This document shows positions 1 to 46,398 of a stretch of 46,398 nucleotides of DNA, in pieces (position 1 is the first letter of the stretch; every line of letters begins with the position of its first letter). The position numbers and the translations under genes are program-made. The notes under the pieces are model-generated. The model worked only from the letters and a program-made list of their open reading frames with translations, was not told the origin of the DNA and ran no database searches. Origin of the DNA: Bacillota bacterium (lineage in GTDB: Bacteria > Bacillota > Negativicutes > Sporomusales > CTSoil-080); assembly GCA_017889625.1 (NCBI GenBank), contig JAGGAD010000015.1, forward strand, positions 1-46,398. The letters run 5' to 3'.

Positions 1-107
1 ACTTATTCTCCCAGGCCGTTTCCAGCCAAGTACCTTCAGCGTTTAAGAGCTTAACTACTGTGTTCGATATGGGAACAGGTGGATCCTCTTAGCTATCGAT
101 ACCGAAT
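1..107 (-). rRNA. rrf: 5S ribosomal RNA, 3' end cut by window edge
   Basis: The minus strand reads as a 5S rRNA. It has the conserved core GAACACAGTAGTTAAGCTC at about 43-65 and the 5' segment GATAGCTAAGAGGATCCACC. About ten 3'-terminal bases, which would pair with the 5' end, lie beyond position 1. The 5' boundary (about 106) is set by the usual start pattern and is approximate. There is no 23S gene upstream of it; the next gene upstream is lysS. The 5S is therefore either a lone gene or the first gene of an rRNA operon continuing to the left. Confidence 0.93.
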
Positions 108-131
108 ATGGTTTTGTTATGACGCTTATGT

Positions 132-160
132 AGTATACCGCATTCTCTTTTTTATGTCAA
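132..160 (-). promoter_or_regulatory. Strong sigma-A promoter for the 5S gene
   Basis: On the minus strand TTGACA (155-160) and TATACT (132-137) are separated by exactly 17 bases. The predicted start lies near 125, about 18 bases before the 5S 5' end. This is the best -35/-10 match seen in the window and fits a stable-RNA promoter. The rest of 161-431 holds only AT-rich sequence with no supportable gene. Confidence 0.8.
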
Positions 161-431
161 CTGATTTTTGGATTTTTCACAACGTTTTTTCTTAACACTT
201 CAATATAGTATCTTATATTCCCAATAAATATACAAGATAGATCCCACTCAGCTACATAATCACAGCAAAAACACACAATACCCGTCTTTTGGTAGCCATC
301 GTTCTTACTATTCGCCCTATGATGGCTAATAGGATAAACAACACCACGATACAGCTACACCTTCCAGCATAAACGCTAACATAAAACCATTTATAAATGC
401 GAATAACATACATCCTCACCCATAAAATTGT

Positions 432-463
432 AAAAAACAACAGACTGCCTTTCAGCAGTCTGT
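432..463 (-). terminator. Rho-independent terminator after lysS
   Basis: On the minus strand ACAGACTGC and GGCAGTCTGT form a stem with a short loop, followed by TGTTTTTT. It starts six bases after the lysS stop, so it separates lysS from the 5S promoter. Confidence 0.85.
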
Positions 464-468
464 AAAAT

Positions 469-2471
<2,003 letters not shown>

Positions 2472-2573
2472 AATTTTGCTCCCCTTTTATCTGTTAAATT
2501 ACGTCCAAGGACTCGCAATATATTATTCTAAGGCTACCAACATTGCCGCATGGACGGTATAAACAATATAAAT

Positions 2574-2598
2574 AGTGTCAAGCGAACAACTTGACACT
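2574..2598 (-). terminator. Hairpin between the 2669 gene and greA
   Basis: A perfect 9-bp inverted repeat (AGTGTCAAG / CTTGACACT, 7-base loop) is followed on the minus strand by an AT-rich stretch (ATTTATATTGTTT). It is probably the terminator of the upstream three-gene unit. The right arm also contains TTGACA, so an overlap with a greA promoter is possible but no well-spaced -10 is evident. Confidence 0.5.
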
Positions 2599-2668
2599 TT
2601 GCAGCGCAGGAGCGCCTCTCCCGCATTTAGACTAATTATAGGCATAAACCAATAGTTTGTCAACGCTT

Positions 2669-3760
2669 TTAGCCGACTACCTCCTTTTTGCCCTTTCGCC
2701 TAGCTATATTATCCCGAATACTTTCAATCTTTTCAGCAGTCACCGGCCGATCAAAACTACGAAATCCTGCCAACTTAAAGCCATGTTTCTCTGCTAAACT
2801 TTCAATAGTTTGAATTTGTTTTACAGTGAGCTCCCGCCCCAATGTGAAATTTTCATAGCGTTTTTCCAAAGCCAAAATCATAGTCTCAGCCATACACGCG
2901 TAGGCCGTCTGTGGAGGAAATCCAAAGTTTAGTTTAAAATCAACATTTCCAGGAACTTCGACAACTCCGCCTTCGATAACTAAAACATCATCCCGTATTT
3001 CGCTAACTTTCTTTGACACATTGCGCGGTCGAGCAACATCGCAAACCACCGCACCTGTTTTTAGATCTTCAGGCTCAATAATAATATCTACTGCACTTGT
3101 AACTGCAATAACAATATCCGCAACTCTTAGGGCTGCTTTAGTATTAGCAGTTACTTTAACTGCTAACCCCACATTACGATATATTTGTTGAGCAACTTTT
3201 TCCAGTTTAGCCTCATCTCGCGCCACAAGTGTCAGATACCGCACTTCCCGGGACAAAATCTGGGCACAAGCTGCACCAATTGAACCAGTTGCTCCAAGCA
3301 CAACAACATTAGCCTGCTCCATATTAATCCCGAGAAGTTTTGCCGCCTGGCGGGTTCCTTCGAGAGCGGTCGCCACAGTGTAGCTGTTACCCGAAGTAAC
3401 AGCTATATTCAGATTACGCGCTACAGTAATTCCCGCATCACCAACTACCGAAGTAAACGCCCCAAGCCCAAGTATTTTCGCGCCTAGTTTTTCAGCAACT
3501 TTGCCCGTCTTTATAATTTTATTAATTACGTATTTTTCCGGCAATTCAGTCATTTGGCGAGATGTTAGCGGACATCCGACAAACCATCCATCAACTGAAT
3601 TATATTCTGACGAAACACCACTAATATCCGAAACTTTAAATGGGGGAATATACCTCATAATTCCTTCAACAAATCCATCAGGCCAGCTTTTAGTAAAAGA
3701 AAACTTCCGACTTAAATCCTTTGCTGTCAGTGGATGGACTACAAATGCGAAATTATCCAT
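2669..3760 (-). CDS. Acyl-ACP reductase (AAR)-like NAD(P)-binding protein
   Basis: The 363-residue protein has an N-terminal region containing GLGAFTSVV (98-106) and TSGNSYTVA. A Rossmann fold follows with VVVLGATGSIGAA (about 152-164), then a C-terminal segment with AYACMAE (Cys289). This layout matches my recollection of cyanobacterial long-chain acyl-ACP reductase, which makes fatty aldehydes through a thioester on the equivalent Cys. Automatic annotation often calls such proteins shikimate-dehydrogenase-like. A role in fatty aldehyde supply, for example for ether lipids, is inference. It is the last gene of a unit with the 3782 and 4697 genes (21-base and 12-base gaps). Confidence 0.6.
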   Translation of the reverse strand: MDNFAFVVHPLTAKDLSRKFSFTKSWPDGFVEGIMRYIPPFKVSDISGVSSEYNSVDGWFVGCPLTSRQMTELPEKYVINKIIKTGKVAEKLGAKILGLGAFTSVVGDAGITVARNLNIAVTSGNSYTVATALEGTRQAAKLLGINMEQANVVVLGATGSIGAACAQILSREVRYLTLVARDEAKLEKVAQQIYRNVGLAVKVTANTKAALRVADIVIAVTSAVDIIIEPEDLKTGAVVCDVARPRNVSKKVSEIRDDVLVIEGGVVEVPGNVDFKLNFGFPPQTAYACMAETMILALEKRYENFTLGRELTVKQIQTIESLAEKHGFKLAGFRSFDRPVTAEKIESIRDNIARRKGKKEVVG

Positions 3761-3781
3761 TTATATGCGCTCCCCTTTAAG

Positions 3782-4684
3782 TTATGATAACTTTCGTACC
3801 TGTGGACTAATGCCAATTTCATCAAGTAGCATACCATAATCTTGTGTAGACAGCTCATCAGGGCGCTTTCCAGCAAAAGCAACAAGGATTGCCTCAATAA
3901 TATTAGTACCAAAAACCCGACCATCAATCGCCGGTGTTGTTGTCACTAAAGTTGCTACGCCCCTGCTCTTTAATAGCTGCTCATCCTCTTGGGTGACCGT
4001 GTTCGTAATAATAATTTTTTTAGATAACTTTTCTGGCATATATCGTCTTATAAAATGGAAATCTCCAGCAATAACATCTGCATCGTTAAAATATTGACCA
4101 AAACGGGGTTGGAATTGATTTTGTTGTTCTCCGGTTGGATAAAACATACTAATCGGCAACTTGGTTATCACCGGAGCAACTACGCTGGCAAAGCGGGCCA
4201 GACTATTTAGCGTTTTAATTGGTATTGGCAAGCCCAAACCGAATAATAGATCACCAAAAACGGTAACAGCTCCTGCATCAGTTAGGGCCTCTGCCAATCC
4301 AAACCTATCGACGGCGCAAACCACCAAGGTTTTACAACCTTTAAAATTAATATCGTGGTGTCGCTCCAAAAAACCAACTACCCTCCGCTCTAAGGTATTC
4401 TTAATGCCACTACCATCAACAAACGGTGTTATTTTTGCAACATTGGCTATTTTTGCCGATTCTTTAAAGATATACCTTTTTTTACCTGCATAAATATAAA
4501 GATCGGTTCCACCTAAACCAAAAGCATCGACTTTTCCGTCGAGTCTACGAATTAATTCAATAGCTCTTTCCTTATCTCCATCCGTACCTATCCGTTCAAC
4601 GGAAAAAAGCTGACCACCAAACTCCTGCTCAGCCTTATGGTCACGTTTGGAGGACCCCAAACTAATACTGACTACTCGTTTCAT
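3782..4684 (-). CDS. Protein of the 'quinate 5-dehydrogenase'-named family
   Basis: The 300-residue protein begins with MKRVVSISLGSSKRDHK and contains KVDAFGLGGTDLYIYAGKKRY. I recall such sequences being labelled quinate 5-dehydrogenase in clostridial genomes, but I know of no biochemical proof. No classic Rossmann GxGxxG is obvious. A GDLLFGLGLPIPIKT segment and a VAGDFHFIRRYMPEKL-like segment suggest a phosphate- or sugar-nucleotide-binding fold. It sits between an XRE-type regulator and the AAR-like reductase with short gaps, so the three are probably co-transcribed and act together. Substrate unknown. Confidence 0.55.
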   Translation of the reverse strand: MKRVVSISLGSSKRDHKAEQEFGGQLFSVERIGTDGDKERAIELIRRLDGKVDAFGLGGTDLYIYAGKKRYIFKESAKIANVAKITPFVDGSGIKNTLERRVVGFLERHHDINFKGCKTLVVCAVDRFGLAEALTDAGAVTVFGDLLFGLGLPIPIKTLNSLARFASVVAPVITKLPISMFYPTGEQQNQFQPRFGQYFNDADVIAGDFHFIRRYMPEKLSKKIIITNTVTQEDEQLLKSRGVATLVTTTPAIDGRVFGTNIIEAILVAFAGKRPDELSTQDYGMLLDEIGISPQVRKLS

Positions 4685-4696
4685 ATGTCCTCCCAG

Positions 4697-5218
4697 CTAT
4701 GCATGTAGCTGTCGAATAATATCACGAATGTTATTGACATCTACATATTTGTCATCCGCCAAAGGTGATTCTCCAATCTTAACACCAATTACGTCTTTAT
4801 CCAGCAAATTCCCCGCAAGATTGACTCGCATATCTGACCCAATAATAATGACACTGTCATACTTTCGTAGAACCGCCACCATTGCCATTATCTCGTTTAG
4901 TAATTCCACCCCAGACTTGTTTTGAACAAATTCCCACCGCTCCTTTTCGGACAGCAAAAAGCAGTAATCTACCCCCTCACTATGCGCCATCTGTTCCAAT
5001 TCATCACAATTTTTAATTGGAAACCCCACTAAAGCAACTAGCCCACCTTTTCTAACTTCGCCCAAACCTTCAAGGCGAGATATAAAGGTGCGATCAACAC
5101 CAATTTTATTAGCAACCTCTTGCTGTGATAATCCCCTAACCCTCATTCTTAGAATTTCTTCAATTTCTTGGTGAATTTTCTCGCTATTTAGAATTTTCTC
5201 GCCAATATGCAGCAGCAT
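4697..5218 (-). CDS. XRE-family HTH regulator with C-terminal domain
   Basis: A helix-turn-helix lies near residues 25-50 (GLSQQEVANKIGVDRTFISRLEGLGEVRKG). The C-terminal domain of about 120 residues is unassigned (ALVGFPIKNCDELEQ, VIIIGSDMRVNLAGNLL, VIGVKIGESPLADDKYVDV). Position 5218 is chosen as start because GGGAG sits nine bases before it; the upstream in-frame ATG at 5236 has no ribosome-binding site. An inverted repeat just upstream (5244-5263) is a plausible autoregulatory operator. It heads the operon with the dehydrogenase-like and AAR-like genes and probably senses a related metabolite. Confidence 0.75.
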   Translation of the reverse strand: MLLHIGEKILNSEKIHQEIEEILRMRVRGLSQQEVANKIGVDRTFISRLEGLGEVRKGGLVALVGFPIKNCDELEQMAHSEGVDYCFLLSEKERWEFVQNKSGVELLNEIMAMVAVLRKYDSVIIIGSDMRVNLAGNLLDKDVIGVKIGESPLADDKYVDVNNIRDIIRQLHA

Positions 5219-5243
5219 TTCACATCGCTCCCACATAATAATA

Positions 5244-5263
5244 TGTGCACAAGATTGTGTACA
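5244..5263. promoter_or_regulatory. Inverted repeat, likely operator of the XRE operon
   Basis: TGTGCACAAGATTGTGTACA is a 20-base dyad: nine-base arms around a 2-base centre with one mismatch pair. It lies 26 bases upstream of the chosen start of the XRE-type regulator, where a repressor would block the promoter or early transcription. Binding by that regulator is inference. Confidence 0.5.
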
Positions 5264-5313
5264 TATACATATATTAACATTTTTAATTTTAATTTTCCAG
5301 GGAAAATACCATT

Positions 5314-6258
5314 TTATGGTTCAATAGGGAATCTCATGATAATTTTTTTTAGTAATTCCATTTTTAACTGAGTATCATCATGGCGCATACCTTTTTTTAA
5401 TCCTTCCAGTACTCTAATACCACTAGCAGTAGTGAGCCCTAAGTCACTAGTCAATTGGCTCATCGTACTGCGCCGCGCATTATCAAGCGACTCTCTAACT
5501 GATTTTCCATTAGCAACACTATCTATTAATTCCTGGGTTAAATAAAACTGTGCAAGATTGCTCATAGGATTACCGCACGCCCCCGTAGATGTCCGTCCGA
5601 TAATCTCCGGCATGGCAAAACGCATACCCCACTCAACCGACTGCTTAAGTTCAGCCGTTTCTTTTGCCATTTCAGTTTGCAATGTTCGCGAGGTGCAAAT
5701 TCCATATGTATGCAGCGACCTAATAATACCGTGTTCTATCGTATGCGCCTGTTCCGCGCTAACTAGACCGCCTAAATTACCCCGGATACTTACTCCGCGG
5801 CCATCTTCTAAATTCGCTCCATATATCGTAACCGGAATATCTGTTTTATCTCGGAATTCAGTAAATCCACCAGCCGGAATCCATCCCGCCCCAGAAATCG
5901 TCGGATATTCTTTACGCATAGCTTTAAGATTAATCGCTTCCAAATCAGTAGAAAAAATATTGTTACCAGCCACCCGTAAAGTGTGCCATCTGGCACAACC
6001 ATGCCCCTCAAGTACTGCTAATACAGTCGCTACTTCATGTCCGGCAGAATCATAGGCCTGTTGCATCCATATATTTAATATTCTGGCGACTACACCTACC
6101 GGATATAAGCTTCCATTATCCATTATCAAAGGACAAACCAAAACATCTTGCCCCGCCTTGGCTACAACTTTATCTTCATTTACAGCGGCAAAGGCTCCCA
6201 CCATTTTACCACTGTTTGGATTAGGCAAAATCCCATTTGACACAGGTAAAATCAACAT
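5314..6258 (-). CDS. Conserved-looking protein of unknown function
   Basis: I do not recognise this family. From the chosen start it has 314 residues. It begins MLILPVSNG and has a short region (VLVCPLIMDNGSLYPVGVVARI) loosely like the start of a Lon substrate-binding domain. The rest is different: EQAHTIEHGIIRSL with paired His residues, then CTSRTLQTE, RTSTGACGNPMSNLAQFYL and a helical C-terminus. The conserved-looking His, Glu and Cys could be catalytic or metal ligands. Start 6258 is preferred because AGAGGTG lies eight bases before it; an alternative ATG at 6288 overlaps the dusB stop (ATGTTAG). It is translationally close to dusB. Confidence 0.6.
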   Translation of the reverse strand: MLILPVSNGILPNPNSGKMVGAFAAVNEDKVVAKAGQDVLVCPLIMDNGSLYPVGVVARILNIWMQQAYDSAGHEVATVLAVLEGHGCARWHTLRVAGNNIFSTDLEAINLKAMRKEYPTISGAGWIPAGGFTEFRDKTDIPVTIYGANLEDGRGVSIRGNLGGLVSAEQAHTIEHGIIRSLHTYGICTSRTLQTEMAKETAELKQSVEWGMRFAMPEIIGRTSTGACGNPMSNLAQFYLTQELIDSVANGKSVRESLDNARRSTMSQLTSDLGLTTASGIRVLEGLKKGMRHDDTQLKMELLKKIIMRFPIEP

Positions 6259-6281
6259 CAAAATTACACCTCTGACCCAAC

Positions 6282-7238
6282 CTAACATAATGTTTTCAAT
6301 ATAGTAATAAACTCTTCCTGGCTTTCAGTCTGATTGAAGCGTACCCTAATTTCTGCAGCATGCGGAAAGCCTTTTGTATACCAAGCAGCATGTCTCCGCA
6401 TCTCTCGAATAGCCACATATTCACCCTTGCAGGCGACAAGCATCGCTAAATGTCTTATAACTACTTCAAGACGTTGGCACATAGACGGCGCCTGATCAAA
6501 TTTACCGTTAGTAAGGTACTCTAAAATCTGGCGAAAAATCCATGGATTTCCTTGCGAGGCTCGCCCTATCATTATCCCATCGCAACCAGTATCAGTCAAC
6601 ATTCGCTTGGCATCCTCCGGGGTGCGGATGTCCCCATTTCCAATAACGGGAATAGATACACTGGCTTTAACAGCACGAATAATATCCCAATCCGCCTGTC
6701 CTGCATAAAATTGTTCTCTCGTCCGGCCATGGACAGCTATCGCAGCTGCCCCAGCCTGCTCTGCCAATTTAGCAAGCTCGACCGCATTCACCGAAGCGTC
6801 ATTCCAACCTTTGCGGATTTTTACTGTAACCGGAACGTTAACCGCCCTAGCTACTCTTCTAATTATCTGATATGCTACTTCAGGAGTACGCATTAGGGCA
6901 GATCCCTCACCATTTTTGACAACTTTATTCGCCGGACACCCCATATTTATGTCAATGATATCTGCACCAGATTGCTCAACAATTTTAGCCGCTTCCGCCA
7001 TACTGTCCGGCTCTGATCCAAAAATTTGCACAGCAATTGGTCGTTCACTTTTAGCGAATTTTAACAACTCAAGCGTATGACAGTTCTTATATATTAAACC
7101 CTTGTCGCTGATCATTTCCGAATATACCAGACTACAGCCCATTTCCTTAGCCAGGATTCTAAATGGTAAATCTGATACTCCAGCCATTGGCGCTAAAATA
7201 ATCGCCGGCTCGGCTATTGTTTTCATCCCAATCTGCAT
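6282..7238 (-). CDS. dusB: tRNA-dihydrouridine synthase
   Basis: FMN enzyme reducing specific uridines in tRNA D-loops with NADPH. The 318-residue protein has the Dus TIM barrel: LAPMAGVSDLPFR near the N-terminus, DINMGCPANKVVKNGEGSAL with the catalytic Cys, IAVHGRTREQFY, and the FMN-phosphate segment VIGNGDIRTPEDAKRML..CDGIMIGRASQGNPWIF. The start is preceded by TAGGAGTG. DusB next to coaX/ftsH and lysS recalls the Bacillus order. It is followed directly by the unknown 5314-6258 gene. Confidence 0.96.
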   Translation of the reverse strand: MQIGMKTIAEPAIILAPMAGVSDLPFRILAKEMGCSLVYSEMISDKGLIYKNCHTLELLKFAKSERPIAVQIFGSEPDSMAEAAKIVEQSGADIIDINMGCPANKVVKNGEGSALMRTPEVAYQIIRRVARAVNVPVTVKIRKGWNDASVNAVELAKLAEQAGAAAIAVHGRTREQFYAGQADWDIIRAVKASVSIPVIGNGDIRTPEDAKRMLTDTGCDGIMIGRASQGNPWIFRQILEYLTNGKFDQAPSMCQRLEVVIRHLAMLVACKGEYVAIREMRRHAAWYTKGFPHAAEIRVRFNQTESQEEFITILKTLC

Positions 7239-7330
7239 TTTTTCACTCCTATCAGTTTTAACAACATGTCAATGAGAACGAGTTCTCTTATAATTAGTTT
7301 CATCAGAAATAATTATTCCTACATACACTA

Positions 7331-7356
7331 AAGGACTTGGCATTATACCAAGTCCC
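7331..7356 (-). terminator. Terminator after coaX
   Basis: An 8-bp perfect stem (GGACTTGG/CCAAGTCC) lies just downstream of the coaX stop on the minus strand, followed by TTTAGTG. The T-run is weak, so termination may be partial before dusB. Confidence 0.6.
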
Positions 7357-7369
7357 CAACCATTCGGCA

Positions 7370-8146
7370 CTATCCTTTTAAGGCAGCATTCCGTTCATAA
7401 ATAATTCTCAACCCCTCAAGCGTAAGGAACGGTTCAACTACTCCAATGGTTTTAGATTCCTGGCCAATAAGATTTGCTAGTCCGCCAGTAGCCACTACAC
7501 ACGCCTCACAGTCTAATTCTTCACGCATCCTCCGGACAATCTCATCTACTTGACCAACAAAGCCGAATATTATACCAGACTGCATACTTGCAATTGTATT
7601 GCGGCAAATTACCGAACGCGGTTTTACTAATTCTATTCTCGGTAACTTGGCTGCTCGCTGAAATAACGCTTCCGTTGAAATTCCTATTCCCGGCGCAATG
7701 GCTCCGCCAAGATAGTCTCCATTCTTATCAATGGCACAAAAAGTAGTAGCTGTGCCAAAGTCAACAACAATGATCGGTCCGCCATGTTTTTCATAGGCAG
7801 CAATAGCGTTGACAATTCTATCTGCGCCAACCTCGCGTGGGTTTTCATATTTTATACGGATACCAGTTTTAATGCCTGGCCCAACTACAAGCGGTTCAAC
7901 CTCGAAATATCGCTGTGCCATCCGTTGAAGCGGTATTATTAGTGGCGGTACCACCGAAGATATTATTACCGCATGAATATCAGTCATTGCTATGCCTCGA
8001 TGGGAAAATAAGCTATTCATTAACACGCCGTATTCATCCGCAGTTTTTTGCCGATCAGTCGATATGCGCCAATGATAAAGAAGATCTTCTTTGTCATACA
8101 CTCCAAGAACAATGTTAGTATTTCCTACATCAAATACCAGTAACAT
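7370..8146 (-). CDS. coaX: Type III pantothenate kinase
   Basis: Catalyses the first step of coenzyme A synthesis, pantothenate to 4'-phosphopantothenate, with the acetate-kinase/actin-like fold. The 258 residues match CoaX length. Phosphate-binding motif [12 protein letters not shown] is at the N-terminus, then [33 protein letters not shown] and [26 protein letters not shown]-site segment [11 protein letters not shown] is near the C-terminus. It follows birA by 54 bases and in Firmicutes usually neighbours ftsH. Confidence 0.97.
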
Positions 8147-8200
8147 ATTACAGTCCTTTCTAGATTCAAAGATAGTCTAAATTAATTTTCCTATATACCA

Positions 8201-9190
8201 TCATGCTCCATCACTATCACGGGCACGAATTGATACATCACCAGCCACCACTTTTTCTACACCATTATCGGTTTGAACAAGCAATGCTCCATCATCGTCT
8301 ATGTCTAAAGCCAAGCCCGAAAAACTGCTCCCAAACCCATAGACATCTACGTTACGGCCTAAAGTCACCGACTGAGTTCGCCATTGATCAAGAATCCTTG
8401 AAAAACCATGTTCAACGGCCTCATTATACACAATTTCTAATTCGACTAACACTGCCAATAGTAGTTCCAACCTGGACACGCTTGTACCAGTTGCAAGCAT
8501 CAACGATGTTGCAACCATCTGAAGTTCCGACGGAAAATCATCGTTACTAATGTTAACATTAATACCTACGCCAATTATAACATAGTTTATGACATCAACC
8601 TCTGCCGACATTTCGGTTAGAATTCCAACCAATTTTTTTCCACCAAACATAATATCATTAGGCCATTTGATGCCGCTATTAATATTGGCGACTTTCTTTA
8701 TTGCCCGATTAATCGCTACAGCTGCCATCATTGTACATTTGGGCGCATCCTGCAGACGAAAGTTCGGTCTCAATACTATAGAAAACCATATGCCTTTACT
8801 ATACGGAGAAAACCAATTCCGTGCAAGCCGTCCTCGCCCACCCTTTTGGGTCTCGCCAACAACAACTTGTCCTTCAGGACAACCAATAGCTGCCATCTGC
8901 TTAGCAACATCATTGGTAGATGTCTCAAATTCCGCCTGATAATAAATATTCCGACCTAACGTTTTGGTCTTAAGGTGTGCCTCAATCTCACCTGGCAATA
9001 ACAAATCAGGCGACTGCCGCAACCGATAACCTAAGCGGGAATGTGCTTCAATATCGTATCCTTCACTTTTTAAAGCTTGAATATGTTTCCAAACCGCTGT
9101 TCTTGATACAGTAAATCGGCGAGAAATTTCCTCGCCTGATAAATACTGTCCTGGTATTTTGCGTATCATTTCTAATATTTCGCTACGCAT
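8201..9190 (-). CDS. birA: Bifunctional biotin repressor / biotin-protein ligase
   Basis: Attaches biotin to carboxylases and acts as a biotin-responsive repressor. An N-terminal winged helix (about 1-65, GEEISRRFTVSRTAVWKHIQ) precedes the ligase domain. The biotinyl-AMP loop is visible as GETQKGGRGRLARNWFSP. KWPNDIMFGGKKLVGIL and VIGVGINVNIS follow, then a C-terminal SH3-like cap. The 329-residue length fits group II BirA. It is the first gene of a birA-coaX pair, below a 478-base gap. Confidence 0.97.
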   Translation of the reverse strand: MRSEILEMIRKIPGQYLSGEEISRRFTVSRTAVWKHIQALKSEGYDIEAHSRLGYRLRQSPDLLLPGEIEAHLKTKTLGRNIYYQAEFETSTNDVAKQMAAIGCPEGQVVVGETQKGGRGRLARNWFSPYSKGIWFSIVLRPNFRLQDAPKCTMMAAVAINRAIKKVANINSGIKWPNDIMFGGKKLVGILTEMSAEVDVINYVIIGVGINVNISNDDFPSELQMVATSLMLATGTSVSRLELLLAVLVELEIVYNEAVEHGFSRILDQWRTQSVTLGRNVDVYGFGSSFSGLALDIDDDGALLVQTDNGVEKVVAGDVSIRARDSDGA

Positions 9191-9382
9191 ACGTTATCCC
9201 CCTGCTAAAAGCTCCAAATCATGCGTCACCAAAAGCTATTTTAACCCATTTCTCCCTGTTGTTTCATATGCTCTACTAAGGCTTTTAAATCATTTATCCG
9301 GCTGACAAGTTTCATAGTCTATTCTTGCCATTCAACTTTGTTTTCTATTAATAATCGCCTATCACGTATTTCGCCAAACAGC

Positions 9383-9538
9383 AAAAAAATATAAAGGCCT
9401 TCCCGCATAGACAGAAAGACCCATTTACAAGTGACCCCTACCGTCTCAGTCTTTAAAAATCCAAGCGGTTTACACCCCAACTAAGTATCCACCAATTAGT
9501 GCAGTTCTTAACGATACCGCCTGTACCAGCGTATAATC
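9383..9538 (-). ncRNA. Candidate small structured RNA, unidentified
   Basis: A minus-strand promoter (TTGCCC, 17 bases, TATGAT; 9545-9573) predicts a start near 9538, and a run of seven T ends near 9383. Between them short helices can be drawn: GCGT/ACGC at the 5' end, GCGGT/ACCGC enclosing TGCAC/GTGTA and ACTAA/TTAGT. The length (about 156) and independent promoter suggest a small RNA. It does not match 6S, SRP, tmRNA or a riboswitch class I can recognise. The terminal stem before the T-run is poor. Confidence 0.3.
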
Positions 9539-9544
9539 ACGCTT

Positions 9545-9573
9545 ATCATAGCATGTTTCAGAATGTCGGGCAA
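9545..9573 (-). promoter_or_regulatory. Sigma-A-like promoter in the birA-pssA gap
   Basis: TTGCCC (9568-9573) and TATGAT (9545-9550) on the minus strand are 17 bases apart. It could drive the candidate small RNA and/or birA, whose start codon is about 355 bases downstream. Confidence 0.45.
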
Positions 9574-9636
9574 GCCAATATATTAAACACACAATTTTCT
9601 AACTATTTATATTAATTAGTATATGTCACACTAATA

Positions 9637-9670
9637 AAAAGTCTGTGAAAACAAAGTTTCACAGACTTTT
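9637..9670 (-). terminator. Terminator overlapping the pssA stop
   Basis: AAAAGTCTGTGAAA and TTTCACAGACTTTT form a perfect 14-bp stem with a 6-base loop and flanking T residues. On the minus strand it begins at the pssA stop codon. The symmetrical A/T tracts could allow use in both directions. Confidence 0.85.
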
Positions 9671-10211
9671 ATAAAGCATTATTATTTTTTGAGACTGAAC
9701 GTCGCCCCAACCACAGCTTAGGCACTCTGACAGCCAAAACCATCAGCGCCGCCAGCACCAACATAACCGTTGATTGAACAATTATTGGTAAACTTTGAGC
9801 CAGGTACGCCCATACCGCCAGCACGGCCCCAGCGAAAGTAATCGGCAGTCCAACATAATAACCTTTAACTTGAAAAATATTGAATTTAACTAACCGGACT
9901 AATCCGCAAAGCGGAAACACAGCTACTAAAAGGCACCCATTAATACCAATATTCACAAAATCCAAAAAATAAGCGACGGTCACCGGTGCAACGCCAAAAG
10001 AAACAAAATCAGAAAATATATCCAGTTTTCGCCCCGCACTGGCAATGTTCAAACGTCTAGCAATACGTCCATCAACACTATCAAACAACGCCGCTGCCAT
10101 AATCAATAATACCGCCATTTCCCGTTGATGGAGAAAAGCTGCCATAATCGCTACAATTCCGGCAAAAAGGTTAATCACTGTCAAGATATTAGGTACCCAT
10201 CTTCTCGACAC
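9669..10211 (-). CDS. pssA: CDP-diacylglycerol--serine O-phosphatidyltransferase
   Basis: Integral membrane enzyme making phosphatidylserine from CDP-diacylglycerol and serine. The 180-residue protein shows the CDP-alcohol phosphotransferase signature: DSVDGRIARRLNIASAGRKLDIFSDFVSFGVAP contains the D-G-x2-A-R-x8-G-x3-D-x3-D pattern. Several hydrophobic helices follow. MSRRWVPNILTVINLFAG is the usual N-terminus. It is downstream of ftsH by 62 bases and ends in a terminator. Confidence 0.95.
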   Translation of the reverse strand: MSRRWVPNILTVINLFAGIVAIMAAFLHQREMAVLLIMAAALFDSVDGRIARRLNIASAGRKLDIFSDFVSFGVAPVTVAYFLDFVNIGINGCLLVAVFPLCGLVRLVKFNIFQVKGYYVGLPITFAGAVLAVWAYLAQSLPIIVQSTVMLVLAALMVLAVRVPKLWLGRRSVSKNNNAL

Positions 10212-10273
10212 ATAATCACCTCTTTGATTTATTTTTCACTTTACCCAATACCTTTAGGTATTAATTATCTGCA

Positions 10274-12202
10274 TTAAATTTTCGGCCAAAATAAGTCATC
10301 ATCGCGCCGTTTCAATATAACAATCTTAGGCCCGGTAATCTCATCACCACCAGTAACCGCACTCGCAGAACTATCCGATTTCTTTTCATCTGATACATCA
10401 GTCGAAGCTTCAATACTACCTGTTTCAAGTAGGTTCGCCAATTCAGCGCCTTCAAGCGTTTCACGCTCGATCAAAGTCTTAGCTACTAAATGTAACTTAT
10501 CAATATTAGTATTTAGCATTTCCATTGTCTTGGTATAAGCATCATCAATTAAATTTTTTACTTCCTTATCAATAGCTGCAGCTACCTCTTCACTATAGTT
10601 GCGGTCACGCCCAATATCCCGACCTAAAAATACCTGATCCTGCCTGCGACCAAAGGTAATCGGACCAAGAGCTTCGCTCATACCAAATTCAGTAATCATT
10701 TTTCTCACTATTTCAGTGGCCCGTTCTAAGTCATTTTGTGCTCCAGTACTTATTTCTCCAAGTACTAACGCCTCTGCCACTCGCCCACCCAACAAAGTCT
10801 TAAGCTGATCTAAAAGTTCCGACCTTGTCGCGTAATAGCGATCTTCCTTAGGCAACATTAAAGTATATCCCCCGGCCCGCCCCCGCGGTATAATCGATAC
10901 TTTATGTACTGGATCGGTATGGGTCAGCATCATTCCCACTAAGGCATGCCCCGCTTCATGATACGCTGTCAGATTTTTCTCTTTATCGCTAATAACCTTG
11001 CTCTTACGTTCAGGTCCAGCCACTACCCGTTCTACTGCTTCTTCCATTTCAGCCATACCAATACGTTTTCTACCTCGTCTGGCTGCCATAAGCGCTGATT
11101 CATTTACCAAATTACTAAGATCAGCTCCGGTAAAACCAGGCGTACGCCGAGCTATAACATCAAGATCAACGTCCTTGTCTAACGGTTTATTTTTGGTATG
11201 AACTTTAAGAATTTCTAGACGTCCTTTAACATCCGGTTTATCCACTACTATCTGCCGATCAAATCGGCCTGGCCGAAGCAGAGCCGGATCAAGAATATCA
11301 GGGCGGTTAGTAGCAGCAATAATTATTATACCCTCATTAACTCCAAATCCATCCATCTCAACTAATAATTGATTAAGCGTCTGTTCCCGTTCATCATGTC
11401 CACCACCCAAGCCTGCACCACGCTGGCGTCCAACTGCGTCAATTTCATCAATAAACACAATACACGGAGCATTCTTTTTTGACTGCTCAAACAAATCCCT
11501 CACCCGTGATGCGCCTACACCGACAAACATTTCCACAAAATCGGACCCACTGATACTAAAGAATGGCACCCCAGCCTCACCAGCTACGGCTCGAGCAAGT
11601 AAAGTTTTTCCTGTCCCCGGAGGTCCAAAGAGCAATACCCCTTTAGGAATACGCGCCCCCAAATCATTGAACTTCTTCGGATGCTTAAGAAATTCAACAA
11701 CCTCTTCTAATTCTTGTTTAGCCTCATCAGCTCCGGCTACATCAGAAAACGTTACTTTTATCTTTTCCTCGCTATGCAGTTTTGCCCGGCTTTTGCCAAA
11801 AGACATCACCCGGTTCCCTCCACCCTGGGTTTGCTGCATGATAAAAAACCAAACACCAATTAAAAGCAACATTGGCAATACTGAAGAAAAAATTGCTGTC
11901 CACCACGGCGGTTGCGGTGGCTGTTCTGCCTTAATATCAACTTTTTTCTCCCGCAGCAAATTAATTAACGTTGGATCATTAGGAGCCACCGAAGTAAATT
12001 CCGGACCGTCCTTTAATTTACCGCGAATCGAGTTGTCAACAATAGTGACACCCTCAACCTTTTGTTCCTCCACATACTTCAAAAACTGAGTATAACTCAC
12101 CTCTTGCTTAGTTGTGGTACGAGACGAATAATATTCAATAAAAGATATTGCAATGATGATAATCAATAAATAGACACTCACATTGCGGAAAAATTTATTC
12201 AA
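10274..12202 (-). CDS. ftsH: ATP-dependent zinc metalloprotease FtsH
   Basis: Membrane-anchored AAA+ protease degrading misfolded membrane proteins and regulators; in sporeformers it also affects sporulation. It has 642 residues. Two transmembrane segments (about 8-25 and 102-124) flank the extracytoplasmic domain. Walker A is GPPGTGKT, Walker [17 protein letters not shown], and the second region of homology has [20 protein letters not shown]. The zinc site is HEAGH. It follows the usual hpt-ftsH order and is separated from hpt by 148 bases, where its own promoter may lie. Confidence 0.98.
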
Positions 12203-12350
12203 ACAGTAAACCTCCTCTCGTGGAGCTCACACGCCATTAACTGTGATATCCATAGGTCATTATCATACCATAATTTAACCAAATTTACAATCATTCCTTG
12301 TTGACTATCTTTGGTTATATCTACTTCACCCTGTATACCTTATGCAAGAA

Positions 12351-12899
12351 TCAGGCACCATAGGCCTCCGGTTTCAAAATTCCAACAAATGGCAGATTAC
12401 GATATTTTTCAGCGTAATCCAGGCCATAACCAACAACAAATTCATCAGGTATCTCAAACCCAGTATATGCTACATCAACTTCAATTTTCCGCCGGGATGG
12501 CTTATTGAGCAATGTGCAGATTTTTACACTTGCCGGATTACGAGATTTGAGGTTCTCCGTCAAGTATTGTAAGGTCAGACCACTATCAATAATATCCTCG
12601 ACAATAAGTAAATGCTTGCCTTCAACACTCTCGTCTAAGTCTTTCAGTATCCGCACAACCCCACTAGAAGTGCTCCCACCCCCATAGCTTGACACTGCCA
12701 TGAAATCAAGTGCGACCGGCACCTTGATCGCCAGAGCAAGATCTCCCATAAAAATTACCGCCCCGCGAAGTATGCAAATCATCAAAATTTCTTTTCCCTG
12801 ATAATCGGCTGTTATTTGGGCTCCGAGTTCACGCACCCGTTGGTCAATAGCCTCTGAACTTAATAGTACCTTTTTAATATCCCCTGTCAATCGTTCCAA
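12351..12899 (-). CDS. hpt: Hypoxanthine phosphoribosyltransferase
   Basis: Purine salvage enzyme converting hypoxanthine or guanine plus PRPP to IMP or GMP. The 182-residue protein has the PRPP-binding motif HLLIVEDIIDSGLTLQYL, the upstream loop DFMAVSSYGGGSTSSG, and the C-terminal VAYTGFEIPDEFVVGYGLDY nucleobase region. Its start overlaps the 3' end of tilS by 13 bases, implying coupled translation. tilS-hpt-ftsH is the standard Firmicutes order. Confidence 0.98.
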   Translation of the reverse strand: MERLTGDIKKVLLSSEAIDQRVRELGAQITADYQGKEILMICILRGAVIFMGDLALAIKVPVALDFMAVSSYGGGSTSSGVVRILKDLDESVEGKHLLIVEDIIDSGLTLQYLTENLKSRNPASVKICTLLNKPSRRKIEVDVAYTGFEIPDEFVVGYGLDYAEKYRNLPFVGILKPEAYGA

Positions 12900-14284
12900 C
12901 TCCCCTGTATATTTATGGTAACATACAAAAAACTCTTGGTTCCCTTGTCCGGCATTGCCCGCTCAGTTTGTCGATAGCCCCCTACCCAGAGTATCCCTTG
13001 ACCATCGCACAATATCGGTACAGCATCACGCGCCTCACGAGGCACCTTCGCATCAATAAAAAAATCTTTCAACTTTTTGCTGCCCGGCATACCAGAAGGC
13101 CAAAAGCGATCACCCGCGTGCCTAGTCCTAACATATAATGGAGGCGTAATTTTTTGCCAATCGAAAACTGCACACTCTGGCATTTTCTTCGGCATATAAC
13201 TAACTAATTGAGCCATCACTTCAATTCCAATGTCAGAAACACAAGTAATTCCAGGAAGTTTAACTTCGACCCCGGGAGGATGAATTCCTACCACCTCAAC
13301 ATTTAGTTTTTGATTTTTCAAGATAATAATTCCATATTTTTTACAAGCAACAAGGTCTCCTGGCAATTCAATTACCTTTCCTGTTTGACCGTCTATTCCC
13401 AATTCAACCAGTTTTTCCACATGAGAAAAGGTAATTCCTCTTAATGTTCCTCGTTTTTTTTTAATTGCTGCCCGAATGATTTCCCGTTTTAGCGCAATAT
13501 GAAGCTTATTCAGTTCCCGGCAGTCTAGTTCAAGGTTAGTGCCATCATCCCGGACAACCATCCCCCAAACAGCTTCTACACAATGATTAATAAACTCCTG
13601 GTCGTCACCAACCACCGAAGCCGTTCGACATAATGTCGCTGGCAAATTAGCATTAAATTTATTTTTTAATAACGGCATTAACTCAATTCGAACATAATTA
13701 CGCAAATAATCAGTAGTTAAATTAGTACTGTCTAACCTTGGAGCTAAATGCTGTTCTTGACAATATTCCTCAATTTCCTTACGGCAAATATTTAATAACG
13801 GCCTAATAACACCGTTATTAACCGGCCACATTCCCGAAAGTCCGGTTGCGCCCGTGCCACGAAGTAAATTTATCAATACCGTTTCAGCCTGATCATCCCG
13901 ATGATGACCCGTAGCTATTTTTGCCCCCCCCAAAGACTGAGCCGTTTCACGCAAATAACGATACCTCAAAAATCTAGCTGCATCTTCAGGAGAGCGCCCA
14001 CTTGTTGCAATAAATTGAGGAACATTAATTGTTGTCGAGTAGAGCGGTAATCCTTCCTTAGCACAAAACTCAGCAACAAATGCTGCATCTGCATCAGACT
14101 CGGCTCCACGAAACATATGATTAACATGGGCTACAGCCAATTCCAGATTATAGTCCATCGACAACGTTTGCATAATTTTTACAAGGGCTAGCGAGTCAGG
14201 CCCGCCCGAACAAGCTATTATAACTTTATCGCCAGTAACTAATAGCCCGTGCCGTTCAATCCATTTTTTAACTTTTTTTAACAT
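12887..14284 (-). CDS. tilS: tRNA(Ile)-lysidine synthase
   Basis: Modifies the wobble C of the tRNA-Ile CAU anticodon to lysidine so that it reads AUA. The N-type ATP pyrophosphatase motif is IIACSGGPDSLALVKI. AHVNHMFRGAESDADAAFV, GHHRDDQAETVLINLLRGTGATGLSGM and the C-terminal TilS domains (RTRHAGDRFWPSGMPGSKKLKDFFID) follow. The start is ambiguous: 14284 (MLKKVKKWIERHG) fits family N-termini, while an upstream in-frame ATG at 14317 adds 11 residues. Neither has a strong ribosome-binding site. Confidence 0.95.
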   Translation of the reverse strand: MLKKVKKWIERHGLLVTGDKVIIACSGGPDSLALVKIMQTLSMDYNLELAVAHVNHMFRGAESDADAAFVAEFCAKEGLPLYSTTINVPQFIATSGRSPEDAARFLRYRYLRETAQSLGGAKIATGHHRDDQAETVLINLLRGTGATGLSGMWPVNNGVIRPLLNICRKEIEEYCQEQHLAPRLDSTNLTTDYLRNYVRIELMPLLKNKFNANLPATLCRTASVVGDDQEFINHCVEAVWGMVVRDDGTNLELDCRELNKLHIALKREIIRAAIKKKRGTLRGITFSHVEKLVELGIDGQTGKVIELPGDLVACKKYGIIILKNQKLNVEVVGIHPPGVEVKLPGITCVSDIGIEVMAQLVSYMPKKMPECAVFDWQKITPPLYVRTRHAGDRFWPSGMPGSKKLKDFFIDAKVPREARDAVPILCDGQGILWVGGYRQTERAMPDKGTKSFLYVTINIQGSWND

Positions 14285-14421
14285 TTTTATCTCGTTTCTA
14301 ATTTCAAAGATTGTCATCCGAAAATGGCCCGTAGTTTTTATAATTTTCTTATTTCTATCAAAATCAACCCCTGCAATATTATACCATTAGCATAGTCTTT
14401 CCTCACACTATTTTTTTAACC

Positions 14422-14456
14422 AAAAAACTGTCCTTCTGGTAATCCGGACGGACAGT
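14422..14456 (-). terminator. Terminator after spoIIE
   Basis: On the minus strand ACTGTCC and GGACAGT enclose a second small stem (TCCGGA-type loop), followed by TTTTTTGG. It lies 15 bases after the spoIIE stop, so spoIIE is transcriptionally separate from tilS-hpt-ftsH. Confidence 0.85.
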
Positions 14457-14470
14457 CTCCTTGACCATTC

Positions 14471-16897
14471 TTATATCCCTAAAACTTTACCAACTAACAC
14501 CGTCATATCGTCCCGTCGGCAATTTTCTGCCAAGTCCAACGCTTGGCGCAATATCGCCTCAGCAATTTGCTGAGGTTCAGTAATTGTCAGACGCCGCAAA
14601 AAGTTTACTATCCAAAGTTCTTTCTCTGATCCCCGGCGATTACTATCGACAATATCAGCAATTCCATCGCTCACCATAACAATGATATCCCCTGCAGCAA
14701 TCGTCCATCCAATTGTTCCAAGCTCTACTTGCTGTAAAATACCAACCGGCAACGTCGCCGATTTAACAACGGTAACCTCTCCTACCCGTTTTATAAAGCT
14801 CGGTGCAGCTCCTACCTTGATAAATTCAGCTTCCCCCCCACTTAAATCAACTACCGTCATATCAATGGTTGCAAAGCTTTCTTCCTGCTGTTTTAGCAAC
14901 AATAGTGAATTTACCGTTTTTACGGCTACATCAATAGAAAAATTGGCTTTTAACAATTTTCCTAAAAAATCCACGGCAAGAGCGCTTTTTTCGGCTGCAT
15001 TTGGCCCACTACCCATTCCATCGCTAAGTATAAAAGCGACTCTATCTTCACCAACTCCAGTTACCGCGCAGGTGTCACCGTTAATTGTTCCTTCCCCTTT
15101 AGCCGAACTAGCCAAACCAGCCTTCACTTTGTACCTCGCCGCCAACCGCAAACAAATTCTGCATTTTTTCCCCAGTGAAGCATTGCCGCACCGATTTTCC
15201 ACGATCAGCCGTTCTTTAAGTATTCCTGAAACAAGAGGTAATACCGTATTATAACACTCTCGGTTGCCACTGCAAGGAAGCTTATCGATTTCCACCACCA
15301 CTGTATTACCACTGTATTTTACTCGAACATCATCTAGTTTACAGCCAATTAAGGATGATTTCTCTAAAATAGCGGTTGTCTTTTCTTCTTGCTGCACTAC
15401 TTCTTCATTTTTAATTTCACGCACTAAATTTCCAATCACCTCGGCAACTGCATGCATTTGCTCACTCATTGCCTGACGAGCATCCATAGTTTTATTTTTC
15501 CAATAGGCCTGCAAGTAATTATGACGGGCTATTGTTCGGATAACTTCGGCTAATTCCCCGGATTTTGTACAATTATCCCGTAATATCTTAGACATTTTTA
15601 TACTTTTTAGATCACCTTGTTCAGCCAAAGCCAATGTATCAGTTAAAGCCTGATAAGTACGATAGAAATTTTTTTCCCAACACTCTGACCGTTTTTGACA
15701 CAATACACATACTTGTTCACCAACAGCCGTCAATAATCTGGCATCCTCTTCTTCACGACTTTTTACACTTACGGTTGCAGCAATAGTCCCTGCATTATCA
15801 GCTAAACTGGTCAACATACCACCAATTTCACTTAATTTAAGCGTTGCCTCATGAATAGCACCAATATCTCTATCAGCATTTGCCTTGGACTCATATAAAC
15901 TGTTTCCCCATAATTCTAAACGCCAAGCCGGAATAAAAAGAATAACCGCCGCTGCAACAGCAGCTTCTGTTAACACCAAAAACGCTTCTTCAGCCCAGCC
16001 AAAGCACAAAGCCGCCATTAAACATCCTAAAAGAAATCCAATAATTACTGCAACTTTGCCGAGAGGCTTAAATGCGCCTGCTAAAAGTCCAGCAATCGAA
16101 TATAAACTTATTCCCATTACCACATTATGATTAGTTAAATCCACCACTAGCCCGATTGCCACTCCCACTGCAGCCCCAAGTCCAGCTCCACCAAAAGCCA
16201 ACAACATTATTACCAGACTACCAACCATATTACGAACGCTATATCCGGCAATCGTTATTCCGCCCAATCCCGCTACCGTAACCGCGAGTACCATAACTAA
16301 ACAAATTAACATCTCACTACTAACATAATTGCCTTTTGTCCGATGCGCTAAAATAGTTATCCCGGGAAGAAAAATATATACTAACACTACCCCGATTGCT
16401 GCATTAAATATTACTTTTAGCCAGTAATACAGGGTAACTTCTTGCCACAACATTGCCACTGCTTCACCTAAAATTACTATGCCAAATACCAACAGTGGTG
16501 ACAACCACTGTTTTTTTTGTGTTTGTCTAGGCTTGTCCAAAAATAGAAAGCACAAAATCACCGCAATTAAGTATAACCCCCCTTGATAATAACGCCCTGT
16601 CGACAATACTCCAATAACTGCCGCTACTCCCACCATCGTGGCCCTTTCCTTTACTATCTGACTTACAGCCACAAAAAAAGCTAACCCAAATGGCCCTATT
16701 TCCCCCATAATCAAGACTCGGCTCATAAAAAATGCAATAACATCCAAGAGTAATTGTTCCGGTTGAATTGACTGTAGCAATATAAAGTAAAACTTACTAC
16801 GGCTTACCGCCCAGTGCCAATTAGATGGTTTTCGCACCGACATTTCCACTGCAGAAACTACCTCATTAGGTATTGTTATTATCGTACCCTTCGGCAT
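14471..16897 (-). CDS. spoIIE: Stage II sporulation protein E, PP2C phosphatase
   Basis: SpoIIE dephosphorylates the anti-anti-sigma factor SpoIIAA to activate sigma-F in the forespore, and also acts at the polar septum with FtsZ. About 808 residues: a long N-terminal block of roughly ten membrane helices (about 30-330), a central region with several Cys residues (CVLCQKRSECWEKN), and a C-terminal PP2C domain (VAFILSDGMGSGPNAAEKSALAV, then IVMVSDGIADIVD and CRRDDMTVLVGKV). Start 16897 is chosen because GGAGGTGAGATA precedes it; an upstream ATG at 16918 lacks a site. It marks the organism as a sporeformer. Confidence 0.97.
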   Translation of the reverse strand: MPKGTIITIPNEVVSAVEMSVRKPSNWHWAVSRSKFYFILLQSIQPEQLLLDVIAFFMSRVLIMGEIGPFGLAFFVAVSQIVKERATMVGVAAVIGVLSTGRYYQGGLYLIAVILCFLFLDKPRQTQKKQWLSPLLVFGIVILGEAVAMLWQEVTLYYWLKVIFNAAIGVVLVYIFLPGITILAHRTKGNYVSSEMLICLVMVLAVTVAGLGGITIAGYSVRNMVGSLVIMLLAFGGAGLGAAVGVAIGLVVDLTNHNVVMGISLYSIAGLLAGAFKPLGKVAVIIGFLLGCLMAALCFGWAEEAFLVLTEAAVAAAVILFIPAWRLELWGNSLYESKANADRDIGAIHEATLKLSEIGGMLTSLADNAGTIAATVSVKSREEEDARLLTAVGEQVCVLCQKRSECWEKNFYRTYQALTDTLALAEQGDLKSIKMSKILRDNCTKSGELAEVIRTIARHNYLQAYWKNKTMDARQAMSEQMHAVAEVIGNLVREIKNEEVVQQEEKTTAILEKSSLIGCKLDDVRVKYSGNTVVVEIDKLPCSGNRECYNTVLPLVSGILKERLIVENRCGNASLGKKCRICLRLAARYKVKAGLASSAKGEGTINGDTCAVTGVGEDRVAFILSDGMGSGPNAAEKSALAVDFLGKLLKANFSIDVAVKTVNSLLLLKQQEESFATIDMTVVDLSGGEAEFIKVGAAPSFIKRVGEVTVVKSATLPVGILQQVELGTIGWTIAAGDIIVMVSDGIADIVDSNRRGSEKELWIVNFLRRLTITEPQQIAEAILRQALDLAENCRRDDMTVLVGKVLGI

Positions 16898-16980
16898 TAT
16901 CTCACCTCCGCACAGCATATTGTATTTGTATTTTACATAAACTCATCTGCATCTACTGTCTAACTAAGTACTTCGTGTGA

Positions 16981-17041
16981 AAAAAAAACCGACAATGTCG
17001 GCTAATAAACAACTAAAAAAGAGCATCCAAAGATGCTCTTT
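16981..17041 (-). terminator. Two tandem terminators after yabR
   Basis: A 10-bp perfect stem (AAAGAGCATC/GATGCTCTTT, 17018-17041) is followed leftwards by a second hairpin (CCGAC/GTCGG, 16989-17001) that on the minus strand runs into eight T residues. Together they insulate spoIIE from the division/spore-coat genes upstream. Confidence 0.8.
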
Positions 17042-17060
17042 AATACTTACAAGACCTAAT

Positions 17061-17477
17061 TTATTCTGCTCTTCGTGCCGCGCCACGACCACCACGTTTA
17101 GACTCAGTATTACGTTTAAGATCGGTAAGACGCTCATCACTATCTTTTAAAAACTTGCTAAGCTTATCCTCGAAAGAAGCAGGAGGGGCAAACCGATGAT
17201 GAGGACGGCGATTATCGTTGGCAGGGGGCCTTTTGGCACTTGGTTCTTGGAGTTGCTTAATCGATAACCCTATTTTGCCGCGTTCATCTACAGATAGGAC
17301 TTTTACTTTAACCTTGTCCTGTTCCTTAAGAAAATCCTTTACATCGCGGACATATACGTCAGCAACTTCTGAAATATGAATAAGACCTACTTTTCCTCCC
17401 GGCAGTTCGACGAATGCACCAAAATTCGTGATGCCTGTCACAACCCCTTCCACCACACTGCCAACTTGAATGGACAT
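17061..17477 (-). CDS. yabR: S1 RNA-binding domain protein (YabR-like)
   Basis: A single S1 domain at the N-terminus (about 1-72: VGSVVEGVVTGITNFGAFVELPGGKVGLIHISEVADVYV...VKVKVLSVDERGKIGLSIKQL) followed by a basic, Pro/Arg-rich tail ending in RGGRGAARRAE. Likely binds RNA or ribosomes; the exact role is unknown. A possible TTG start at 17486 has closer spacing to AAGGAGG, but family N-termini favour ATG 17477. It lies between divIC and spoIIE as in Bacillus. Confidence 0.9.
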   Translation of the reverse strand: MSIQVGSVVEGVVTGITNFGAFVELPGGKVGLIHISEVADVYVRDVKDFLKEQDKVKVKVLSVDERGKIGLSIKQLQEPSAKRPPANDNRRPHHRFAPPASFEDKLSKFLKDSDERLTDLKRNTESKRGGRGAARRAE

Positions 17478-17577
17478 ACTAATCAAAATTCCTCCTTAAT
17501 CTTGTTCTGCAACCATATTATACTCTTGCCGCGGAAAAGGTGTCAAGAAAGTCCACAGCAAGATACCCGAACCATCG

Positions 17578-17874
17578 TCATTTTCCTTCAGTAGAAATAT
17601 AAGGCACTTCACCCGGCTTTACCATACCTAGCTCTTCACGTGCAATTTTTTCCAAATACGCGGGAGTCGACAAACGTTCTTTTTCTTCAATAAGACCACT
17701 ATTGGTTTGCTTTAACTGTTCTAATTTAGTCTTTGTAGCCACGGTCTCATGATTAACAGCATTAAGTTCTAGCTGTTGACCTCCAAGAACATACAGACAA
17801 TATCCTATAATCGCCATAAACACTATACGAAACCAATTTATATGATATGTCCTACGCGACTTCATTTTAAACAC
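17578..17874 (-). CDS. divIC: Septum formation initiator DivIC/FtsB
   Basis: A small bitopic division protein of 98 residues. It has a short basic cytoplasmic start, one transmembrane helix (about 15-32), a coiled coil (about 35-70, LEQLKQTNSGLIEEKERL), and the conserved end YLEKIAREELGMVKPGEV. It acts with FtsL/DivIB-type partners in the divisome. Order yabQ-divIC-yabR-spoIIE is conserved in Firmicutes. Confidence 0.95.
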   Translation of the reverse strand: MFKMKSRRTYHINWFRIVFMAIIGYCLYVLGGQQLELNAVNHETVATKTKLEQLKQTNSGLIEEKERLSTPAYLEKIAREELGMVKPGEVPYISTEGK

Positions 17875-17939
17875 CCCATACTACCTACTGTACGATAGTA
17901 TTCGCCGGATATAACGACATTCCTCTTTTCTGTCATCAA

Positions 17940-18398
17940 TCACTTTGAAAGATTATCGTTTGCTGACCGATAACTTGATAAAATCCGTTTTATCATACGA
18001 CGTACGGGTTTAATTAATTTTCTTACAACCCAAACTATAGGTGCAATCAAAACATGCAATACTACTTTTTTAACACTGCCAAGTACTTTTATAACTAGTC
18101 GCATTAACCATCTTAAAAACCTAATTACCATCTTACTAAAGAAGCGATAGTATACCGCTCCCCCTGTCACCAAGCCAATAAAAACATAAAATCTCATTTC
18201 CCCCCAATTACCTGCAATAAGCGTAAAAAATACTACCGCCGTCGACACCAGCCAGTAAATTAAATCGGTTATCGCCATAACAATCCAACGCAGGCGAAAT
18301 ATCCCACACATAACTCGATAAAAATCAAAGGCCAATCCCAACACCAGTCCGGCAGCAATTGTCAATAAAAAGGTTGCAGCCTGCCCGCTATCCCCCAT
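17940..18398 (-). CDS. yabQ: Spore cortex biosynthesis protein YabQ
   Basis: A multi-pass membrane protein of 152 residues with the YabQ start (QAATFLLTIAAGLVLGLAFDFYRV) and about four helices in the first 120 residues. The basic tail is amphipathic. In Bacillus YabQ localises to the forespore outer membrane and is needed for cortex formation. Here it is separated from yabP by an inserted lytic transglycosylase gene, which is not the Bacillus arrangement. Confidence 0.92.
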   Translation of the reverse strand: MGDSGQAATFLLTIAAGLVLGLAFDFYRVMCGIFRLRWIVMAITDLIYWLVSTAVVFFTLIAGNWGEMRFYVFIGLVTGGAVYYRFFSKMVIRFLRWLMRLVIKVLGSVKKVVLHVLIAPIVWVVRKLIKPVRRMIKRILSSYRSANDNLSK

Positions 18399-18420
18399 TT
18401 ACCTCCCCCCTTTTTGCCAA

Positions 18421-19158
18421 CTAACACCACCGGCGCCAGCCATAACGTAAGACCATCTGCCGAATGACAACCGCCAGCGCAAATAAAGTTATAGCCGTTA
18501 TCCACCAAACGTACCGCCGAGCCTGCTCACACTTTTTTATCCAACGCATATATAAGGCAGCAGGGCTAGCCGTCAGACTATACCAATAGGTTATTACCCT
18601 CACGACATAATCTTGGGTTTCGGCATTAGAAGGTATACCACCTTTGTCATCCACCGCTTTCGGACCAGCATTATACGCCGCTATGGCCAACACTAGATTA
18701 CCATTATATCGTCTCACCAGTTGACCAAGATATGCTGTCCCTATATGAATATTTAAATCTGGATCATAATAGCATTGAAAGGCGCAGTCGCCACTATGTC
18801 TTTCTTCGCATACTTTTAATTTTGCATTAACCAGGCGCCAAGTGTCCGGCATTACTTGCATAAGTCCCAGCGCACCTGTTTTAGATAATGCTCTAGAATT
18901 AAAGGAACTTTCAGCTTTTATTACCGCAGCCACCAAGTAGCTGTCTACCCCTTCCTGTCCCGCATATTTATTTATAATACTAGCATAAGGAACATCAGTA
19001 ACTTCTCGTTTATCAGCTGCAGCAATGTTAAACTGATTATATAGGGCATTTTTACAATATTCACTAATACCAGTAAAAGCACCGTACACAACCAGCTCCA
19101 ACATAACTATCACCAACAAACCATACCATATTTTTATCCTACCGTATCGCAAGGCCAT
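18421..19158 (-). CDS. Membrane-anchored lytic transglycosylase (SLT domain)
   Basis: A peptidoglycan-cleaving enzyme of 245 residues. An N-terminal transmembrane helix (about 10-30) leads to an SLT domain (about 58-190) with catalytic Glu in AAVIKAESSFNSRA, GALGLMQVMPDTW, and AIAAYNAGPKAVDD. A second helix near the C-terminus (about 218-236) and a basic tail follow, which is unusual for this family. A pair of extra Cys (CEERHSGDCAFQCYY) lies in the loop. Seven bases separate it from yabP and 22 from yabQ, so it is in the spore-cortex operon and may remodel spore peptidoglycan. Confidence 0.88.
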   Translation of the reverse strand: MALRYGRIKIWYGLLVIVMLELVVYGAFTGISEYCKNALYNQFNIAAADKREVTDVPYASIINKYAGQEGVDSYLVAAVIKAESSFNSRALSKTGALGLMQVMPDTWRLVNAKLKVCEERHSGDCAFQCYYDPDLNIHIGTAYLGQLVRRYNGNLVLAIAAYNAGPKAVDDKGGIPSNAETQDYVVRVITYWYSLTASPAALYMRWIKKCEQARRYVWWITAITLFALAVVIRQMVLRYGWRRWC

Positions 19159-19164
19159 ACGCCC

Positions 19165-19446
19165 CTATTTCAGCAATCTCTCCAACAGTCCCTTTTTCTG
19201 CCTGATATCATCATCATATACAATTGACTTAACGGTCCCTTCAATTATTACATTGCCTTTTTCTAAATTTAAATTTTTGATATTTAACCCTTCACCCTTA
19301 ACAGTTAACACGCCTTGCTCAGTTTCCATGATAATTTCCCGTTCATCATAACTACCTAAATTATCAACACCTTCCACCGACATTTCTTCCCGATCAATGA
19401 GATTTATCTGATGGCGCCACTTGGGAGTTTTATCATCTACCGGCAT
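19165..19446 (-). CDS. yabP: Sporulation protein YabP
   Basis: A 93-residue protein of the YabP/YqfC family with the typical ending GTVKSIVYDDDIRQKKGLLERLLK and central LTVKGEGLNIKNLNLEKGNVIIEG. In Bacillus it is expressed in the mother cell under sigma-E, and yabP and yabQ mutants fail in cortex assembly. First gene of the yabP-SLT-yabQ-divIC cluster. The S4-domain gene yabO usually found upstream is not here; spoIID lies there instead. Confidence 0.93.
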   Translation of the reverse strand: MPVDDKTPKWRHQINLIDREEMSVEGVDNLGSYDEREIIMETEQGVLTVKGEGLNIKNLNLEKGNVIIEGTVKSIVYDDDIRQKKGLLERLLK

Positions 19447-19509
19447 GCCTTTCCCTCCCCATTCATCTGCTTGCTGATATATATTCCAAGCACTCGAAAA
19501 GTATTACGA

Positions 19510-19534
19510 AAAAGCAGCCGGACTTCCGGCTGCT
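19510..19534 (-). terminator. Terminator after the spoIID homologue
   Basis: A perfect 9-bp GC-rich stem (AGCAGCCGG/CCGGCTGCT, 4-base loop) follows the stop codon on the minus strand and is trailed by TTTTTCG. Confidence 0.88.
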
Positions 19535-20492
19535 ACTGCCACCTTTTTTCAATTGTTACCCCATTAAAATAGTACGCCACTATTTCCTCCGGACTTTTTC
19601 CTTGCTGAGCTAATTTGTTAGCCCCCCATTGAGACATGCCGACACCATGACCATAACCTTTACCGCTGAACACTACAGAATCACTTGACACATCAATTTT
19701 GCTTAACAACATTGATTTTAGCTTGATACTATCAAGCGCCACTCTAAAATCAGGTCCAGGGACTTGGACGGTTTTGTTAAACACCAGTATAACCGCACGA
19801 CCAGACTGCCCCTTTTGCCCGATTTCCACACTATCAATTGTGCTTACCTTTTGTCCCAGTTTTTCCAGAGCTGCTATTATATCAGCCTTAGTAAAACTAG
19901 CGGTCCAGTTTTGAACATCAGCCGGAGCCAAATCATCGGGCGATTCCACTGACCGAATATATGGCGGCTCAATATCCTGATAATTCAACCCTTCTTTTGC
20001 CGTCGTAGTAATGCCACCAGCCGAAGCATGGAACCAGGTTTTGATTGGCCGTCCTTGATAAGTTGCCACCATGCCGCGTGTCATTTCCACAGCTTTTCGA
20101 ACATTATCATTGATAGCACTAGCATCATAAGCCTGAAACTCCTTAATATCTGTCGATGCTTGAGTCCCCCGATTTGGCACCCCACCTTTATTTTCGATAG
20201 CTTCCATCATAAAGGTACGGGCAATAATCGCCTGAGCCGCCAAAGCTTCAACCGGCCACTCCGGTTTCATTTCTCCGGCTACAACCCCAGCAATATATTC
20301 TTCCATTTTCATCTTTTTCTTTTCACCAGTTTTATGCATATACACTGTAACATCTGGTTCAATACCCGGAGCTTTCATTCCGGGTGTTTGCTGTGGTTTT
20401 TGCTGCGGCGTCTGAAACAACGAACACCCGCTGATAACAGCTTGTGCCACCACCAATACAAAAATCAAAACAAGATACCATTTTTTGCGCAT
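19533..20492 (-). CDS. spoIID: SpoIID/LytB-family lipoprotein transglycosylase
   Basis: SpoIID cleaves denuded glycan strands during engulfment. The 319-residue protein starts with a signal peptide ending in a lipobox (AVISGC, Cys22), so it is predicted to be lipid-anchored. The SpoIID domain follows: MKMEEYIAGVVAGEMKPEWPVEALAAQAIIARTF, FHASAGGITTTAKE, and near the end GKGYGHGVGMSQWGANKLAQQGKSPEEIVAYYFNGV. It may be true SpoIID or a paralogue. Being next to yabP rather than spoIIID/mreB is unusual. Confidence 0.85.
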   Translation of the reverse strand: MRKKWYLVLIFVLVVAQAVISGCSLFQTPQQKPQQTPGMKAPGIEPDVTVYMHKTGEKKKMKMEEYIAGVVAGEMKPEWPVEALAAQAIIARTFMMEAIENKGGVPNRGTQASTDIKEFQAYDASAINDNVRKAVEMTRGMVATYQGRPIKTWFHASAGGITTTAKEGLNYQDIEPPYIRSVESPDDLAPADVQNWTASFTKADIIAALEKLGQKVSTIDSVEIGQKGQSGRAVILVFNKTVQVPGPDFRVALDSIKLKSMLLSKIDVSSDSVVFSGKGYGHGVGMSQWGANKLAQQGKSPEEIVAYYFNGVTIEKRWQ

Positions 20493-20558
20493 AATACGCC
20501 TCCCTTCGTTGGGTTTAGTATGACACCAAATAAATAGTTCATACTTACTTAAAGCAAT

Positions 20559-20594
20559 GCGAGGATTCTTTTTCGACTGAAAAAGAATCCTCGC
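20559..20594 (-). terminator. Long hairpin after the PhlG-family gene
   Basis: A perfect 15-bp stem (GCGAGGATTCTTTTT and its complement, 6-base loop) sits seven bases after the stop codon. T tracts lie inside the stem rather than after it, so it may act as a terminator and mRNA 3'-end stabiliser. Confidence 0.7.
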
Positions 20595-20600
20595 TACGAC

Positions 20601-21419
20601 TTACTCTATGATACCTTTTTGTTCTCGATAAAGTTCAGGTAAGAAAGCTGCCAGGTTGGTATATTCAAACACATTATGCATTGCCAACCCCTTCGGTGCC
20701 ATTTCCGGAATTTTAATTCCCGGAGGAAGTAATAACTTTGGCTTTTTATCGACAAAATGATAACCAATCCAAAACCGGGTTCTAAACTCTACACCCCCTG
20801 GTATTTCTCGAACAAAATGGCACATAACAGCCGGGGCCTTAGGCGTTCCCGCCGGAGCATTTAATGGTGAACTTACACCATTCGCCGCCACTAACGTCCC
20901 AACATTAGGCGCCTTAAACCGTTTCATATCAAACCCCATATTCTCTGGTGTCTGAAAGCTTATAAAAATATCTTCCTTACCAGCGCCGACATCTTCCACA
21001 ACATGATGAGTCAAACCTTGAAACTTTTGCTCAACCGGACGTTCGGGGTCCAGAATTTTCTTACGCGCATCAGCATCAACAGCCGCACTGTAATGTCCCG
21101 CCGGCCACCAAATTTTATAGCGTAAATCTTCCAAGGCATGCCAGGCAAACCACCAATTAATCATCTCAACGGTTACACCAGGCATTTTAGTATGGTTCGC
21201 CGCAAACGCCGCGCCATTCGGTAAGATACACCAGCCAGCTTCGACCTCCATATAGCCTGGATTTAGCAAATCATTAATATTTTCCGGTAACAAAGCTTGA
21301 TCGGAGTCAATTGGCTTGTCCATTTTTGTCAGCAAACCGGCATCAGGTATCGCTGGCTCACGATAAAAATATTTAGCATATGGTTTAAGTTTTTCTTCAG
21401 CCGTTAATTGATTTTCCAA
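20601..21419 (-). CDS. PhlG/phloretin-hydrolase-family C-C hydrolase
   Basis: The 272-residue protein resembles the Zn-dependent family of 2,4-diacetylphloroglucinol hydrolase (PhlG) and phloretin hydrolase, which split a C-C bond next to a phloroglucinol ring. Candidate metal ligands occur in the family spacing: His109 (WWPAGHY), Glu142 (HHVVED), and His248/Glu252 (HNVFE); PhlG uses His129, Glu160, His270 and Glu274. No signal peptide, so cytoplasmic. It is the last gene of an operon with two ene-reductases, a combination suggesting breakdown of a flavonoid-like or acylphloroglucinol compound. The substrate is inference. Confidence 0.8.
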   Translation of the reverse strand: MENQLTAEEKLKPYAKYFYREPAIPDAGLLTKMDKPIDSDQALLPENINDLLNPGYMEVEAGWCILPNGAAFAANHTKMPGVTVEMINWWFAWHALEDLRYKIWWPAGHYSAAVDADARKKILDPERPVEQKFQGLTHHVVEDVGAGKEDIFISFQTPENMGFDMKRFKAPNVGTLVAANGVSSPLNAPAGTPKAPAVMCHFVREIPGGVEFRTRFWIGYHFVDKKPKLLLPPGIKIPEMAPKGLAMHNVFEYTNLAAFLPELYREQKGIIE

Positions 21420-21472
21420 CTTAATTCCCCCTCTATTTAGATATTATCTTTTTAAGGCTCTTTTTGTGACTA

Positions 21473-23434
21473 TTAGAGAATTGACATTGCTGCAACAAAG
21501 CCTTCACGAAGAGCTTCATATACCTTAGCTGCACGTACACAATCACCAATTTCATATACTGGCACGCCTACAGCAGCAGTCCTCAAACTTTCGGCTGTTG
21601 CCTTATTCGCCTGCATGCCTAAGGCATAAATCACAGTATCTGCCACCATAAACTCTTCTTTACCAGTTCTATCAACTACTGTCACCCCATTAGGTGCGAT
21701 AGCAGTACATTTCACACTGGTCCTATAATGTAACATTTTATCCATTTCATGTACCAACGCCAACCGATGCATCGGATAGCAATCCGGTGCCACCTTGTCG
21801 CCCATTTCAATAATCGTTACATTTCTCCCATGTTCTGCAAGATGGAGCCCGACTTCACAACCGACTAGGCCACCACCTACCATTATAACCCTTTGGCCTA
21901 CTTTGTTTAAATCGTCATAGACTTGCAACGCCTTTATTGCATTTTCTATTCCATTAATGGCTGGCATTATTGGTGCTGAACCTACCGCTAAAATCACCGC
22001 GTCTGCGCCAAAGGACCGAATATCTACTGTTGTAACTTCTTTGCCAAATACAACCTTAATATCGCGTTTGTTGACCCGCCGCACCAACAAATCCTTAAAT
22101 GCACGTAGATCATCTTTATGTGCATCAGTGTCAGTAAACTTCAACAAACCACCTAACGAGTCCGACTTTTCCACTAAAGTTACCTTATGTCCGCGATCAG
22201 CGGCAACAATTGCTGCCTCCATACCAGCAATACCGCCACCAATTACTAATACGTTTCTTGAGCCGCTTGGCTTACTATTTAATACATTTGTATCATAATA
22301 AAAGGCCTCAGGATTCACAGTACAACCAAACAAAGAAGCAAGATCATCAATATTATCCTCTAATGGCCCAGGGAAGCATTTATAACACCGTAGGCAAGGA
22401 GTAATATCCTCTGCATTGCCAGCTTCCGCTTTATTAGCAAACTCTGAATCAGCAGTTAACTGTCTAGCCAAGGCTACAAAGTCACATTTCCCTTCAAGAA
22501 TAAGCTTTTCGGCTAACTCTGGCGAATTTATTCCGCCAACTACGGCTACAGGTATTGAAACTGCTTTCTTAATTGCTTCTGACATTTCAGCATTTAAGCC
22601 GTGTGGTTCAAACATAGAAGAAAACTGTCCGCTTAAAATTGGATTACGGTAGAGACCAACTGAAACATGTATAATGTCTGCAAACTCTTCAACCATTTTA
22701 CAAAATTCCGTTACCTCTTCAATTCCCATACCATTCTCAATCCGTTCATCGCCACTGACGCGAATTTCAACTATAAAATCCTTTCCCATCGCATCTCTAA
22801 CACTTTTAATCAATTGAATAGGAAACTTTGCTCTATTTGCTAATGAACCGCCATATTCATCAGTACGCGCATTAGTCCGGGAAGATAAAAACTGATGTAT
22901 TAGCCACCCATGTCCGGCATGAATCATAACCCCATCAAATCCGGCTGCTTTCATAAACTTTGCACTAATAACAAAGTTAGCAATAACCTTCTGCATCAAG
23001 ACTTCATCCATTGCCTGGACTTCAACACCGTCTTCCCGCACATACCCCATCGGACCAATAGGATTTTTCAACCCTGGAATAAATAATTTTGACTCCCCAC
23101 AATGACATAATTCAATTAAAGCCATACCGCCATTACTCTTGATATTATCTACTACCTTTTTCAATTTGCCAAAAGCTGGATCATTATAATCAGTATAGTC
23201 GATTGGCGGAAACGGTTCCCGATTCGCATATTCAAAATCTACCGGAGTTTCTCCGATCGTGACTTGAGCATATCCGCCCTTAGCCCGAGCTTCAAACGCC
23301 TGAAAAAACATCGGTGATAGCGGTGGAAAAGTTGCAAACGTTCCACAATAAATAGGCGCAGCAATAATTCTGTTTTTATAAGTATGGGTCCCTACATTGA
23401 TTGACGAAAATAAATTTGGAAATTTCCTACTCAT
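21473..23434 (-). CDS. FMN/FAD/4Fe-4S ene-reductase (OYE / dienoyl-CoA reductase type)
   Basis: 653 residues with the three-domain layout of 2,4-dienoyl-CoA reductase, BaiCD and enoate reductase. An FMN TIM barrel (1-340) has HAGHGWLIHQFLSSR. A 4Fe-4S site has Cys347, Cys350, Cys353 and Cys371. An FAD domain follows (VIGGGIAGMEAA, about 397-408), then a pyridine-nucleotide domain (VMVGGGLVGCEVG-like). The aromatic after HGHG is Trp177 where family members usually have Tyr as proton donor. It lies between the second reductase (24 bases upstream) and the PhlG-like hydrolase. Confidence 0.88.
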   Translation of the reverse strand: MSRKFPNLFSSINVGTHTYKNRIIAAPIYCGTFATFPPLSPMFFQAFEARAKGGYAQVTIGETPVDFEYANREPFPPIDYTDYNDPAFGKLKKVVDNIKSNGGMALIELCHCGESKLFIPGLKNPIGPMGYVREDGVEVQAMDEVLMQKVIANFVISAKFMKAAGFDGVMIHAGHGWLIHQFLSSRTNARTDEYGGSLANRAKFPIQLIKSVRDAMGKDFIVEIRVSGDERIENGMGIEEVTEFCKMVEEFADIIHVSVGLYRNPILSGQFSSMFEPHGLNAEMSEAIKKAVSIPVAVVGGINSPELAEKLILEGKCDFVALARQLTADSEFANKAEAGNAEDITPCLRCYKCFPGPLEDNIDDLASLFGCTVNPEAFYYDTNVLNSKPSGSRNVLVIGGGIAGMEAAIVAADRGHKVTLVEKSDSLGGLLKFTDTDAHKDDLRAFKDLLVRRVNKRDIKVVFGKEVTTVDIRSFGADAVILAVGSAPIMPAINGIENAIKALQVYDDLNKVGQRVIMVGGGLVGCEVGLHLAEHGRNVTIIEMGDKVAPDCYPMHRLALVHEMDKMLHYRTSVKCTAIAPNGVTVVDRTGKEEFMVADTVIYALGMQANKATAESLRTAAVGVPVYEIGDCVRAAKVYEALREGFVAAMSIL

Positions 23435-23458
23435 AAGTTTTCTCCAGTCAGCTTTGAT

Positions 23459-25459
23459 TTAAAGTTCTACAGCAGTATCAAACCCAGCATGAACAGCAGT
23501 ATACACATTACCAACCTGTTTACAATCACCAATAATATACACTTCGGTTTCAGGTATCAGATGTCTTAGTTCAGCAACTTTTTCGCGGCGCGGTCTCATT
23601 CCCAAAGCCAAAGCTATCGTATCTGCCTCAATTTCTTTCCATTGGAATTTGGAATTAATTGTTTTTATCCCCTTATCGGTAACCTCCTCCAGTTTGGTAT
23701 TAGTTACAATACGAACTTTATGCTGTGCTAATAATGATTGTAAAGAAAACCTATTAATAAGGGACGACCCATTCAGTAACGCTTCCGGCCCTTGCATCTC
23801 TACCAGTGTTACTTCCTTGCCTTCCATCGCCAGCGCCAACGCAGATTCTGCCCCAGTCAGCCCGCCGCCAATAACAATAACCTTTTTACCAACCTCAACT
23901 CGTCCACAGTCTACATCGCCAGCCCAATGTACATGTTTCTTATCAATGCCAGGAACATTCGGAATAAACGGAGTTGCACCAACCGCAATAATTAATGCAT
24001 CAGGCTGTTCCTGTTTGATTTTGTCCGCCGTCACTTCAGTATTTAGTTTTATAGAAGCTCCACATTTCAAAGTTTGAGCAACAATCCATTCTAAATAGTT
24101 TTTAAGATCTTTTTTAAATGCAAGGTCAGTAGCATGACACAATGTTCCACCTAATTTAGCTTCTTTCTCATAAAGAATTACCTCATGTCCCCGCTCTACC
24201 GCAGTAAGTGCCGCCTGCATTCCAGCAGGCCCACCCCCAACAATAATCACCTTTTTCTTAACCTCAGCCTTAGGAATTTTACCGCCAAGATAATCAGTCT
24301 CACGGCCATTAATAGGATTCACCGCACAATGAGTCTTTTTGAAAAATGCCGACCGGCCGCAGCAGGTATTACAACGCACGCAGGGTCGAACATCTTCTAT
24401 TTTGCCAAGGACGGTTTTTCTCATAAATTCCGGGTCAGCCACAAAGGGTCGGGCCATTGCCACAAAGTCAACCAAACCACGAGAAAGAATCTCTTCGGCA
24501 TTATCTAAGGTCATAACCGAGCCAACCGCAGTTACATACAAATCATTTCCTACCGCTTGTTTTATTTCTTCAGCATAATGTATATTGGGCATATATGGAA
24601 TATACAGTGGCTGAATCATACGTTGAATGGTAAATGGATTAGGCAGCATACCTACCGAAACATGCAGAATATCAATTTTATCTTTTATCATTTTTACAAA
24701 CCGAATTACTTCTTCAAGATGCATGCCTTCCTCAACCAATTCATCAGCACTAATCCGGTATTCAATAATAAAATCTTCTCCAACTCTTCGCCTAACAGCT
24801 TCTAATAGTTCAATACAAAACCGCGCTCTATTTTCAAAACTACCACCATACCGATCCACCCGTTTATTTACATAAGGCGATAAAAATTGTCCCGGTAACA
24901 TACCGTGCGCCCCATGAATCATAACCATTTTAAACCCGCTGTCTTTGCAACGCCCTACCGCCTCAGCATAATCATGAATGGTTTTGTTGATAAGCGGAAT
25001 ACTCATTTCTTCCACTTCTGCTGGTGTTTTACCCTGTAGCTTAGAAAAATACTCATCAATTTCAGCCGGTTTTGGCGTTGAGCTAACAGGCTTTAACCCC
25101 TTACTAGCCAGATTGATTGAGTTGGAGAATCGGCCGCCGTGGTTTAATTCCACCGAAATAACTGCACCATATCGCTGTATTTCATCAGCTAATTGATCCA
25201 GGCCCATCTTTACATTATCATCGCCCAAATTGATTTGGCCTTCATGATCCATGGCATGCGTCCAATTTACTGCGGAATCTCCTACTGTAACAATTGCGGC
25301 CCCTCCTTTGGCAAAGGGTCGGTAAAATTCAATAAGTTCTTTGGTTACCCAGCCTTCCGGCGTAGCCATACAGGGAACCATCGGAGCCAGTTGTATTCTG
25401 TTTTTAAACTCTACCCCTTTAATGACGATGGGAGAAAAGACATTTTTGTATTTGTTCAC
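23459..25459 (-). CDS. Paralogous FMN/FAD/4Fe-4S ene-reductase
   Basis: 666 residues, same domain order as its neighbour: TIM barrel with MIHGAHGMLPGQFLSPYVN, Fe-S cluster motif PCVRCNTCCGRSAFFKKTHC, FAD motif IIVGGGPAGMQAALT and a second dinucleotide motif VIGGGLTGAESALAL. The usual catalytic Tyr after HGAHG is Met. It starts at GTG with AAAGGGTG seven bases upstream. It is the first gene of the operon and faces a divergent LysR gene that probably controls it. Two non-identical reductases suggest two successive or alternative C=C (or ring C-O) reductions. Confidence 0.88.
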   Translation of the reverse strand: MNKYKNVFSPIVIKGVEFKNRIQLAPMVPCMATPEGWVTKELIEFYRPFAKGGAAIVTVGDSAVNWTHAMDHEGQINLGDDNVKMGLDQLADEIQRYGAVISVELNHGGRFSNSINLASKGLKPVSSTPKPAEIDEYFSKLQGKTPAEVEEMSIPLINKTIHDYAEAVGRCKDSGFKMVMIHGAHGMLPGQFLSPYVNKRVDRYGGSFENRARFCIELLEAVRRRVGEDFIIEYRISADELVEEGMHLEEVIRFVKMIKDKIDILHVSVGMLPNPFTIQRMIQPLYIPYMPNIHYAEEIKQAVGNDLYVTAVGSVMTLDNAEEILSRGLVDFVAMARPFVADPEFMRKTVLGKIEDVRPCVRCNTCCGRSAFFKKTHCAVNPINGRETDYLGGKIPKAEVKKKVIIVGGGPAGMQAALTAVERGHEVILYEKEAKLGGTLCHATDLAFKKDLKNYLEWIVAQTLKCGASIKLNTEVTADKIKQEQPDALIIAVGATPFIPNVPGIDKKHVHWAGDVDCGRVEVGKKVIVIGGGLTGAESALALAMEGKEVTLVEMQGPEALLNGSSLINRFSLQSLLAQHKVRIVTNTKLEEVTDKGIKTINSKFQWKEIEADTIALALGMRPRREKVAELRHLIPETEVYIIGDCKQVGNVYTAVHAGFDTAVEL

Positions 25460-25548
25460 TCGTTAACACCCTTTCAGAACATTTTAGTATGTTAATTTAA
25501 TCACTAACTTTATAATAGTCTGAAAAGTCCAGCAAGTAAAACATCAAA

Positions 25549-25592
25549 AAGCAACTTGAATCAGAATGTTTTTCTTCTGATTCAAGTTGCTT
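25549..25592. promoter_or_regulatory. Perfect 18-bp inverted repeat between divergent promoters
   Basis: AAGCAACTTGAATCAGAA (25549-25566) and its exact complement (25575-25592) are separated by eight bases. It lies between the divergent ene-reductase operon and LysR gene. Its right end coincides with the -35 of the LysR promoter. It is too far upstream of both genes to terminate either, so an operator is the simplest reading. Confidence 0.6.
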
Positions 25593-25615
25593 CATACCAC
25601 TAACCAAACTATAAT
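25587..25615 (+). promoter_or_regulatory. Promoter of the first LysR gene
   Basis: TTGCTT (25587-25592), 17 bases, then a perfect TATAAT (25610-25615). The -35 is the end of the 18-bp inverted repeat, which would let a bound regulator repress its own gene, as LysR proteins commonly do. Confidence 0.6.
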
Positions 25616-25656
25616 TAAGGTGTGCTAGCATAAACTTTTCTTAATGGAGGATACTC

Positions 25657-26586
25657 ATGTATTCCCGTCAACTCGATTATTTTATTTCCGTTGCCGAATA
25701 TTTAAGTTTTACCAAAGCAGCTCAACACCATTTCATGGCCCAAACAGCCATGAGCCAGCAAATTCGCGTACTAGAAAATAAAATTGGTGTCGACCTTTTT
25801 ATTCGTAACAACCGTTCAGTCCAGCTAACACCGGCGGGCAGAATATTTCTCCAGGAAACTAAACGGATTATCGCAATTTCTGAAGAAGCCATAAAGAAAG
25901 CACAGCTTGCCGCTTCCGGCTTTGTCGGAAGTCTCAAAATCGGTTTTTTAGGCCCGAACGAAAAAAGGTTTTTACCTGATCTTATAAAAAATTTCCGACA
26001 TGACTACCCCAACATTATTTTATCGTTTAAGCAAGGCAACGCCGAAACGATCCGCAGCGATTTAGAACATGGTCTACTAGACATCGCCTTTACCATGGCC
26101 TTTGATCTTGACCAAACACCAGGATTAGTATGGGAAACGCTTTATTGCGACCCTATATGCGTTATTTTGCATCGCGACCATCCCTTAGCCAACGAGACTA
26201 AAATCTCGCCTTCAGCCTTGGCCCATGAACCGTTTGTAGCAATGGAGCATCGTGAATATCCCGGCGCGGTAGAACGTATGATCCAATTTTGTATAGCCAG
26301 AGGCTTTACCCCAAACATTGTCAGCACCAATACCTACCTGGAAACTGTATTATTAATGGTAGAAGCCGGCATCGGGGTCACCCTGCTCCCCAGGTTTTTT
26401 GATTCTTATACTAACGACAACATACGATTCATTGATCTTGCCGGTGATCCAGACTATGTATACTCGGTAGCCTGTTGGAAAAAAAACTATTGTAATCCTT
26501 CAATCCCAATCTTTCTTAAAGAACTTGGTATACCAGTCGAAACCACAACTCCTGCTTCGACAAAAAACAAACCAAAAGAGAGGTAA
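25657..26586 (+). CDS. LysR-family transcriptional regulator
   Basis: 309 residues. A winged HTH at 1-60 (RQLDYFISVAEYLSFTKAAQ, QTAMSQQIRVLENKIGVDLFIRNNRSVQLTPAG) and a periplasmic-binding-like effector domain from about 90 (GSLKIGFLGPNEKRFLPDLI). TGGAGGA precedes the ATG. Transcribed away from the ene-reductase/PhlG operon and probably its regulator. It resembles the LysR at 36059-36943 along its length, so the two are paralogues. Confidence 0.92.
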   Translation: MYSRQLDYFISVAEYLSFTKAAQHHFMAQTAMSQQIRVLENKIGVDLFIRNNRSVQLTPAGRIFLQETKRIIAISEEAIKKAQLAASGFVGSLKIGFLGPNEKRFLPDLIKNFRHDYPNIILSFKQGNAETIRSDLEHGLLDIAFTMAFDLDQTPGLVWETLYCDPICVILHRDHPLANETKISPSALAHEPFVAMEHREYPGAVERMIQFCIARGFTPNIVSTNTYLETVLLMVEAGIGVTLLPRFFDSYTNDNIRFIDLAGDPDYVYSVACWKKNYCNPSIPIFLKELGIPVETTTPASTKNKPKER

Positions 26587-26623
26587 ACGTCTATAGCAAA
26601 AGCTGCCAGCGTTTACCTCTCTT
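26576..26623. terminator. Bidirectional terminator between convergent genes
   Basis: A 14-bp stem (AAGAGAGGTAAACG and its complement) with a 20-base loop is flanked by A/T tracts. It overlaps the LysR stop and serves both the rightward LysR gene and the leftward lactate permease gene. Confidence 0.8.
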
Positions 26624-26675
26624 TATTCAAATTATGTTTAGTAGTTCTTAATTTAGCTTTATGACACTATACAAC

Positions 26676-28262
26676 TTACAGGAAATAATGCGTAGCATTA
26701 ATAAAGTAAACCCAAATACCCAACAAAATAGTATATATCAGACAATACCCTACCGTAGCTCGTAAAATATTTCCTTCAGTACCCGCCTGGCCAGTCGCCG
26801 AAGTAGCAATAGCAATACTCTGCGGAGAAATCATTTTACCGGCAGTAGCACCAGTTGTATTTGCTGCCGTTATCCACACAGGATCTGCCCCAATTTGAAC
26901 CGCAGTCTGCTTTTGCAGCGCACCAAACAATACATTGGAATTGGTATCACTTCCTGTTACGAAAGTACCTAACGCCCCTATTATTGGCGCAATAAACGGA
27001 TAAAAACGCCCTGTACTCTGAGCTAAGGCTACAGCAATATCGGCCACCATTCCTGCATAACCCATCACTTTAGCTAATGCAACAATTGACACTACTGTAA
27101 TTGTTGTTTTCTGCAACTGAACGCATGTTTTTTTGAATATTCCTATAATATCACAAACTGAAGCCCCCTGAATTACGCCTCCAATAAGTGCGCCAATCAT
27201 AATTAGCGTACCTGGCGTCAATATCCAGGCTATTGATATTGGCTTTCCTCCAGGGCCATTATAAATGCTAAATGAAGTCTGGAACGCTCCTAGCAGCTTG
27301 CTCAAGCCGGGAAAAACAGTACTGTTCGTCCCTAGAATTAAAACAAATAATAAAATATATGGTGACCAAGCTACACACTGCTCTTTAAAAGAGGTCTTAG
27401 CTACACAATTGGTTTTAGAAGCCATTATCTCGTTTGGAAATCGCCAGTCCTTCTTGGGAGGAGAGAGTTTATTCCATAGTACAATGCCAAGCATTGATAC
27501 CACAGATCCAACAATAGCTGTCAATTCCGGTCCCATAAGTGCCGCAATTAAAAGTTGAGGTACCGCAAAGAAAATTCCGGCTACAAAAGCCATGCCCACT
27601 ACACCTTTAAGACCGGCTAAACTTTTGGTCATGATCCAAATTAATGCTAAAGGTATAACAATTACAAACGGCGTCAATTGAATCGCAGTATCTAAAGTAA
27701 GTTTTATCAGATTAACGTCAGCGACTTTAGCCAATGTAACTACAGGAATCCCCACCGCACCAAATGCGACTGGTACAGTGTTAGCAATAAGACAAAGAAC
27801 AGCCGCAAAAAACGGATTAAAACCCAAACTAATCAAAATTGCCGCGGGAATAGCGACAGCCGTTCCAAACCCTGCAGCCGCCTCTAAAAATCCACCAAAT
27901 CCCCATGCAATAAGTAATGCTTGTACTCGGCGATCACTTGAAAAATTAGCCATTACCCCTTTTATTTTATCCATTGCTCCGGTTTTAAGAGTTACATTAT
28001 AAGTAAAAATTGCCGCAAAAATAACCCATAGAATCGGCCAGATCGCTAAAACAGCACCATCAATGGCCCCCTTAATAACTAAATCTACCGGCATTTTCCA
28101 ACCAACTACAGCTAAAGCCATACTAATAAGCATTCCAATTACGCATGATCTATGAGCAGCCATTTTCCAAATACCTAAGCTAATTAATAACCACAGTAAG
28201 GGAATAAACGCAATAACCGCTGATAAAACAATACCAAAAGGGTGCTCTACTATATTCCACAT
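26676..28262 (-). CDS. lctP: L-lactate permease (LctP family)
   Basis: About 528 residues with 12-14 hydrophobic helices; no signal peptide. Family segments include WGFGGFLEAAAGFGTAVAIPAAI, LIANTVPVAFGAVGIPV, and near the end ITAANTTGATAGKMISPQSIAIA. Imports lactate, probably also glycolate, with protons across the inner membrane. Start 28262 is chosen: GGAGAGGTG lies nine bases upstream; the longer reading from 28286 would overlap the regulator gene. It is the last gene after the oxidase and FadR-type regulator genes, forming a lactate-use module. Confidence 0.95.
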   Translation of the reverse strand: MWNIVEHPFGIVLSAVIAFIPLLWLLISLGIWKMAAHRSCVIGMLISMALAVVGWKMPVDLVIKGAIDGAVLAIWPILWVIFAAIFTYNVTLKTGAMDKIKGVMANFSSDRRVQALLIAWGFGGFLEAAAGFGTAVAIPAAILISLGFNPFFAAVLCLIANTVPVAFGAVGIPVVTLAKVADVNLIKLTLDTAIQLTPFVIVIPLALIWIMTKSLAGLKGVVGMAFVAGIFFAVPQLLIAALMGPELTAIVGSVVSMLGIVLWNKLSPPKKDWRFPNEIMASKTNCVAKTSFKEQCVAWSPYILLFVLILGTNSTVFPGLSKLLGAFQTSFSIYNGPGGKPISIAWILTPGTLIMIGALIGGVIQGASVCDIIGIFKKTCVQLQKTTITVVSIVALAKVMGYAGMVADIAVALAQSTGRFYPFIAPIIGALGTFVTGSDTNSNVLFGALQKQTAVQIGADPVWITAANTTGATAGKMISPQSIAIATSATGQAGTEGNILRATVGYCLIYTILLGIWVYFINATHYFL

Positions 28263-28282
28263 AATAAGAATCACCTCTCCAC

Positions 28283-28981
28283 TCATTTTACATAGCTCTT
28301 AATAAACTCGATATGTTCAAGCATTGCCTGGCGAGCTTCCAGCGGATTTCGTCTAGCTATATGTTGATATATTTGCCTATGTTGTCCTAATAATAACTCA
28401 ATATTAGCTGGCTCATAAATTATTTTCGATCTCATATTCTTTATATTAAAATTTAAAGTTTCAGAAATCGCGGAATAGAGGTAATATAGCAACACATTAC
28501 CGCTCGCCTTGGCAACAGTAAAATGAAATATCCGATCAACCTTAGTACTAAAATTTTCATCAATACTATTCTGCTCAAACTCAGAGATACATTCTCTAAG
28601 TAAATTAATATCCTTCTCACTTGCGGATTGCGCTGCCAAAAAGGCACACTCCGCTTCCAATATCCGTCTTAAATCAATAAGCTGAGATTCAGCATTATCT
28701 TCCAACATGAAAAGGATGGACAATGGTTCAACTGAGGCATTCCTCAACGGTTCATTACTAACGAACGACCCCTCGCCTTGCCTGCTGTCTAAAATGCCCA
28801 GCAGTTCTAAGGCACTGAAGGCTTCTCGAATAGAATTACGACTTACCCCAAGCTGAACCGCTAAAGTTCTTTCAGCTGGCAGCTTATCGCCCTTTTTCAG
28901 TTGTCCGCAATAAATCATCTGCTTTACTTGCTGGATAACCTTTTGATACATTTTTTCCTTCTGAATCGGTTTAAAATCCAA
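28283..28981 (-). CDS. GntR/FadR-subfamily regulator
   Basis: 232 residues. Winged HTH at about 8-75 (MYQKVIQQVKQMIYCGQLKKGDKLPAERTLAVQLGVSRNSIREAFSALELLG) and an all-helical FCD effector domain. Its His/Asp/Glu residues (RIFHFTVAKASGN, HRQIYQHIARRN) would bind a metal and a carboxylate ligand. LldR/FadR-type regulators beside lactate permease genes usually respond to lactate. It sits between the oxidase and permease genes on the same strand. Confidence 0.93.
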   Translation of the reverse strand: MDFKPIQKEKMYQKVIQQVKQMIYCGQLKKGDKLPAERTLAVQLGVSRNSIREAFSALELLGILDSRQGEGSFVSNEPLRNASVEPLSILFMLEDNAESQLIDLRRILEAECAFLAAQSASEKDINLLRECISEFEQNSIDENFSTKVDRIFHFTVAKASGNVLLYYLYSAISETLNFNIKNMRSKIIYEPANIELLLGQHRQIYQHIARRNPLEARQAMLEHIEFIKSYVK

Positions 28982-29086
28982 TTTTTAACGCTCCTCGATA
29001 AGATTATGATTACCACTATTATATAGTACAGCCCTCAAGCCGGTAACCCCTTAACTTTAACGAGGCTCATCGCGTGAACATTATTA

Positions 29087-30493
29087 CTAACAATCAAAAC
29101 TAATTACTTTTCCTGGATTCATAATTAGATTTGGATCCAATGCCATTTTTACAGCCTTCATCATTTTGATTTCAGTGGGATTACCGTACTTTTCCAATGC
29201 GGCTACCCGTTTATACCCAATTCCGTGTTCACCGGATAATTTACCGTTTATTCCATAAACCATCGCATAAATTTCTGATTGTACAGCTGGCAAAATTTCT
29301 TCCCACTCTTTATCACTATGCTGATCTTTAAGAATATTAGCGTGAATATTTCCATCTCCCGCATGACCGCAGCAATGGATTGCAACATTATACTTTTTAC
29401 TCAGATCTTCAATATATCTAACAGTTTCCGGAATCTTATTAATTGGAACAACAATATCCTCCATGGAAAATACCAAACTTCTTGCTCGATCCGCTTCAGC
29501 GTAAGCTTTTCTTGCCTTCCAGATAACCGTCGGGTCAGCAACTAAAACTTCTACTGCCCCCATTTCAGTCGCTATTTCATCAATAAGAACGCACTGATCT
29601 TCTAAAACTTCTTCATTATCACCGGCAATTTGTACGATAATGTAATAGCCGTCAGCACTATGCGGTAATTTTTCTCTTAAAAAACCTTCCACACACTGGA
29701 TTGTTGCATTATCCATAAACTCGACGCAAACTGGAGAAACCCCTATGCCCATCAGCTTAGGAGCCAAAGCAATTGCCGAATCAAGGTCCTTAAAAATAGC
29801 AAGCAAATCCATCGTATGCTTTGGCAATGCAACAATTTTAAGGTAAATCTTGGTAACAATTCCAAGTGTCCCTTCAGAACCAATCACTAAATTCATTAAA
29901 CTATAGCCTGATGCATCCTTTTTTAATTTACCGCCAAGAGTAATTATTTCCCCACTAGGTGTTACCATCTCCAAACCAGCAATCTGGTTACGAGTAACAC
30001 CATATTTTACAGCCTTATTCCCACCAGCGTTTGTTGCTACATTGCCACCAATAAAAGAGCTGTCACCACTACATGGATCACCAGCATATAAGAACCCCTT
30101 CTCATTTGCTTCCTTTTGAACAGACTCTGTTGTTACTCCTGGTTCAGTGATCATTATCATATTCTCGGTATCTATCTCCAAAATACGGTTCATTCTTTCT
30201 AGCGATACTACAATCCCACCTTTAAACGGCACTGCCGCACAGGCTAGGCCAGTCCCTGCTCCGCGAGGTACTATTGGTATAAGATAACTATTTGCCAACT
30301 TGATAATTTCAGCAACCTCTTCAGCATTTACTGGCAATACAACAACCTCTGGCATCTTAATATACCGTGGATCAGTTACTTCATCATGAGAGTACGTCTC
30401 TAATTTATCACTATCCGTATAGACATATTTATCCCCAATAATTGCTTTTAGTTTGTCCACGACCTCCGAAGTAACCGCATTATAATTTGTCAT
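29087..30493 (-). CDS. FAD-linked lactate/glycolate oxidase (GlcD family)
   Basis: 468 residues with the PCMH FAD domain (VVLPVNAEEVAEIIKLANSYLIPIVPRGAGTGLACAAVPFKGGIV, GNVATNAGGNKAVKYG) and the C-terminal cap with a metal-binding HCCGHAGDGNIHAN and GKLSGEHGIG. Oxidises D- or L-2-hydroxyacids; in anaerobes such enzymes often pair with electron-transfer flavoproteins, which are not in the window. Start 30493 (MTNYNAV) has GGGAAGG upstream; the 30526 ATG lacks a site. Linked to lctP and its regulator. Confidence 0.93.
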   Translation of the reverse strand: MTNYNAVTSEVVDKLKAIIGDKYVYTDSDKLETYSHDEVTDPRYIKMPEVVVLPVNAEEVAEIIKLANSYLIPIVPRGAGTGLACAAVPFKGGIVVSLERMNRILEIDTENMIMITEPGVTTESVQKEANEKGFLYAGDPCSGDSSFIGGNVATNAGGNKAVKYGVTRNQIAGLEMVTPSGEIITLGGKLKKDASGYSLMNLVIGSEGTLGIVTKIYLKIVALPKHTMDLLAIFKDLDSAIALAPKLMGIGVSPVCVEFMDNATIQCVEGFLREKLPHSADGYYIIVQIAGDNEEVLEDQCVLIDEIATEMGAVEVLVADPTVIWKARKAYAEADRARSLVFSMEDIVVPINKIPETVRYIEDLSKKYNVAIHCCGHAGDGNIHANILKDQHSDKEWEEILPAVQSEIYAMVYGINGKLSGEHGIGYKRVAALEKYGNPTEIKMMKAVKMALDPNLIMNPGKVISFDC

Positions 30494-30566
30494 TTTAATA
30501 CCTTCCCTCTTTTTATTGTCTAACACATACCGACTGCTATTGGAGATTAAGCTGTAAGTTTTTTTA

Positions 30567-30599
30567 AAAATAGTGGTAGGGCCACCCTACCACTATTTT
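30567..30599. terminator. Perfect hairpin in the glcD leader
   Basis: AAAATAGTGGTAGGG, a 3-base loop and the exact complement make a 15-bp stem. On the minus strand a TTTTTAAAAAAAC tract follows, as in an intrinsic terminator. No gene precedes it on that strand for nearly 2 kb, and glcD starts 74 bases downstream, so it could be a leader attenuator or the end of an unseen small transcript. On the plus strand it would block read-through into the protease gene. Confidence 0.6.
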
Positions 30600-30796
30600 A
30601 ATGTACATCTTTTTATCTAATCTGTCTATATATTTTTCCAATTTTAGTCTGCCTTTATTAAATCATTTTAACCAATCTAACAATTAATACTCATATAAAA
30701 AATAGGGAGTAGGATTATATCTTTCAAATGAAATTCAAATAATGTTTTTCGATTTACAATCAAGGAGAAGTCTAAAAAAGGTGGTGCAAGATCGCT

Positions 30797-32464
30797 ATGG
30801 TATCACTTGTCAACATACTTAATTCGTCTCAACAAAAAAAATTACATAGTTTCAATGATCCATTGTCAATAACAGAGCCCCCAGCTGCTGAACCACAATC
30901 CACACCAAGTTCTACAGTTAATATTTCTAAAGATGCACTCAAACGTGGCGGCAATGTTAAACCTAAACCAAGTCAGCCAACCGAAGGTAAAGCCGTACTT
31001 CAAAGTGCTGAAAAAGCTTTAACCGGCATTTATTATCGGCTGTTAATTGGCAAAGAGTTAGCTACTAGAGCAACAAAGACTAAAAACGTGAAAAAGCAAG
31101 AGAATATTCAAAAACAGATAACCAGGCTTAACTCTGAAATAAATCATATTAGCGCTTCTGCTAAGTATAAAAATATTAGTCTTTTCTGCGATTCATCTAC
31201 CGCAACTAAAGATGACCGTGACATTATCAAAGCTTTAAAAAGTGATTGGCTGGAATCAGCCGAAAATGTTATTCGCGACCGGTATGGCTTAACTGGTGAT
31301 GGTGCCAGTATGAACGTAGTTCTAGACGAAGGTCATGAACCTTATCTGGCAGCAGTAATGTTTGACTATGACGGACAAGGAAAGGCCATTGACCAATCTC
31401 TACATATTGGCGTAGAAAGTTCCGTTCCCGCTACTTTGCCGAACGGCGGCGAAGGTCCATATTATGATGATCGAACTGTAACTCACGAAATGGTCCATGC
31501 TATTATGGGCCGCTCAATGAATTTTGCCTCAATGCCTATCTGGTTCCAAGAAGGAGCCGCCGAATTTATTCATGGCGCTAACGAACGCGTAGTTGGGGAT
31601 TTAGCCTACATAGGTGGCGGCATGAATGGCGCAATAAAACTCCAGGACGACATTGGCAACGGCACAGATAAAAGCTGGGTTAGTGACAGTGAACATTATT
31701 CTGCTGGGTTCATGGCTGTGCGCTATTTGCACGAACAAATTAAAGCAGCCGGACATAGCGGTGGAATCAAAGATTTATTTACCGAATTAAAAAATAATCC
31801 TACCGAGACCTTTGACCAAGGCTTACAACGTGTTGCCAACTACAGACATGGTGTTAAGTCGTTTATTCGAGATTATAACCACCGTAATAACGGTGCAAAA
31901 TTCATTCATAGCCGCGATGTAGCCGGAGATTTTCAAAAATCCCGTCAAGGCGGCGATACCGGCGGTATCGGCGGTGCTAACGCAGATAAAGGCCCAATTC
32001 AAACGGCTGAGTCTGTAATACCTGATATTAATCATCCTACCGATGCACCTTTAAGAAGTTATAAATTAACTTGGCCTACTTACCAAAAAAACGCCATAAA
32101 AAACATTCAACTAAATTCCAACAATGTAAAACCACTATATTACAACATTTTTAAGGTTGACGCTAAAGCAATTGGCACTAGCGGCGTAAATGTTTTAAAA
32201 GACCCTAATGAGGCAATTTCCAGTTATAATAATGCCTTATCCTATATTACCAAAGAACTAAACCATGTAGGAAATTTAAAGAATAAACTTAAAGCGGCTA
32301 CAGCCGCCACGCCGTCAGCAACAACCACTATTCCAGTCACTGCCAATATTTCAGACGTCGGCACTGCCAAAAAAGCGGCTGCAACAATAAAAGCAAGCTT
32401 AAATCAAACGGAACTTCCTGCCCAAGCTAATTTCAAACCGGACCGAGTGTTGCAACTTTTATAA
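30797..32464 (+). CDS. Flagellinolysin-like protein: flagellin remnant with metalloprotease insert
   Basis: 555 residues. A zinc protease domain (about 150-375) has HEMVH (His230, Glu231, His234) followed by WFQEGAAEFIHG, where Glu252 is the probable third ligand; this pattern matches the M9-like protease domain of flagellinolysins. On both sides are flagellin-like parts: residues 65-130 (AEKALTGIYYRLLIGKELAT...LNSEINHISASAKYKNISLF) and the C-terminus (AISSYNNALSYITKELNHVGNLKNKL, ending QANFKPDRVLQLL). The N-terminal D0 segment is degenerate or replaced by Pro/Ser-rich sequence. AAAGGTGGTG precedes the ATG. No flagellar genes are nearby. Filament incorporation is uncertain. Confidence 0.75.
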   Translation: MVSLVNILNSSQQKKLHSFNDPLSITEPPAAEPQSTPSSTVNISKDALKRGGNVKPKPSQPTEGKAVLQSAEKALTGIYYRLLIGKELATRATKTKNVKKQENIQKQITRLNSEINHISASAKYKNISLFCDSSTATKDDRDIIKALKSDWLESAENVIRDRYGLTGDGASMNVVLDEGHEPYLAAVMFDYDGQGKAIDQSLHIGVESSVPATLPNGGEGPYYDDRTVTHEMVHAIMGRSMNFASMPIWFQEGAAEFIHGANERVVGDLAYIGGGMNGAIKLQDDIGNGTDKSWVSDSEHYSAGFMAVRYLHEQIKAAGHSGGIKDLFTELKNNPTETFDQGLQRVANYRHGVKSFIRDYNHRNNGAKFIHSRDVAGDFQKSRQGGDTGGIGGANADKGPIQTAESVIPDINHPTDAPLRSYKLTWPTYQKNAIKNIQLNSNNVKPLYYNIFKVDAKAIGTSGVNVLKDPNEAISSYNNALSYITKELNHVGNLKNKLKAATAATPSATTTIPVTANISDVGTAKKAAATIKASLNQTELPAQANFKPDRVLQLL

Positions 32465-32475
32465 TTATAAACTAG

Positions 32476-32519
32476 AACAGCGTGGTTCCCAGGCTCGATG
32501 GCCTATGAACCACGCTGTT
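32476..32519. terminator. Bidirectional terminator between convergent genes
   Basis: AACAGCGTGGTTC and its complement form a 13-bp stem around an 18-base loop, with TTTTAGTATTTTT after it on the plus strand. It ends the protease gene and the leftward glycyl-radical activase gene. Confidence 0.85.
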
Positions 32520-32541
32520 TTAGTATTTTTATCAGGTGAGC

Positions 32542-33459
32542 TTAGCCACCGAGTTGAGTATTTAATCCATAAGACTCAAATAATGCTTTTATTTTTTCCT
32601 GGCGTTCCTGTGGAATCGGCTGAACATTAAGTAAGTACTCTTTCCCCAGTTGTTCATATTTTACTTTACCATATTCATGAACCGCCATAATATCTACTCT
32701 GCGCACTGATTTTAACGAAGATAAAAGTTCGGCAATAGCGCGAAGTTCTTCTTCCGCGTCGTTATAACCAGGTATAACCGGTACCCTTATTATTATTGCC
32801 TTTCCCATAGCAGCTAAATGCTTAAGGTTTTTTAGAATAATTTGATTTGATACCCCAGTATTTTTCAAATGTTTTTGATCATTAATACCTTTGACATCAA
32901 ACAACAGTAAGTCCGCTTCTTCAAGCGCTTTTATGCCGTCCGACGAAGTAACATAGCCGCATGTATCAATAGCTGTGTGAATATAATTTTCTTTACACTT
33001 TCGAACAAGTTCAAGCGTAAATTCCGGATACCAAGTAGCTTCTCCACCACCGATGGTAACCCCGCCGCCCGACGAAGCATAAAAAAGTTCATCCTTTTTT
33101 AACACCGCAAAAAGCTCATCTACCGTGTAGTTCTCGCCGAATTTTTCTAGCGCTCCAGTATAACAGACGTCAAGACATTCCATGCAATTTGTACACAGCT
33201 TTCGGTCAATAATTAGGTTTACTTCCGGCTCCATCGTCACCTTAATTGCTCCGACCGGACAGACCTCTACACAATTTCCACATCCATTACATTTTCCTGC
33301 AGTTACCTTAAGTTCAGGATTAAACGCCTGCCCCTCAGGATTACAACACCATATACATTTTAGCGGGCATCCCTTAAGAAACACAGTCGTTCTGATACCA
33401 AAGCCATCAACAAACGATCCATGGATGATGTGAAATACCGGCGCTTTTAATTTATTCAT
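32542..33459 (-). CDS. Glycyl-radical enzyme activating protein (radical SAM)
   Basis: 305 residues. The radical SAM motif GCPLKCIWCCNPE (Cys-x3-Cys-x2-Cys) is intact. Two ferredoxin-like clusters follow (GKCNGCGNCVEVCPVGA and RKLCTNCMECLDVCYTGA), as in activases of non-PFL glycyl-radical enzymes. The SAM-binding stretch reads GGGEAT instead of the usual SGGEP. AGAGGTG precedes the ATG. It lies 15 bases after the glycyl-radical enzyme gene and is clearly its partner. Nothing in it looks decayed. Confidence 0.94.
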   Translation of the reverse strand: MNKLKAPVFHIIHGSFVDGFGIRTTVFLKGCPLKCIWCCNPEGQAFNPELKVTAGKCNGCGNCVEVCPVGAIKVTMEPEVNLIIDRKLCTNCMECLDVCYTGALEKFGENYTVDELFAVLKKDELFYASSGGGVTIGGGEATWYPEFTLELVRKCKENYIHTAIDTCGYVTSSDGIKALEEADLLLFDVKGINDQKHLKNTGVSNQIILKNLKHLAAMGKAIIIRVPVIPGYNDAEEELRAIAELLSSLKSVRRVDIMAVHEYGKVKYEQLGKEYLLNVQPIPQERQEKIKALFESYGLNTQLGG

Positions 33460-33474
33460 TCGCGCACCTCTTTT

Positions 33475-35841
33475 CTACAACTCCTCAAACTCAACTCTAG
33501 CAATAATATCATTTTGGAGTTCCGGACTAAGTTCGACATAGTAAGCACTATACGTTGCTACTCTGACCAACAGATCTTTATATTGTTCAGGATTAGCCTG
33601 AGCCGCTCTTAGTGTATCATTGCTAATAAAGTTAAATTGAACAAGATTCCCGCCTGTTTCGCAGAAAGTTCTAAGCAGTGAAACAAATTTACGCATTTTC
33701 GTTTCATCTTTAACAGCGTCAGCCCCAAAACGCATATTTAAGATCGAGCCATGAGTCAATTTTATCTGATCCAATTTTGCTACCGAGCGCATAGTCGTGG
33801 TCGGACCAGTCACATTCCGCCCCTGGTGCGGTGAAATTCCACCTTCCGCCAACGGCTCACGCGCTTTTCTACCATCCGGCAAAGCGCCAATTGCCCAGCC
33901 TAACGGTATATTACCGGTCATTGTAAGACAAGCGGTTGCACTTTTTATCCCGGCAAACGTTGGCTGGTTATCCTCAACATCACAAGCATACGCCAATGCC
34001 TCACGGGTTATTAAATCAACATAATCATCATCATTACCGAACTTCGGAGCACTTTGCAGAATATGACGAACATCTTCTGCCCCTTCAAAATCATTATTTA
34101 AAGCGTCAATCAATTGATCCATTGTAATTTTCTTATCATCAAATACAGCTTTTTTCACGGCTGCTAAGGAATCACCAACATTAGGCGCACCGATAAACGC
34201 TGTTGTATGAGTTGCATAAGGAACGGTTCCGCCCCAATTAATGTCAAGCCCTTTTTCAATACAGCCTTTATATAATCCGGATAATAACGGACACGGGGTT
34301 TGCGAATAAAGTTGCAGATCCACATTTTTATAAGCAAAACTAACTTGCATCAACGTCTCAACTTGTTTCTTATAGGCATTCATTACATCATCAAACGATG
34401 TAAATTTCCGCGGATCACCTGTTTGAGGCCCAAGTTGCTCGCCGGTCAAACGAGACACACCATTATTCAGGGCTAATTCCACCATCAACGCCAAGTTGAA
34501 TGATACCCCGCCAATATCATGCGATATAGCCGGAACCGTAGGATTGTGGCAACCAGTAGAAATATAGTCACGTGCATAATCGATTGGAATACCATTATAC
34601 AGCAACGACTGAATCGTGGTTTCATCACTAACAAATTTAAGTTTTCCCCTTAATTGTTTAGCAGTTTCACAAGCTTTTATTAAAAATCCTTCCGGTGTAA
34701 GTTTGTTAACTCGAACTACAATATCTTCAGCATTCAACCCAATTTCTCTTTCGGCGTCAAGTAAGAGATAAGACATTTCATTAACCGCATCTTTGCCATT
34801 TCGATCTACGCCGCCTATCGTTAGCCCTTGCATTACCGGATAACCGCCCATAAATGTAGCCACAATCCCGCCTGCTACATTGACAACCGCATTCATTTTT
34901 ATAAGCAATAGGCATAGCAATTCATGTGCTTTTTCCTTATTAATTTTACCTGCCGCCAAATCTCGTTTATAATATGGATTGAAGAGTTGATCCGCCCGGC
35001 CAAGGGTCATCCCGGCACCCCAGCCCTCATTCATAAGTATCATAAAAATTAACCACGCCGATTGTGCCGCTTCATGAAAATCGCGTGCCGGCTTAGCCGG
35101 TATCCAACTGCACATGTCCGCAATTTTCTCCAGCTCTGCTTTTCTTGTCGGTTCAGACTCATTTTTCGCCATCGTCAACGCTAAGTCAGCATACCGCTTC
35201 GCAAACATCCTAACTGCTTCAAAAGAAATTTTTATGCCATGATAAAAATGGTACTTATCGATCTCTCCTACTTTAGCCAAATCTACCTTTGATAAGGCTT
35301 CATCTACTTGTTTCTCAATTTCGTCAAGGCCCTTTGTTAATATACTTTCATAATCTGCCGCAACATGGGCAAAGTGATGTCCATTTTCACTAAAGCCCAT
35401 CGAGGTTTGAATAATATGATTAAGTTTTTGTAATTCTTGGGGTACAGTAGCCACCAGCTGATCATACAGCGATTTACCTTTCCAATAGGGAAGACATTCT
35501 TTGAGTTTGACCTTCTCTTCTTCTGTCAAAGGTGCATACTTATCCCATTCCCGTGTGGAAAAAGTTTCCATTTCGTCCAACGCCCATTTCCACTGTATCT
35601 CAGGTAACAGCGCAGCCCCGCGTATTTTACTTGTAGGCCAACCAGCAATTAATTCGCCATCCTCAATACGAATCGTCATCTTTTCCAATATTTTTTTCAG
35701 AGCTTTTGCTCTTCTAATTACATAAGGCTCTCCTTCCGTCTCTTTATATGATTCTGTCATATAATAAGCTCTTTCAGTACATATCTCCGGTGTTGTTACC
35801 ATTCTTTCCCGTAACTTTTTAATTCTTTCCTTTGCATCCAT
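33475..35841 (-). CDS. Glycyl-radical enzyme, PflD-like, with Thr at the radical site
   Basis: 788 residues, normal for the non-PFL glycyl-radical superfamily. The barrel and finger loops are recognisable: Cys431 lies in STGCHNP, GGISPHQGRNVTGPTTTMRSVAKLD is intact, and the C-terminal loop reads LLVRVATYSAYYVELS. Family members have RVxGYSA there; the Gly is Thr763 (codon ACG). The Glu two residues after the active-site Cys, shared by dehydratases, lyases and aryl decarboxylases, is Asn433. The reading frame is open throughout. Start 35841 has AGGAG eight bases upstream. A divergent LysR gene and the downstream activase complete the locus. Reaction unknown. Confidence 0.9.
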   Translation of the reverse strand: MDAKERIKKLRERMVTTPEICTERAYYMTESYKETEGEPYVIRRAKALKKILEKMTIRIEDGELIAGWPTSKIRGAALLPEIQWKWALDEMETFSTREWDKYAPLTEEEKVKLKECLPYWKGKSLYDQLVATVPQELQKLNHIIQTSMGFSENGHHFAHVAADYESILTKGLDEIEKQVDEALSKVDLAKVGEIDKYHFYHGIKISFEAVRMFAKRYADLALTMAKNESEPTRKAELEKIADMCSWIPAKPARDFHEAAQSAWLIFMILMNEGWGAGMTLGRADQLFNPYYKRDLAAGKINKEKAHELLCLLLIKMNAVVNVAGGIVATFMGGYPVMQGLTIGGVDRNGKDAVNEMSYLLLDAEREIGLNAEDIVVRVNKLTPEGFLIKACETAKQLRGKLKFVSDETTIQSLLYNGIPIDYARDYISTGCHNPTVPAISHDIGGVSFNLALMVELALNNGVSRLTGEQLGPQTGDPRKFTSFDDVMNAYKKQVETLMQVSFAYKNVDLQLYSQTPCPLLSGLYKGCIEKGLDINWGGTVPYATHTTAFIGAPNVGDSLAAVKKAVFDDKKITMDQLIDALNNDFEGAEDVRHILQSAPKFGNDDDYVDLITREALAYACDVEDNQPTFAGIKSATACLTMTGNIPLGWAIGALPDGRKAREPLAEGGISPHQGRNVTGPTTTMRSVAKLDQIKLTHGSILNMRFGADAVKDETKMRKFVSLLRTFCETGGNLVQFNFISNDTLRAAQANPEQYKDLLVRVATYSAYYVELSPELQNDIIARVEFEEL

Positions 35842-36004
35842 GTTCATCGCTCCTATCAAATTTATTATTTTATTGTGCTACTAAGTAAAATTAGTATTTA
35901 ATTATCAATTTCGTTGTTATATAATTCATAATTTACTATACTCTTAGTATAAGCAAAATATAAGTATCTGAATAATTGATTGTAAGCATTACCATTATAG
36001 ATTT

Positions 36005-36033
36005 TTTTTATCTTAACATTTGCTTATTATAAT
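36005..36033 (+). promoter_or_regulatory. Likely promoter of the second LysR gene
   Basis: TTTTTA (36005-36010), 17 bases and a perfect TATAAT (36028-36033) predict transcription from about 36040. That is downstream of the only canonical in-frame start codon (TTG at 36020) and just upstream of the ribosome-binding site at 36047. Confidence 0.5.
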
Positions 36034-36058
36034 TAAACTACACCTTGGAGGTGTTCTT

Positions 36059-36943
36059 ATCGATATACGACAACTACGATACTTTATAGCTATAACCGAA
36101 ACTAATAATTTTACTTTAGCATCGAAAAATCTCTTTATAACCCAACCAACACTTAGTCACCAGATTGCCGAACTAGAACGCCAAATCGGCGTTAAGTTAT
36201 TAGTACGAAATCGCCATTCCGTACAATTAACTCACGCCGGAGCTGCCCTTTTGAAAGAGGCGAAGGAGATAGTCACTAAAGCGGATGAAGCGGTAAAAAT
36301 TACCCGTCAAGCCGAAGCCGGAACCATTGGAAATATAAAAATAGGTTTTTTAGGAGCTTCAGAACGACGCTTTTTACCACAATTAATTGCTAACTTTCGC
36401 AAACGCTATCCTAAAATTTCCATATCCCTAAATCATTTCGACTCATTCACTACTTTAGATAGAAACACCTTAGACGGAGCTATTGACTTAGCCATTACTT
36501 TAAAAAGTACAGCGGAGTCCCTTACTACTATGAATTGGAAGGTAGTTTATACTGTTCCTCTGTCCCTGGTCTTTTCTGATAATCATCCTTTAGCAGATCA
36601 AATTCCTAATAATCTTGCAGTATTAGACCACGAAGCTTTTTTTTATGTCACGCAAGACCGTGGCTTAGCTCATACCCTAGAAGTTTGTACCAGACGTAAT
36701 ATTCATCCCACAATCAACTTAGTCCCCCATATTCAATCCGTACTAATGTCCGTAGAAGCGGGAGAAGGATTTTCAATTTTACCTAGATCCGTACCCGAAA
36801 CTTATGCCAGCCCGCTCCTTCGGTATATTAACATCGAAGACGACGATTCTTTTCTTGATGTAATTGTTGCCTGGAATAACAATAATACGAACCCTTCCGT
36901 TCCTTTATTCTTAACTGAGCTTGACAATATTCTTCCCCTCTAA
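36059..36943 (+). CDS. LysR-family regulator, apparent AUC start
   Basis: About 295 residues. HTH at the N-terminus (IRQLRYFIAITETNNFTLASKNLFITQPTLSHQIAELERQIGVKLLVRNRHSVQLTHAG), effector domain from GNIKIGFLGASERRFLPQLI. Alignment with the LysR at 25657 places that protein's Met exactly on the Ile codon ATC at 36059, which has GGAGG seven bases upstream. The alternative TTG at 36020 has no ribosome-binding site and lies upstream of the predicted transcript start. No in-frame ATG occurs until deep in the protein. Divergent from, and likely regulator of, the glycyl-radical enzyme operon. Confidence 0.85.
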   Translation: MDIRQLRYFIAITETNNFTLASKNLFITQPTLSHQIAELERQIGVKLLVRNRHSVQLTHAGAALLKEAKEIVTKADEAVKITRQAEAGTIGNIKIGFLGASERRFLPQLIANFRKRYPKISISLNHFDSFTTLDRNTLDGAIDLAITLKSTAESLTTMNWKVVYTVPLSLVFSDNHPLADQIPNNLAVLDHEAFFYVTQDRGLAHTLEVCTRRNIHPTINLVPHIQSVLMSVEAGEGFSILPRSVPETYASPLLRYINIEDDDSFLDVIVAWNNNNTNPSVPLFLTELDNILPL

Positions 36944-36994
36944 TAAAGCATTTCATAACTTATATATATTGTAATAAAATAACTAATACAAACA

Positions 36995-37037
36995 AAAAGT
37001 GCCCAGAGAGAGCATGAAGCTCTCTCTGGGCACTTTT
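36995..37037. terminator. Bidirectional terminator between convergent genes
   Basis: A perfect 19-bp stem (AAAAGTGCCCAGAGAGAGC and its complement) with a 5-base loop and T/A tracts on both sides. It serves the rightward LysR gene and the leftward beta-helix protein gene. Confidence 0.93.
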
Positions 37038-37060
37038 ACAATATTTATTTTCAATTTCAG

Positions 37061-39445
37061 CTATTTCGGCATAACTTTACCAGTACCAGCGGTAGCATAT
37101 ATTTCCCCATTTAGCCAACTGTTAGCACTAAGAGTAGAGTCATAGTATATATTACCTGTACCCGTAATATTTGCAAAAGTTGCATCAGAATCACTAAAGA
37201 TTGTTAAATACGAGTCGCCAGTTACATTCCAACTGCTGGTTGCATCAAGTGTAAGAGCAATACTTGACGCCGTGCTATCGCCATTAATTGTGCCGGTTAA
37301 AGTTGAGCTATTCGACAAAGTCGCAGTAATCGTGCTAATACTGTCCGCAACAAAGTCTCCGACAAGGGTTTGGCTATCCGCAGTAAGAATCATATCACCA
37401 CCATTATCACCACTTGTACCCCAATCATTCGCCCCAACTTCTATCAAAATACCGTCCGTTGATGTCGTAATCGTTACATCACTTACTGCGAAAGTTCCCT
37501 TTGTATTTGTTCCATAGAACACTGGCCCGGCAGTAGCCGTTAACGATCCACCGCTCATGGTAAAGACGCTATTGCTCCCCATAGCCTTTTGAGAAGTATT
37601 GAATATTTGCACCCCAGCAGTAGAACCAGTCAACGCTGAGTCGGTAACGGTTATGGTATGTTCTACTGCACCAGCAGCAATAACAGCTCCCTCAGCAGCC
37701 TTTGATGTAATAGTGGCTCCACTTACCGTAATAGTGCCTGTTGAATATAAACCTGCCGAAAGACTGCCCGCTGCCGTAGCGGTTCCGCCTATAACAGTAA
37801 CCGCGCCAGATTCACCGTCAGTAGAAATGGCACTGCAATGCGCCCCCGCTGTTGAAATAGTAGCATCTTCAACTGTTATTGAGCCGCCATCCACAGCATC
37901 AACGCCATGGGCAAAATCACCAGCCGTACTAATTGTAACATCGGACAAACTGATTACTGAATCCGCCCCTATTGCATAAGCACCATTAGCCCCGTTGCCG
38001 GTAGTTGTTATTGTTGTATCAGAAATAGTTATCGTACTAGAGTCAAGCGCTATTACGCCGGCATTAAGACCAGTCGAGCTACTGGAGGTAGAATCAGAAG
38101 TAGCACCAGATGTTGTCACCGAGCACTCTGCCAAGGTTAACGTACCGCCACCGGTAACATAGATACCATACTCATCAGGTTCAGTAGCCACAAAAACTTC
38201 ATCAGTCTTTTCTACCGTACCACCATCCTGATAATACGCCGCAAAAGTCGGCGCTAATTTGCCACCATCAGTCAAAGTATACGTTTCTGCGTTTAGCCAA
38301 CTGTTAGCACTAAGGCTGGAGTCGTAATATATGGTATAACCATTGTCATCAATATTTGCCAACGTTGTATCACTATCACTCAAGGTCGTTAAATACGAAG
38401 TTCCGGTTACACTCCAGATGCTGGTCGCATCAAGGGTCAGCGCAATACTTGACGCTGTGTTTTCACCATTGATTGTACCAGTAAGAGTGGAGCTATTTTG
38501 CAAGGTAAGACTAATCGTACTGACCGCATCAGCCACTACATCGCCGGTAAGGGTTTGACTATCAGCCGTAAAGGTTACGTCTGCGCCGTTTTCTCCTTCC
38601 GTACCCCAGTTATCCGCACTGGCCTTCAAAATTACTCCCGAAGCAGCAGTAGCATCTACGTCGGTCAGCTTAACTACCGCCGTAGTATTCGTACTGTAAA
38701 ATAGCGGTCCGACTTCAGCCGTCAGTGAACCGCCAGTCATCGTAAAAGTACCTGTCCCAACTTCAGCATCACCTGAAAAGCTTTGATAAATCATTGCCCC
38801 GCATTTTTTTGCCCCCGACAAAACAGTATCCGTCAGGATTATAGAGTTTAGCCCCTCTATAACAGCCCCCTCTGAACCAGTCGCAGAAATCGTGGCACCA
38901 TCAACGGTAATTGTTCCTGTTGAATAAATACCTGGCGATCCTGATCCGGCTGTTGTCATAGTGCCACCGGTTGCAGTTATCGTTCCGCCTCCCCGGTCGG
39001 TCGCTAGGGCAGCACCACTATTACCACTCGTTGTAATGTCTACATCAGTAAGCGTTAACACCCCACCATAGGTAGCATCTACACCATGGCCTAATCCACC
39101 GGTGCAATCAATTGTAACATTGGACAAAGTAACCGATGAGCCTGAATCTGTCGCAAATACACCATTAGCCCCTAAACCACTCGTGGTCACCGTGCAATCA
39201 GATAAAGTTATTGTGCTGGCATCGCAGGCCAATACCCCAGCATTAAGACCATAGAAACTGCTATCATCAGTCGAAGTAGTAGCCCCAGACGTTGTCACTG
39301 AACAATTAGCTAACGTTAACGTACCGCCATCGGTAACATAAACACCATATTCATTAGTTTCAGACCCGGTATAAGCTTCATTGGCCGTAACTACGGTACC
39401 ACCATCCTGATAATACCCGGCAACTACTGAACTATCTGTACTCAT
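37061..39445 (-). CDS. Two-module beta-helix repeat protein
   Basis: 794 residues, rich in Thr, Ser, Gly and Asp, with many 20-25-residue rungs such as GVYVTDGGTLTLANCSVTTSG and GHGVDATYGGVLTLTDVDITTSG. This is the style of parallel beta-helix (pectin-lyase-fold) passenger or adhesin domains. It consists of two copies of one module of about 395 residues; the first ends TLTDGGKLAP and the second starts AAYYQDGGTV. No signal peptide, transmembrane helix, cell-wall anchor or autotransporter barrel is visible, so export and location are unknown. GGAGG lies eight bases before the second of two close ATGs. Confidence 0.75.
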   Translation of the reverse strand: MSTDSSVVAGYYQDGGTVVTANEAYTGSETNEYGVYVTDGGTLTLANCSVTTSGATTSTDDSSFYGLNAGVLACDASTITLSDCTVTTSGLGANGVFATDSGSSVTLSNVTIDCTGGLGHGVDATYGGVLTLTDVDITTSGNSGAALATDRGGGTITATGGTMTTAGSGSPGIYSTGTITVDGATISATGSEGAVIEGLNSIILTDTVLSGAKKCGAMIYQSFSGDAEVGTGTFTMTGGSLTAEVGPLFYSTNTTAVVKLTDVDATAASGVILKASADNWGTEGENGADVTFTADSQTLTGDVVADAVSTISLTLQNSSTLTGTINGENTASSIALTLDATSIWSVTGTSYLTTLSDSDTTLANIDDNGYTIYYDSSLSANSWLNAETYTLTDGGKLAPTFAAYYQDGGTVEKTDEVFVATEPDEYGIYVTGGGTLTLAECSVTTSGATSDSTSSSSTGLNAGVIALDSSTITISDTTITTTGNGANGAYAIGADSVISLSDVTISTAGDFAHGVDAVDGGSITVEDATISTAGAHCSAISTDGESGAVTVIGGTATAAGSLSAGLYSTGTITVSGATITSKAAEGAVIAAGAVEHTITVTDSALTGSTAGVQIFNTSQKAMGSNSVFTMSGGSLTATAGPVFYGTNTKGTFAVSDVTITTSTDGILIEVGANDWGTSGDNGGDMILTADSQTLVGDFVADSISTITATLSNSSTLTGTINGDSTASSIALTLDATSSWNVTGDSYLTIFSDSDATFANITGTGNIYYDSTLSANSWLNGEIYATAGTGKVMPK

Positions 39446-39534
39446 TACTCATTCCTCCTACTTTTATATAAAAAAAGACTCCCCTCTACATAGGCAGCCT
39501 TAGTCTAAGTGGACCTCTATTTATCTGTTATCTC

Positions 39535-40728
39535 TTACTGCGGAGTTAATTTACCGCCGTCAGTTAAAGTATAGGTTGCTGCGTTAAGCCAACTATTGCC
39601 ACTAAGGCTAGCATCATAATAAATGGTAAAACCATTATCATCAATGTTTGCCAACAAGCTATCCGCATCCGACAAAGTAGAAATATATGATGTACCGGTT
39701 ACACTCCATTTGCTTGTTGCATCCAACTTCACCGCTATTAACTTAGCTGTGTTAGCGTTATTGATAGCACCAGTTAAGGTACTATCATTTTGCAAAATTA
39801 CAGTAACTGAACTTATAGCATCGGCTACTACATCACCACTGATGACTTGAGCATCAGCAGTAAAAGTAACCGTACCACCGTTCGCGCCACTTGTCCCCCA
39901 ATCTCCAGCCGCCGCCTTAATAATTGTGCCTGATTTAGCAGTAGCTGTAACATTATTCAACGTGATCTCTGCTATCGCATTGGTCACATAGAATAGTGGA
40001 CCAACCTTGGCGGTAAGGTCCCCGCCAGTCATGGTAAAAGTTCCAGCCCCACTTATATCGCCTTGGGTGTTAAACAGCGATACGCCCCACCGTTTTGCGG
40101 CAGTAAGCGAAGTATCAGTCAAAACCAAGTAATTGGCGCCATCCATAGCGGCACCCTCTGCGCCGGTTGCGCTTATTGTAGCTCCTGTTACCTTAATAAC
40201 CCCAGTAGAGTAAAGACCTGGTGAAAGGTATCCAGAAGTTTTAGCCGTACCGCCATTTACCGTAACCGTACCGCCGCCCGTATCAGTGGCGATGGCTGCC
40301 GAGTGAGCACCTTTTGTGGATATAGTAACATTCTCGAGAGTCATTATCCCGCCATCAGTAACATCAACCCCATGGCCAAAATCACCAGTACATTTAATTG
40401 TCACATCCGTTAGACTAATCGTAGAGCCTGTACCAGTTGCAAAAATACCATTTGCACCTTCACCACTGGTTGTAACTGTGCTATCCGACAAACTTATAAC
40501 CCCAGCATCAACGGCTAAGATACCCGCATTAAGACCATATGAACTGCTATTGCCTGAATTTGAGGTGTCACCTGTTTTAGTAACCGTTGAATCGGTTATA
40601 GTCAGATTTCCTCCATCAGCGACATAAATACCGTATTCATCCGTTTCGGACGAAATAAATACTTGATCTTCAGTTACTACTGTACCACCACTCTGATAAA
40701 AAGCGGTCACTACTGTTGAACTACTCAT
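39535..40728 (-). CDS. Single-module beta-helix repeat protein
   Basis: 397 residues, homologous along its whole length to each half of the downstream 794-residue protein. It begins MSSSTVVTAFYQSGGTVVTEDQVF and ends TYTLTDGGKLTPQ, exactly one module. Rungs such as GLNAGILAVDAGVISLSDSTVTTSG indicate a parallel beta-helix. No export signal is seen. It shares the leader GGAGGAATGAGTAATGAGTA with the downstream gene, which supports duplication of gene plus leader. The 89-base gap between them has a possible weak hairpin followed by seven T. Confidence 0.75.
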   Translation of the reverse strand: MSSSTVVTAFYQSGGTVVTEDQVFISSETDEYGIYVADGGNLTITDSTVTKTGDTSNSGNSSSYGLNAGILAVDAGVISLSDSTVTTSGEGANGIFATGTGSTISLTDVTIKCTGDFGHGVDVTDGGIMTLENVTISTKGAHSAAIATDTGGGTVTVNGGTAKTSGYLSPGLYSTGVIKVTGATISATGAEGAAMDGANYLVLTDTSLTAAKRWGVSLFNTQGDISGAGTFTMTGGDLTAKVGPLFYVTNAIAEITLNNVTATAKSGTIIKAAAGDWGTSGANGGTVTFTADAQVISGDVVADAISSVTVILQNDSTLTGAINNANTAKLIAVKLDATSKWSVTGTSYISTLSDADSLLANIDDNGFTIYYDASLSGNSWLNAATYTLTDGGKLTPQ

Positions 40729-40862
40729 TACTCATTCCTCCTAAAATTAACAATATCGAGGTCCTTTCACTAACCTTTACTGTAAGATTGCTTAGCATTT
40801 TATGCTACTCAAATATACAGTTAGAAAAATTCTACATTTATGTTCTCCTCCTCTTGCAAAGT

Positions 40863-40892
40863 AAAAAGGCCACCCGATCGGGCAGCCTTTTT
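40863..40892 (-). terminator. Terminator downstream of queF
   Basis: AAAAAGGC and GCCTTTTT enclose CCCGATCGGG, a mirror-perfect stem apart from one internal loop. It works in either direction. Otherwise 40729-41046 contains no supportable gene; the leftward beta-helix gene has its promoter region here. Confidence 0.85.
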
Positions 40893-41046
40893 CTATTTAC
40901 ACTATACCATGTTATACCATTAGTTAGTGTACCAGGTTCGTGTCACATTCTTATTAATCAACGTGAACAACATCAAGCGGTTTTCCAGACAATCGTTTTC
41001 GCCATCAGGATTAGTGCCGAATGAATACACACGATGCGAATAAACT

Positions 41047-41544
41047 CTAACGATTATCTACCTTTTCCAGCGAGCGCAAGTCATGTTCTTGCATTCTGTA
41101 CCAGGCAAGTTTCTGGAACCGCTCTTCTTCATTGCCATAATTGCAGTAAGGGTCAATAGAAATACCGCCTCGTGGCAGAAATTTACCCCATACCTCAATA
41201 TAACGTGGCTTCATCATTCGAATTAAATCCTTCATTATTATATTGACTACATCCTCATGGAAATCGCCATGGTTCCTAAAACTAAGTAGATATAACTTTA
41301 AAGATTTGCTCTCAACCATCTTGCGATCCGGAATATAGTTTATGTATATTGTTGCAAAATCAGGTTGCCCCGTTATCGGACATAAACTTGTAAACTCCGG
41401 ACAATTGAATTTAACCCAATAGTAATTATCAGGGTGTTTATTATCAAACACCTCCAAAATTTCCGGATTATAGGAGTAGTTGTACTGCGTATTTTGACTT
41501 CCTAAATGACTTAAACCTTCCAATTCCTTGTTCTTTCTCGGCAT
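41047..41544 (-). CDS. queF: NADPH-dependent preQ0 reductase
   Basis: Reduces 7-cyano-7-deazaguanine to preQ1 in queuosine synthesis. At 165 residues it is the short unimodular (YkvM-type) form. The catalytic Cys lies in [16 protein letters not shown], the NADPH-binding QueF motif is ESKSLKLYL, and [13 protein letters not shown] and the C-terminal [12 protein letters not shown] are family segments. The other queuosine genes are not nearby. It has its own promoter with a palindrome in the spacer. Confidence 0.96.
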
Positions 41545-41596
41545 CTTATTTCTCCTTTAGCCACTACTGATCTATAGTGAAATCTTAGTGTATTCA

Positions 41597-41625
41597 ATTA
41601 TAGTATGAATAATTCATAAAGTCGA
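41597..41625 (-). promoter_or_regulatory. queF promoter with palindromic operator in the spacer
   Basis: On the minus strand TCGACT (41620-41625), 17 bases and perfect TATAAT (41597-41602). The spacer contains TATGAATTATTCATA (41604-41618), a perfect 7+1+7 palindrome placed where a repressor would exclude RNA polymerase. No preQ1 riboswitch fold was found. Confidence 0.6.
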
Positions 41626-41750
41626 TATAATAAGCATTTTATGTAAAAATAATTAGGCGTCAAACTTTAAATATAATTAAAAATGGCTCCATCCATTCTA
41701 TAAAAAATAGTCATTTTCTCATTTCAAAGAATTATGTTAAGACATTAACA

Positions 41751-41790
41751 AAGGGTTCGAGCCGGAACGAAAGTTTCGGTTCGAACCCTT
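41751..41790 (-). terminator. Terminator after the sulfhydrylase gene
   Basis: A long hairpin with outer 10-bp arms AAGGGTTCGA/TCGAACCCTT and an inner paired part closed by a GAAA-like loop. It lies 19 bases after the stop codon. Confidence 0.85.
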
Positions 41791-41808
41791 CTATAGTATT
41801 CTACCAAC

Positions 41809-43134
<1,326 letters not shown>

Positions 43135-43155
43135 TTATTACCTACTTAACATGTC

Positions 43156-43452
43156 TTATATTTTCGCCAAAAATTGGTGTTTTTCCAGTTGTTTCGCCAA
43201 CGAACACCACGATCGTTTAGCAAATATCGTCTGCACACCTTGAACTTTAGCTTGTTCTTTAACATTTTTGGCAGTGCCGTGATTAACGAAGTCGGTCAGA
43301 ACCACCACTAAAGAAGTTGACCTCGGAATGGAGAACTTTTTCCGGTCGCTGACCATCCGCCCGGACATATGGTCAATATCACACATTCCATACATCTGTA
43401 AGTTCTTTTTAATATTCCCCAAGTGATCGGCACCAACAATCATGACTGACAT
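43156..43452 (-). CDS. DUF2325-like protein
   Basis: 98 residues from the ATG at 43452, which has AAGGAGGA directly upstream; a longer in-frame reading to 43602 would run through the nifB terminator. The protein starts MSVMIVGADHLGNIKKNLQMYG and contains LVVVLTDFVNHGTAKNVKEQAK and a C-terminal KRSWCSLAKQLEK, consistent with DUF2325, a small Rossmann-like family of unknown function. I recall such genes near nitrogenase or metal-cofactor genes. Probably co-transcribed with metY. Confidence 0.75.
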   Translation of the reverse strand: MSVMIVGADHLGNIKKNLQMYGMCDIDHMSGRMVSDRKKFSIPRSTSLVVVLTDFVNHGTAKNVKEQAKVQGVQTIFAKRSWCSLAKQLEKHQFLAKI

Positions 43453-43492
43453 TTTTATCCTCCTTCCGCTTTCTGGCTTGTAAAAAAACAAA

Positions 43493-43530
43493 AAAGGCCA
43501 GAACAGGTTCATTAACCTGATCTGGCCTTT
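43493..43530 (-). terminator. Terminator after nifB
   Basis: AAAGGCCAGA/TCTGGCCTTT with an inner ACAGGTT/AACCTG pairing makes a long stem, followed on the minus strand by TTTTTGTTTTTTT. It separates nifB from the DUF2325-metY pair, although it lies only 41 bases before the DUF2325 start. Confidence 0.88.
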
Positions 43531-43624
43531 AGTTTTTCTAATCAGCCGTAACAATATCTTGTTATATTTAACAATAACACTTATTATCGGTAATGTCAAC
43601 ATTATTTTTTCGACATATATACTT

Positions 43625-44908
43625 TTATGCCAACCGCCCTACCGTGCTTGGTGATTGATATAATTGATTTACTGCCTGCCTTAACCCATTTTCCACGGTA
43701 TCGCAATATTCCACACTTACAATACCTCGTATAGCAAATTTTTTCTTAGCGTGATAACCAATACGCATTGTCAACACCGCCTGACAATCAGAAAGAGCAT
43801 CAATAATTGCATCCCGCTTTTCTTCTCCGACATCACATGCCTCCATTCCTAAACAATATTTTCCAACTTGGCGACGCTCAACGATCTCAAAGTTCTCACC
43901 ATCACCCTCGTAAATAACGAATTCCGTGGCATGGCCAAAATGTAAATCTACCAATTTTCCATACTTGGTAGTTACCGCCACCCGGCAGGGTTTTTTTACG
44001 GTATTTTTCGGTTGCACTGTTGCGGGCGTACGGTTACACATCCGGAATTCCTGCGAACGATCTTCGCCTAATCGCCCAATTGCATCAGCCCGACATTGCT
44101 GGCAGTGACGCATTTGCCGAATATCCGCCTGGCAAATATTTCTTAGGTCGTTGATTTCCTTCATACTGGTTTGCGAAAAATATTCAAAAGCACTGCCTGG
44201 TGCAGGAATCAGCGGCATAATATTAGTGACGAAAACTCCCAGTTGTTTAACTTCCTTGACCACGTCAGGAATATGAGCATCATTAATACCTTTTATCATA
44301 ACGATGTTAATTTTGACCAGAACACCATGCTCGGTTAAGTATTTTATTCCGTCCAGTTGATTTTTAAGCAATATTTTCCCGGCCTCTGGACCGTGATAGT
44401 ATTGACCTTGGTAATAAATATGGTTATAAATTTTGGCGCTTATTTCCGGGTTAAGCGAATTAACAGTAACCGTAACATGGTTAATTCCAAGGTTTACAAT
44501 TTCCTGAGCATACTCGATCAGCATTAGGCCATTGGTTGATAAACAAAAAATCATATCTTCATTATTTTCTTTTATAGCCCTGATAGTTTGCTTCGTAACT
44601 TCCCAGTCGGCTAAGGGATCGCCCGGCCCGGCAATACCGACTACACTAAGCTCGGGAATTTCTTGCTTGACCCACTCAAATTTACGTTTAGCAAGTTCCG
44701 GTGTTAACACTTCACTGGTCACACCGGGTCGGCTTTCATTTACACAATCAAATTTTCGGTTACAATAATTGCATTGAATATTACACTTAGGCGCTACCGG
44801 TAAATGAATTCGGGCATATTTATTATGAGCATCAGCAGAATAGCAGGGATGTTTTTGAGTTTTTTCTAAAAGTTCCTGGTTAATAGCCCCTGGACAAACG
44901 CACGTCAT
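43625..44908 (-). CDS. nifB: Nitrogenase cofactor biosynthesis protein NifB
   Basis: Radical SAM enzyme making NifB-co, the Fe-S-C precursor of nitrogenase-type cofactors. 427 residues. The SAM motif is PKCNIQCNYCNRKFDCVNESRPGVTSEVLTP, followed by AGPGDPLADWEVT, and the Cys-rich end of the SAM domain (CQADIRQMRHCQQCRADAIG). A NifX/NafY-like domain (about 308-415, RVAVTTKYGKLVDLHFGHATEFVIYE) is fused at the C-terminus. It lies 133 bases after nifH. The presence of NifB implies that a nitrogenase or nitrogenase-like catalytic component is encoded elsewhere. Confidence 0.96.
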   Translation of the reverse strand: MTCVCPGAINQELLEKTQKHPCYSADAHNKYARIHLPVAPKCNIQCNYCNRKFDCVNESRPGVTSEVLTPELAKRKFEWVKQEIPELSVVGIAGPGDPLADWEVTKQTIRAIKENNEDMIFCLSTNGLMLIEYAQEIVNLGINHVTVTVNSLNPEISAKIYNHIYYQGQYYHGPEAGKILLKNQLDGIKYLTEHGVLVKINIVMIKGINDAHIPDVVKEVKQLGVFVTNIMPLIPAPGSAFEYFSQTSMKEINDLRNICQADIRQMRHCQQCRADAIGRLGEDRSQEFRMCNRTPATVQPKNTVKKPCRVAVTTKYGKLVDLHFGHATEFVIYEGDGENFEIVERRQVGKYCLGMEACDVGEEKRDAIIDALSDCQAVLTMRIGYHAKKKFAIRGIVSVEYCDTVENGLRQAVNQLYQSPSTVGRLA

Positions 44909-44952
44909 ACTTTCACCGTCCCTTCTTTTCCGCTTAGTTATTAACGTTTTTA

Positions 44953-44988
44953 ACTGAAGACTGCAGAATATTTTCTACAGCCTCCAGT
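44953..44988 (-). promoter_or_regulatory. Intercistronic hairpin between nifH and nifB
   Basis: As minus-strand RNA, 16-base arms pair fully if three G-U pairs are allowed (the arms contain ACTGGAGGCTGTAGAA and TTCTGCAGTCTTCAGT), with a 4-base loop. The plus-strand RNA would have mismatches there, so selection appears to act on the minus transcript. No T-run follows. It could stabilise nifH mRNA or reduce nifB read-through. Confidence 0.5.
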
Positions 44989-45041
44989 TTTTTTGATCCG
45001 CAACTTATCAGTCTCACTTCCCCTTTAGCGCTCGGCTCCAG

Positions 45042-45917
45042 TTATATCCCCGCAGCTTTGCCGCGTACTTCACCGGTTTCCAGCGCCAGCAAATGATCGG
45101 CCCATTTTGCCGCCCATTCCCGTAATTCTGTCGTATCTAACGGTGAGGGGACTTTAGATTCCGTGGTATCAATAATGCTTTGGGCAAGTTTGGTGTAGAT
45201 CTTAGCCTGCGCCGAGTTAGGCGCTGCTTCTACCGAGGTTTTGCCTTGCAGTTCAGCCTGAGTTACCGTAACTGACCGGGGAACATATTCTACAACCCGG
45301 GTCTTAGTTCTCGCTACAAAGTCATCGACAATTTCTTTGGCATAGGGAGCATTAATGGAATTGGCAATCAGCCCACCCAAAAGGGCGCCGCCGGAGTTGG
45401 AATATTTTTTAATGCCTTTAAACAAGTTATTCGCAGCGTATATCGCCATAAAGTCAGCGGAGGAAACGGTAAATACGTGTTCAGCGATCCCTTCGCGGAT
45501 GGGAACGGCAAATCCGCCGCAAACAACATCGCCCAAGACATCATAAATGATGACATCAAGATCAAGTTCTTCATACACTTTCAATTGTTTTAAAAGTTGA
45601 ACTGCTGTAATAATGCCCCGGCCAGCGCAGCCAACGCCCGGCGCAGGACCACCAGCTTCTACACAATAAACGCCGTTGAATCCTTTAAAAATTACATCTT
45701 CCGCTTTCACCTGAGTTTTTTCCCGCATGGTATCCAGTACCGTCGGAATATATGTGCCCCCCCGCAGGGTATTAGTTGAATCTGCTTTAGGATCGCAACC
45801 GAATTGCATTACTTTTAGACCAAGTTTTGACAATGCCGCACTGATATTGGAAGTAGTAGTAGATTTACCAATTCCACCTTTACCATAGATAGCAATTTGT
45901 TTAATTTTTTTACTCAT
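45042..45917 (-). CDS. nifH: Nitrogenase iron protein (NifH family), divergent type
   Basis: The ATP-dependent electron donor to nitrogenase-type proteins. 291 residues. P-loop [10 protein letters not shown] (11-20), cluster ligands Cys97 (GVGCAGRG, followed by Arg100) and Cys133 (DVVCGGFA) are present. It differs from classical Nif[22 protein letters not shown] and [21 protein letters not shown] replace standard segments. A C-terminal extension ([21 protein letters not shown]...) resembles what I recall for group IV/methylthio-alkane-reductase-type Fe proteins. A strong TAGGAGG site precedes ATG. No nifD/K in the window. Confidence 0.9.
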
Positions 45918-45947
45918 GATAATTCCTCCTAAAAATTTAAAAAAATA

Positions 45948-45988
45948 AAAGGCTAGAGAAACATTTTTTTAATGTCTCACTAGCCTTT
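45948..45988 (-). terminator. Terminator hairpin just upstream of nifH
   Basis: On the minus strand AAAGGCTAG/CTAGCCTTT plus an inner GAGACATT/TGTTTCTC pairing is followed by TATTTTTTT. It lies 97 bases after the DUF2292 stop and about 30 bases before the nifH ATG. Any nifH promoter must be upstream of or inside it, so it may be an attenuator for nifH as well as a terminator. Confidence 0.75.
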
Positions 45989-46085
45989 AGCTCATTGACT
46001 AATCAGCAGTGTTCTAGCACATATTCATTTTATACAAAACGCAAGCATTTATTATAAAGAAAACATTATTCTATAATTTTAAGTC

Positions 46086-46398
46086 TTATATTCCACTGCC
46101 ATCAAGCCCAAACTCACCAAGTCTTCTTTTTTCGGTTTTCTCAATTTGTTCGACCTTCCCATTATTTATCCGAATCACTATTTGTCCGTATTGGATATGC
46201 TCCAATTCAGCGATAATCTTTTTTTGCAGCGGATGTACCATCGACGATTTCCCATATTTTATATATCCGGTTTTTCCATCTTTACTCGAAATAATATATT
46301 TTTCCGTTTTTTCTATTTTTACGATTATGCCGTCTTGAAGGGTTAAGATCAAAAAACCGTTATCAGCAGTAAATAAGAAATGATTAATAATTTCAATT
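46086..46398 (-). CDS. Tandem DUF2292 (YezD-like) protein, N-terminus beyond window
   Basis: The frame stays open to the right edge, so the start is outside the window; the TTG at 46352 is not needed as a start. The visible 103 residues hold two similar units: LILTLQDGIIVKIEKTEKYI and, after a linker, GQIVIRINNGKVEQIEKTEKRRL. Both match the small DUF2292/YezD family, which normally has a single unit. I recall such genes near sulfur-assimilation genes, which would fit metY here. It precedes nifH on the same strand, with a terminator between. Confidence 0.7.
   Translation of the reverse strand, partial: IEIINHFLFTADNGFLILTLQDGIIVKIEKTEKYIISSKDGKTGYIKYGKSSMVHPLQKKIIAELEHIQYGQIVIRINNGKVEQIEKTEKRRLGEFGLDGSGI

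Follow-up and report, generated by a model that had tools for sequence, protein, structure and literature searches.

The window analysed here, a stretch of 46,398 nucleotides corresponding to contig JAGGAD010000015.1, carries on its minus strand an open reading frame (33475..35841, stop included) that translates into 788 amino acids without internal stops, as an earlier note on this DNA had claimed, and whose ATG start at 35841 is supported by an AGGAG ribosome-binding site 8 nt upstream (35850..35854, minus strand). The protein matches the two profiles of the glycyl radical enzyme (GRE) fold, PF02901 with 618 bits and PF01228 with 90.7 bits. Its C-terminus reads LLVRVATYSAYYVEL, and the radical loop within it, RVATYSA, presents Thr763 (codon ACG, 33553..33555, minus strand) at the position where a canonical GRE has its radical glycine. 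The cysteine loop, YISTGCHNPTVP (YISTGC431HN433PTVP), keeps Cys431 (34549..34551, minus strand), the putative thiyl-radical cysteine, which aligns with C433 of 1r8w and belongs to a column that is invariant among 24 aligned GRE-fold proteins, while alignment and mapping onto 1r8w place Asn433 (34543..34545, minus strand) at the Glu position of the eliminase CXE motif. Translation and alignment are thus in full agreement with what the earlier note read at these three residues. The score against the PFL2-3 subfamily (671 bits) is slightly below the cut-off of 678, and the protein lies far under the cut-offs of the equivalogs of known function, for example CutC, HypD, sulfopropanediol dehydratase and HPAD.

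On the same strand and 15 bp downstream lies a gene for a radical-SAM activating enzyme of 305 amino acids (32542..33459, minus strand), scoring 333.6 bits against PFLE_PFLC (cut-off 174) and keeping the CX3CX2C motif (KGCPLKCIWC) together with two ferredoxin-type clusters. The two genes form a unit with a divergent LysR-type regulator (36020..36943, plus strand), which is 50% identical to the LysR found beside a related gene on contig C35 of this genome and is the likely candidate for the control of the unit. Promoters scanned for around the locus were no better than those in shuffled sequences. Downstream of the unit are GlcD/LldR/LldP-like genes, and other parts of the window hold gene groups of their own. 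At 37061-40728 two right-handed beta-helix proteins, 794 and 397 amino acids long and both strongly repetitive, are encoded in tandem. In the region 20601-25459 a gene for a DAPG/phloretin-hydrolase-type protein precedes those of two flavoenzymes of the OYE family, one of which is closest to BaiCD; the group looks like a catabolic cluster for polyphenols or ring compounds. At 41809-45917, NifB-like and NifH-like genes (both above their NCBIfam cut-offs) lie beside an O-acetylhomoserine sulfhydrylase, an arrangement that to us recalls methylthio-alkane reductase clusters; no NifDK-like gene was seen from this cluster to the end of the window.

Enzymes of this kind have a precedent. Alanyl, serinyl and threonyl radical enzymes were described in 2024 by Fu et al. 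(PMC11528403), who reported 71 threonyl radical enzymes (TREs), and the protein of the window is a further member of this class. In the TREs of F. plautii, EPR revealed a C-alpha radical on L-Thr that is installed by the activase and requires SAM and a reductant, and among variants at the Thr site the one with Gly was activated, those with other side chains not (PMC11528403). The window protein has Thr in the RVxG[FYW] fingerprint, a mid-protein Cys, a nearby activase with CX3CX2C, and falls in a group of Thr proteins that is monophyletic. The published TREs generally come two per adjacent activase, which is not a defining feature of the class (PMC11528403), whereas the window has one TRE beside one activase. 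FpTRE1 and FpTRE2, although from another organism and in the two-to-one arrangement, likewise have Thr at the site of the radical Gly, a catalytic Cys, a dedicated radical-SAM activase and the GRE barrel. The distance between Cys and Thr is 332-333 residues in the TREs studied here and 333 in FpTRE1 (437 to 770). We infer that the window protein shares a clade with FpTRE1 and FpTRE2 from the Thr, this spacing, the pairing with an activase and the taxonomic neighbours. The alanyl and serinyl enzymes likewise combine a GRE fold with a radical residue that is not Gly and with a cognate activase, but use a residue other than Thr and are reported as separate clades (PMC11528403).

By analogy with the F. 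plautii enzymes, the activase would cleave SAM to give a 5'-deoxyadenosyl radical, which would abstract the C-alpha hydrogen of Thr763; the C-terminal loop would then store the Thr radical and transfer it to Cys431, whose thiyl radical would open the substrate inside the barrel. The earlier note had offered new radical chemistry as one option, which was right in kind, except that this chemistry had already been demonstrated for TREs in 2024 (PMC11528403). Its objection that activases abstract the pro-S hydrogen of Gly, which L-Thr does not offer, is true for the activase of pyruvate formate-lyase (PFL) but does not bind the activases of TREs. We hold with high confidence that the window gene encodes a genuine TRE served by a dedicated radical-SAM activase.

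The evolutionary behaviour of the Thr residue was examined among relatives. The orthologue of the same genus (L006 in genome G001, an independently assembled MAG) is 81% identical to the window protein and encodes the Thr by the codon ACC. Throughout 15 Thr homologues the residue is kept while its codon varies synonymously (ACC in seven, ACG in four, ACA in three and ACT in one). Comparison of the window TRE with L006 gave pN = 0.115 and pS = 0.789, with synonymous sites saturated, which bears out the purifying conservation claimed in the earlier note; the least changed segments were residues 401-450, containing the Cys loop, and 651-788 at the C-terminus, and the pN/pS ratio of the activase nearly equals that of the TRE. 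We reconstructed a tree of 32 GRE-fold proteins (16 with Thr and 16 with Gly) from which the Thr/Gly column had been removed, and in which Gly relatives were sampled modestly and FpTRE1 and FpTRE2 were absent. All 16 Thr proteins formed a single clade with support of 100/100, spanning several bacterial families, and all 16 Gly proteins fell outside it. In 28 genomes of the order, identity to the query was at least 54% for Thr proteins and at most 40% for the next proteins, which on reading have Gly. Presence of Thr in the orthologue, in two paralogues and in the whole clade answers the homologue search that the earlier note had called for, and Thr763 is a clade-wide, selected family trait. The motif is rare, being found in 3 of the 28 genomes of the order, 3 of 300 from the class and 4 of 150 from the family to which genome G305 belongs, and a pattern search of Oscillospiraceae-type genomes returned several TREs, of which none could be recognized as one of F. 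plautii. One further pattern match (L054 in genome G418; D-L-V-V-R-V-C-T-F) was set aside as it looks like a chance match.

The activases of TREs also form a single clade (100/100), on a long stem. The earlier note had stated that the neighbouring activase keeps its Cys motifs, and this holds with a refinement, namely TRE-specific changes, one within DGPG and another directly behind the cluster motif. In all 14 TRE activases the Pro of DGPG is replaced by Phe, Tyr or Trp (DG[FYW]G; DGFG at 33397..33408, minus strand, in the window), and an extra Cys follows the third cluster Cys (Cys39 in the window, where the cluster cysteines and the extra one span 33343..33369, minus strand). The 15 GRE activases aligned with them and E. 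coli PflA keep the Pro and lack the extra Cys. The activase of PFL uses Asp16 and Asn38 to hold its target, Gly734 (PMC9326890). In our alignment their counterparts in the window activase are Asp18 and Asn40 (PflA numbered without Met), which are flanked by the substitutions at positions 20 and 39. We hypothesize that positions 20 and 39 read the Thr side chain. When the activase motif was used to search 178 genomes it matched eight, and all eight contained a TRE, seven of them already known; the eighth (G724) has a TRE with RVATYAAY and a CTS loop, adjoining its activase, which the Thr pattern had missed. A further motif considered, GGGEA, was dropped as a mark of TRE activases, for SGGEA occurs both in PflA and in the TRE activase of G724. 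As judged from the sequences, the activase of the window belongs to a lineage that matches the TREs and has altered substrate-loop motifs.

These data allow us to weigh the other explanations of the missing glycine. The draft state of the source assembly (113 contigs) would give some room to an error of sequencing or assembly, or to a lone point mutation; nonetheless the change from Gly to Thr needs two base substitutions, and because the orthologue and the paralogues have Thr through other codons it is not an artefact of this kind, a reading to which we give almost no weight. Rescue by a small glycyl-radical protein of the GrcA/YfiD type exists for oxygen-damaged PFL, and the earlier note had suggested that such a spare part might restore activity here. 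The genome check that it proposed found no small glycyl-radical protein in the whole genome (98% complete, PF01228 search), all five matches lying in open reading frames of 656-934 amino acids, and GrcA models match the TRE with weak generic similarity only; this rescue is accordingly hardly credible. A catalytically dead or regulatory homologue that has lost its radical site, another of the options raised, would fit a protein that has neither the canonical Gly nor the Glu of CXE. It is nevertheless disfavoured by the fixation of Thr throughout a fully supported clade of several bacterial families, by purifying selection with pN lowest at the Cys loop and the C-terminus, by the dedicated activase with its co-diverged motifs and by the radical that the TRE class forms in vitro (PMC11528403), so that we regard loss of function as very unlikely and retain the reading of the protein as a working TRE.

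The genome holds three Thr proteins in separate places and two intact activases. Besides the window copy there are TREs at C84:9249-11609 and C35:30548-32902, each with an identity of about 55% to it. A fourth GRE of similar size (C60) is a normal Gly-bearing 4-hydroxyphenylacetate decarboxylase that scores above its cut-off. No activase adjoins the C84 TRE; the second intact activase, 75% identical to that of the window, lies about 36 kb away from it. In the segment L098 (G000 C84:38001-57000), positions 7123-10431 hold genes for an MFS transporter, a chemoreceptor-like protein and then this intact TRE activase, and the order in genome G004 is MFS, receptor, TRE and activase, the C84 region having the same order without the TRE. 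Beside the C35 TRE the activase is reduced to its last 65 residues. The C84 and C35 copies would hence need activation in trans. In L100 (G000 C35:29001-42511; 1339-3917 and flanks) the TRE and its LysR gene are flanked by prophage genes, terminase on one side and portal/major head on the other, and it is possible that this TRE is a phage-carried radical enzyme or the product of an insertion into a prophage.

Gene neighbourhoods of TREs vary. Some copies are near putrescine transport and aminotransferase genes; others are near an MFS, SLH-protein and chemoreceptor-like cassette in a 4-hydroxybutyryl-CoA/BKACE/butyrate region; and those of Clostridia are near UGSC-like proteins, aldo-keto reductases and flavoprotein reductases. 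SLH-domain outer-membrane proteins stand beside TREs in relatives, which would point to Negativicutes and away from Eubacteriales as the group of the source organism. Transport genes recur among the contexts compared and no enzyme is common to all of them, and we therefore propose no substrate. A syntenic catabolic region surrounds the TRE and activase genes on G004 C122 and G000 C84 (L049, L098, L103, L105 and L106), with BKACE, a carnitine-dehydrogenase-like enzyme, crotonase, acyl-CoA dehydrogenase and butyrate kinase, and its G004 copy includes two HpaB-fold (4-hydroxybutyryl-CoA dehydratase-like) genes.

The replacement of the CXE Glu by Asn433, pointed out in the earlier note for this protein, turned out to be general, as none of the 17 TREs found has Glu at this position. 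Their loops fall into four types: CHN (the window, L006 and L064), CN[ST] (C84, C35, G004 and L063, and nearest to the CTS loop of the G724 TRE), and CFI and CA[ST], both in Clostridia. Loss of this Glu is not exclusive to TREs, since some Gly enzymes are also without it. Within the same order there is a widespread group of Gly enzymes (L111-L119 and L130) with a GCVVPH Cys loop and no CXE Glu. A Thermoanaerobacterales MAG (L012, 3506-8335) has two adjacent Gly-type GREs with loops GCVTP and GCVEL, about 40% identical to the window TRE, in an arrangement that resembles the published TRE pairs. Residues that all TREs share and the aligned Gly enzymes lack include E372, A394, K400, T408, D442 (codon at 34516..34518, minus strand), I669, N676, T729 and F785.

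A structure model of the TRE (pLDDT 91.2, pTM 0.90) has as its closest solved folds the B12-independent glycerol and 1,2-propanediol dehydratases (1r8w, 5i2g and 9rcp; Z of about 51, rmsd 1.6-1.7 over 775-777 residues, 34-37% identity). These enzymes differ in having Gly at the radical site and in their pocket. Among the residues that we take to be catalytic in glycerol dehydratase 1r8w, H164 is retained as His159, E435 becomes Asn433, and H281, S282, D447 and Y640 become Ala276, Gly277, Gly444 and Leu639. CutC (choline trimethylamine-lyase) shares with the TRE the GRE fold, the GC loop and the pairing with an activase, but the TRE scores 548 against an NCBIfam cut-off of 1050 and is without the CXE Glu. 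The TRE has, therefore, the barrel of an eliminase and not its acid/base set. With the CXE base gone, together with most residues of the diol-dehydratase pocket, a reaction of the classical dehydratase or CutC-type lyase kind would be, on balance, improbable.

Whether TREs are nonetheless ordinary GRE eliminases, cleaving C-O, C-N or C-S bonds with another residue in the role of the CXE Glu, depends on how these features are weighed. In favour are the closest solved folds, which include hydroxyproline dehydratases besides the diol/glycerol ones, the preference of Fu et al. for eliminase-like reactions (PMC11528403), and two residues invariant in TREs, Asp442 and His159 (the counterpart of H164 in glycerol dehydratase), which could act as acid and base. 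Against it, GRE eliminases are described as conserving CXE (PMC7077986), which none of the 17 TREs carries, and the glycerol dehydratase residues H281, S282, D447 and Y640 are replaced as well. We consider elimination a serious possibility, at somewhat less than an even chance. More tentatively, we suggest that TREs may perform a reaction type that is new to the GRE fold, other than elimination, and that their activases may constitute a distinct lineage reading L-Thr, whose hydrogen geometry is opposite to that of Gly, through the aromatic residue of DGxG and the extra Cys at the SAM cluster.

Taking all the results together, TREs violate the rule that the GRE fold requires a glycyl radical, and the locus in the window provides an intact minimal pair of TRE and activase in a bacterial lineage other than that of F. 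plautii. The signature of the activase finds TREs in genomes, and its marks point to residues that may decide between the acceptance of Thr and of Gly. Since every TRE seen has lost the CXE Glu, the range of reactions to be considered for these enzymes becomes narrower.
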